This document shows, one piece after another, positions 1-42,992 of a stretch of 42,992 nt of DNA. This stretch comes from Bacteroidota bacterium. GTDB lineage: Bacteria > Bacteroidota > Bacteroidia > Chitinophagales > Saprospiraceae. Within the stretch, counting starts at the first letter, position 1; every line of letters starts with the position of its first letter. Position numbers and translations under genes: made by a program. The DNA lies in contig CAUJEY010000329.1 of assembly GCA_963169325.1 (NCBI GenBank), positions 1 to 42,992 on the forward strand. The letters are read 5' to 3'. The notes below the pieces were generated by a model. It saw only the letters and a program-made list of their open reading frames with translations. It made no database searches and had not been told where the DNA came from.

Positions 1-1048
<1,048 letters not shown>

Positions 1049-1055
1049 AGCGCCG

Positions 1056-1063
1056 CAAAGATA
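1056..1063 (-). promoter_or_regulatory. Candidate Bacteroidota -7 box (TATCTTTG) for the cytochrome c peroxidase gene
   Basis: TATCTTTG on the minus strand matches the Bacteroidota -7 consensus TAnnTTTG exactly and ends 7 nt before the ATG. I could not identify a clear TTTG -33 element 19-21 nt upstream. If used, transcription would start at or just before the start codon, giving a leaderless or nearly leaderless mRNA. Confidence 0.4.
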
Positions 1064-1110
1064 CGGACCGGCGATGGATACGGCCAGCTGACTTTCGTCA
1101 TTTGCCGCAG

Positions 1111-1626
1111 TTATTCGAACTCCAATAGCACATGGCCTTTTTCAACGGCCTGTCCCTGGTGCGTATTTACCACTTTTACCACACCCTCACCGGCGGCTTT
1201 AATGACATTTTCCATTTTCATGGCTTCCAGAATGAGCAGTGGATCGCCTTTTTGAACGGTTTGGCCCGGTGCTGCCAATATGCTGATCACGAGTCCGGGC
1301 ATCGGCGCTTTTACAATATTCAGTTTATGGCTACCGCCGACGGTAAGGCCCAGCTGATGGACCAACCGGTCGTAGTAATCCGCAATATCTACGGTGTATT
1401 TGGCGCCGTCGATACGCAGCGTGTAGGTGCGGTTGGTGTAGTCAGCCTCCAACAACTCGATATGGTAGGCCACCCCTTCGTGCAACAGGTGATATGCCTG
1501 GTCGTTGTTCGGGATCATGTCGAGATTCCGGGCATCGTCCGGCTGGACGTCAAACTTATATTGTCCGTTTACGGAGATTTTAAACGGTTCCTTTTTCACG
1601 GTATATTTTTTTAAGTGAAACGACAA
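1111..1626 (-). CDS. Biotin carboxyl carrier protein (biotin/lipoyl attachment domain)
   Basis: This 171-residue protein carries biotin for a biotin-dependent carboxylase (acetyl-CoA or propionyl-CoA type). The C-terminal 75 residues form a biotinyl domain with the canonical EAMKMEN motif; Lys137 is the predicted biotinylation site. The N-terminal 90 residues resemble the beta-rich N-terminal part of Bacteroidota acetyl-CoA carboxylase carrier subunits. The frame is closed by TGA a few codons upstream and has no ATG before residue 37, so the start must be the TTG at 1624-1626 if the N-terminal domain is included, which its conserved look supports. No carboxylase or transcarboxylase gene is in the window. 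It lies 57 nt downstream of the PP2C gene on the same strand, so co-transcription is possible. Confidence 0.88.
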   Translation of the reverse strand: MSFHLKKYTVKKEPFKISVNGQYKFDVQPDDARNLDMIPNNDQAYHLLHEGVAYHIELLEADYTNRTYTLRIDGAKYTVDIADYYDRLVHQLGLTVGGSHKLNIVKAPMPGLVISILAAPGQTVQKGDPLLILEAMKMENVIKAAGEGVVKVVNTHQGQAVEKGHVLLEFE

Positions 1627-1683
1627 AACAGGTCAGGCTAAGGCCCAAATGTCCACAGACAATGGTTTTTAGCATTCATTGAT

Positions 1684-2931
1684 TTATTTAAAAACACGGC
1701 AGGTCAGCACAGTGATATCATCGGGAAATGGCTGGTGTTCGCGATATGCCTCCACCGTAGCGAGCAGTTGGGTGTTCAGCTCTTTGGCGCCGAGGTGGGC
1801 GTTTTTTCGAAGAAAATCGACCAACTTGATTTCACTGAATTCCTCCCCTTCGTCGTTCTGCACGTCGGTGAGGCCGTCGGTGTAGGTAAATATGGTGGCT
1901 TCATCGGTCAGGCAGACGCCGCCGATTTCGAGGAAAGGAAGTTCCGGAAGCCAGCCGAGCACGGTGCAACCGTTTTTAAGCGGTACGACATCGCCGTTGA
2001 TCAACAGGAGCGGCGGCGTGTGGCCGGCATTGATATAGTGCAGCGCGCGACTATGAATTTCATAACGGGCCAGAAAAAGTGTGATAAACCGGTCGCCCTG
2101 CGTAACGCGATGTACGGCGGCGTTCATTTCCTGCACGATTTCTTCCAGCGTCTGGCAACGCGTGACGAGTGCGCGCAGGTTGGCCTGAAAATTAGCCATC
2201 AGCAGCGCCGCGGCCACGCCTTTCCCGGTGATATCGGCAATACAAAAAACAATCGAGCCATTAGGGAACTCCACTACGTCGAAATAATCGCCGCCCACGG
2301 CAAAGTGGGGCTTATAAATGCTGGATAATTGATAGTTTTTACCCGATGGCAGGCGCGTCGGCACCAGGGTACGCTGGATTTCGGCGGCCAGTTCCACCTC
2401 GCGGTTGAGCACTTCCTGGCGCATCTGCGTTTTAAACAGGCGTTTGTTCTCGATGGCCACGGCAATCACATTCGTGATGGTGGTGATAAACTGTACTTTG
2501 TTATAAACGTCGTCGTCGTCGTCAAATCCGCCGATAAAAGCATAGGCAATGGGCACCTCCTTGTGCATGACCGGAACCACAAGATCGAACTCCCGAATGA
2601 GCGCATGTTCGGAATTTTCCAGTCCACGCGTCGAACGGTATTTGGATAATTCCTGATTGACGTCGTTTTCCAGCAGCTTCTCGTCCACCCCAAGTGCGGT
2701 TTTGCACTCCCATATATCCGCTTCCTTGAAAAAAAGCGCCATCTTACGTATTCCAATTTCCCAGCGGAGAAAGGAATTGTACATATTGAAAAGCCCTTCT
2801 GCCGACACATTTTCGTTAATAGCCTGCGTGATCGCCAACAGACTGTTGATCTGTAGCTGCTTCAGGTTGATCTCGCGTTCCAGTTTTTCGATGCGTGTCA
2901 ACGTTCTTTTTATTTCCTGTAATTCCGGCAT
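1684..2931 (-). CDS. GAF-domain PP2C (SpoIIE/RsbU-type) serine phosphatase
   Basis: A 415-residue cytoplasmic protein phosphatase. Residues 1-30 are a short coiled coil, about 40-180 look like a GAF sensory domain, and about 195-415 form a SpoIIE-type PP2C domain. Diagnostic pieces are the linker helix ending AAEIQRTLVP, the metal-binding GGDYFDV segment, ADITGKGVAAALLMA, and the C-terminal YTDGLTD and PFPDDITVLTCR motifs, so the metal-ligand aspartates look intact. Such proteins usually dephosphorylate an anti-sigma-factor antagonist (STAS) in a partner-switching cascade. No STAS protein or RsbW-like kinase is adjacent, so the target is unknown. It is transcribed divergently from frr. Confidence 0.9.
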   Translation of the reverse strand: MPELQEIKRTLTRIEKLEREINLKQLQINSLLAITQAINENVSAEGLFNMYNSFLRWEIGIRKMALFFKEADIWECKTALGVDEKLLENDVNQELSKYRSTRGLENSEHALIREFDLVVPVMHKEVPIAYAFIGGFDDDDDVYNKVQFITTITNVIAVAIENKRLFKTQMRQEVLNREVELAAEIQRTLVPTRLPSGKNYQLSSIYKPHFAVGGDYFDVVEFPNGSIVFCIADITGKGVAAALLMANFQANLRALVTRCQTLEEIVQEMNAAVHRVTQGDRFITLFLARYEIHSRALHYINAGHTPPLLLINGDVVPLKNGCTVLGWLPELPFLEIGGVCLTDEATIFTYTDGLTDVQNDEGEEFSEIKLVDFLRKNAHLGAKELNTQLLATVEAYREHQPFPDDITVLTCRVFK

Positions 2932-3079
2932 GGAAAAATTTTCCGGTTAGGCGGTTAGCGCCGTTTTTGACGTTTTGTTATAATTTGGTGCGAAAAGGTA
3001 CGCACATTTCGGGAATGCATAGCGCTCTGAAAAAATTTCAGACACCCGAATGTCAGGGTATTTACTTTTTCCCGCATCC

Positions 3080-3100
3080 TTTTCCGCAAAACGCGGAAAA
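3080..3100. promoter_or_regulatory. Palindrome TTTTCCGC-N5-GCGGAAAA upstream of frr
   Basis: A perfect 8-bp inverted repeat with a 5-nt centre lies in the divergent intergenic region, immediately upstream of a candidate frr -7 box. It could be an operator overlapping the -33 region, or a hairpin. No T-tract follows on the frr side, so I do not call it a terminator. Confidence 0.3.
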
Positions 3101-3105
3101 CTTGT

Positions 3106-3113
3106 GAACTTTG
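3106..3113 (+). promoter_or_regulatory. Candidate -7 box (GAACTTTG) for frr
   Basis: GAACTTTG differs from the Bacteroidota consensus TAnnTTTG at one position and lies 53 nt before the frr ATG. The -33 position is occupied by the palindrome at 3080-3100 rather than by a clear TTTG. Confidence 0.25.
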
Positions 3114-3166
3114 CGCGCTCAACACGACCTGTTCGCAGGTTTCTATTTTGCACTAACCCTCCTGTT

Positions 3167-3727
3167 ATGGAAGAAGTCAGTAAAACAATGGCCGAAGCAA
3201 AGGCCCAAATGGACAAAGCATTGGAGCACCTCGACCACGAGTTGGCTAAACTCCGTACCGGTAAAGCATCCGTGTCTATTGTTCAGGATCTTATGGTAGA
3301 TTATTATGGAGCGCCAACGCCGCTGGCCCAGATAGCCAATGTGCAGGTTTCCGACGCGCGCACCATCATTATTCAGCCCTGGGAAAGAAATATGCTCGGG
3401 CCGATCGAACGGGTGATCATCAATAGCAATATCGGCATCACGCCGTCCAACGACGGCGAAGTGATCCGCCTGTCGGTGCCCCCGCTCACGGAAGAGCGTC
3501 GCAAGGAATTGGTCAAAAAAGCCAAACATGCCGGCGAAGAAAGCCGGATAGGCGTACGAAACGCCCGCCACAAGTCGCTCGATGCCATCAAAAAAGCCGT
3601 GAAAGACGGCCTGCCCGAAGATATGGGCAAACGTAAAGAAACCGAATTGCAGGATTTGGTCAATAAATACGTGGAGCAGGTGGATAAAGTCATTGCCGCC
3701 AAAGAGAAGGAAATAATGACTGTTTAA
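3167..3727 (+). CDS. frr: Ribosome recycling factor
   Basis: This 186-residue protein, the normal RRF length, splits post-termination ribosomes together with EF-G in the cytoplasm. Family signatures include an N-terminal helix with LAKLRTGKAS, the YYGAPTPLAQIANV segment, RTIIIQPWE, SNIGITPSNDG, and the highly conserved C-terminal LTEERRKELVKKAK followed by RIGVRNARH. I place the start at the ATG at 3167; the open frame extends upstream to 3050, but that stretch has no RRF similarity. It is followed after 19 nt by the DUF5606 gene, probably in one transcription unit that ends at the terminator at 4300-4350. Confidence 0.98.
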   Translation: MEEVSKTMAEAKAQMDKALEHLDHELAKLRTGKASVSIVQDLMVDYYGAPTPLAQIANVQVSDARTIIIQPWERNMLGPIERVIINSNIGITPSNDGEVIRLSVPPLTEERRKELVKKAKHAGEESRIGVRNARHKSLDAIKKAVKDGLPEDMGKRKETELQDLVNKYVEQVDKVIAAKEKEIMTV

Positions 3728-3746
3728 AGGTCGGAAACTATAAAAG

Positions 3747-4277
3747 ATGAACTTAGAAAAATTTCTCGTGATCGCCGGCGTGCCGGGCGTACACAAATTG
3801 GTGTCTACGCGCAACAACGGCTTAGTCATCGAAGACCGCCAGGAGGGACGTACCCGTTTTGTGCCGGTGCGCCAAAACCAGATTACTCCCCTGGGCACGG
3901 TAGCCATTTACGCCGATACGGATGAAGGTACCGTACCCATTGCTGATGTCTTTCAAAAAATGCTGGACCAGCTGACATCCACGCCACCGGCGCCGGTCAC
4001 CGCAAACAGTACCGAATTACGCAACTATTTCACCCAAATACTGCCCGAACACGACCGCGACCGGGTGCACATCAACGACATCAAGAAGTGCATCAAATGG
4101 TTCAATTTTATGATGGAAAAAGGCATTTTTGAAGAAGTAAAGCGTGAAAGTATAACCGAAGAAACAGTAAATACTGAAGAAGTAGCAAATCCCGAAGAAG
4201 TAGTAAGTCCCGAAGAAGTAACAAATCCCGAAGAAATCCCGGAAAACAATGACCCGGAAAAAATCGAAACGGCCTGA
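3747..4277 (+). CDS. DUF5606 protein with C-terminal acidic hexapeptide repeats
   Basis: A 176-residue protein whose first 135 residues match the Bacteroidota-specific DUF5606 family: it opens MNLEKFLVIAGVPGVHKL, with GLVIEDR and TRFVPVRQNQITPLGTVAIY soon after. The function is unknown in the literature I can recall. The C-terminus is low-complexity and acidic, built from hexapeptides of the type EEV(A/V/T)NP encoded by 18-bp DNA repeats. It probably shares a transcript with frr, 19 nt upstream, and ends just before a strong terminator. The family call is good; the role is unknown. Confidence 0.85.
   Translation: MNLEKFLVIAGVPGVHKLVSTRNNGLVIEDRQEGRTRFVPVRQNQITPLGTVAIYADTDEGTVPIADVFQKMLDQLTSTPPAPVTANSTELRNYFTQILPEHDRDRVHINDIKKCIKWFNFMMEKGIFEEVKRESITEETVNTEEVANPEEVVSPEEVTNPEEIPENNDPEKIETA
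4158..4229 (+). repeat. Four 18-bp in-frame coding repeats in the DUF5606 gene
   Basis: Four consecutive 18-bp units begin GAAGAA and mostly end AAATCCC or AAGTCCC (4158-4175, 4176-4193, 4194-4211, 4212-4229). They encode acidic hexapeptides and keep the frame. Copy-number change by slippage would lengthen or shorten the acidic tail in steps of six residues. Confidence 0.9.
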
Positions 4278-4299
4278 TTCCAACATTAAAATCCAAAAA

Positions 4300-4350
4300 C
4301 ATCGGGGTTGTGTCAAAAGTCTTTTGACGCAACCCTGATGTTTTCCTTTT
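4300..4350 (+). terminator. Strong Rho-independent terminator after the frr-DUF5606 unit
   Basis: The arms 4300-4319 and 4321-4340 are complementary over 20 positions, with two G-U pairs and one unpaired base between them (in practice a short loop around AAAGTCTTT). The right arm is followed by TTTTCCTTTT (4341-4350). It lies 22 nt after the DUF5606 stop. The glycosyltransferase ATG at 4353 comes only 2 nt after the T-tract. Confidence 0.85.
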
Positions 4351-4352
4351 CT

Positions 4353-5105
4353 ATGTACAAAGAAAAAAAAGTTGTCGTCGTATTACCGGCTTATAATGCC
4401 GCCAAGACCCTGGAAAAGACATACCGGGAAATTCCATTCAATCTGGTGGACGATGTGATTCTGTGCGACGACCACAGTCGCGATAACACTGCCGAACTGG
4501 CCCGCCAACTGGGTATCCGGCACGTGCTCGTACACGAGAAAAACCAGGGCTACGGCGGGAACCAGAAAACGCTTTACAACAAAGCCCTTGAAATCGGCGG
4601 CGATATCATTATCATGCTGCACCCCGATTATCAGTACACGCCCAAACTTATTCCCTCGATGGTAAACATCATCGGCGAAGAGTTGTACCCGGTGGTGCTG
4701 GGCTCGCGGATACTCGGCATGGGCGCCCGCAAGGGAGGCATGCCTATGTATAAGTATATCGCCAACCGGTTTCTGACTTTTACGCAGAATACGCTGATCA
4801 ACTACAAATTGTCGGAATACCACACCGGATACCGGTCTTTCAGCCGTCAGGTACTCGAAACCATCAATTTTAACCAAAATTCCGACGATTTTGTCTTCGA
4901 CAACGAGATGCTTTCCCAAATCGTGTATGCCGGATTCGACATCGGAGAAGTGACCTGCCCGACCAAATATTTCGAGGAAGCTTCCAGTATCAATTTCCGC
5001 CGGAGTATGAAATACGGCCTGGGTGTACTCCGGGTTTCATTCAACCACTTTTTGCAGCGCTTGGGGCTGGTCAATTTGCAGATGTACCGCACACAATCAA
5101 AATAG
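4353..5105 (+). CDS. Family 2 glycosyltransferase
   Basis: A 250-residue GT-A-fold glycosyltransferase, likely cytoplasmic or membrane-peripheral, transferring a sugar from a nucleotide-sugar donor to a lipid or glycan acceptor. The N-terminal strand VVVVLPAYNAA and the DDVILCDDHSRDNT segment are the classic GT2 nucleotide-binding motifs, and HPDYQY supplies the DXD-like site. The NQGYGGNQ segment is seen in dolichyl-phosphate-mannose-synthase-like members. There is no C-terminal membrane helix. The preferred start is ATG 4353; an in-frame ATG at 4338 and a TTG at 4308 lie inside the upstream terminator. The gene therefore has little room for a conventional leader. It converges with the TSUP gene, 11 nt away. 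Confidence 0.88.
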   Translation: MYKEKKVVVVLPAYNAAKTLEKTYREIPFNLVDDVILCDDHSRDNTAELARQLGIRHVLVHEKNQGYGGNQKTLYNKALEIGGDIIIMLHPDYQYTPKLIPSMVNIIGEELYPVVLGSRILGMGARKGGMPMYKYIANRFLTFTQNTLINYKLSEYHTGYRSFSRQVLETINFNQNSDDFVFDNEMLSQIVYAGFDIGEVTCPTKYFEEASSINFRRSMKYGLGVLRVSFNHFLQRLGLVNLQMYRTQSK

Positions 5106-5116
5106 CGTCACCAGCC

Positions 5117-5872
5117 TCATTTCAATACATCCCACGCAAATCGCGCGATAATACCCGCAACCACGACCAGAAAAACCTTGCGGATAAAAGCATTTCCGCG
5201 AAGCATAGCCATCCGGCTGCCGGTATACGACCCCGCAACATTACATACCATCATAGGCAAGGCCAGGTGGAACAACACGTATTTGTGCGTGAGAAAAAAA
5301 ATCAGCGACGAAACATCGGCGATCACGTTGACTACTTTAGAAATAGCCGACGAAGAGAGAAAATCGTATCCGATCAGGCCTACGAAGCCAAACACCAGCA
5401 AACTCCCCGTGCCGGGACCTACAAGTCCGTTATAAAAACCAAGCACGGCTCCAATGCCGGCGGCCCACAGCGGTTTTCGGTTTTCAGCAATATGAAATCG
5501 CTCGCTTTGGCCCAGGTCTTTTTTCCGGTAGGTGTAAAAAGCGATGGCAATAATCAGAACCAGAATGATCGGCTTTAGAAGATCGGAAGGCAACATACTT
5601 TGTAAAGTGGCGCCGAAATAGGAGCAAATAGCCGCGGCGACGCCGGCAAATAATACAATCCGCCAGGGAATACGCACCGCGCGCGCATAATTCCACGCAG
5701 CCACCGACGTGCCGACCGCCGAAGCCAGGCGATTGGTCCCGATAATGTTGGGTACACTCAGTTGCGGGTACAACACAAAAAAGGCAGGCACCTGCACCAG
5801 TCCGCCCCCGCCGACCACACTGTCGATAAATCCGGCCAAAAAGGCAAAAGTGCACAGTAAGATGAGTTCCAT
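5117..5872 (-). CDS. TSUP family (TauE/SafE) membrane permease
   Basis: A 251-residue inner-membrane protein with about seven to eight hydrophobic helices. It carries the family hallmark GFIDSVVGGGGLVQVPAFF near the N-terminus and its second-half counterpart GFYNGLVGPGTGSLLVFGF, the internal duplication expected of TSUP transporters. Members export or import sulfite, sulfoacetate or other organosulfur anions; the substrate here cannot be read. I start at the ATG at 5870-5872 (MELILLCTF), because the 19 residues upstream in the open frame are hydrophilic and unlike the family. It stands alone on the minus strand, convergent with the glycosyltransferase. Confidence 0.9.
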   Translation of the reverse strand: MELILLCTFAFLAGFIDSVVGGGGLVQVPAFFVLYPQLSVPNIIGTNRLASAVGTSVAAWNYARAVRIPWRIVLFAGVAAAICSYFGATLQSMLPSDLLKPIILVLIIAIAFYTYRKKDLGQSERFHIAENRKPLWAAGIGAVLGFYNGLVGPGTGSLLVFGFVGLIGYDFLSSSAISKVVNVIADVSSLIFFLTHKYVLFHLALPMMVCNVAGSYTGSRMAMLRGNAFIRKVFLVVVAGIIARFAWDVLK

Positions 5873-6254
5873 GATAAAAATTAATGCGTTTGGGGGCTGT
5901 TCAAAACCCTCGCCCCGGTTCACAGCCAAATATTCGCAAACATGGTCATAAACCGCCGCCTATGAAATAGTACGACCTCAACAAATCCACCAATTATCGT
6001 GAAAAACCTCGGTCACCTGCCAGTTTCGAGTCTCCGAATGTTCTTTCAGCAGGTTTTGTCAAAGGATAAAAATCAGCTTGGATGAGTGGAGGCAGATGCT
6101 CTTTGTCGCAGGGTTAGTACATTCTAAATTAAGTTGGTTAAGATTTTGCCCTGCATGGCGACCATTTCTTTGATGAAGGCGTAAGTGCTTGCCCAAATAT
6201 TTTTCTGCGAACCGCTTACCTTTGGTGCATGAGATGCAATAAAACATCAATACA
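5873..6254. other. Intergenic region without a supported gene
   Basis: About 380 nt lie between the divergent TSUP and sigma-factor genes. Short open frames on the minus strand around 5960-6262 show patches of plausible coding sequence (for example around 6000-6060) but are broken by stops and match nothing I recognise. They may be a decayed gene. The only functional signal I can suggest is a TACCTTTG box at 6217. Confidence 0.4.
6217..6224 (+). promoter_or_regulatory. Candidate -7 box (TACCTTTG) for the sigma-factor operon
   Basis: TACCTTTG is an exact match to TAnnTTTG, 30 nt before the sigma-factor ATG. The nearest upstream TTG (6189-6191) is spaced too far (25 nt) for a good -33 element, so support is partial. 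Confidence 0.35.
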
Positions 6255-6863
6255 ATGCGCATGATGGAATGGCTGGCCCCTTCAAACCCTTGCCGTCAGT
6301 TTGACGGCAATGAACGTTTGTTTCAGGCCTTGAAAAGATTGGACAATACGGCGATCCTTTGCGTACAAACCAGGGCCATGCCCTCGGCACGCAAATTTGC
6401 GCAGCAATACGGCTTGCCGCCAGACAGCGCGGACGAGGTGCTGAACCAGAGTACGCTTATTTTTTTGCGAAAAATAGCGGACGGCAGTTACCAGTTTCAA
6501 GGCCACGCCCCCTCCACCTATCTTGTGGAAATCATGCGGCGGGTGGCCCTGACGATGACCCGAAAGCAGCAAAAAACGCACGAATCACTTGAAAACCACC
6601 ACGATCTGCACGACCCGGATGTGGAGGCCGCCCACCGGCAGCGCGAATCCGCCGACCTGGTACGGCAGTTTTTGGCGCAAATAGGCGAGCCTTGCAAAAC
6701 GGTCATTCAGCTGCATCACATTGATGGTTACAGCGATGAAGAGGTGGTTCGGCAAGGATGGACCCGATATTCCACAACCGACTCCTTGAAAATAAAACGC
6801 AGCGATTGCATGAAAAAATTGATACAAATTGCACAGAAATGGAGGACTACAGACAATATCTGA
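6255..6863 (+). CDS. ECF-like RNA polymerase sigma-70 family factor
   Basis: A 202-residue cytoplasmic sigma factor, expected to direct RNA polymerase to a dedicated promoter set. Residues about 20-110 resemble region 2: ARKFAQQYGLPPDSADEVLNQSTLIFLRKI gives the acidic, helical 2.1-2.2 pattern and GSYQFQGHAPSTYLVEIMRRVA the 2.3-2.4 pattern. Residues about 135-200 resemble region 4, with the VIQLHHIDGYSDEEVV helix-turn-helix start and the final recognition helix rich in Lys and Arg. There is no region 1 or 3, as in ECF factors. The start at 6255 has alternative in-frame ATGs at 6261 and further in. The last 25 nt overlap the next gene, which suggests translational coupling with its presumed regulator. 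Confidence 0.82.
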   Translation: MRMMEWLAPSNPCRQFDGNERLFQALKRLDNTAILCVQTRAMPSARKFAQQYGLPPDSADEVLNQSTLIFLRKIADGSYQFQGHAPSTYLVEIMRRVALTMTRKQQKTHESLENHHDLHDPDVEAAHRQRESADLVRQFLAQIGEPCKTVIQLHHIDGYSDEEVVRQGWTRYSTTDSLKIKRSDCMKKLIQIAQKWRTTDNI

Positions 6864-7690
6864 GCGATAACGCCGACGAGGCCGAACGCCGCGCCGCGGC
6901 ACAGGTGATGGAAGGGCTGGCAGAACTTCGCCGGGAAGTCAGGGTGGGCGAAGTGGCCGCCGAACGGGCCGCTTTGTACCGACGCCTCTTCTGGCGGCGC
7001 ATCTTTATTTCAATAGTCGCGTTGGCATTGGTTGCCGGCGCGGCATACTTGTTTTTTTGGAACAAAGAAACGCCCGTCGCGCCGCCCCCGGCGCTGCAAC
7101 AACAGGAGCAGTATCCGGCCCCGCCTGCCAAAAATCAGACGCCGCCTGTTGAAAAAACGGACGACAGGAAAGCAAACGAACCCATTGCCGGGTTGCGCCC
7201 CGGCGAGCGCCTGTCAAACCCGCGCTACCCCGCTCCGGAAGGGACGATGATACGCGGCGACGAAACGGCCGACAAAGCCCGTAAAGCTTTGCTCGATCAA
7301 TTATGGTACACCGATTATCCGCTGACGGGAGTGAGAACCGGCCAATCCTTTACAAAAGCCGACGAAAGTTTGAAAAAGCGGGATTTTAACGTCGCATACC
7401 TTGAATTGGAGCGTTTAGAAGGGCAAATGGCCAAAAATGACACCCTGCTTTACCTGAAAGGTTATTGTCTGATGGAAATGGGGGAAGGCAACGAGGCTCT
7501 CACTTATTTCGACCGGCTTCAAGGCCGTCATGCCGACTGGGAACCACAACTGCAATGGTATCGGGGCCTGGCGATGCTGCTGGCCGACGAGCGGGAAAAG
7601 GCTTTGGCGCTGTTCAAACAATTGGAAGCCCGGTCCAAACACCCGTATCGCCGGCAGGCGGAGAAGGCGACGGGGTTGTTGTCGAAATAA
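6839..7690 (+). CDS. Single-pass membrane protein, candidate anti-sigma factor with periplasmic TPR-like domain
   Basis: A 283-residue protein. Residues 1-54 are charged and helical (MEDYRQYLSDNADEAERRAA), resembling the short N-terminal helix of Bacteroidota anti-sigma-like proteins. Residues 55-74 form one membrane helix preceded by RRLFWRR, so the N-terminus should be cytoplasmic and the rest periplasmic. A Pro/Gln-rich linker spans about 78-120. The C-terminal 110 residues contain TPR-like helix pairs (LKGYCLMEMGEGNEALTYF and WYRGLAMLLADEREKALALF). No zinc-binding HXXXCXXC is present, so it is not a classic zinc-finger anti-sigma factor. I chose ATG 6839, which overlaps the sigma gene by 25 nt; the frame opens earlier, at 6758. 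The anti-sigma role is inferred from overlap, topology and N-terminal character. Confidence 0.65.
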   Translation: MEDYRQYLSDNADEAERRAAAQVMEGLAELRREVRVGEVAAERAALYRRLFWRRIFISIVALALVAGAAYLFFWNKETPVAPPPALQQQEQYPAPPAKNQTPPVEKTDDRKANEPIAGLRPGERLSNPRYPAPEGTMIRGDETADKARKALLDQLWYTDYPLTGVRTGQSFTKADESLKKRDFNVAYLELERLEGQMAKNDTLLYLKGYCLMEMGEGNEALTYFDRLQGRHADWEPQLQWYRGLAMLLADEREKALALFKQLEARSKHPYRRQAEKATGLLSK

Positions 7691-7696
7691 TCTCTA

Positions 7697-7795
7697 TTTT
7701 TTAATCCACCTTTGGCAAAACTAAATTGACTGCATCATGCAAAAAACGTTGCTTTTGATTCTTTGCCTCGCCCCTTGTTGGCTGACTGCCCAAAC
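7697..7795 (+). repeat. Leader plus signal-peptide block shared by the two TPR-CHAT genes (copy 1)
   Basis: This block, from the T-run before the gene to the end of the signal-peptide codons, is nearly identical to 10600-10698; I count four base differences by eye. It includes about 40 nt of non-coding leader (TTAATCCACC, GGCAAAAC, ATTGACTGCA) that must have been duplicated with the gene. It may hold the regulatory element of both genes. CACCTTTG in copy 1 is one base off the -7 consensus but is not kept in copy 2. Confidence 0.85.
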
Positions 7796-10577
7796 GGTGG
7801 ATTCTGTTGTTTTTCGGCAGGTGGATAGCCTGATAAAGGTTTCCGGTGCGCTTACCGATGAACAGAAATTTGACAAAGCCTTCGAAGTAGGTGCGGCGGC
7901 TGAACAACTCGCCCTCGAAAAACTGGGAAAGGAGTCGGCGGCGTATGCTAAATGCTGTTCAAACCGGGGAAGGGTAAATCTTAACAAAGGGAATTATTCG
8001 GAATCCGAAAAATGGTATTTCCAGGCCAGGGCCATCCAGGAAAAAACAATAGGAAAGCAACACTATGATTATGCTGTACTCTTGAACAATCTTGCTCTTC
8101 TTTACTACTATTTGCAAGATCACGAAAAAGCCGAACAGTTCTTCCTTGAAGCCCTTTCTGTCTATGAAAAAGTACTGGGGAAAGAACATCTTAATTTTGC
8201 TGCATGCCTGGATGGCCTCGGACTAATTTACTACGAAATGGGCGATTATGAAAAAGCCGAACCGATATACCTCGAATCCAAAGCCATTTACGAGAAAAAA
8301 CTCGGAATTGAACATCCCCAATATGCAAGTTGTCTGAACAACCTTGCAATCCTGTACATTGATATGGGCAATTCCAAAAAAGCCGAAACACTCTACCTTG
8401 AAGCCCAATCAATCATCGAAAAAGCACAGGGAAAAGAAAACCCTGAGTACGCAGTATCCCTGAACAACCTCGCACTTCGTTATCATGATGACGGCGATTA
8501 CGAAAAAGCCGAACTGCTCTACCTCGAAGCCATAGCAATCTACGAAAAAATTCAGGGAAAAGAGAGTCCGTGGTACGCCATAAGCCTGTTTAATCTCGGT
8601 ACGCATTATTTTGATAAAGGCGATTACGAAAAAGCTGAACCGCTCCACGTCGAAGCCAAAGCCCTTTTAGAAAAAACACTGGGAAAAGAGCATCCAATTT
8701 ACGCAGAAGCACTTGACGACCTCGCAACTCTTTATCTCGGTATAGACAATTACGAAAAAGCGGAGCAACTCTACGTTGAGTCCACGGCAATCCGGGAAAA
8801 AGTATTAGGTAAAGGGCACCCCGATTATGTTTCAGGACTGCGAAACCTTGCACCGCTTTACATGGCTATGGGCAACTACGAAAAAGCCGAACCGCTTTAT
8901 GTAGAATGCGCTCAGAGGAGCCAATCCTTGCTACAAAAAGCAGTACGCCACCTCTCAGAACGAGAACTGCGAACTTACCTGGATGAATTTTCCAAAAGCC
9001 AGGACCAAGCCCTGTCTTTTGTCCAACTATCCGCCAACAAAATAGTAGCGGCAGCCTGTTTTGACAATGCCCTGTTTTACAAGGGCTTCCTACTCCAGGC
9101 CACTGGGCAGATCAAACGAATGTCCTTTCTTAACCCGGTGGCCGCCGAAAGTTTCAGCCTGCTCAAATCATACGAACGCCGCCTCGCCGCTCAATACGCG
9201 CAGCCCATCGCCGAACGTGACAGCGCAACCGTCGCCGAGATGGAGTCCAAAGCCAACGACCTCGAAAAAGAACTCGCCCGAACGGTGGCTGGTTTCGGCC
9301 AAGCCTTGCGGCAGGTCAAATGGCAGCAGGTGCAGGCAGCATTGAAGCCGAATGAAGCGGCGATTGAGTTTGTACATTATCGTTTTTATCAAAAAAAGCA
9401 AACCGACAGCACCCTGTACGCCGCGCTCGTCCTCCTGCCCGGCACCAATGCACCCCAATTCATCCCGCTTTTTGAAGAAAAACAACTCGCCGCCTTCCTG
9501 AAAACCGGGAGCAAGCCCCAACCCGCTTTTTACAACGAACTCTACGCCGCAGGCAAAGCGGGCGATCAACTCTACGATTTGATCTGGAAACCCGTCGTTG
9601 CCGCCTTGCCGGAAGGTACCACGGTCTACTGCTCACCCTCCGGCCTGCTGCACCGCCTCAACCTCGGAGCCATTCCAACGCCCGACGGAAAAACATGGAC
9701 CGAAAAACACCGCCTGAGCACATTGGGCAGCACCCGCCAGTTGGTCGTGCCATCTGCTCTGGCGGCGAATCAAAACGCTACCGCCCAACTCTACGGCGGC
9801 ATCCAATACGACGTGACGCCTGTTGTGGCCGCCAATACCGACGTAAAACCCGGCGACGACATAGCCGCCCGGCGCGGCCCCGATTTTGCCCAAAACGATT
9901 CCACCCTGCGCGGCGACACCTGGAACTACCTGCGTTGGACAGAAGTGGAAATCACTTCCGCCGCCGAAACAATGCAACGCAAAGGCATTGCGCCGACTTT
10001 GAAAAAAGGCACAGAAGCCTCCGAGGAATCGTTCAAATCTATGGGCGCAGACACTCCTTCCCCACGTATCCTGCACGTGGCCACGCACGGCTTTTTTTTC
10101 CCCGACCCTACTAAAGGCGAGCAGGCGAGCAATGAAAAAACGTTCAAAGTATCAGAGCATCCCATGATCCGTTCCGGCCTCGTACTGGCTGGCGGCAACC
10201 ACGCCTGGAAAACGGGCAAACCCGCCCGGCCCGATCTGGAAGACGGCATCCTCACGGCCTACGAAATCAGCCAGATGAATCTCTCCAGCACCGAATTGGC
10301 GGTGCTGTCGGCCTGCGGAACGGGTCTCGGCGACCTCGTGGGCAACGAAGGCGTGTACGGCTTGCAACGTGCCTTCAAAATAGCCGGCGTCCGGTATCTC
10401 ATCATGTCGCTGTGGCAGGTGCCCGATTTTCAGACCCAGGTGTTTATGAGCGCCTTTTACAAACACTGGCTGACGGACGAGAAGTCTGTACCGGAGGCAT
10501 TTCGCGCCACGCAGTCAGAGCTGAAGGCCAAATATGGCGAGGCGTTTAAATGGGCGGGATTTGTGTTGGTGGAGTAA
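7737..10577 (+). CDS. Exported TPR-CHAT putative cysteine protease, copy 1
   Basis: A 946-residue protein. A signal peptide covers residues 1-19 (ending LTAQ), so it should be periplasmic or beyond. Residues 45-380 are eight consecutive 42-residue kinesin-light-chain-like TPR units (consensus YEKAEPLYLEA.AI.EK.LGKEHP.YA..LNNLA.LY..MGN), followed by a partial ninth. A helical linker with LERELARTVAGFG-like sequence leads to a CHAT (caspase-HetF-associated) domain at about 630-946. The catalytic dyad is visible: His784 in HVATHGFFF and Cys860 in LSACGTGLG. CHAT proteins are caspase-fold cysteine peptidases (separase, gRAMP-associated TPR-CHAT); substrates of exported versions are unknown. It lacks a T9SS sorting domain. 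It lies 46 nt after the membrane-protein gene and is paralogous to the next gene. Confidence 0.9.
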   Translation: MQKTLLLILCLAPCWLTAQTVDSVVFRQVDSLIKVSGALTDEQKFDKAFEVGAAAEQLALEKLGKESAAYAKCCSNRGRVNLNKGNYSESEKWYFQARAIQEKTIGKQHYDYAVLLNNLALLYYYLQDHEKAEQFFLEALSVYEKVLGKEHLNFAACLDGLGLIYYEMGDYEKAEPIYLESKAIYEKKLGIEHPQYASCLNNLAILYIDMGNSKKAETLYLEAQSIIEKAQGKENPEYAVSLNNLALRYHDDGDYEKAELLYLEAIAIYEKIQGKESPWYAISLFNLGTHYFDKGDYEKAEPLHVEAKALLEKTLGKEHPIYAEALDDLATLYLGIDNYEKAEQLYVESTAIREKVLGKGHPDYVSGLRNLAPLYMAMGNYEKAEPLYVECAQRSQSLLQKAVRHLSERELRTYLDEFSKSQDQALSFVQLSANKIVAAACFDNALFYKGFLLQATGQIKRMSFLNPVAAESFSLLKSYERRLAAQYAQPIAERDSATVAEMESKANDLEKELARTVAGFGQALRQVKWQQVQAALKPNEAAIEFVHYRFYQKKQTDSTLYAALVLLPGTNAPQFIPLFEEKQLAAFLKTGSKPQPAFYNELYAAGKAGDQLYDLIWKPVVAALPEGTTVYCSPSGLLHRLNLGAIPTPDGKTWTEKHRLSTLGSTRQLVVPSALAANQNATAQLYGGIQYDVTPVVAANTDVKPGDDIAARRGPDFAQNDSTLRGDTWNYLRWTEVEITSAAETMQRKGIAPTLKKGTEASEESFKSMGADTPSPRILHVATHGFFFPDPTKGEQASNEKTFKVSEHPMIRSGLVLAGGNHAWKTGKPARPDLEDGILTAYEISQMNLSSTELAVLSACGTGLGDLVGNEGVYGLQRAFKIAGVRYLIMSLWQVPDFQTQVFMSAFYKHWLTDEKSVPEAFRATQSELKAKYGEAFKWAGFVLVE
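7869..8876 (+). repeat. Eight tandem 126-bp TPR-coding units in copy 1
   Basis: Residues 45-380 are eight gap-free 42-residue units, equal to eight 126-bp units at the DNA level. Each carries the (Y/F/H)xKAE start, an EK.xGKE.P.Y core and an NLA.xY turn. The units have diverged in DNA sequence, so this is an old array. Confidence 0.92.
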
Positions 10578-10599
10578 GGTATTTTAAACTAATAAAACC

Positions 10600-10698
10600 T
10601 TTTTTAATCCACCTTCGGCAAAACAAAATTGACTGCACCATGCAAAAAACGTTGCTTTTGATTCTTTGCCTCGCCCCTTTTTGGCTGACTGCCCAAAC
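10600..10698 (+). repeat. Leader plus signal-peptide block (copy 2)
   Basis: Second copy of the block at 7697-7795, comprising the T-run, about 40 nt of leader and the signal-peptide codons. The only differences seen are T/C, T/A, T/C and G/T substitutions. Confidence 0.85.
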
Positions 10699-13606
10699 TA
10701 TTGATTCTGTTGCCATCCGGCAGGTAGATAGCCTCATCCAGGTTTCCCGTGCGCTTACCGGTAAGCGGGACTTTGACAAAGCCCTCGAGGTGAATGCAAC
10801 TGCGGAAAAAATTGCCCTCGAAAAACTGGGAAAGGAATCAGCAACGTATGGCAATTGCGCTTTCAATCGGGGCAGGATAAATGCACTTAAAAGAGACTAC
10901 CCGGAGGCCGAAAAGTGGTACATGAAAGCCATCGCCATCCGGGAAAAAGTACTGGGAAAACAACACGCCGATTATGCCGGAGGCCTGAATAACTTGGCCA
11001 TTCTGTATAAATCCATGGGCAAATATGAAAAAGCCGAGCTACTCTACCTCGAGGCCATGGAAACCCGGGAAAAAGCATTGGGTAAAGAGCACCCTAATTA
11101 TGCCGCCAGCCTGTACAATCTGGCGCTCCTTTACCAGGATATGGGCAAGTACGAAAAAGCCGAACCACTTTTCCTCGAAGCGAAAGACATCTTTGGAAAG
11201 GTGCGCGGGAAAGAGCATCCCGATTATGCAGCCTGTCTGAACGGCCTGGCACTCCTTTACATGGCTATGGGCAACTACGAAAAAGCCGAACCACTTTACC
11301 TCGAAGCCAAAGCCATCCGGGAGAAAGTACAAGGTAAGGACCATTCGGATTATGCTGAAATTCTGAACAACCTTGCAAGCCTGTACAGAACCATGGGCAA
11401 CTACGAAAAAGCGGAACCGTTACACCTCGAAGCGAAAGCCATAAAGGAGAAAATACTGGGAAAGGAGCACCCCAGCTATGCCCTGAGCCTGAACAACCTC
11501 GCGATTCTTTACAGGGCAATGGGCAGCTATGATAAAGCCGAATCGCTTTACCTCGAAGCCATATCAATCAAGGAAAAAACACAAGGCAAGGAGCACCCTG
11601 GCTATGCCCTAAGTTTAAATAACCTCGCAATCCTTTACTGGACTATGGGCAACTATGAAAAAGCCGAGCCACTCTACCTCGAAGCCCTTGCCATCCGGGA
11701 AAAAAAACTGGGGGCAGCGCATCCTGAATATGCCTCAAGCCTGAACAACCTGGCACTTCTTTACCTTGATATGGGTAGTTTCGAAAAGGTTGAGCCGCTA
11801 TACCTTCAAGCCAAAGCTATCCGGGAAAAAGCACTGGGGGTAGCGCATCCTGACTATGCCGAAAGCCTGAACAACCTGGCACTTTTTTACAACGCTACAG
11901 GCAACTACGAAAAAGCCGAGTCGCTATATGAAGAATGTTCGCAGACGAATCAATTACTGTTGGAGAAAGCGATACGCCATCTCTCTGAGCGCGAACTGGG
12001 CAACTACCTGAACAAATTTTCCGAAAGCCAGGATCAAGCGCTCTCTTTTGTTCAACTGTCCGCCAGCAAAAAAGGGACAGCAACCTGTTTTGACAATGCC
12101 CTGTTTTACAAAGGATTCCTGCTTCAAACCGCCGGGCAGATCAAACGAATGGCTCTTTCCGACCCGGCTTCTGCCGAAAACTTTAACCTGCTCAGATCCT
12201 ACGAACGCCGCCTCGCCGCCCAGTACGCCCAGCCCATCGCTGACCGCGACAGCATAACCGTCGCCGACCTGGAGGCCAAAGCCAACGACCTCGAAAAAGA
12301 CCTCGCGCGGACGGTGGCTGGCTTCGGCCAAGCCTTGCGGCAGGTCAAATGGCAAGCGGTACAGGCGGCATTAAGGCCCGGTGAAGCAGCGGTCGAGTTT
12401 ATCAACTATCGTTATTATCAAAAAAAGCAAATCGACAGTACACTATACGCAGCACTCCTCCTCTTGCCAGGTACAGACGTTCCAAAATTCATCCCCCTTT
12501 TTGAAGAAAAACAACTCAATGCCCTCCTCAAAACGGAAGGCCGACCACAGCCCGCTTTTTACAACGAGCTCTACGCCGCAGACAAAACGGGTAGCCAACT
12601 CTACGATTTGATCTGGAAACCCGTCGTTGCCGCCTTGCCGGAAGGGGCTACGGTATATGCTTCGCCGTCCGGCCTGTTGCACCGCCTCAACCTCGGCGCC
12701 ATTCCAACACCCGACGGAAAAACACTCGCCGAAAAACACCGCCTGACTACCCTGGGCAGCACCAGGCAGTTGGTCGTTCCACCCGTGTCTGCCATCAACC
12801 AAAACGCTACCGCCCAACTCTACGGCGGCATTCAATACGATGCGACGCCTGATATAGCTGCCAATAACGACGCAAAACCCGACGACCTGGCCGCCCGGCG
12901 CGGCTCCAATTGGGGCGGAGAGAATGACTCCACCCTGCGCGGCGACAACTGGAACTACCTCCGCTGGACGGAAGTGGAAATCAGCGCCGCCGCCGAGACG
13001 ATGAAAAACAAAGGCTTTGACGTTGACGTCAAAAAAGGTGCGGAAGCCACCGAAGAATCGTTCAAAGCCATTGGCGAAGACGGCCCTTCCCCCCGTATCC
13101 TGCACGTGGCCACGCACGGCTTTTTTTTCCCGGACCCTACTAAAGGCGAGCAGGCGAGCAATGAGAAAACATTCAAAGTATCAGATAATCCCATGATCCG
13201 CTCCGGCCTCGTGCTGGCTAGCGGCAACCACGCCTGGAAAACAGGCAAACCCCTGCGCCCAGACTTGGAAGACGGCATCCTCACGGCCTACGAGATCAGC
13301 CAGATGAACCTCTCCAACACCGAATTGGCGGTGCTGTCGGCCTGTGAAACGGGCCTCGGCGACCTCGTGGGCAACGAAGGCGTGTACGGCCTGCAACGCG
13401 CCTTCAAAATAGCAGGCGTCCGGTATCTCATCATGTCGCTGTGGCAGGTGCCCGATTTTCAGACCCAGGTGTTTATGAGCGCCTTTTACAAACACTGGCT
13501 GACCGACGAGAAGTCCGTACCGGAGGCATTTCGCGCCACGCAGTCAGAGCTGAAGGCCAAATACGGCGAGGCGTTTAAGTGGGCGGGATTTGTGCTGGTG
13601 GAGTAA
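10640..13606 (+). CDS. Exported TPR-CHAT putative cysteine protease, copy 2
   Basis: A 988-residue tandem paralogue of the upstream gene with the same order of parts: signal peptide 1-19, nine 42-residue TPR units at 45-422 plus a partial tenth, a helical linker, and a CHAT domain with His826 (HVATHGFFF) and Cys902 (LSACETGLG). Both catalytic positions are shifted by exactly 42 relative to copy 1, so the proteins differ in length by one TPR unit and otherwise align without gaps. SACETG is the common CHAT form. The start is ATG 10640, which keeps the signal peptide identical to copy 1; the frame opens at 10550 inside copy 1. The last 113 residues differ from copy 1 at two positions only. It is followed by a convergent T9SS gene, so the operon ends here. 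Confidence 0.9.
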   Translation: MQKTLLLILCLAPFWLTAQTIDSVAIRQVDSLIQVSRALTGKRDFDKALEVNATAEKIALEKLGKESATYGNCAFNRGRINALKRDYPEAEKWYMKAIAIREKVLGKQHADYAGGLNNLAILYKSMGKYEKAELLYLEAMETREKALGKEHPNYAASLYNLALLYQDMGKYEKAEPLFLEAKDIFGKVRGKEHPDYAACLNGLALLYMAMGNYEKAEPLYLEAKAIREKVQGKDHSDYAEILNNLASLYRTMGNYEKAEPLHLEAKAIKEKILGKEHPSYALSLNNLAILYRAMGSYDKAESLYLEAISIKEKTQGKEHPGYALSLNNLAILYWTMGNYEKAEPLYLEALAIREKKLGAAHPEYASSLNNLALLYLDMGSFEKVEPLYLQAKAIREKALGVAHPDYAESLNNLALFYNATGNYEKAESLYEECSQTNQLLLEKAIRHLSERELGNYLNKFSESQDQALSFVQLSASKKGTATCFDNALFYKGFLLQTAGQIKRMALSDPASAENFNLLRSYERRLAAQYAQPIADRDSITVADLEAKANDLEKDLARTVAGFGQALRQVKWQAVQAALRPGEAAVEFINYRYYQKKQIDSTLYAALLLLPGTDVPKFIPLFEEKQLNALLKTEGRPQPAFYNELYAADKTGSQLYDLIWKPVVAALPEGATVYASPSGLLHRLNLGAIPTPDGKTLAEKHRLTTLGSTRQLVVPPVSAINQNATAQLYGGIQYDATPDIAANNDAKPDDLAARRGSNWGGENDSTLRGDNWNYLRWTEVEISAAAETMKNKGFDVDVKKGAEATEESFKAIGEDGPSPRILHVATHGFFFPDPTKGEQASNEKTFKVSDNPMIRSGLVLASGNHAWKTGKPLRPDLEDGILTAYEISQMNLSNTELAVLSACETGLGDLVGNEGVYGLQRAFKIAGVRYLIMSLWQVPDFQTQVFMSAFYKHWLTDEKSVPEAFRATQSELKAKYGEAFKWAGFVLVE
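10772..11905 (+). repeat. Nine tandem 126-bp TPR-coding units in copy 2
   Basis: Residues 45-422 are nine gap-free 42-residue units, one more than in copy 1, starting at the same residue number (45). Units 2-8 keep the (F/Y)xKAExLYLEA consensus more closely than the copy 1 units do. Confidence 0.92.
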
Positions 13607-13629
13607 GGATGCATTTTATGTCGTTGCCG

Positions 13630-13655
13630 GCGCCCGACACGCAGAAATCGGGCGC
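13630..13655. other. Perfect 8-bp hairpin between convergent genes
   Basis: GCGCCCGA (13630-13637) and TCGGGCGC (13648-13655) are perfectly complementary around a 10-nt loop, 24 nt after the copy 2 stop. A T-run occurs only about 20 nt later (13676-13680), so it is a weak terminator candidate for the CHAT operon. Confidence 0.35.
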
Positions 13656-13761
13656 TCAGCACACCGCGAGGCTTATTTTTCAGTATTGTTTCGTTTTATT
13701 GAGAAACGGTGGGACCACAACTATTGGTTGCATGATTTAAGATTACACCCGCAGGCCCCAC

Positions 13762-16700
13762 TCATCGTTCCAGTACAAATCGCGCCGCAGGCTGCATACC
13801 ACCGGCCGCAGACTGTGCCGTGAGGTAGTACAACCCGTTGGCCAGTCCTTCGGGCAGGAGCAGGCTGATCCGGTTATTTTCGGCCACAAAGCGGCCCTCC
13901 AGCACCAACTGGCCCAGCGCGTTCAGCACCGAAATCTGCACCGGCTGACCGGAATCCGGCTCCGCCGTTTGCAAGTCGATGAGCAGCAGTCCGCTCGTAG
14001 GGTTGGGCCGCAACAGCAAGGCCGGGCCTGCCGTTGTCGCGCCGCGGTTTTGTGCAGCGCCGGCTGGTTCCTGTGCCGAGGCTACGTACGGCTGCACCGG
14101 GCAGGCAAACGTGTTCAGGTGCGCGTCGTACGTGCTGCCGTCTTCCAGTTTTACCGAAACAAGGATGAACAAGGGCTGTGCCTGCTTGGGCAAAGTGTAC
14201 TCGAAAACGTCGCTTTTGCCATTATTCAGCGCGCCCGAAGTTGATTTGAAGCGGACAGAATGGAACGGCGCCGCGTTCGGATTGCGCACCAGGTAGGTGT
14301 TTCCGCTGACAGCGGTATAGGTGGAGCCTTCGACGGGCGCCTTGGCAGTGATGCCGTCGGGCAGCTGGAAACAGGCGTACCGCAGCGGGCTGGCGCAGGT
14401 ATTGGTCAGCCGGAAGCGGTAGCGCGGCCGGCCCAGCGAGTCGAGCCGGATGCTGAGGATTTCGTACTTGATACAACTGCCCACAGGAGTTTTTACGTCG
14501 CAGGCCGTTTCGTCCACGGCAGCCTTTTGTACCGTCACCGTGAAGCAACAGGTGTCGCGGATGCCGCATTGGTTGGCCGCCTCGTGACATACCAGGGTGT
14601 TACCCAGGGGGAACTGGCCGCCCGGGGGCGGGCCTTGCAGGCGCGTCAACGCGATGCCGGGGTCGGGGCAATCGGTGGCGGCGGCGGGTAGCGGGTAGGC
14701 CACGGGCGCCGAACTGGCGTTGGCCGGGACGGTTACCGTCAGGGCGGGCGGACAGGCCAAATCGAGGTTCGTGATTAAGCGCTGGAGGATGTAGGTGACG
14801 ACCGAGTCGCAGCTATTGCCCGTTGTCAGTGTCTGCGTTATGGTGTCGGGCTGGAAGTAGGGGATACCGGCGAGGATAACAGTATCGCCCGGGTAAAACT
14901 GGATGGTCACGGTTGTCGGAACAACCGGAGGCAAAACAGTCACTGAAACGGTGTCCCGCAGGATGCGCCCACAGGCATCCGTTGCTTCCACGCGAATAAT
15001 TCCGGTCGAGTTGGCCGCTACTGTTTGTGTAGTCGGGCCATTCGACCATTTGTAGGCAACAAACCCGGTTCCGGCATTCAACAGGACGCTTTGCCCGGCA
15101 CAAAGGATGCGGTCGGGGCCGAGGTCGGGTTTTTGGGGTGCGGGCGGGTACTGGAAAGCGAGGCTGTCGAAGTTATTCGTGTAGTCGCACTCGGCAATGC
15201 CGTTATACGGAAAGCCGGCCAGATTCACCGGGGCCGTTTGCCCGCTTTTGATGCCCGCCAGGGTGTACACTTTGTTGTAATTTCCCCAGAAACTGAGGTT
15301 TGGCAGCGTGCCGGTTTGGCAGGAATCGGGTGCGAGATTAAGGGTTGGAAGGAGAAACAGGTCGAGCTGGGTGGCCGCGCCGGTCATGGGGTTGCTGTCG
15401 TACACGCCTACCTGCAATGTGCCGGTGAAGGGCTGCTTGCCGGTGTTGCAGAGGCGATAGGCGACAAATGCTGCCGAGTCGCAGCCCACGGACTCGATCC
15501 GGAAGCTGATGTCAGGTTTATCGGAGCAAGGCGGGTCGGGGCAAAAGGGGCAGGCGCTGTGGACGGCTATCGAACCCGGTGCGTTGGTCAGTGTAACCGC
15601 TTGTGCAGTTGCCGGGCTGGTTGTCGCGGTCTGCTGGGCGGCGAAGAGCACCGGATTTGTCATTGCGGTATCCGACACAGCTAAAAGCTCGAGCCCGCAG
15701 TCGAACTCCAGGCCGAGGTTCAGGTCCGTTTTCAACACCGTGGTGAATTGCCCAGCGGTATTGCCCTTTGCCGAAAAATCCGTGATGTACAGATATGACC
15801 CGACGCGCTCGATCTGGTTTTTTTGCAAATCTTCGTATCCGGCGGAAAAATAGTCCGGCGTGTTGAGTGCTTTGGCAAACAAGAGGTCGCCTTCCTTGTC
15901 GGTCTTCAAAAAATGTCTTTTGTTGTTGCCGCAGAAGATGACGTACCCGTCGGGCACGGCCACTACCTCTCTTGGCACCTCGGTGAGCAAGTATTTTTTA
16001 GCCCAGAGCAGGTCGCCGTCGAGGGTTGTCTTATGCAGGTAAACGGGCACCACCTTGCCAGAGCCTGTTGGAGTGTTGCTTGTCTCGATGCCGTGGGAAA
16101 GGACGATCAGGCTGTTGTCGTCTACGATCAGGTCAATACCCCTGAAATAGGACGTTTGTGACCAGGGAGTGAGGCCAAGGCGGGTCCACAACACATTGCC
16201 CGTGTTGGCATCCAACTTGGTCAGGGTTATGCGCCGCACACGCTGGTTGGTCGGAAGCAGGCTATCGGTATAGCCGGTGGCGTACAGCGCGTCGTCGTGC
16301 TGCACCATGCCCGCAAAAACCTGTATGTCCTGTTGTGCGTACCGCTTGGCAAACGCGGGCACGATTTGTCCGGTCGTTCTGTTCAGTTCGAGGATTTCAA
16401 CAGACTTGTACCCCAAGGCGTTGTAGTCGGGCGAATGGTAGATCAGGTAGTTGCCCCCCGGCTTTTTTTCCAAAATACCACCTTCGATGGGATTGTTGAC
16501 GCCAAATCGCTGTTCCCAAAGAATTTGGTTGGTCGCCGGGTTATAGCGAAAAGCCACTGTTTCGACGCCGGTCGAGCTGTTCCTGTGGGCGCTGCCGACG
16601 ATCATGCCCTCGCTGTCCACGATGATTTCGGTGACAAATATCCGGTCCTGTATGGTGCCGGTGATATTGTGCAACCACAGCATGTTGCCCGTGGGTGTCA

Positions 16701-19700
16701 TTTTGCCGATGGCGTACCCGTCCGCCTTGCCGCCGGCTACATAGATATTCCCGTCGGGCGCCGCGCGCAGGGCGGCTATGTTGTCCTGTTTGATAATTTC
16801 GCCATAAACTTTGAGGAAGGTATTCGGCTGGCAGGAGTCTGCCGGGCACAACGTCGGATCTATGGCAAAACTATCCAGGTTGTTTTCCCAGTGACAATCC
16901 GGAAAATCTGCGTTTGCTGCCAGCAGGCCCAGGTCGATGGGCGTGGTCGTGCTGGCAGGCACGCCCGCGAAGGCATAAATTTTCGGATACTGCGTGGCCA
17001 CGGCGGGCAGCGATTCAGTGGTTTCGATGCAGCCGCCCGGGCCGGGAGGCTGGTTCACTGTTATGCTCCAAAGCACCGTGGCAGCTTCCGTGAGCGGGTT
17101 TTTGTCATAAAAAACTACCCCGACGGGTGTGGGCGCAGCGACATCGCCGGTGTTGCAGGTTTTGGTTTTGAACTCGTATATGTTGCCGGCGGCACATTGG
17201 ATTTCGGTAACGCCGAACGATATGTCGGGCTTGTCCGCGCAAGAGCAATCTGGGCATAACTTGCGCAGCGGCAACGAGTCCGCCTGAAAAACGGCGTTTG
17301 CCGGCAACGCTGCCGAAGCCGGTGTGTTGGTGCCGATGCCAAACTGCGCGGGCTCCGTGGTCGCCGATAGTGTGCTGCTGCTCACCTGCACGGATTGCAG
17401 CAGGTCGCAGTCGTCGTCCAGCCCAAAATTCAAGTCGGTGCGCAGGAGCACCAGGTCGCTCTCGGTATTCTCCCAGGTATGGTCGAGCATGAGCAGTTGC
17501 AGGGGCAGGCGCAACAGCAGCCCCTGGCGGCTGACAAACCCAACGCTGTTGGGCGAGGTCGGCGCAGCATCCAGCACGGCTGCGCGCAGGACGTTGCCCT
17601 GTAAATCGGTCTTGAGCATACCAAACCTGTTGGTACCCACCATGCGGCCAAAAACGATGTAAGCATTGGGCAGTGCCAGCACCTCTTCGGGCACCATCTC
17701 CATGTCGTATCGTTTTAACCAGACCAGCGAGCCGTCGGGGTTGTGTTTTTGCAGGTAAACAAAAATATTCTCGGTGGGCGTGAGCGGGTTGAGGTGGCCG
17801 CTGCCCGCGATGATAGCAATGTCGCCGTCGAACGCCACGTCGGCCGGCGGCATCCAGCGGGCTGCGCCGGAACTGGTGTCGGGTATCGACAAATAGGCCC
17901 ATTCGGGGAAAAACGTGTTGGGGGATACCCTGGCAAAGAAAGGCAGCGCCTTATCATTAGTCTTCGTGACCCAACTGCCCACCGTGTACAACTTGCCGTT
18001 GTTCAGCACGGTGCTGCTAATCACAATATTATTGTCCTGGCTTTGGTAGCCGACACTGCTGCCTTTGGTGTTGCCGTCGGCCCGGTTGAGGGTAAAAAAT
18101 TGCGTTTGCGCACTCACTCCGCCGCTGCCGACCGTCTGATAATTGGCTTGCAGCACGAAATCGCCGCCGGGGCTTTTTTCCACGATGGCTACTCCCGTGG
18201 GCTTGTCGCTCTGATAGCGTTTGTACCACAGCACCGCACCCGCGACCGGGTCGTAGCGCATGGCGATGGCGCGGCGGTTGGAGGGCGAAGCCCCCTCGGT
18301 GCCGCATACCACGATCATACCGTCGGAGTCTTCGATGATTTGTGCCCATTCGATGGGTTCGTTGGGGTTTATCGGCGGGAAATTGCGCACCCAGATTTGC
18401 TCGCCCTGTGTGGTGATCTTGGCAATCATCGGGTTGTTGCCCTGCTTGCCGGCCACGTACACATTGCCGTCGGCAGAAGCGCACATGCTGAACGCCAGTT
18501 CGCGGCGCTGCGGGGCGCCCAGTTTTTTTACGAATGTGACCGGTGTTTGGCAGTCGCCGCAGAGGTTTTGGGGTACGCTGATACTGTCGAGGTTGTTGAG
18601 GTAGTTGCATTCCGCTTGGTTGGGCGGGTAGGGAAAACCGCTGATCGGGATGGGCGTCGTCACGGTATAGTTGGCGCCGATGAGAGCGTACAGGCGGGTA
18701 AAGGTATCCAGCTCGAAGGGCATCAGCAAATCCACGTCAGAACCGAAACTCCCCCAGCTGATACATTCGCCGGGCAGGATAGGCAGGCCGCCGCCGATTG
18801 AGCCGGTTATAAATTTAGCCGGGCTGGTGAGCGGATTTTGGTCGTACAAAAAGAAGGTGGAGGGCCCGTCGTAGGGCTGCCCCCCTACATTGCACACGGT
18901 AAAGTGCAGGCGCGAGTTGCCGTCCGTGCAGGTGATCGAGTCGAGCTTGACGCTCAGGTCGGGCAAGGTGGGGCAGGTACCCGTGGCGCCGCATTTTTTT
19001 TCAAAAGCCAGATCGGGTGTGGTTTGCGAAATGGTAGCCGCCGTCAGAGAGGCCGTGCCGGCGGTCACGGTTGGTACGAAAGATTGGGATACTGCGGAAT
19101 CCCAGTCGGAAAAGGTAACGGGCGTCTTTCGGACAAAATCGCAGGAATCGACCAGCAAACTATTCAGATCGGCCTTCACCAGGATGCCCTGCGTTTGTCC
19201 TAAATTGTTTTCGGTGAGGGCTGTAAAGAACAGCGCATTGCCGAGGCGCAGGATTTTGGAACGGGCAGGGATCTCCGGGAACTCGTCGTTCAGGCCGAAG
19301 TCAATGATTACCGCCGTGGCTGCGTTGCCCTCTTTGTCTGTTTTGAGCAAAAACAAGCGGCTCGTGTCCGCCCGGACATCGTGCCCATAGAGCAGGTAGC
19401 CGTCGGGCAAGTTGATGATTTCTTCGGCGAACTCGTGCGCAAAAGCGGGCAGTTTGTACTGCCGCACCCAGAGCAAATTGCCGTCCAGGTCGTTTTTTTG
19501 GAGATAAACTTCCGATTTGACCAAATCCGGCGATGAATGGTCGCCACTGAATGTGGACACGATCGTTTCGTTGTCTATGATCAGGTCGCGGCCATGGAAT
19601 TGCCCGGACGAACTGGTCAGTAACGGCCCGGTCCTGGTCCAGACCGGCTCGAGGGTAGCGGTGTCTATTTTGCAGACCGCATTGCGCATCCGGGCCGGCG

Positions 19701-20334
19701 GGTAGAATTCCGTGCCGGTAAACCGCCCACAGGTATACATCGCGCCGTTGTGGTACAAGGCCTGGACGATATTGTCTGCCGGACCGATGCCAAAGCGTTT
19801 GGCCTTTCCGGTCACGATTTGCCCGGTCGTTCGGCTGAGTTGCAGCAATTCGGCATCGTCGCCGGCAGTGTTGTGGGGGTTGCCGTACAACACATAATCG
19901 CCTTCGGGGCCCAGTTGGGTGATTCCGTACAAGTAATTGAGACTACCGCTGCGCACGACGTGCGCCCACAGTGTTTGGCGCGTAGCCGGGTTGTACCGGA
20001 ACACGAACCCGCGCCCAAGGTTGTCGCCCTCGAAGTTGCCACAGCCTACGAGGCTGCCGTCGAGGTCCTCGAACAGGTCGGTGAGGTGCTCTCCATCGAG
20101 GGCTAAGCCTTCGAAGCCGATGCTGTGCTTCTCAAGGATTTTACCCTCGGGGTTGAGTTTGACGAGCAGGACACGCTCGTCTTTTTGGCCGCCGAGCCAG
20201 AGGTTGCCGCCGGCGGCGGGCGCGATTACACTGCCGCGCCCGGCATCGAAAGTGCTGAAAAAGGTACTGGACTGTTGTGCGGACAGGGCAGCCGAAAGCA
20301 CGGCTGCCAGGGCGAACAGGAAGACGGATCGCAT
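13762..20334 (-). CDS. Giant three-module propeller/CARDB surface protein with T9SS type A sorting domain
   Basis: A 2190-residue secreted protein. A signal peptide spans about 1-20 (ending LSAQQ). Three repeats of the same pair follow: a WD/PQQ-like beta-propeller region (about 23-450, 593-1025, 1168-1595), with strands such as DGNIYVAGGKADGYAIGKM and ending LLKTDLN.GL..DC, then a Cys-containing CARDB-like domain (about 453-590, 1030-1165, 1603-1735) marked by DISF.I..I.C and the phrase CNTG followed by YD.NPLT. Then come a PKD/Ig-like domain (from about 1738, LGPDRILCAGQSVLLNAGTG), a HYR-like domain (about 1860-1945) and a DUF11-like segment. A C-terminal type A sorting domain (about 2105-2190; LLLRPNPTSGLLLIDL, GLANGLYYL) should send it through T9SS to the cell surface. 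The role is unknown; adhesion or matrix binding is plausible. It is convergent with the CHAT operon. Confidence 0.88.
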   Translation of the reverse strand: MRSVFLFALAAVLSAALSAQQSSTFFSTFDAGRGSVIAPAAGGNLWLGGQKDERVLLVKLNPEGKILEKHSIGFEGLALDGEHLTDLFEDLDGSLVGCGNFEGDNLGRGFVFRYNPATRQTLWAHVVRSGSLNYLYGITQLGPEGDYVLYGNPHNTAGDDAELLQLSRTTGQIVTGKAKRFGIGPADNIVQALYHNGAMYTCGRFTGTEFYPPARMRNAVCKIDTATLEPVWTRTGPLLTSSSGQFHGRDLIIDNETIVSTFSGDHSSPDLVKSEVYLQKNDLDGNLLWVRQYKLPAFAHEFAEEIINLPDGYLLYGHDVRADTSRLFLLKTDKEGNAATAVIIDFGLNDEFPEIPARSKILRLGNALFFTALTENNLGQTQGILVKADLNSLLVDSCDFVRKTPVTFSDWDSAVSQSFVPTVTAGTASLTAATISQTTPDLAFEKKCGATGTCPTLPDLSVKLDSITCTDGNSRLHFTVCNVGGQPYDGPSTFFLYDQNPLTSPAKFITGSIGGGLPILPGECISWGSFGSDVDLLMPFELDTFTRLYALIGANYTVTTPIPISGFPYPPNQAECNYLNNLDSISVPQNLCGDCQTPVTFVKKLGAPQRRELAFSMCASADGNVYVAGKQGNNPMIAKITTQGEQIWVRNFPPINPNEPIEWAQIIEDSDGMIVVCGTEGASPSNRRAIAMRYDPVAGAVLWYKRYQSDKPTGVAIVEKSPGGDFVLQANYQTVGSGGVSAQTQFFTLNRADGNTKGSSVGYQSQDNNIVISSTVLNNGKLYTVGSWVTKTNDKALPFFARVSPNTFFPEWAYLSIPDTSSGAARWMPPADVAFDGDIAIIAGSGHLNPLTPTENIFVYLQKHNPDGSLVWLKRYDMEMVPEEVLALPNAYIVFGRMVGTNRFGMLKTDLQGNVLRAAVLDAAPTSPNSVGFVSRQGLLLRLPLQLLMLDHTWENTESDLVLLRTDLNFGLDDDCDLLQSVQVSSSTLSATTEPAQFGIGTNTPASAALPANAVFQADSLPLRKLCPDCSCADKPDISFGVTEIQCAAGNIYEFKTKTCNTGDVAAPTPVGVVFYDKNPLTEAATVLWSITVNQPPGPGGCIETTESLPAVATQYPKIYAFAGVPASTTTPIDLGLLAANADFPDCHWENNLDSFAIDPTLCPADSCQPNTFLKVYGEIIKQDNIAALRAAPDGNIYVAGGKADGYAIGKMTPTGNMLWLHNITGTIQDRIFVTEIIVDSEGMIVGSAHRNSSTGVETVAFRYNPATNQILWEQRFGVNNPIEGGILEKKPGGNYLIYHSPDYNALGYKSVEILELNRTTGQIVPAFAKRYAQQDIQVFAGMVQHDDALYATGYTDSLLPTNQRVRRITLTKLDANTGNVLWTRLGLTPWSQTSYFRGIDLIVDDNSLIVLSHGIETSNTPTGSGKVVPVYLHKTTLDGDLLWAKKYLLTEVPREVVAVPDGYVIFCGNNKRHFLKTDKEGDLLFAKALNTPDYFSAGYEDLQKNQIERVGSYLYITDFSAKGNTAGQFTTVLKTDLNLGLEFDCGLELLAVSDTAMTNPVLFAAQQTATTSPATAQAVTLTNAPGSIAVHSACPFCPDPPCSDKPDISFRIESVGCDSAAFVAYRLCNTGKQPFTGTLQVGVYDSNPMTGAATQLDLFLLPTLNLAPDSCQTGTLPNLSFWGNYNKVYTLAGIKSGQTAPVNLAGFPYNGIAECDYTNNFDSLAFQYPPAPQKPDLGPDRILCAGQSVLLNAGTGFVAYKWSNGPTTQTVAANSTGIIRVEATDACGRILRDTVSVTVLPPVVPTTVTIQFYPGDTVILAGIPYFQPDTITQTLTTGNSCDSVVTYILQRLITNLDLACPPALTVTVPANASSAPVAYPLPAAATDCPDPGIALTRLQGPPPGGQFPLGNTLVCHEAANQCGIRDTCCFTVTVQKAAVDETACDVKTPVGSCIKYEILSIRLDSLGRPRYRFRLTNTCASPLRYACFQLPDGITAKAPVEGSTYTAVSGNTYLVRNPNAAPFHSVRFKSTSGALNNGKSDVFEYTLPKQAQPLFILVSVKLEDGSTYDAHLNTFACPVQPYVASAQEPAGAAQNRGATTAGPALLLRPNPTSGLLLIDLQTAEPDSGQPVQISVLNALGQLVLEGRFVAENNRISLLLPEGLANGLYYLTAQSAAGGMQPAARFVLER

Positions 20335-20744
20335 GGAGTGCGGTTTTTGAAAGTTAAGGAATGTGCTAAGCGATTAAAAATGACAGGAACAGTTTTACTG
20401 AACACAAATTATGTGCCTCGTTCGGTGCTTTTTTCACCTAAATCGCTTTTTGTAAAACCGATGACAACGCGAACATTGTTTTTTGGCAAACAAGTCTATT
20501 TGGAGGAGCTCCAGTTGACTTTTGAATAGATGTTTTGCTGTCACAGCTTGATCGGGTAGTCAATGCAGCAAAAAAAATTTAAAAAATCCGTCCTATCCAC
20601 TTACCTCTTTCCTTCAGGCTGCAATACAGGATTGAACGGTCGTTGTTCGGTCCCGTTCCTTCCTTGGGGGGCTTTGCCAGCAACAGACTGATAACCTAAA
20701 TAGGATCTCCGAATAAATACTTGAATTTTAAAACCGCGTAAACT
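20335..20744. other. Intergenic region, 410 nt, no supported gene
   Basis: This AT-rich region separates two divergent genes. On the minus strand TAACTTTC (20349-20356), about 15 nt before the giant-protein ATG, is one base off the -7 consensus. A short TTGTTT/AAACAA inverted repeat lies near 20476-20493. I see no coding potential or RNA gene. Confidence 0.4.
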
Positions 20745-21248
20745 ATGCCAAGCAAATTTTTTTCCGCAACCCTGTTGTCCTTTGCAACCGCTTCCCTCTT
20801 CGCACAAGCCCCGGGCCACATGCAATCCGTTCAGGCAGGGCACGCTGACATCGCCAACTTAACCGGCAGCTTGACCCAAAATGCGCTCTTCACTCTTTTG
20901 GGCGCCATTGCATTGGTGGGCATGATTTGGATCGGTTATATTATAAAAGCCTGCGCCTGCTTGAACCAACCACAAGTAAAGGCCCGCAAGTCCGTCATCA
21001 ATCTGCTGCTATTGGCGGCCGTACTGAGTTCTTTTTGCAGCAGTTGCTCCATAGAGCAACGGGCGATGGCAGCGCGGTATCGCGCTTCGGAGGCGGCAGA
21101 AAATGGCACTTGCCTGATGCATCATCATTACAACAATCAGGCAGATGCCGCTTTTCACAACCGCTATCCCTACAGTGGCTATTCCAATGGGCAGGGTCCT
21201 GCCTTTTGCAAACATTGCGGTCAAAGGATTTTTAATAGCAAACATTGA
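20745..21248 (+). CDS. Small Cys/His-rich membrane protein with C-terminal CXXC knuckle
   Basis: A 167-residue protein of unknown function. Residues 1-21 look like a signal peptide (ending LFAQ). Helix 1 spans about 47-67 (LFTLLGAIALVGMIWIGYII), followed by a Cys-X-Cys (70, 72) and a basic loop, then helix 2 at about 84-97 (INLLLLAAVLSSF) and a CSSC (98-101). The remaining tail contains a HHH cluster (about 125) and ends with CKHCGQRIF, half of a zinc-ribbon. Three paired cysteine sites suggest metal binding or disulfide chemistry. The next gene (DUF4440) starts 48 nt later and may be co-transcribed. I do not recognise a family. Confidence 0.6.
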   Translation: MPSKFFSATLLSFATASLFAQAPGHMQSVQAGHADIANLTGSLTQNALFTLLGAIALVGMIWIGYIIKACACLNQPQVKARKSVINLLLLAAVLSSFCSSCSIEQRAMAARYRASEAAENGTCLMHHHYNNQADAAFHNRYPYSGYSNGQGPAFCKHCGQRIFNSKH

Positions 21249-21296
21249 GCATCGGACCATCTCATTTTCCTATTTCAATCAAACTAATTTCATCGT

Positions 21297-22133
21297 ATGA
21301 AAAATTTATTTTTTATCGCCGCCCTGCTCTTCCTCGCCGGCAGCAGTTTGCAAGCCCAATCTGTCAACGACGAACTTGAGCTGCAAGCCTTCACCCGTCG
21401 TTTCATGGCCGCCTACAACGCACAAGACCACGCCGCCATCGGGAAAATGTACACCGATGATGCCATGCGTATTGACCAAGCGGGCAAGCAAATAGAAGGG
21501 GCGGAAAAAATCGCCTCTTTTTTTGCGGAGCAATTCCGGAACAACAACGCCACCTTGCTGCTCAAGCATACGGGCATCAGCTGGTCGGATGCCGAGCACG
21601 CCTGGGTAGCCAAAGGTAACTACGAGGTGTATGGCAAAACCATTGTGTATGACATAGCCATTGACATCACTGGCAGCTATGCCAATGCGATGCAAAAAAA
21701 GAATGGTGAGTGGAAAATAGCCAAATCATGGCTCACCCCACCTGATATGTCGAAAATCAAGGACGAAATACAAGCATTGAATACGGCTTGGGCCAATGCC
21801 GCCAATGCCAAGGATGCCGCTACTATCTTAGATTTATATGCCGACGATGCCATTAGTATGCCCGATGATGCACCGGCACTCGTGGGCAAATCTGCCATCC
21901 AAAAGGACATGGAAGCTGATTTTGCGAGCAGCAGAATCCGCAAAACCGTCACGTATGAAACAGTGGAGGTGTTCGGCGACGAAAAGAGGGTGACGGAAAC
22001 CGGAACCGTGATTGCTAAAGACGCCACCGGGAAAGTAGCCTACACGGAGAAATACATGACGCTTTGGGAAAAGCGCAACGGCAGGTGGCAGGTCATCCGG
22101 GATATTTACAACCATGATTCGAAGGTGAGATAA
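21297..22133 (+). CDS. Exported protein with two tandem DUF4440/NTF2-like domains
   Basis: A 278-residue protein with a signal peptide (1-20, ending LQAQ) and two SnoaL/DUF4440-type NTF2-fold domains, at about 22-150 and 154-275. Each opens with the same pattern: AFTRRFMAAYNAQDHAAIGKMYTDDA in the first, LNTAWANAANAKDAATILDLYADDA in the second. Each ends with a strand of the type NGEWKIAKSW or NGRWQVIRDIYN. The second is closer to the DUF4440 consensus (LWEKRNGRWQVI.D). Such domains bind small molecules or act as steroid-isomerase-like enzymes; no specific activity can be assigned. A decayed copy of its central part lies at 22757-22885. Confidence 0.85.
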   Translation: MKNLFFIAALLFLAGSSLQAQSVNDELELQAFTRRFMAAYNAQDHAAIGKMYTDDAMRIDQAGKQIEGAEKIASFFAEQFRNNNATLLLKHTGISWSDAEHAWVAKGNYEVYGKTIVYDIAIDITGSYANAMQKKNGEWKIAKSWLTPPDMSKIKDEIQALNTAWANAANAKDAATILDLYADDAISMPDDAPALVGKSAIQKDMEADFASSRIRKTVTYETVEVFGDEKRVTETGTVIAKDATGKVAYTEKYMTLWEKRNGRWQVIRDIYNHDSKVR

Positions 22134-22218
22134 TGGGTTGAATGTCGACCTGGCTTGCAGTCACGCCGACAATTCACCTGCAAAAGACTCAAAATCAACT
22201 CAAATTAAAGAAACTATC

Positions 22219-22737
22219 ATGTCAACTCAAGAAGTATTAAAGCCCACCAACAGCACCGGGCGGATTGCCGCCATGCACATCACCCGCGGCATCGCCCTCT
22301 GCCTTGCCCTCGCCTTTTGCTACGCTCTTTCCGCCCAAACTACCGCCACCTGGCAAGGTGGAAAACCGGGCCGCACCACCGATTGGAGCTGCCCCGCCAA
22401 CTGGAGCGGAGGCCATGTGCCCGACGAGTTCACACAGGTCATCATCCCGTCAGGCAAGCAGTTTTACCCTGTTATCAAATGCGCTGCGACGCCCATCGAC
22501 GCCCTGCTGATCGAAAGCGGCAGTACGCTCGCCATACATGCGGGTGCAAGCCTCGTCATCCTCGGCGAAACCGGCCGCTTCGAAGGCTTTACCGTCCTGG
22601 GTCAAATCAGGAACGACGGCACACTCGATATCGGGGAGGCCGTCAATATAAGCACAGCATTCCTGAAGCAGGTGCAGGGCAATGGCATCGTCATCAGCCC
22701 AACAGTAGGCATGGATACGCTGGCGAGGCGGCGTTGA
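22219..22737 (+). CDS. Short secreted protein resembling the N-terminus of larger surface proteins
   Basis: A 172-residue protein. A hydrophobic export segment (ITRGIALCLALAFCYALSAQ) lies at about 19-38, making either the ATG at 22219 or the one at 22273 possible. The mature part starts ATWQGGKPGRTTDWSCPANW and continues with VPDEFTQVIIPSGKQF and then beta-helix-like strands (LLIESGSTLAIHAGASL, LGQIRNDGTLDIG). This is the usual opening of long Bacteroidota cell-surface proteins, but here it stops at 172 residues without a sorting domain. It may be a truncated larger gene: the DNA just after the stop is a relic of the neighbouring DUF4440 gene, so a deletion may have joined the two. Confidence 0.6.
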   Translation: MSTQEVLKPTNSTGRIAAMHITRGIALCLALAFCYALSAQTTATWQGGKPGRTTDWSCPANWSGGHVPDEFTQVIIPSGKQFYPVIKCAATPIDALLIESGSTLAIHAGASLVILGETGRFEGFTVLGQIRNDGTLDIGEAVNISTAFLKQVQGNGIVISPTVGMDTLARRR

Positions 22738-22756
22738 AGGGTCAATGGACAGGTCC

Positions 22757-22885
22757 GTATGGCATATTGTGTATGACATCGCCAACGCTATCACCGGCAG
22801 CCATGCCAATGCAAAAAAAGATGGTGAGTGGAAAATAGCCAATTAATGGATCAACCCGCCCAATATGAAGGCAACTCCGAAATAC
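22757..22885 (+). pseudogene. Relic of the central part of the upstream DUF4440 gene
   Basis: The DNA aligns with 21624-21765 of the intact gene. A frame here reads IVYDIANAITGSHANAKKDG followed by EWKIAN, stop, WINPPNM, against IVYDIAIDITGSYANAMQKKNG, EWKIAKSWLTPPDM in the gene. A 4-nt deletion after TATGGC, a 6-nt loss in the Lys run and an in-frame TAA show decay. Nothing of the gene's 5' or 3' part is seen nearby. Confidence 0.85.
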
Positions 22886-22899
22886 AGGGTGGCGAGCTG

Positions 22900-23490
22900 T
22901 CAATCCAAAAACACCTCTGTCACATCTACCGCCAAATTGGGGATGATGGGCGTAGTGACGATATCGCCCTCCACTTTGGGTTGGAGGCCGATGTAAATCC
23001 CCTGTTCGTTGAGTTTCCAGACTTGAATGGTTTTTTCGATGGGTGAAACGATCCAATATTCGAGCACCCCGGCCTCTTGGTAAAGTTCAAACTTGTCTTT
23101 CATCTCCGTGCGGCTGTTTCCCGGCGAAAGGATTTCGATGATGAGGTCGGGCGCGCCGTTGCACCCCCGGTCATCCAATTTGGAAAGATCGCAGATGACG
23201 CAGAGATCGGGTTGGACCACCGTTTTTACTTCTTTGTCATTGCGCATTCTGGTGAGGCGGACATCAAAAGGGGCATCGTATAATTCGCATGGACTTTTTA
23301 ACAAGGCCGTCATTATGACATATTGTAGTCTTCGACTAATTACCTGATGCCTGCGATTAGGCGCAGCCATCTGCCGGACTTTACCGCGCAGCAATTCTAC
23401 CCGCTCACTAAACTGCCAAAGCAGATAGTCGGCGTAGGTGTAGGTGCCATTAGGATCAAGTTGATCGAGCGAAGTAATGACCATATGCAA
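22900..23490 (-). CDS. Uma2 family (DUF820) putative restriction-like endonuclease
   Basis: A 196-residue protein of the Uma2/DUF820 PD-(D/E)XK fold. Core motifs: an N-terminal Tyr-rich helix (YTYADYLLWQ) with ERVELLRGKV, then YDAPFDVRL, VVQPDLCVICD (the PD), DLIIEILSPGNSRTEMKDKFELYQEAGVLEYWIV (the EXK-like core with Glu, Lys and Tyr-Trp), and a C-terminal IPNLAVDVTEVF. The length is typical. These proteins are common in Cyanobacteria and multicellular Bacteroidota in many copies; their biological target is unsettled. The start is the ATG at 23490 or, two codons later, 23484. It stands alone on the minus strand, with its 3' end against the DUF4440 relic. Confidence 0.9.
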   Translation of the reverse strand: MHMVITSLDQLDPNGTYTYADYLLWQFSERVELLRGKVRQMAAPNRRHQVISRRLQYVIMTALLKSPCELYDAPFDVRLTRMRNDKEVKTVVQPDLCVICDLSKLDDRGCNGAPDLIIEILSPGNSRTEMKDKFELYQEAGVLEYWIVSPIEKTIQVWKLNEQGIYIGLQPKVEGDIVTTPIIPNLAVDVTEVFLD

Positions 23491-23584
23491 CGAAATCGAT
23501 GTTTCAGGCGCAAAGATACAGGATTTCAGGGAACTTCAGGTGCAAGTTCTTCAAACTACACATCATACTAGAATCTAACATTCA

Positions 23585-25759
23585 ATGAAAAAATTCATTT
23601 TTTTGTTTGTCGTGGCACTGTTTGCCACCACCGCTTTTGCGCAATTCCGGTATCCCGCTACCAAAACGGTGGATGCTAAAGACACCTACTGGGGCGTCAC
23701 CTATACCGACCCCTACCGCTGGCTCGAAGACATGAAAGACCCCGAAGTCAATACGTGGTTCAAAGCCCAGGCTGATTTGACAAATGCCACGATGAATACC
23801 ATAGCCGGCAGGGATGAATTGATCGCCGAATGGCGAAAATTGGACAAACTGCAACCGCCGCAAATCTATTTCCCGATAAAAGAAGGGGGCCGCATATTTT
23901 ACCAAAAAAGAATGCCCGGCGAAAAGGTGAGTAAGGTTTATTTCCGTGAAAACATGGACGCTCCGGAGCAATTGCTTTTCGACCCCCTTGGTTATCTGGA
24001 AGGCAAAACCCTCTCCGTTCAGCAAATTGCACCCAGTTACGACGGCAAAAAACTGCTCATCGGCTACGCTGAAAACGGCGCGGAAGTGCAGACCATACAA
24101 GTGCTGAACGTGGATACCAAGCAGTTTTTGCCCGACGTAATACCCGCGACAGCCGGTATTGGCGGTTGGACGTTCGACAACAAGGCATTTACGTATATGT
24201 GGATAAAATCGGCGGATAATACCGACCCAAGCGCCCGTTTAAATCCTAAAACCAAGTTGCATACCTTGGGCGCCGACCCCAAAGCCGATCTCGATTTTTT
24301 CAGCAATGAAGCCTATCCCGAATTGAAAATAGAAGAAAAAGTATATCCTTATACGTTTTTATTAAAGGATTCCAGGAAGTACATCTTTGCCGGCGAAGGA
24401 ACGGTTCAAAACGAATTGAAAATGTATTATGCGCCCATTTCACAATTCAATTCGGGAAAAATACAATGGAAAACACTGTGTACCCCTGCCGATAAATTGG
24501 TGCGCAGCAGCGATATTGTCGGCGACAAGATGTTCGCTATCACACATAGTGGCGCTAAAAAATATAAACTCGTTTCTGTAGATTTGAAAAACCCCGATTG
24601 GTCGAAAGCGAAAGTGATTGCGCCCGAAAAATCAATGGTGCTGGAGCGTTTTACCCGTTGCAAAGATTACCTGCTACTCAGTTACAACGATGGCATAAAT
24701 ACCCATTTTTACAAGTACAATTTGACCACGGGAGCAATGACTGAAGTCAAATTGCCCTTTACAGGTTCGGCATATGCCTTCTGCATGGATACCAAAACCA
24801 ATGAGTTTTACGTGGGTATTACTTCCTGGAATAAGCCCTTCACCGTGTTTGTTTACAAGGCTGAAACAGACAAGTTTTCGCCCAGCCCACTCTTTCCGGC
24901 GCCGGTTTATCCCGACGAATACAAAGACCTCGTGGTGGAAGAAGTGGAAGTAAAAGGACATGACGGCGTAATGGTACCACTTTCCATTATCTATAAAAAA
25001 GGCATTAAAAAAGACGGCTCCAATGTCTGTTTGATGGAAAGCTATGGCGCTTATGGCTACGGTATGTCGCCTTATTTTAGTGCGGAATTGAATTCATTGG
25101 CAGTAAAAGGTGTAGTTATTGCCATACCGCATGTGCGTGGCGGCGGCGAAAAAGGCGAAGATTGGTACAAAGCCGGTTATAAAACTACCAAGCCCAATAC
25201 CTGGAAGGACTTTATCAGTTGTGCCGAATACCTCATTAAAAATGGCTACACCCAATCTTCGAAATTGGGCGGCACCGGCACCAGCGCAGGCGGCATTTTA
25301 ATCACCCGAGCCATTACCGAGCGTCCCGATTTATTTGCTGCCGCCGTAAACAACGTGGGTTGTTCCAATGCCATGCGTTTGGAGTTTTCATCGAATGGCC
25401 CCGTCAATATTCCTGAATTCGGCACGGTCACAGACAGCGTGGAGTGCAAAGCCTTGTATGAAATGGACGGCATGCAACACGTGAAGAAGGGCGTAAAATA
25501 CCCTGCGGTCATGAGCGTGGGCGGCTGGACCGACCCACGGGTGGTGGTATGGCAGCCGGGCAAATTTGTCGCGGCCGCACAGCAAGCCTCTACCTCCGGC
25601 AAACCCGTATTGATGAAAGTAAACTACGACAACGGGCATTTCACGGAAGACCGGGAAGTCACTTTCGCCAATTTCGCCGATCAGTATGCCTTTGTGATGT
25701 GGCAATGCGGGCATCCGGATTTTCAGGTAAAAAAAGAAATACGCGCTGAAAAGAATTAA
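23585..25759 (+). CDS. Exported prolyl oligopeptidase (peptidase family S9A)
   Basis: A 724-residue serine peptidase that should cleave after proline in short peptides, here with a signal peptide (1-19, ending AFAQ) implying a periplasmic location. The N-terminal segment (TYWGVTYTDPYRWLEDMKDPEVNTW) is diagnostic for S9A. A seven-bladed propeller occupies about 80-440 and the alpha/beta-hydrolase domain about 450-724. The triad is readable: Ser567 in GGTGTSAGG, Asp650 in GGWTDPRV and His685 in NYDNGHFTE. The oxyanion region VIAIPHVRGGGEKGEDWYKAG is intact. Length matches the family. A second 3' end of such a gene survives as a relic at 27294-27359, on the far side of the M20 gene. Confidence 0.95.
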   Translation: MKKFIFLFVVALFATTAFAQFRYPATKTVDAKDTYWGVTYTDPYRWLEDMKDPEVNTWFKAQADLTNATMNTIAGRDELIAEWRKLDKLQPPQIYFPIKEGGRIFYQKRMPGEKVSKVYFRENMDAPEQLLFDPLGYLEGKTLSVQQIAPSYDGKKLLIGYAENGAEVQTIQVLNVDTKQFLPDVIPATAGIGGWTFDNKAFTYMWIKSADNTDPSARLNPKTKLHTLGADPKADLDFFSNEAYPELKIEEKVYPYTFLLKDSRKYIFAGEGTVQNELKMYYAPISQFNSGKIQWKTLCTPADKLVRSSDIVGDKMFAITHSGAKKYKLVSVDLKNPDWSKAKVIAPEKSMVLERFTRCKDYLLLSYNDGINTHFYKYNLTTGAMTEVKLPFTGSAYAFCMDTKTNEFYVGITSWNKPFTVFVYKAETDKFSPSPLFPAPVYPDEYKDLVVEEVEVKGHDGVMVPLSIIYKKGIKKDGSNVCLMESYGAYGYGMSPYFSAELNSLAVKGVVIAIPHVRGGGEKGEDWYKAGYKTTKPNTWKDFISCAEYLIKNGYTQSSKLGGTGTSAGGILITRAITERPDLFAAAVNNVGCSNAMRLEFSSNGPVNIPEFGTVTDSVECKALYEMDGMQHVKKGVKYPAVMSVGGWTDPRVVVWQPGKFVAAAQQASTSGKPVLMKVNYDNGHFTEDREVTFANFADQYAFVMWQCGHPDFQVKKEIRAEKN

Positions 25760-25817
25760 ACCCATGGCAACATGAGTTACCCCTTCATTTCATCAACAAT
25801 TAAACCGGCATTCAGCC

Positions 25818-27269
25818 ATGAAAAAACGCTTTGCCTTTGCCATCCTTTTTTGTGGGTTGCAAGTTACCCTTTTCGCACAACAAAAACCTGCGCCAGCCTT
25901 GTCTCCCCACAAACAAGCCGTTTTGAAATCCGTCGAAGCCCATGAAAAAGACCTCGTCCGCCTCAGCGACCAGGTTTGGGGTTTCGCCGAAACAGCGCTC
26001 CGGGAACACCAATCCGCCAAGGTGCTTGCCGACTACGCCGAGACGCAGGGTTTCCGGGTGGAGCGGGGCGTGGCTGGAATGCCCACCGCTTTTATTGCCA
26101 GCTACGGCAGCGGCAAGCCCATCATCGGCATTCTCGGCGAATACGACGCCTTACCGGGGCTTTCACAAAAGGCGGCCCCTCAAAAAGAACCCTTGCAGGA
26201 GGGCGCTGGTGGTCACGGCTGCGGGCACAACATGTTCGGCCCAGGGAGCCTCGGCGCCGCCATTGCCATCAAAGAATTGATGCAAGGTGGAAAACTAAAA
26301 GGCACCATTCGCTTCTACGGCACACCCGCCGAAGAAGCCATCGGCGGAAAAACGTACATGGCACGGGAAGGCCTGTTCAACGACCTCGACGCCTGCCTCG
26401 ACTGGCATCCGGACGACAAGACAGAGGCTTATGCGCAAAGTTCGCAGGCGATGGTCAGTTACAATATCGAGTTTCGGGGCAAGGCAGCCCACGCAGCCTA
26501 CGACCCCTGGAACGGGCGCAGCGCCCTCGACGCCGTAGAACTTTGCCTGCACGGGTTGAACCAGCTGCGAGAGCACGTCAAGCCGAGCGTCCGCATCCAT
26601 TATGTCATCAAGAACGGCGGCGATGTGCCCAACGTCGTGCCTGATTTTGCAAAAATCAATCTTTGGGTCAGGGACAGCGATCGCAAGGGTATCGAAGAAA
26701 TCTGGCCCCGTGTGGAGCAAATCGTCGAAGGTGCAGCGATGATGGCGGGCGTGGAGTCGAAACTCACGCTTGAATCCGGCATGTGGGAATTGCTCGTCAA
26801 CCGGACAGGCGCCGAAGCCTTGCAAAAAAACCTGGAATTGCTCGGCGAAATCAACTACACGCCCGAGGAAATGGAGTTTGCCAAAAAAATCCAGGCGGCC
26901 ACCAGCGTCGAACAAATCGGGCTTGACGGCAAAATCAAACCCCTGCGGGAAACGATGAAAGACCCCGAAGGGGGCTCGACCGACGTAGCGGATGTGAGTT
27001 GGAACACACCGCAAATATCGCTTGTCGTTACGACTGCGGCCAAGAAAGCCCCCTGGCACAGTTGGGCGGTGGTCGCCTGCGGCGGGATGTCCATCGGGCA
27101 CAAGGGGATGGTATATTCGAGCAAAGCAATGGGCTTGACGATGGTGGATTTGTTTGAAAACGAGTCGCTCCGGCAGACCATGCGGGCGGAATTTTTGAAA
27201 AAAAAGGGGACGACGGTTTACAAAGTGCTGTTGCCGGATGGTCCGCCGCCGGTGCCGGAGAATCGTTAG
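25818..27269 (+). CDS. Exported M20 family amidohydrolase (AbgB-like)
   Basis: A 483-residue metallopeptidase-fold amidohydrolase with a signal peptide (1-21, ending LFAQQ). It should hydrolyse an amide such as p-aminobenzoyl-glutamate or an N-acyl amino acid with two zinc or manganese ions. Metal-site motifs: GEYDALPG, GGHGCGHNMFG, the PAEEAIGGK glutamate pair and the DWHPDD histidine. A dimerisation (lid) domain interrupts the catalytic domain at about 215-330 (FRGKAAHAAYDPWNGRSALDAVEL), as in M20D. The C-terminal SWNTPQ and PWHSWAV segments are typical of the aminobenzoyl-glutamate hydrolase subgroup. It sits 58 nt after the prolyl oligopeptidase, probably in one transcript. Confidence 0.92.
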   Translation: MKKRFAFAILFCGLQVTLFAQQKPAPALSPHKQAVLKSVEAHEKDLVRLSDQVWGFAETALREHQSAKVLADYAETQGFRVERGVAGMPTAFIASYGSGKPIIGILGEYDALPGLSQKAAPQKEPLQEGAGGHGCGHNMFGPGSLGAAIAIKELMQGGKLKGTIRFYGTPAEEAIGGKTYMAREGLFNDLDACLDWHPDDKTEAYAQSSQAMVSYNIEFRGKAAHAAYDPWNGRSALDAVELCLHGLNQLREHVKPSVRIHYVIKNGGDVPNVVPDFAKINLWVRDSDRKGIEEIWPRVEQIVEGAAMMAGVESKLTLESGMWELLVNRTGAEALQKNLELLGEINYTPEEMEFAKKIQAATSVEQIGLDGKIKPLRETMKDPEGGSTDVADVSWNTPQISLVVTTAAKKAPWHSWAVVACGGMSIGHKGMVYSSKAMGLTMVDLFENESLRQTMRAEFLKKKGTTVYKVLLPDGPPPVPENR

Positions 27270-27293
27270 TGGAGGGGCCATTAAAGAAGCCAT

Positions 27294-27359
27294 TATGCCT
27301 TTGTCATGTGGCAGTGTGGGCATCCGGATTTTCAGGTGAAAAAGGATGCTAAACCTTAA
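27294..27359 (+). pseudogene. 3' relic of a prolyl oligopeptidase gene
   Basis: Twenty-one codons and a stop read YAFVMWQCGHPDFQVKKDAKP, against YAFVMWQCGHPDFQVKKEIR at the end of the intact peptidase (from about 25686). The nucleotide match is close, with mostly third-position changes. No upstream part of the peptidase is adjacent; the M20 gene ends 24 nt before. It is the tail of a lost second peptidase copy. Confidence 0.88.
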
Positions 27360-27387
27360 CAATCTCTGAAATCAAAACAATAATATC

Positions 27388-28296
27388 ATGCAACGCAGAA
27401 ATTTCATCAAAACAGCGGCCTTATCTGCCATAGCCGTCAGCACCAGTGGCTTTATCCGTTTCGACGGCCAACGCTATGTCGGCGAATGCGAAACAACTTC
27501 AGATGTGTTAGGCCCTTTTTACCGACCCGACAGCCCGGTGCGGGAAAGCCTCCGGATTAAAGGCGAAAAAGGCGACTCGATTGAATTAATTGGAAAAATA
27601 TTGCACGACGACTGCTCCACGCCTTATAAGAATGCCAAAATAGAACTCTGGCATTGCGACGGCAACGGCGTTTATGACAACGAATCCGCCGATTTCAAAT
27701 ACCGGGGCACGGCTTATTCCGACCGCAAGGGCAACTATTCCTTCAAAACCATTTTGCCCGTCCCTTATGATGTGGGCGGCGGCAATTACCGCCCGGCGCA
27801 TTTCCACCTGATGATTACGGCTGAGGGTTACCAGCCCTTGGTGACACAGCTATATTTTGTGGGCGATCCCTGGATTGAAAAGGACAGCAGTTCATCTTCG
27901 CCTACCGCTAAAAGAAGAATCCTGGAGGTGCAGAACCGGCGCGACGGCAGCAAAAAAGTGGCATACAATGTCAGCATGGCCAAAAAAATGGCCGTCGAGC
28001 CGGCGGCTATGGGCTTGTTGGTCGGCAACTATACCAGCGAGAAAGACTCCAACAATAAAATGGAACTGTTCATAAAAGATAAACAACTGTGGATGAAGGG
28101 CGATAAATCGAATGGAATGCCCTTTGGGTTGAACCTCGAATTTGTGGGCGATAACACCTTTCAATTGCCCGGCATGCCTTTGGAGACCCTATCCTTTAAT
28201 TTTCAAATATTGCCTTATGGCGTGGTGAAATTGGTGGAGACTTATACCGACGATAAAGCGGAAAAGTCAGTAACGGTATATGTGCGGGAGATGTAG
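27388..28296 (+). CDS. Exported intradiol ring-cleavage dioxygenase-like protein with extra C-terminal domain
   Basis: A 302-residue protein with a Tat-like leader (QRRNFIKTAALSAIAV). Residues about 30-190 match the intradiol dioxygenase fold, which opens catechols between the hydroxyls with non-haem Fe(III). Predicted ligands are visible: Tyr in ELWHCDGNGVYDNES, and Tyr plus two His in GGGNYRPAHFHLMI; TQLYFVGDPW is also typical. An acidic/Ser-rich insert follows, then about 80 residues (GNYTSEKDSNNKMELFIKDKQLWMK) resembling the DUF3471-type beta-barrel seen at the end of some hydrolases, unusual for a dioxygenase. It is co-directional with the hydrolases on either side; the substrate cannot be read. 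Confidence 0.85.
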   Translation: MQRRNFIKTAALSAIAVSTSGFIRFDGQRYVGECETTSDVLGPFYRPDSPVRESLRIKGEKGDSIELIGKILHDDCSTPYKNAKIELWHCDGNGVYDNESADFKYRGTAYSDRKGNYSFKTILPVPYDVGGGNYRPAHFHLMITAEGYQPLVTQLYFVGDPWIEKDSSSSSPTAKRRILEVQNRRDGSKKVAYNVSMAKKMAVEPAAMGLLVGNYTSEKDSNNKMELFIKDKQLWMKGDKSNGMPFGLNLEFVGDNTFQLPGMPLETLSFNFQILPYGVVKLVETYTDDKAEKSVTVYVREM

Positions 28297-28341
28297 GGAA
28301 AACCATTTTATCGTCAATCAATCAAAAAATAAATTGTAAAA

Positions 28342-29580
28342 ATGCAATCAACATCATTTTTTCAACGACTCCTTTTGCTCCTTTTTATGGCAAGCGCTTT
28401 TGCCGTAAATGCCCAGGACAACAAGATCGTCATCGGTACCATTGACAGCGTCCAATCAAAAATATTGGGTGAACAACGAAAAGTCTGGATCCATGTACCG
28501 GACCAGGGTGCAAGCATTCAGCGCTATCCTGTGGTATATGTATTGGATGGCGATGGACATTTTTCGTCAGTAGTAGGTATGATTCAACAATTGAGTACGG
28601 GCGGCAATAACAATTGCCCCAAAATGATTGTGGTAGGCATTACGAACACAGACCGAACCAGGGACTTGACACCGACCCATATTGATGCCGACCCACCTTT
28701 TATGGACAGCACTTTTTCAAAAACATCGGGCGGCGGCGAAAACTTCATTGCCTTTATCGAAAAGGAATTGATGCCGCATATTGAGGCAAATTACCCAACG
28801 GCGCCCTATAAAATGCTCATTGGCCATTCCTTCGGCGGTTTGGCGGTGATGCAAACTTTTACCCATCACACCCATTTGTTCAATGCTTATGTCTGCATTG
28901 ACCCCAGTATGTGGTGGGATAAACAAACACTGCTGAAGCAAACCGAAAAAGCCCTGGCAGAAAGGAAATTTGAAGGAAAATCCTTGTATCTGGGCATCGC
29001 CAATACGTTGGAAGAAGGCATGGATATTAAAAAGGTACAAAAAGACACTTCCGGCGATTCGAGACATATCCGTTCCATATTGACACTGCAAGCCGCTTTG
29101 GAGAAAAATAAAAAAAATGGCTTAAAATATCGCGGCAAATACTATCCTGATGATACGCACGGCTCTGTGCCGCTCATAACCGAGTACGATGCGCTCCGCT
29201 TTTTCTTCGATTTTTTCCCCTTAAAATTCTCCATGCAAGATTTTACAGATTCTACTGGTGCGCTGGCGGATAAATATCGAAACCATTTTGCCAATTTGTC
29301 TCAAAAAATGAGCTACTCTATAAAGCCCGATGAAGCGGAAATCAATTACATGGGCTATGATTTTTTAAACAGAAAATTGTATAAAACAGCGGAGCGTCTT
29401 TTCAAACTCAATGTGGACAATTATCCGGAAAGTTTCAATGTCTATGACTCGTATGGCGATTATTTTATAGCCATAGGCGATCAGGCTAATGCGACTATCC
29501 AATTGAAAAAAGCCTTGGCAATCAAGGAAAATGAAGGTTCGAGGAAAAAATTGGAAGACCTTGAAGGTGCTGAAAAATGA
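28342..29580 (+). CDS. Exported alpha/beta-hydrolase esterase (Fes/IroE-like) with C-terminal TPR
   Basis: A 412-residue protein with a signal peptide (ending VNAQ). The hydrolase domain (about 25-300) belongs to the putative-esterase family that includes siderophore and feruloyl esterases: RYPVVYVLDGDGHF strand, MIVVGITNTDRTRDLTPTH, the nucleophile elbow LIGHSFGGLAV, a YVCIDPSMWW segment and a catalytic-His candidate in DDTHGSVPL. The last 90 residues (FLNRKLYKTAERLFKLNVDNYPESFNVYDSYGDYFIAIGDQANA) form TPR-like helices, a combination often seen in Bacteroidota esterases. It is 45 nt after the dioxygenase and probably co-transcribed. The ester substrate is unknown. Confidence 0.87.
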   Translation: MQSTSFFQRLLLLLFMASAFAVNAQDNKIVIGTIDSVQSKILGEQRKVWIHVPDQGASIQRYPVVYVLDGDGHFSSVVGMIQQLSTGGNNNCPKMIVVGITNTDRTRDLTPTHIDADPPFMDSTFSKTSGGGENFIAFIEKELMPHIEANYPTAPYKMLIGHSFGGLAVMQTFTHHTHLFNAYVCIDPSMWWDKQTLLKQTEKALAERKFEGKSLYLGIANTLEEGMDIKKVQKDTSGDSRHIRSILTLQAALEKNKKNGLKYRGKYYPDDTHGSVPLITEYDALRFFFDFFPLKFSMQDFTDSTGALADKYRNHFANLSQKMSYSIKPDEAEINYMGYDFLNRKLYKTAERLFKLNVDNYPESFNVYDSYGDYFIAIGDQANATIQLKKALAIKENEGSRKKLEDLEGAEK

Positions 29581-29603
29581 ACTGGGCTATTTGAGCCGTG
29601 TCA

Positions 29604-29922
29604 AACGCATCCGTGCTGGTCACCACCGCCGGGAAAAATAGACGTTCAGAACCAATGACCGTTGCGCTTGCCCGTTGGAAGCAAGGTTTGAAAGCAGATG
29701 GATAATGTCCAGTTTTGCTTTTCACAAAGAATAGGCGGCGAAACCACGGCGCATGAAACCGGGATTTTCTATTTTACCTCTCATGACGGCAAGGGCAAGC
29801 TCCTTTCAGAGGCATATATCCATTTTGAAGAATTGGTGGTAAAGCAGGGTGACAAATGGCAATGCATGATGGAATTCCAGAAATCTGTAGCTACCCGGGA
29901 AGAGTGGGATGCTTTGAAATAA
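29604..29922 (+). pseudogene. Frameshifted, truncated SnoaL/NTF2-like gene
   Basis: Two frames read on from one another. One reads SNASVLVTTAGKNRRSEP then ALARWKQGLKADG and hits a stop at about 29700. The other begins near 29697 with MDNVQFCFSQRIGGETTAHE and ends GDKWQCMMEFQKSV. Joined, they look like the C-terminal two thirds of a SnoaL-type NTF2 protein; the 5' third is absent. The indel is near 29695-29700. A short functional protein from ATG 29698 (74 residues) is possible but unlikely. Confidence 0.6.
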
Positions 29923-29965
29923 TCATAACCATTGTTATTCTATCTTTCGTAAAAATTCAACCTGA

Positions 29966-32314
29966 ATGAGAATTCATTTTTACTTGTTCGCATCCTACGC
30001 ACTGTTCCTACTCCTTGCAAATCAATCATTTGCACAAGACAACAGCCTGGGCGCCACGGCCAACCCCGAAGCCAAAGCCCGCCGCCAACCCATCCGGGAA
30101 GTCACCCTCACCGGTACCGGCTATGAACTGGGCCTGCAGCATGGCCAGATTTTCAAAAAAGAGATCGGTGAACTCATTGCCATGTTCAAAGAGAATACGA
30201 CCAGGGCAGTTGAAAAGGACGCCAACGAGGTAATAGCCGATTTTTACCAGAAAACAAGTTTCGATGCCGCTATAAAACAATGGACGCCAGACCTATACGA
30301 AGAAGTAAGAGGTATCGCTGATGGCGCCGGGCAGCCGTTCAACGATGTGATGGTGTTCAGCCTCCTCGATGAGTTTTGGGTCTATCAGAACAATATCAAA
30401 AACCACCACTGCAGCGGCGTGGGTGTGCCCGCACGTGACGGGAAGCCTGGCTACATCGCCCAGAACATGGACATCGAAGCCTATACAGATGGCTACCAGG
30501 TGCTGCTGCGCATCGCCCGGCACGGCGACCGCCCCGAACAGCTCATCCTGACGCACCCCGGCTGCATCGCCCTCAACGGCATGAACGAGACGGGCATCGG
30601 CGCCTGCATGAACACGCTGATGCAACTGAAAGCCAACACGACCGGGCTGCCCGTAGCCTTCATCGTACGCCGCATGCTCAGTACCACCGACAAAAACGAC
30701 CTGCTGGCTTTTATCCAAAACGTGCCGCACGCCTCCGGCCAGAACTATATCATCGGCATCCGGGAAGAGGTGTATGACTTTGAGGCTTCCGCCAATAAAG
30801 TGGTGCGTTTTGACCCCAAAAACGAAAACGGCACGGTCTGGCACACCAACCACCCGCTGGTGAACGACGACCTGAAACCCTGGTTCAAAAAATTCGACCC
30901 GACCCTGAAGCCGGAAGAAAAGCCCGTGAACTCCAATAGTTTCGTGCGTTTGGCGGCAGTGCAACGCAGGCTGACACCAAGTGGCGCCATCACCGACGCT
31001 GCCATTATGGAGGCGCTGCGCTCCAAGGACGATGCGAAATCCCCCGTTTGCGTCACCCCAAATCAATGGGGTCTTACCTTCGGTTCGGTCATCATGACGC
31101 TGACGGGAAAACCATTTTTACAAATCACCGCTGGGCCGCCGGATGAGTCGGAGTACGTGCGGGTGGAGTTTTCGGAAGGTTTTACAAAGGATTCCCCTGT
31201 TGCCCTTGCAACTCAAAAACCACGGGCAAGAGACATTGGAATCCCTTTCAACGGTACAACAGGTAAATTCAATTCCATAACCGACGTAAAAGGGGTTGAG
31301 GTTGGTTATAGCACTATCATTTCAGGGGAAGGCAAAAACATAAGAGGAAAAGGCCCGGTCAGGACGGGCGTGACGGCCATCTTGCCGAGGGGCATGACCA
31401 ACAATCCCGTTTTTGCCAACTGGTATTCGCTGAACGGCAATGGCGAAATGACTGGAACGACCTGGATAACAGAATCCGGTTTTTTGGAAGGCCCAATCAT
31501 GATTACCAATACAAACAGCGTGGGCGTTGTGCGGGATGCCGTGCTGAAATGGTACGTGAAAACGGGTTGGTATAAAGAGGATTTTTGGTACACCTATCCG
31601 GTCGTTGCCGAAACTTATGATGGCTTCCTCAATGACATCTATGGCTTTCACGTAAAAGAAGAAAATGCTTATGAAGCATTGGAAAGTGCAAAGTCCGGGT
31701 TCATCAAGGAGGGAAATGTGGGAGGCGGCACGGGCATGATGTGCCTGGGCTTCAAAGGCGGCACAGGCACGGCTTCCAGAATCGTAAAAATAGGGGACTC
31801 GACCTTTACGGTCGGCGCATTGGTGCAATCAAATTTTGGGAGCAAGCGCCATTTTGCGATCGCTGGAGTGCCCATTGGGCAAGAATTGAAAGACACCCTG
31901 AACTATGAATTCAAAGCACCACCCTCTTATCAACCGGGCGATGGGTCTATTATCGTGGTGGTTGCTACCGATGCGCCCTTATTGCCCCATCAGTTAAAAA
32001 GAATTGCCGCACGGGTGCCGCTGGGAATAGGCATCATGGGTGGGCGTGGCGAAAACGGTTCGGGCGACATATTCATTGCTTTTTCAACCGCCAACCCATC
32101 AGCGTTTCAGCGGGAAAATTTTACAAAAATTGATGCGTTGCCCAATGACTTAATCAATCCATTATTTGATGCAACCGTCCAGGCCGTTGAAGAAGCCATT
32201 ATCAATGCGATGGTTGCGGCAGAAACAATGCAAGGCATTAATGGAAACAAAGCTTATGCGCTTCCGCATCAATTAGTCACTGACCTTTTGAAGAAATACA
32301 ATAAGATTAAATAA
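29966..32314 (+). CDS. Exported fusion: C45 acyltransferase-like domain plus P1 (DmpA) aminopeptidase domain
   Basis: A 782-residue protein with a signal peptide (1-23, ending SFAQ). Residues about 40-405 match peptidase family C45 / acyl-CoA:6-aminopenicillanate acyltransferase: GTGYELGLQHGQ, then NHHCSGVGVPARDG with nucleophile candidate Cys149, and HPGCIALNGMNETGIG. Residues about 415-782 match family P1 (DmpA/BapA L-aminopeptidase): ARDIGIPFNGTTG, ITDVKGVEVGYST, GPIMITNTNSVGVVRDA, EGNVGGGTGMMCLGFKGG followed by TGTASRIV (nucleophile expected at 602-604), VQSNFG and VVVATDAPLLPHQL. Both domains are close to full family length, so this is a fusion of two self-processing amidohydrolase types. 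TATCTTTC at 29941 is a weak -7 candidate. The first half is visibly richer in G+C than the second. Confidence 0.85.
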   Translation: MRIHFYLFASYALFLLLANQSFAQDNSLGATANPEAKARRQPIREVTLTGTGYELGLQHGQIFKKEIGELIAMFKENTTRAVEKDANEVIADFYQKTSFDAAIKQWTPDLYEEVRGIADGAGQPFNDVMVFSLLDEFWVYQNNIKNHHCSGVGVPARDGKPGYIAQNMDIEAYTDGYQVLLRIARHGDRPEQLILTHPGCIALNGMNETGIGACMNTLMQLKANTTGLPVAFIVRRMLSTTDKNDLLAFIQNVPHASGQNYIIGIREEVYDFEASANKVVRFDPKNENGTVWHTNHPLVNDDLKPWFKKFDPTLKPEEKPVNSNSFVRLAAVQRRLTPSGAITDAAIMEALRSKDDAKSPVCVTPNQWGLTFGSVIMTLTGKPFLQITAGPPDESEYVRVEFSEGFTKDSPVALATQKPRARDIGIPFNGTTGKFNSITDVKGVEVGYSTIISGEGKNIRGKGPVRTGVTAILPRGMTNNPVFANWYSLNGNGEMTGTTWITESGFLEGPIMITNTNSVGVVRDAVLKWYVKTGWYKEDFWYTYPVVAETYDGFLNDIYGFHVKEENAYEALESAKSGFIKEGNVGGGTGMMCLGFKGGTGTASRIVKIGDSTFTVGALVQSNFGSKRHFAIAGVPIGQELKDTLNYEFKAPPSYQPGDGSIIVVVATDAPLLPHQLKRIAARVPLGIGIMGGRGENGSGDIFIAFSTANPSAFQRENFTKIDALPNDLINPLFDATVQAVEEAIINAMVAAETMQGINGNKAYALPHQLVTDLLKKYNKIK

Positions 32315-32615
32315 AAACATAATCGGCTGTGCCAACCACCGTATCCACAACGATGCTTTTGTTCTTTCCAATCACAAATTCGCTCAGTCCGACGTGGCGT
32401 TTGTTCTTTCGGTTCCAGTCGTAGGTATAGCCGAGTTGCGTGAAGGGATAACGATTGTAAAGCGTAGTATCGGAAAAGGATTTACGGGTTTGTTCAATCA
32501 ACCAGACCAGGTTTTCACAATCTTGGCCGGCACCTTTGGGGATTATAAGTTCACAACTGCTATCGGTCACCTCCGTGTCCCCAACGGAACCGCCAATCCA
32601 GTTTGCCGACGGCAT
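32315..32615 (-). pseudogene. C-terminal fragment of an unidentified gene, cut by an IS5-type remnant
   Basis: The minus strand reads an open stretch ending YVFI, stop, at about 32310. Its last 75 residues look like genuine protein (CELIIPKGAG, SFSDTTLYNRYPFTQLGYTY, GLSEFVIGKNKSIVVDT). Its apparent ATG at 32615 lies in the adjoining transposase remnant, in a different frame from that remnant's own reading. I infer the 3' end of a former gene whose 5' part was removed. The family is not recognised. Confidence 0.5.
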
Positions 32616-32935
32616 ATTTGTGTGTACGACGGCACCACCAAATCAATGCCCATCAGCTCAAAATCGACTCGGCAAAACCTTCTAATTGCCGAAAGAGAAG
32701 GCGAAAAGTTGCTTTTAAGGTTAGCAGTACCAATATACAGGCTGCTGAATATATCATTTGACCACCTCGCTTTATCGGCCCTTGATGGTACCAACTCGAG
32801 GATACCGATTCGTCAATCCATAACGTCAGGCTGCCCCGCCGCTTTAATCCAGTATTGTACTCGCTCCAATTCGTTATTTTATATTGCTCTCTGGGCTTGT
32901 TTGAGTTAGCTAAAGCGTCTACTCTTGTCATGAGC
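32600..32935 (-). mobile_element. Truncated, frameshifted IS5-type transposase remnant
   Basis: The minus strand encodes QYKITNWSEYNTGLKRRGSL, then WIDESV, RGGQ, LLTLKATFRLLFRQLEGFAE and, one frame over, LMGIDLVVPSYTQICRRQTG. This is the N-terminal 100 or so residues of IS5-family (IS903-like group) transposases. A single-base deletion near 32660 breaks the frame. The catalytic DDE part is missing. The open frame begins at 33003, but similarity starts nearer 32885-32900. It cannot be mobile on its own. Confidence 0.8.
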
Positions 32936-32999
32936 CGGGAAGTCGTTTTTTTAGCTTTATAACTCAAAAGTACGCTTGCTGGCTCACTTTTCATCCAAG

Positions 33000-33030
33000 G
33001 CATGAACCCGGCTCCGCCGGGGATTCATGC
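33000..33030. other. Extended GC-rich hairpin upstream of the GH16 gene
   Basis: GCATGAA-CCCGG-CTCCG-CCGGG-(GA)-TTCATGC folds into a 12-bp stem with a 5-nt loop and a 2-nt bulge. It sits between the IS5 remnant and the GH16 gene and covers a possible ATG at 33027. It could be an IS terminus, a terminator for minus-strand transcripts, or a REP-like element. Confidence 0.45.
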
Positions 33031-33047
33031 AACAAAGCCTAACAACA

Positions 33048-34691
33048 ATGCTCATGAGTAAAATCATTTTGTCAATTTCTTTTTTAGTGCTTTTTATCAA
33101 CTCCATCCATGCGCAAACTCAAACGGTACAAGATGATTTTGAAGGCAATGGCACCATTACGAATTGGACCGGCGACAATTGCAACCTCAATGCGGGCTTT
33201 GCCAATCCGTATGTACAGGGTATTAATACTTCCGCTAAGGTTCTAAAATATCAAGATGCGGGAGGCCAATTTGCCAATGTTCGATTTGATGTTGCCTTTA
33301 ATTTTGATTTAAGCAATCAAAGTATCTTTACCTTAAAAATATATGTCCCATCAAGTGGGTTGACCGGAAATCAGCCCAATCAAATATCCTTGAAATTGCA
33401 AAATGGAACCCTGCCAAGCCCGTGGGTGACACAAAGTGAAATTATAAAACCCATTGTCTTAAACCAATGGCAAACCGTGTCTTTTGATTTTGCCAATGAC
33501 CCATATTATAGTTTTGATCCCAATTCACCGCCGCCAATTCAAAGAGGGGACTTTAACAGGGTACTGCTACAGGTAAATGGTGAAAATAACAATGACCTTG
33601 TTACAGCCTATATAGATGATGTGTTCTACAACGGCGTGATTACCGCCGAGCCGGCATACAACCTGCTTGTATGGTCAGATGAGTTTGAGGGTAATGGGGC
33701 TATCAATTCCGCCAAATGGCACCATCAGACGCTGCTGCCCAATGGCAACAGTTGGTACAATGGCGAAATACAGCATTATACCAATAGAGCAGCTAATTCT
33801 TATGTGAGTAATGGCATATTGCATATTGTTGGGAAAAAGGAAACCTACACCGATCAAGGACAAACGAAACAATATACCTCGGCCAGATTAAATTCAAAAT
33901 TCGCTTTTCAATATGGAAAAGTAGAAGTCCGTGCAAAATTGCCTGCCGGCGTCGGTACATGGCCGGCTATATGGACCTTAGGTAAAAACATCCATGAAAA
34001 TGGCGGATATTGGAACAATCAAGGATTCGGGACGACAGGCTGGCCGGCTTGCGGCGAGATCGACATCATGGAACATTGGGGCGCCAATCAAAACTACATA
34101 CAAAGCGCCACACATACCCCCTCCAGTTTTGGCAATACGGTTAACCTTGGCGGACAAAGCATCGCCACAGCATCTACAAATTTCCACACTTATACCCTCG
34201 AATGGTATCCCAAAAAATTAGTATTCAGTGTTGATAGTGTAACGCATTACACCTATAAAACAACTACTTATGATACTAATACCTGGCCTTTTGATGCAGA
34301 ACAATACATTTTACTTAATTTTGCTATTCTTCCCAGTATTCTTCCCGATTTCACTCAAGATGAATTAGAAATAGACTATGTACGAGTCTATCAAACTGCT
34401 CACCCCACCCTGACTAGTACCGCACATAATCGATTATTCGATTTGAAAAATGCACCAAACCCCGCTACTGATTACACTATCATCAGTTATACGCTCCCCG
34501 AGCCTTCGGAAGTAAAATTATTTATTCATGATGTAAGTGGAAAACTAATTCAATTCTTGGTGAATGAAGACCAAACCACCGGGCAGCATCAAGTGAAATG
34601 GGATATTCAAAACCAGTCATCCGGCATATATTTCTATACCTTAATAACTGGAAATATGATTGTTACGGAAAAATGTTTGATTGCAAAATAA
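33048..34691 (+). CDS. Glycoside hydrolase family 16 (laminarinase-like) with T9SS type A sorting domain
   Basis: A 547-residue secreted enzyme expected to cleave beta-1,3- or mixed-linkage glucans (or related galactans) outside the cell. Parts in order: signal peptide (ending IHAQ); an N-terminal beta-sandwich of about 190 residues resembling a carbohydrate-binding domain (VQDDFEGNGTITNWTGDN, then FDFANDPYYSFDPN); a GH16 catalytic domain (about 205-455) with WSDEFEGNGAINSAKWHHQT, RLNSKFAFQYGKVEVRAKLP and the catalytic GEIDIMEHWG (Glu337 nucleophile, Asp339, Glu342 acid/base); and a C-terminal type A sorting domain (NAPNPATDYTIISYTLPEPS, SGIYFYTL). The start is ATG 33048 or 33054. Base composition is clearly AT-richer than the next gene. 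No SusC/D pair is nearby. Confidence 0.93.
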   Translation: MLMSKIILSISFLVLFINSIHAQTQTVQDDFEGNGTITNWTGDNCNLNAGFANPYVQGINTSAKVLKYQDAGGQFANVRFDVAFNFDLSNQSIFTLKIYVPSSGLTGNQPNQISLKLQNGTLPSPWVTQSEIIKPIVLNQWQTVSFDFANDPYYSFDPNSPPPIQRGDFNRVLLQVNGENNNDLVTAYIDDVFYNGVITAEPAYNLLVWSDEFEGNGAINSAKWHHQTLLPNGNSWYNGEIQHYTNRAANSYVSNGILHIVGKKETYTDQGQTKQYTSARLNSKFAFQYGKVEVRAKLPAGVGTWPAIWTLGKNIHENGGYWNNQGFGTTGWPACGEIDIMEHWGANQNYIQSATHTPSSFGNTVNLGGQSIATASTNFHTYTLEWYPKKLVFSVDSVTHYTYKTTTYDTNTWPFDAEQYILLNFAILPSILPDFTQDELEIDYVRVYQTAHPTLTSTAHNRLFDLKNAPNPATDYTIISYTLPEPSEVKLFIHDVSGKLIQFLVNEDQTTGQHQVKWDIQNQSSGIYFYTLITGNMIVTEKCLIAK

Positions 34692-34879
34692 GAACAGGCT
34701 GGGTGTTCGGTCTTCTCATGATCACGTGTATAATCAAAATTTAGCGTCATCTTGCCGGGCCTTTTTCAGGCTGAATGGGGGCAACAACCCACTGATTTGA
34801 AAATATCCGGTAAACAAACCATCCATTTTTTTTATTGGTCACCGCTTCACTTCATCCACAATCAAACAAGCATCCTGTA

Positions 34880-37141
34880 ATGCAAAAAGTAATTCTCCTT
34901 GTTTGGCTTTGTTTGGCCATGGCCGCCTGCACCCATCCGGACAACACCACCGACCCTGCCCGCTGGAAGGCCCATGCCGCTCGTGTCACCATATTCCGTG
35001 ACGACTTCGGTATCCCGCACATCTATGGCAAGACGGACGCCGACGCCGTGTTCGGGATGCTTTCTGCCCAGTGCGAGGACGACTTCCAGCGGGTGGAACT
35101 CAACTACCTCAGGGCCATCGGAAGACTGGCCGAGGTGGAGGGCGAAAAAGAGCTGTACAGCGACCTGCGGGCCAACCTCTTCATGACCGGCGACGAGGCC
35201 AGGGCGCACTACGAAAGTGCGCCGGCATGGCTCAAAGAACTTTGCGTCGCCTTCGCCGACGGCGTCAACTACTACCTGCACACGCACCCGGACGTGAAGC
35301 CCAAATTGCTGACCCGCTTCGAGCCGTGGTTTCCGATGTACTTCTTCGAAGGAAGTATCGGCGCCGACATCGAGAATATCCCTACGGAGCAGATCAAGGC
35401 TTTTTATGCGCAAATAGGGAAGCCTGCGCATTCCGGACATGAGGAGAATGGAAAAAATAAGGGGCTTGGCTGGATTGAAAAGAAGCGCATGAGCGATTGG
35501 GATATGCACGCACACCGGGACGACGAACCACGCGGCTCCAACGGCTTTGCCCTGTCGGGCAAAATGACGGCCGGCGGCCATGCCATGCTGCTCATCAATC
35601 CGCACACTTCGTTCTACTTCAGGCCCGAAATTCATGTGGTAAGCGAAGAAGGACTGAACGTGTATGGCGCCGTCACCTGGGGACAATTTTTTGTTTATCA
35701 AGGATTTAATGAAAAAACAGGTTGGATGCACACCTCGTCCTACCTCGATGTAATGGACGAGTTTGTGGAGACCGTTACCGAAGAGAACGGCCAATATTTC
35801 TACCAATACGGCTCAGAGAAACGCCCTGTCACGGCAAAGCAAGTGACCCTGAAATACCGGGAAGGCCAGGAGATGAAAACGCGCAAGTTCCCCATTTACC
35901 GCACCCATCACGGCCCCATCACCCACCTGAAGGACGATAAGTGGGTATCTACCGCCATGATGTGGGAGCCGGTGAAGGCGCTCACCCAGTCGTACACCCG
36001 CACCAAGTTGAAGAACCATGCCGAATTCCGCAAGATGATGGACATGCGCACGAACTCCTCGAACAACACCGTATTCGCCGATGCGGAAGGGAACATCGCC
36101 TATTACCACGGCAATTTTGCCCCGAAAAGGGATACCGCGTTCGACTTCTCGAAGCCCGTGGACGGCAGCAATCCCGCCACCGATTGGCAGGGCCTTCACG
36201 AAGTGGACGATTGTATCGTAGTCGTAAACCCGCCGAACGGCTGGCTGCAAAACTGCAATTCCACCCCCTTCACCTGTGCCGGCGAAAATAGCCCCAAGCC
36301 AACGGATTACCCGGTGTACATGCGCCTGCCCAAAGAGAATTTTCGGGGAATTCATGCGGTGCGGCTGCTCAAAGAGCGCCGGGATTTTACCCTGGACAAA
36401 CTGATTGAAACGGCTTATGACCCCGTGCTGCCGGGTTTTGAGCAGCTGATTCCCGGTCTCGTGGCGGCTTATGATGGGGCAGGCCCCCAAAAGGGCGACA
36501 AAATGCTTGCCTCGGCGATTGAGGTGCTCCGCAAATGGGACTTCAGGGTTAGCAAGGAGTCCGTGGCCATGACCCTGGCGCACTACTATGGCACGCACTA
36601 CAAAATGTATGGGAAAGTACCCGGCGGTTGGGATATTGAATACCCCGGCGACATGACTACTTTCAACTACTTTGGCGCCGGCTCCCCCCCGGCAGAGCGG
36701 CTGGCCATCTTCAGGCAGGCCGTGCAGCAACTCGTCGCCGACTTTGGCCGCTGGGACGTACCCTGGGGCGATATCAACCGGTTCCAGCGCCTGACCGGCG
36801 ACATCGAGCAGCCCTTTGATGATAGCAAGCCGAGCCTGCCCTGTGGCCTCGCTTCCGGCAAATGGGGCGCACTGGCCTCCTTCGGCGCTCAACAGTACAA
36901 AGGCTCCAAGCGCATTTATGGCACCTCTGGCAACAGCTTCGTGGCGGTGGTGGAGTTCGGCCCGAAACTGAAGGCCAAGAGCCTGCTTGCAGGAGGCGAG
37001 AGCGGCGACCCCCGCTCGCCCCATTTCTACGACCAGGCCCAACGTTACGTGGACATCCGGTTCAAGGACGTGGCCTTCTACCGGGAAGACGTGGAGCGCC
37101 GGGCCAAAAGCCGGTACAGCCCCGGGGAACTGGGGAATTAA
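34880..37141 (+). CDS. Penicillin acylase family lipoprotein (peptidase family S45)
   Basis: A 753-residue N-terminal-nucleophile amidohydrolase acting on N-acyl compounds (penicillins, acyl-homoserine lactones or N-acyl amino acids, depending on subgroup). The N-terminus LVWLCLAMAAC is a lipobox, so it should be anchored to a membrane outside the cytoplasm. The alpha-chain opens with VTIFRDDFGIPHIYGKTDADAVFGMLSAQCEDDF, a strong S45 signature. Self-cleavage is expected at Gly219-Ser220 in EPRGSNGFALSG, with Ser220 the new N-terminal nucleophile. Downstream GGHAMLLINPHTSFYFRPEIHV, YRTHHGPI, RTNSSNNTVFADAEGNIAYYH and PWGDINRFQRL are beta-chain motifs. The start at 34880 gives the lipoprotein signal; the frame opens at 34835. 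Confidence 0.93.
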   Translation: MQKVILLVWLCLAMAACTHPDNTTDPARWKAHAARVTIFRDDFGIPHIYGKTDADAVFGMLSAQCEDDFQRVELNYLRAIGRLAEVEGEKELYSDLRANLFMTGDEARAHYESAPAWLKELCVAFADGVNYYLHTHPDVKPKLLTRFEPWFPMYFFEGSIGADIENIPTEQIKAFYAQIGKPAHSGHEENGKNKGLGWIEKKRMSDWDMHAHRDDEPRGSNGFALSGKMTAGGHAMLLINPHTSFYFRPEIHVVSEEGLNVYGAVTWGQFFVYQGFNEKTGWMHTSSYLDVMDEFVETVTEENGQYFYQYGSEKRPVTAKQVTLKYREGQEMKTRKFPIYRTHHGPITHLKDDKWVSTAMMWEPVKALTQSYTRTKLKNHAEFRKMMDMRTNSSNNTVFADAEGNIAYYHGNFAPKRDTAFDFSKPVDGSNPATDWQGLHEVDDCIVVVNPPNGWLQNCNSTPFTCAGENSPKPTDYPVYMRLPKENFRGIHAVRLLKERRDFTLDKLIETAYDPVLPGFEQLIPGLVAAYDGAGPQKGDKMLASAIEVLRKWDFRVSKESVAMTLAHYYGTHYKMYGKVPGGWDIEYPGDMTTFNYFGAGSPPAERLAIFRQAVQQLVADFGRWDVPWGDINRFQRLTGDIEQPFDDSKPSLPCGLASGKWGALASFGAQQYKGSKRIYGTSGNSFVAVVEFGPKLKAKSLLAGGESGDPRSPHFYDQAQRYVDIRFKDVAFYREDVERRAKSRYSPGELGN

Positions 37142-37165
37142 GGAGGCCAATTGGAGGTTTAACCC

Positions 37166-37173
37166 TATATTTG
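37166..37173 (+). promoter_or_regulatory. Candidate -7 box (TATATTTG) for the T9SS type B protein gene
   Basis: TATATTTG matches TAnnTTTG exactly and ends 4 nt before the ATG at 37178. No good -33 TTTG is seen. If real, the transcript would begin at or near the start codon. Confidence 0.35.
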
Positions 37174-37177
37174 AAGC

Positions 37178-38959
37178 ATGAATTCAGCCCGGCGCCTCTG
37201 TCTTTTCCTCCTCTGCCTCCTGGTCGCCACCCGGGCTCTCTCCCAGCAATATTTCAAACTGCTCGATAAACCCGAAAAATCCTATTCCAAAAAAATCGCC
37301 CGCTTCGCAAACGGCGACGTACTCGTCGGCGATTCCCCCCTGGAACCGCTGACGCCCGGTAAAAACATCAGTATTTTCCTGATGCGCTTTGATCCTTGCG
37401 GCGACACCGTGTGGGCTAAAAAGTACGAGTTGGGGCAGTATTACCTGGACCTGAACGATATTAAAATAACCGGCTCTGGCGAAATTTACCTGTACGGCAG
37501 CGCCTACGCTAACTCGCAGGAATTGATCTTCCTGGCCAAACTGAACGAAGAAGGCGAGATACTGCGGTTCCGATTGTTCAACCCCTTATACGTGGATCAT
37601 TTTACTTTTTCCATCGATCTGAAAAGTAACCGGATCATGATCTATGGCCTGCTTCTGCATTGGAGCATTCCCAAACGGGGTTTTGTGATGATCCTCAACA
37701 AAGACCTGCATATTCAATGGGGAAAATCGTTTACACCCTTTGAATCGGAAGGAAAAGGGATCATTACCCGGGACGATGGTTTTTTGTGCCGTTCGGGGCT
37801 GTATTTGTACAAACTGAATGCACAGGGCGCCCTGCAATGGGCCACCACGCTCGAAACGGCCCCGGGCATTTATCCGCTTGCCGGCCCCGTGGAAGTAGAT
37901 AACGGTTATGTGCTGGAAGCATCGGGCCCGGACTTCGGTTTTTTTTACAAAGTTGACCTGAACGGAAAATTCGTCTGGAAAAGCGACAAATTCCCCGCCG
38001 CCAAAGGACCGCCGGATTTCGTGCTGCAACCCGACGGTAATATTCTGGCTGCCTGGACCGGCCCGGGCGACCAGGGCGAAAACGCGCCCTGCGCGCTGCT
38101 GCTTTCACCGCAAGGCGCCATCCTGCGCGGGCAAAAACTGGCGCTCGATCAACCCATCGACACGGGCCCACTTGCGCTGTCGTTGGACGAGGACAACTCC
38201 GTAAACATCGTCGGGAGCGCCAATCCGTATATTATCAAGCCCGACAAAGTGACCGATTTTCTCCTGCAATTTTCCCTGGATTCCCTGTCGGGCGACTGTT
38301 TTCAATGGGAGCCGATACTCAGCTTTGCACCGAATGATGTTTCCCTGCAATTCGTTCCGCTGGATACCGTCACCGTGGATGCTACGATGAACGATGTAAC
38401 GGCCGGTTCCTTTTTGATTCATCCCCTCGAATTTGAAATAGGGGATATTTGCGACGCACCTGGCCCGGATCATCTCATCACCGTGGATACGATGTTGCCC
38501 TGCGATCAACCCTGGCAGGTAACCTTGCCCGGCCCCGGTTTTGTATGGGATGACGGCAGCCCCGACAACCCGCGTTTGTTGTACCGGGCCGGCCGTTACC
38601 AGGCCAGCAGCCGGAGCAATTGCAGCCGGCCCGTCATTTACTCGTACCAACTGCAAAAACAGGTCTGCAACTGCTCCATTTACCTGCCTAATATTTTCAG
38701 CCCGAACGGCGACGGGCAAAACGATCTGCTCGAGTTTTCCAGCAATTGCACGCCGGTTGAATGGCACATGCAGGTGTACGACCGCTGGGGCAACCAGGTG
38801 TTTGAAAGCCGCGACGCAGACCTGTTTTGGGACGGCACCTTCCGGCAAAAGCCGGCGCTCCCGGGCGTGTACTTCGCCGTTATACATTACCGCATGCTGG
38901 ACAACAGCGGGGTTTTACAAAATGGGTATTTTGCGCAGGAAGTGGCGGTATTCCGGTAG
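37178..38959 (+). CDS. Secreted propeller protein with T9SS type B (gliding-motility-associated) C-terminal domain
   Basis: A 593-residue protein with a signal peptide (1-22, ending LSQ). Residues about 25-400 look like a beta-propeller of the same general kind as the giant protein at 13762-20334 (ARFANGDVLVGDSPL, MRFDPCGDTVWAKKYELGQ, ILNKDLHIQWGKSF, FFYKVDLNGKFVWKSDKFP). A Cys-containing Ig-like region follows (CDQPWQVTLPGPGFVWDDGS). The last 95 residues are a CHU_C/type B sorting domain: IYLPNIFSPNGDGQNDLLEF, VYDRWGNQVFES, PGVYFAVIHYR. It should be secreted and surface-attached by T9SS. Its substrate or partner is unknown. It starts 36 nt after the S45 gene and ends just before a degenerate repeat array. 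Confidence 0.9.
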   Translation: MNSARRLCLFLLCLLVATRALSQQYFKLLDKPEKSYSKKIARFANGDVLVGDSPLEPLTPGKNISIFLMRFDPCGDTVWAKKYELGQYYLDLNDIKITGSGEIYLYGSAYANSQELIFLAKLNEEGEILRFRLFNPLYVDHFTFSIDLKSNRIMIYGLLLHWSIPKRGFVMILNKDLHIQWGKSFTPFESEGKGIITRDDGFLCRSGLYLYKLNAQGALQWATTLETAPGIYPLAGPVEVDNGYVLEASGPDFGFFYKVDLNGKFVWKSDKFPAAKGPPDFVLQPDGNILAAWTGPGDQGENAPCALLLSPQGAILRGQKLALDQPIDTGPLALSLDEDNSVNIVGSANPYIIKPDKVTDFLLQFSLDSLSGDCFQWEPILSFAPNDVSLQFVPLDTVTVDATMNDVTAGSFLIHPLEFEIGDICDAPGPDHLITVDTMLPCDQPWQVTLPGPGFVWDDGSPDNPRLLYRAGRYQASSRSNCSRPVIYSYQLQKQVCNCSIYLPNIFSPNGDGQNDLLEFSSNCTPVEWHMQVYDRWGNQVFESRDADLFWDGTFRQKPALPGVYFAVIHYRMLDNSGVLQNGYFAQEVAVFR

Positions 38960-38963
38960 AGCG

Positions 38964-39037
38964 CAATGACGACGAATGACCCAATGACGACAAATGACGA
39001 CAAATGACGCAATGACGACGAATGACCCAATGACGAC
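38964..39037. repeat. Degenerate tandem array of AATGACG-type units
   Basis: CAATGACGACGAATGACC occurs twice (38964-38981 and a second copy near 39010), with shortened variants (CAATGACGACAAATGACGA, CAAATGACG) between and after. The core GACGAATGA differs by one transition from GATGAATGA of the perfect heptamer array at 1-109. It lies between the stop codons of two convergent T9SS-cargo genes. Confidence 0.8.
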
Positions 39038-39044
39038 CGCATAT

Positions 39045-40364
39045 CTACCGCATGACTACCATTTTCCGGACAAAACCAGCCCCATTGTTGCTATTCATGA
39101 CACAGAAATAAACGCCCGTTTCCAGCTTGGTCGCGTCAAAAGGAACATGGTGTTCGCCCGGCGTTTGCAGGCCGCTTACCGGCATGGAAATCAACTGGCC
39201 CCTGGCATTGAAAATGGTGATGACGACATGCGCAGCTTTTCCTACCGTATAGGAAATGGTCGTACTTTGATTAAAGGGATTCGGGAAATTGGACAGCGCG
39301 GAAATGTTTTCCGCTGATGTGGGTATAACATCATTGACCCCAACTACCGGGAAAATTACGAGTCGTTGGGTAGTGGAAATGACAGAACTGCCCGAATTTC
39401 CGCCCATAATATAAATCCAGGGAGGCCACATACCAAAATCAGGAGGCAATGCAACGCAACCGAATGCACGCCGGTCATAGGTCAGGTTTTTAAAAACTTC
39501 CCAATTGTCTCCGCCTTCTATTTCCGGACCGTAGGCCTCCAGGCTCATTTCCGCACTGGATATAGATTCAATACCACCGATAGCATAAATAATGTCCAAA
39601 TGTACCGCGCTTCCGTGGCCGGCCCGGGCATTCACCAGGGGTTTATCGGAAAGAACCCAGCCTAGCTCCGGTTTTTGGGTATCGAATACTTCGACGGAGT
39701 TAATGGAGGAGAGCCAGCCGATTGTTCCGCCCATTACATAGATTTTGCTTCCAACTACAGCACAAGTGTGGGCCGCTCTTCCGATATTCAAATCCTTGCC
39801 AACGCTCCAGGTATTATCCGATGGGTCGTAAACGTACACCTTGTTCGAAACGGCGCCAAAAAATCCCGAGGCTCCGCCAATGGCATATATTTTTCCACCG
39901 GCCGCACAAGCCGACAAATAGCTCATCGCGGCGGGCAGGGAGGCGATGGTGTCTGCGCCAAAAGTGCCCAATGCATACCGGTAAACCTTTTGGGTGGAAG
40001 TAGCGGCTACCGGGTCGGTTATTCCACCGATAATATAGATCGCTCCGTTCAATTCGACGGCGGCCATCGCGCACATGGGTTGAGGGAGGGTGTCTTTTAC
40101 GACCCACTCATCTGTAGGAATATTGTACTCCTCGATGGTATTGGTGTAGGTAAAAACAACGCCGTTATCGGCTATAATCCCGCCGAAGGCTAAAATTTTT
40201 CTACCCAAATTAACGGCCGGGAAATAGGACCGGGCCTGGTTCATACTGGCTCGGGGTTCCCAAAAAGAGGTGTCGGGAATATACGCTTGCGCAACTGCAG
40301 CCGGCGCAGTTGCCAGAAAAAAAGCCAGGCAAAAGGCAATTGATAATAAAGTAGCAGGTTTCAT
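39045..40364 (-). CDS. Kelch-repeat beta-propeller protein with T9SS type A sorting domain
   Basis: A 439-residue secreted protein. A signal peptide spans 1-26 (ending AVAQ). Six kelch motifs follow from about residue 30 to 330, each with a hydrophobic run before a Gly-Gly pair and conserved Tyr/Trp: SYFPAVNLGRKILAFGG, AMAAVELNGAIYIIGG, SYLSACAAGGKIYAIGG, AHTCAVVGSKIYVMGG, GHGSAVHLDIIYAIGG, then WIYIMGG. The C-terminal 85 residues are a type A sorting domain (LSNFPNPFNQSTTISYTV, TGVYFCVM, KMVVMR). I start at the ATG at 40362-40364, which places the signal peptide correctly; the frame opens 15 codons earlier. It follows the hybrid two-component gene on the same strand by 105 nt, with an inverted repeat in between. 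Confidence 0.92.
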   Translation of the reverse strand: MKPATLLSIAFCLAFFLATAPAAVAQAYIPDTSFWEPRASMNQARSYFPAVNLGRKILAFGGIIADNGVVFTYTNTIEEYNIPTDEWVVKDTLPQPMCAMAAVELNGAIYIIGGITDPVAATSTQKVYRYALGTFGADTIASLPAAMSYLSACAAGGKIYAIGGASGFFGAVSNKVYVYDPSDNTWSVGKDLNIGRAAHTCAVVGSKIYVMGGTIGWLSSINSVEVFDTQKPELGWVLSDKPLVNARAGHGSAVHLDIIYAIGGIESISSAEMSLEAYGPEIEGGDNWEVFKNLTYDRRAFGCVALPPDFGMWPPWIYIMGGNSGSSVISTTQRLVIFPVVGVNDVIPTSAENISALSNFPNPFNQSTTISYTVGKAAHVVITIFNARGQLISMPVSGLQTPGEHHVPFDATKLETGVYFCVMNSNNGAGFVRKMVVMR

Positions 40365-40382
40365 AATGCTGAGATTTTGGTT

Positions 40383-40403
40383 GTGATAAAATCTTGTTAT
40401 CAC
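40383..40403. promoter_or_regulatory. Inverted repeat GTGATAA-N7-TTATCAC upstream of the kelch gene
   Basis: A perfect 7-bp inverted repeat with a 7-nt spacer starts 19 nt upstream of the kelch ATG and lies after the stop of the hybrid two-component regulator gene. The half-site spacing (centre to centre 14 bp) and position suit an operator for a dimeric regulator. A short hairpin in the mRNA leader is the alternative. Confidence 0.4.
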
Positions 40404-40469
40404 CCCCAAAATTGAGCGCGTGCAACTTTCCTTTCTGGTACTTTCGTTTCAAATTCTTGGACGGATGTT

Positions 40470-42695
40470 TCATTTTCGCAGCACAGACGGCGCAAACCCG
40501 AATGCACTCGAAAAAGCTCGGGTAAAATAGGCTGGATCTTTAAAGCCGACTTCAAAAGCAATCTCCGAAATGTTCAGGTCGGTAGTGGTCAGCATCACCC
40601 TGGCTTTGTTCAAGCGGTAGTCACGGATGAACTCCGATGCGGAGCTGCCGGTCAGCGCTTTTAACTTCCGGAACAACTGTACCCTGCTGATACCGAGCTC
40701 GTGGCACAGTTGAGCAACATGAAATTCCTCTTCGCCGAAATGGGCTTCCAGGACGTTCCGGAGGTTTTTGAAAAATTCGTCATCCGGTCCCGGCGTATCC
40801 GGAACCGGGGAGGCCGGCTCCGACATCGTGCGGTATTTTTCCCGCAGGACGTCCCGCAACTCGATGAGCTTCCGGATGCGGGTGCGGAGTTCCCTGCTGT
40901 TGAACGGCTTGGTCATGTAGGCATCCGCGCCATGCTCGAGACCGGTAAGGCTTGATTCCATATCTGCCTTGGCCGTCAGCAGGATGATCGGAATGTGACT
41001 GGTGCGGAAGTCTTTTTTGAGGGTTTGGCAAAGTTCAAATCCATCTTTTTGGGGCATCATCACATCACTGATGATGAGGTCGGGGATGGTTTCCAGTGCC
41101 TTGTCGATCCCCTCCTGCCCATTGACGGCGACGCCGACCTGGTAATCATCCGCCAGAATCGAACGCAGGTATTGGGTCACGCCTGAATTGTCTTCCACAA
41201 TCAGAATTTGCGGATGCTCTTTTTGGAATATCCCGGAATGCGCCGGGTCGCCGTCGTCGCTATCAAGTTCCAACGGGGTATGCAACGGAACGCTTATCGC
41301 CAACGGGGCAGGCGTGGCCACATTGGTGTAAGGCAGGTATACCCGAAATTCTGTTTCCACCCCCACAACGCTTCTGACAAACAAATTGCCACCCAGCAAC
41401 CGGAGTAGTTCTTTGACGAGTGCAAGGCCGATACCTGTTCCCTGCGTATGGTTCACTTGCCCTTCCGCGTTTTTCGCGTCCACCTGGTAAAAGCGGTCGA
41501 AGATGCTGTGTATTTCTTCCGCCGGAATACCATGCCCGTGGTCTTTAACACAAAACTGCCATCTTTTACCCGGCGTTTCCCGCTCAAAGACGGAATACCA
41601 CGATGCATCTTCCGTCCAATCGCCCGCTGCCGGGCCGGCCTTCACCTCGATTTCACGGCCTTTCGGCGTATGTTTGATGGCATTGGACAGCAGGTTTCCC
41701 AACAGCGCCTCCAATTTTTCGGGGTCAAAATCCAGTTCCAGCTGATCCGGCCAATCCACCAGTTGAATCCGGCTGTTTTGCCCTTCCGCCAAACGCTGGT
41801 ACGGTTCGATGACGGTCAACAGATAAGGAACGATGTCGCCCTGAATATAATGCACCTGCATGGCGCCCGACTCGAGTTTCGAGAGGTTTAGCATTTGATT
41901 GACCAATTGGAGGAGCCGGTTCCCGTTTTGCCTGATCAGCCCCAGTCCGGTCCGAAAATGATCGGTCGGTTTTGCTTCTATCTGATCGGCCATGCCCAGA
42001 ATAACCGTCAGGGGCGTACGGAATTCATGTGTTATATTGGTATAAAACCGGGATTTCATATCTGCCAGCTCCTGAATACGCGCTTTTTCCGCCTGTTTGA
42101 TTTGGTCATTTTGCCCGATGAAATACCGGAGCATTAAAAATACCGCGAGTGTAATAATCAGGAAATAACCGGTAAAGAGGGTTATGGCATCATCCGCCGA
42201 TAAATTGGGATCGGGTTTCAGGACGGGCTGCAAGGCGACCTCCGCCACAACGGTAACCATAAAAAGCCCCTGAATCGGGGTGGCCCATTTCCTGTTTTTT
42301 TGCAAAAGCAACAAATATACCGGCCCGCCGCCCCAGCCGACAAAGACAAGGCCCGCGGAGGCGATAATACCGCCATGCAGGCAAACGCCGGCAAAAGAGA
42401 AAAAGATGTGAAACAGGGCTGTTGCGAGTATAAACCAATCGATACCGCGCCGTAACCACAAAAATAGCGCGATCAGGATCGAGTAAAACCCGAGGTAGAC
42501 CAATTCCATGATGAAAATAGTCCTTAATCCCATCCCATACAGCCACCAGAACGAGGATGCAAATGCTGTCAGGTTAATGGCAACTCCTGTGGCTAACCAT
42601 ATTTTTTTAATGACAATCGTCTCTCCGTCATCGCCGGGATAAGCCACCAAACGGGAAAGCCAGGCATTTCCTTTTGTCAATAGGGCGTCGAGCAT
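40470..42695 (-). CDS. Hybrid two-component system protein: 6-TM sensor, histidine kinase, receiver, AraC-type regulator
   Basis: A 741-residue protein combining a whole signalling chain. Residues about 30-205 contain roughly six membrane helices and no large periplasmic sensor, unlike the Reg_prop/Y_Y_Y type of polysaccharide-sensing systems. HisKA follows with His223 in THEFRTPLTV. The ATPase domain shows an N-box (LLSNAIKHTPKG, about 340), G1 (DHGHGIP, about 390) and G2 (GTGIGLALVK, about 423). The receiver (about 495-610) has its acceptor Asp544 in LIISDVMMP and a Lys in YMTKPF. An AraC-type double HTH (about 640-741; ELGISRVQLFRKLKALTG, ISEIAFEVGFKDPAYFTRAF) ends it. All catalytic residues look intact. 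Its likely target is the adjacent kelch gene or the repeat-flanked region beyond. Confidence 0.94.
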   Translation of the reverse strand: MLDALLTKGNAWLSRLVAYPGDDGETIVIKKIWLATGVAINLTAFASSFWWLYGMGLRTIFIMELVYLGFYSILIALFLWLRRGIDWFILATALFHIFFSFAGVCLHGGIIASAGLVFVGWGGGPVYLLLLQKNRKWATPIQGLFMVTVVAEVALQPVLKPDPNLSADDAITLFTGYFLIITLAVFLMLRYFIGQNDQIKQAEKARIQELADMKSRFYTNITHEFRTPLTVILGMADQIEAKPTDHFRTGLGLIRQNGNRLLQLVNQMLNLSKLESGAMQVHYIQGDIVPYLLTVIEPYQRLAEGQNSRIQLVDWPDQLELDFDPEKLEALLGNLLSNAIKHTPKGREIEVKAGPAAGDWTEDASWYSVFERETPGKRWQFCVKDHGHGIPAEEIHSIFDRFYQVDAKNAEGQVNHTQGTGIGLALVKELLRLLGGNLFVRSVVGVETEFRVYLPYTNVATPAPLAISVPLHTPLELDSDDGDPAHSGIFQKEHPQILIVEDNSGVTQYLRSILADDYQVGVAVNGQEGIDKALETIPDLIISDVMMPQKDGFELCQTLKKDFRTSHIPIILLTAKADMESSLTGLEHGADAYMTKPFNSRELRTRIRKLIELRDVLREKYRTMSEPASPVPDTPGPDDEFFKNLRNVLEAHFGEEEFHVAQLCHELGISRVQLFRKLKALTGSSASEFIRDYRLNKARVMLTTTDLNISEIAFEVGFKDPAYFTRAFSSAFGFAPSVLRK

Positions 42696-42717
42696 GGGTA
42701 AGGCTTAGTTGCGCATT

Positions 42718-42725
42718 CAAAGATA
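42718..42725 (-). promoter_or_regulatory. Candidate -7 box (TATCTTTG) for the hybrid two-component gene
   Basis: TATCTTTG on the minus strand matches TAnnTTTG exactly and lies 22 nt before the ATG at 42695, a normal distance. The -33 region has no clear TTTG. Confidence 0.45.
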
Positions 42726-42764
42726 CAAAAGTCGCCGGAATTGGCGGGAGATTGACTCATGCGG

Positions 42765-42992
42765 CCGGAGGTGTCATCTGCGAGGGACGAGCGGGTAGTC
42801 CGGAGGTGTCATCTGCGAGGCACGAGCAGGTGACATCTCCGGACTTACGACATCTTCGACCTTGACTATCACGGCCGGAGGTGTCATCTGCGAGGCACGA
42901 GCAGGTGACATCTCCGGACTTACGACATCTTCGGCCTTGACTATCACGGCCGGAGGTGTCATCTGCGAGGCACGAGCAGGTGACATCTCCGG
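42765..42992. repeat. Tandem array of 75-bp units, each a 43-nt hairpin plus a 32-nt spacer
   Basis: Complete hairpin units start at 42800, 42875 and 42950, exactly 75 bp apart; a degenerate 35-bp half-unit starts at 42765. Within a unit, CCGGAGGTGTCATCTGC and GCAGGTGACATCTCCGG pair over 17 positions with two G-U pairs around the loop GAGGCACGA. The 32-nt spacers (ACTTACGACATC...CTATCACGG) are identical except for one base. The window ends exactly at the end of the last hairpin, so the array probably continues. An open frame across it on the minus strand is a by-product of the 75-bp (25-codon) period. Confidence 0.95.

Follow-up and report, generated by a model that had tools for sequence, protein, structure and literature searches.

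A conserved module of sigma factor, membrane protein and TPR-CHAT protease in Bacteroidota that may signal across the cell envelope

DegS, RseP, RseA and RpoE make up a system of regulated intramembrane proteolysis, in which DegS is a trypsin-fold PDZ protease. This type of control (DegS/RseA) is mentioned in the report on type III-E CRISPR, where the TPR-CHAT protease Csx29 cuts the sigma inhibitor Csx30, the ECF sigma factor of the system being CASP-sigma (PMC10028731). Sigma factors of the ECF54 group have CHAT, subtilase and carboxypeptidase neighbours, and proteolytic control has been proposed for them (PMC8999054). Caspase-type systems have also been described with sigma factors, namely the EACC2/caspase systems, which have an ECF sigma factor and a DUF1822 TPR protein (PMC8195603), and the metacaspase-sigma operons of Myxococcus and others, including delta-proteobacteria, Ralstonia and Fibrobacter (PMC3501461). 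In Bacteroidetes a recognised class I anti-sigma gene was found next to only 6% of ECF sigma genes, and regulation by other means was suspected (PMC7406223).

The locus and its encoded proteins

The window, meaning the whole stretch of DNA analysed (42,992 nucleotides of a Saprospiraceae genome), contains the following features, all on the forward strand:

6217..6224, +, primary-sigma-like element TACCTTTG, 30 nt 5' of the sigma start, resembling TAnnTTTG
6255..6863, +, ECF-type sigma factor, 202 aa (TIGR02937 E 2e-10 and Sigma70_r2 E 2.9e-4, both below cut-off; profile A2)
6839..7690, +, single-pass putative anti-sigma factor, 283 aa (25-nt overlap with the sigma gene; swap analysis)
6839..7000, +, its cytoplasmic anti-sigma-like domain, residues 1-54 (family consensus; tracks the sigma factor)
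7001..7051, +, its transmembrane segment, residues 55-71 (hydropathy; L136/L139 similarity break at or close by)
7052..7444, +, its periplasmic Pro-rich linker with the candidate Arg-Gly site IRGDE (R139-G140 at 7253-7258)
7445..7630, +, its periplasmic TPR-like region, residues 203-264
7737..10577, +, TPR-CHAT protease 1, predicted to be exported, 946 aa (CHAT domain 9558-10571; His784/Cys860)
10640..13606, +, TPR-CHAT protease 2, predicted to be exported, 988 aa (CHAT domain 12584-13600; His826/Cys902)

Sigma factors of the window type are ECF sigma factors, with sigma2 and sigma4 regions. The window protein itself fell 2.4 bits short of the cut-off for the sigma70-ECF superfamily (TIGR02937, 40.5 vs 42.9 bits), a model matched by 19/19 members of the sigma family (best E 1.3e-24), and profile A2, which represents the family of the window sigma, matches solved ECF sigma factors across both domains. 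The -7 element recognised by the primary sigma factor of Bacteroidota is TAnnTTTG, and the string CTTACCTT was seen, on comparison by eye, at a similar position in loci L158, L156, L055 and L139. Promoter autoregulation was also considered, and nothing beyond the primary-sigma-like element stood out by eye in the upstream regions.

The open reading frame of the membrane protein has a mechanical start at 6758; the ATG at 6839 was taken, and with this start both the 25-nt overlap and the four-gene layout described in the earlier note (an ECF sigma gene, an overlapping gene for a single-pass protein and two TPR-CHAT proteins with signal peptides and intact dyads) were borne out. The sole hydrophobic segment of the protein is followed first by the Pro-rich linker and then by a C-terminal TPR-like part (PknG_TPR, E 2.1e-6), and because RRLFWRR precedes this segment the N-terminus is predicted, by the positive-inside rule, to face the cytoplasm. 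Known class I anti-sigma factors have an N-terminal four-helix domain and are encoded next to the ECF gene. The N-terminal domain of the window protein belongs to a family with the consensus IExYLxGxLxxxE..FE..L..D..L. Among the relatives' domains, zf-HC2 was matched by 16/27, one of them above cut-off (L176, 22.5 vs 22.2 bits), and RskA_N by 1/27; residues 1-54 of the window protein matched no Pfam family, zf-HC2 included. A profile comparison with the PDB placed protein A first (E 0.0014), with 3hug_B at E 0.015 and DdvA at E 1.1; the 3hug entry also contains a sigma chain, and the protein A chains that outrank 3hug_B are unrelated. Homology to E. coli RseA was not supported (profile comparison probability 0.6%). 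The zinc motif Hx3Cx2C is absent, there being no conserved His or Cys in A8, and is not needed for membership of the class I anti-sigma domains (ASDI); it is present in only about half of known class I anti-sigma factors (PMC7406223). The membrane protein may be akin to class I anti-sigma factors of the non-zinc kind. Gene pairing, family resemblance and the co-variation reported below suggest that it is very probably an anti-sigma factor. The periplasmic halves of these membrane proteins are of a TPR type and, by eye, of a beta-rich type.

With a TPR array and a CHAT domain carrying a His/Cys dyad, both of the large proteins are TPR-CHAT proteases (CHAT domain E 6.8e-52 and 1.9e-54 for proteins 1 and 2); each has a Sec-type N-terminus, and the possible extension of the second reading frame to 10550 lies upstream of the signal peptide. 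The CHAT domains of the two proteins share 87% identity. Doubling of the gene varies, with one CHAT gene in the stretches read of L055, L056 and L162 and two in L156, where the second runs off the stretch read. The catalytic His and Cys were invariant in 24/24 CHAT proteins and the dyad was intact in 62/64. Signal peptides were predicted for 54/62 full-length CHAT proteins of relatives and for 1/59 sigma controls, so the export proposed earlier is favoured over a cytoplasmic location by prediction. Some of the relatives' CHAT proteins carry a predicted C-terminal membrane anchor. A known defence system was also sought with PADLOC, giving no match for the sigma factor or membrane protein and only weak TPR/PDC-M71B matches for CHAT.

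Comparison with described systems

Like the Csx29/Csx30/CASP-sigma system, the window locus brings together a TPR-CHAT protease, a sigma inhibitor (here a candidate) and an ECF sigma factor. The CHAT profile matched the Csx29 chain 7y9x (E 5.6e-4) and the 8d9f chains named ‘CHAT domain protein’ (E 2.7e-6), which we take to be from the same type III-E system as Csx29. Unlike in that system, the window CHAT proteins are predicted to be exported and the candidate inhibitor spans the membrane once and has a periplasmic domain of its own. Type III-E systems pair the protease with Cas7-11 (gRAMP) and have a CRISPR array. No Csx30 was present among the best 60 of 251 PDB matches, and the window contains no Cas7-11-sized gene besides that of a secreted 2190-aa protein, its sole ORF of more than 1018 aa.

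CHAT proteins are conserved in an ECF context in the ECF54 group too, but that group is described as having no anti-sigma factor, whereas here a membrane candidate is encoded 3' of the sigma gene on the same strand in 13/15 loci of this genome (from an overlap up to a 97-nt gap) and directly 3' in 51/59 loci of relatives, these having been selected for a sigma gene near CHAT (ORF start -199 to +116 nt from the sigma stop). The DegS/RseA system shares a single-pass anti-sigma factor with a periplasmic domain, and a site-2 protease is encoded in this genome (G000:C157, E 6.2e-59); it differs in that the putative site-1 protease here is a caspase-fold TPR-CHAT protein encoded beside the sigma factor. 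The EACC2 and metacaspase-sigma systems likewise place the gene for a caspase-fold protease close to one for an ECF or sigma-70 factor, but neither an exported CHAT protease nor a membrane anti-sigma factor is mentioned in the parts of those articles at hand. The statement of the earlier note that no system with this order had been described therefore needs qualifying, as CHAT genes near ECF54 sigma genes and the cutting of Csx30 by Csx29 are in print.

Association across genomes and recombination at the membrane segment

In this genome there are 39 matches to CHAT and 49 to sigma region 2, and 18/24 of its strong TPR-CHAT genes lie near a sigma gene of this kind. Among the matches listed from other genomes of the order (at least 127 for CHAT, at least 131, and at least 128 for the control caspase family C14), an A2-type sigma gene was within 6 kb of 62/127 CHAT genes, where 2.2 were expected, and near 4/128 C14 genes, where 1.5 were expected; profile A2 had been built from sigma factors encoded in this genome, the majority close to CHAT genes. 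Chance neighbourhood was rejected on these counts. The 62 loci comprised 20 convergent-type, 19 operon-type, 17 divergent-type and 6 CHAT-first arrangements. The arrangement was also found in 7/20 Bacteroidaceae loci read, each with a second caspase of C14 type, and in L126, so that the gene order recurs well beyond this strain, as the earlier note had required of it. The sigma, membrane protein and CHAT genes almost certainly form a real conserved module. Since 6/24 CHAT genes here, and 65/127 among the relatives' listed matches, have no listed sigma gene nearby, CHAT proteins also work without a sigma factor.

Recombination within the membrane protein falls at its membrane segment, the cytoplasmic half following the sigma factor and the periplasmic half following the CHAT protease. 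Locus L136 shares with the window the periplasmic half (0.65) and CHAT (0.80) and not the sigma factor (0.13) or anti-sigma-like domain (0.03), while L139 shows the reverse (periplasmic half 0.15, CHAT 0.27; sigma factor 0.63, anti-sigma-like domain 0.57), and in both the similarity breaks at or close to the transmembrane segment. Sigma/membrane pairs numbered 77 (22 in frame; 20 fused rows in A5). Co-variation was analysed in 75 loci, comprising 55/59 relatives' loci (L141, L142, L149 and L161 were dropped, no downstream ORF being detected) and 20 chosen manually, namely 13 of this genome, three of Bacteroidaceae, and L055, L056, L065 and L126; L150 and L175 were kept in despite a doubtful membrane segment, and sigma-bearing loci such as L064, L066-L068, L076, L224, L225 and L228 were left out.

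Given the sigma factor and anti-sigma-like domain, the periplasmic half correlated with CHAT in divergent (partial Mantel r 0.24, p 0.014) and convergent loci (r 0.32, p 0.020), correlations throughout being weak (r 0.13-0.42) and drawn from pairs that are not independent. The link was repeated with BLAST scores, and correlations of CHAT with the sigma factor and with the anti-sigma-like domain were about 0 in these 41 divergent and convergent loci. Linear linkage was rejected as an explanation of the swaps, the periplasm-CHAT link persisting in divergent and convergent loci, and so were near-identical orthologues, as it was kept in a thinned set of 59. Within single genomes (n=13) it was not significant (p 0.061 and 0.216). 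The sigma factor correlated with CHAT over all 75 loci (partial r 0.13, p 0.002; likewise in same-genus and thinned sets) and with the periplasmic half in operons (r 0.25, p 0.010); its correlation with the anti-sigma-like domain in divergent loci was not significant (p 0.086; 0.158 with BLAST scores). The swaps and co-variation point to a probable functional pairing of CHAT with the anti-sigma factor's periplasmic half, lending independent support to the proposal that the CHAT enzymes act on this part of the membrane protein; binding or inhibition would account for the co-variation as readily as cutting.

A possible route of activation and its alternatives

In 33 TPR-type relatives, Arg followed by Gly, Ser, Ala, Asp or Asn clusters before the TPR start (scan p 0.0005, post hoc), and Asp before the same residues is enriched too in this post hoc linker scan (p 0.003). 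RG dipeptides occur within the first 140 periplasmic residues in 37/80 proteins vs 24.8 in shuffles (maximum 35). A Gibbs search found no linker motif, returning the TPR start instead. We give even odds to cleavage of the anti-sigma factor by CHAT.

We propose, with about half of our confidence, that the module is a trans-envelope signalling device in which an exported CHAT protease switches on the sigma factor via the anti-sigma factor. Residues 1-54 of the single-pass protein, as an anti-sigma domain of the class I-like, non-zinc kind, would keep the sigma factor at the inner membrane. The TPR-CHAT proteins, as predicted exported caspase-fold proteases, would reside in the periplasm, where the CHAT domain would have the anti-sigma factor's periplasmic half as its partner and, most probably, its substrate, as the swaps and co-variation suggest. 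A signal, probably sensed through the TPRs, would activate the protease; a cut in the linker, perhaps at an Arg-small-residue site, would act as the site-1 cut, and the site-2 protease and cytoplasmic proteases might then free the sigma factor.

ECF sigma factors commonly control neighbouring genes, and the CHAT proteins might instead be output, that is, envelope effectors encoded next to the pair as members of its regulon, with the sigma/anti-sigma pair using its own periplasmic domain to sense a different cue. The several orientations of CHAT around the pair, as expected of a target gene, the many CHAT genes without a sigma gene nearby and the sigma-CHAT correlation over all loci agree with this, but it does not easily account for the co-variation of CHAT with the periplasmic half, and not with the sigma factor or cytoplasmic half, in divergent and convergent loci, nor for the swaps at the membrane segment, and the element upstream of the window-type operon resembles, by eye, a primary-sigma promoter. 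Because the periplasmic half follows CHAT, even in divergent loci where no other part lies farther from the protease gene, an exported protease acting on the anti-sigma factor is favoured, and we consider a role for CHAT as regulon alone rather unlikely. Control might also run in reverse, the periplasmic half being an inhibitor, docking site or chaperone of CHAT whose state is reported to the sigma factor by binding, not cutting. A stable complex would account for the co-variation as well as a substrate does, and the TPR and (by eye) beta-rich halves are both plausible binding domains; the post hoc clustering of Arg-small-residue pairs in the linker hints, against this, at a cleavage site, and we judge this alternative unlikely. 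That the CHAT and ECF families, both numerous in large Saprospiraceae genomes, adjoin by chance, or descend from one duplicated ancestral cluster, is suggested by the abundance of both in this genome and is very improbable given 62 observed neighbours vs 2.2 expected among the matches listed, the low C14 control and the presence of the module in Bacteroidaceae; four arrangements, and sigma and CHAT similarities that are not parallel, argue against one duplicated block.

Activation of this kind would connect exported caspase-like proteases with gene regulation, and for one set of the ECF sigma factors without a recognised anti-sigma neighbour the module gives a concrete, recurrent answer with a candidate regulator, a candidate protease and natural chimeras. 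More tentatively, and with some doubt on our part, there may be a phylum-wide ‘outside-in caspase’ pathway, in which exported TPR-CHAT turns on a dedicated ECF sigma factor by cutting the membrane anti-sigma factor at a site of Arg-Gly type, Bacteroidaceae adding an exported C14 caspase from the same cluster (a possible two-step cascade). Anti-sigma swaps at the membrane would wire protease-matched periplasmic halves to different sigma-matched cytoplasmic halves, and CRISPR Csx29/Csx30/CASP-sigma would be an intracellular counterpart. The module could be tested in Bacteroides oleiciplenus (L126), a cultured gut species whose single CHAT match lies in this gene order.

A conserved sigma, membrane protein and CHAT gene module

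The four genes named in the earlier note, a sigma factor gene, an overlapping membrane protein gene and two TPR-CHAT genes, were confirmed by ORF and domain matches, and the Sec-like N-termini and His/Cys dyads that it had attributed to both CHAT proteins are present.

Genes of the locus (window coordinates)
6255-6863, + strand: ECF-type sigma factor
From ATG 6839, + strand: membrane protein of 283 aa, overlapping the sigma gene by 25 nt
7737-10577, + strand: CHAT 1
10640-13606, + strand: CHAT 2

After its single hydrophobic segment (residues 55-71) the membrane protein continues with a Pro-rich linker and ends in a TPR-like region, and the CHAT domains of CHAT 1 and CHAT 2 are 87% identical. 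CHAT copy number differs between close relatives (one within the stretch read in loci L055, L056 and L162, two in L156). Upstream of sigma, TACCTTTG at 6217-6224 resembles the Bacteroidota primary-sigma -7 element, and CTTACCTT is similarly placed 5' of sigma in L158, L156, L055 and L139. L055, which among the named relatives is closest to the window, also encodes two proteins 5' of sigma (2592-4879), one with CHASE2 (E 2.1e-22) and the other exported and DUF928-like. The window's operon is flanked by a divergent TauE/SafE-type permease gene (5117-5929) and, on the minus strand (13762-20334), by a gene for a secreted 2190-aa protein that matches HYR and, below cut-off, a T9SS sorting tail. Two cysteines of the sigma4 region (window Cys147 and Cys185) are invariant in 19/19 sigma family members of the window's genome (alignment A2) and missing from L143 and L151; a redox or metal role is possible.

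The window's genome (8.07 Mb in 349 contigs) yielded 39 CHAT matches, 24 of them strong and in long TPR-CHAT ORFs. In the stretches taken, a sigma of the same kind lies near 18 of these 24 genes (15 of 21 loci) and is absent for the other six (C182, C277, C16, C190b, C20 and C170). A membrane gene directly follows sigma in 13 of the 15 loci, with spacing from an overlap to a 97-nt gap; of the remaining two, C164 stops at the contig edge and in C150 a partner was not detected. Sigma and CHAT genes are arranged as operons, divergently or convergently. At L022 (289-3422) and L024 (6201-9325), two tandem sigma/membrane-protein pairs adjoin a single CHAT gene.

The module is conserved in relatives. 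A search of 40 genomes from the order, including the window's own, gave at least 127 CHAT and at least 131 sigma matches outside the window's genome. Of the 127 CHAT matches listed, 62 have a sigma no more than 6 kb away (expected 2.2), spread over 18 of the 24 genomes with listed CHAT, compared to 4 of 128 listed matches (expected 1.5) for the similarly abundant control Peptidase_C14. An ORF with a hydrophobic segment follows sigma in 51 of 59 relatives' loci fetched because both sigma and CHAT were present, starting -199 to +116 nt from the sigma stop. Among 79 named loci found through CHAT, many on short contigs, sigma occurs anywhere in the stretch in 16 and within 3 kb of the CHAT ORF in 12. 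The gene order extends beyond the window's strain, both to L055, L056 and L065 (Saprospiraceae or Bacteroidetes MAGs) and to L126 (Bacteroides oleiciplenus YIT 12058); CHAT-sigma distances are 2.3 kb in L091 (Chitinophagaceae MAG) and 5.8 kb in L127 (Paludibacteraceae MAG). L061 and L063 (Saprospiraceae/Bacteroidota MAGs) have four and five tandem TPR-CHAT ORFs, with sigma absent from the stretch.

Two halves of the membrane protein

For 75 sigma/membrane/CHAT triplets the membrane protein was cut at its membrane segment and similarities were compared for sigma, the CHAT domain and each of the two halves, cytoplasmic (ASD) and periplasmic; the cytoplasmic half co-varies with sigma and the periplasmic half with CHAT. 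L136 resembles the window in periplasmic half (0.65) and CHAT (0.80), with sigma at 0.13 and ASD at 0.03, the similarity beginning just upstream of the membrane segment. L139 resembles it in sigma (0.63) and ASD (0.57), with periplasmic half at 0.15 and CHAT at 0.27, the similarity stopping 10-20 residues past that segment. L183 and L184, on one contig, share periplasmic half (0.70) and CHAT (0.88), with sigma at 0.11 and ASD at 0.06. After thinning to 59 loci, CHAT matched in 7 and sigma in none of 8 periplasm-matched pairs, while ASD matched in 5 and CHAT in 1 of 10 sigma-matched pairs (background 36/1711 pairs for CHAT, 13/1711 for ASD).

Since one cross-over within an operon would be enough to produce such a swap pattern in the absence of a functional tie, loci were tested by arrangement, using partial correlations whose effects are small and whose locus pairs are not independent. 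In divergent loci (n = 21), where the periplasmic half is the part most distant from CHAT, the periplasm-CHAT correlation given sigma and ASD was 0.24 (P = 0.014), with sigma-CHAT at -0.02 and ASD-CHAT at 0.01, and in convergent loci (n = 20) periplasm-CHAT was 0.32 (P = 0.020); BLAST-based values were concordant (0.26 and 0.34, both P = 0.004). Controlling for the TPR part as well left the link to the CHAT domain in place (0.13 over all loci, P = 0.002), and periplasm-TPR given CHAT was not significant in any group, a weak contrast since TPR similarities are repeat-rich and noisier. Counter-signals are a sigma-CHAT correlation over all loci (0.13, P = 0.002), present also in thinned and same-genus sets, and a sigma-periplasm correlation in operon loci (n = 28; 0.25, P = 0.010). 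Sigma-ASD in divergent loci (P = 0.086) and periplasm-CHAT inside single genomes (13 loci each; P = 0.061 and 0.216) were not significant.

The putative anti-sigma role of the membrane protein leans mainly on its gene pairing and co-variation with sigma. Its N-terminal part shares a common pattern (I-E-x-Y-L-x-G-x-L...E...F-E...L...D...L), has no zinc ligands and gave no match in a comparison with RseA. Pfam zf-HC2 was the commonest N-terminal match (16 of 27 relatives), exceeding the 22.2-bit cut-off only in L176 (22.5 bits), and the window's own 54 residues had no Pfam match. A PDB profile search gave 3hug_B (E 0.015; the entry includes a sigma chain too) and the anti-sigma factor DdvA (E 1.1), with unrelated protein A chains ranking higher.

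Export and a candidate cut site

Export of the CHAT proteins, as the earlier note had supposed, is also predicted in relatives, where a signal-like N-terminus is found in 54 of 62 full-length CHAT proteins compared to 1 of 59 sigmas under the same rule. Of 64 dyads in relatives, 62 are intact and two are truncated where the stretch ends, and a C-terminal hydrophobic anchor occurs in 14 of 62 proteins; in the window's genome 20 of 24 pass the export rule and the anchor is present in 9 of 24.

Of 75 non-redundant periplasmic parts, 33 of TPR type with a recognisable TPR start were scanned. Arg followed by Gly, Ser, Ala, Asp or Asn clusters before that start: the best 8-residue window contains it in 18 of the 33 parts, compared to 9.6 in shuffled sequences (P = 0.0005). 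Asp clusters there too (P = 0.003), and Lys does not. The window's copy is IRGDE (R139-G140). Coming from a post hoc search, this putative cut site is a lead only. By eye, the periplasmic half looks beta-rich, not TPR, in L066, L067, L076, L025, L147 and L171, and several loci of this type retain an Arg-small-residue site behind an N-P-x-F-like stretch.

Proposed mechanism and related systems

We infer that the membrane protein inhibits sigma and that CHAT acts on its periplasmic half, where it would cut rather than bind; later steps may fall to a site-2 protease, which the window's genome encodes. In type III-E CRISPR, Csx29 cleaves the sigma inhibitor Csx30 (PMC10028731); the matches of the CHAT profile used here include a chain named Csx29 (E 5.6e-4), and other CHAT-domain chains score better. 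ECF54 sigmas have CHAT neighbours without an anti-sigma factor (PMC8999054), and metacaspase-sigma operons (PMC3501461) and EACC2-caspase-ECF loci (PMC8195603) express a related idea. Among the literature hits listed, from a collection with few subscription papers, none described an anti-sigma factor together with an exported CHAT protease.

The single CHAT match of the B. oleiciplenus genome was itself matched in 47 of 201 genomes of its family, Bacteroidaceae. Sigma was present in 7 of 20 of these loci read further, all 7 with a C14 caspase; L227 and L231 have C14 and CHAT, with sigma absent from the stretch. The order in L234, L237, L241 and L126 is C14, sigma, membrane protein, CHAT. A D-[AS]-C-H motif is retained in all 12 C14 ORFs examined, which come from this set and from further CHAT loci; by eye their N-termini are hydrophobic, some behind an over-long ORF start. 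Five Bacteroidaceae loci (L229, L230, L233, L238 and L239) have a second CHAT context, with sigma absent from the stretch and a membrane protein and small exported protein upstream of TPR-CHAT, this membrane protein being likened by eye to the CHASE2 protein of L055.
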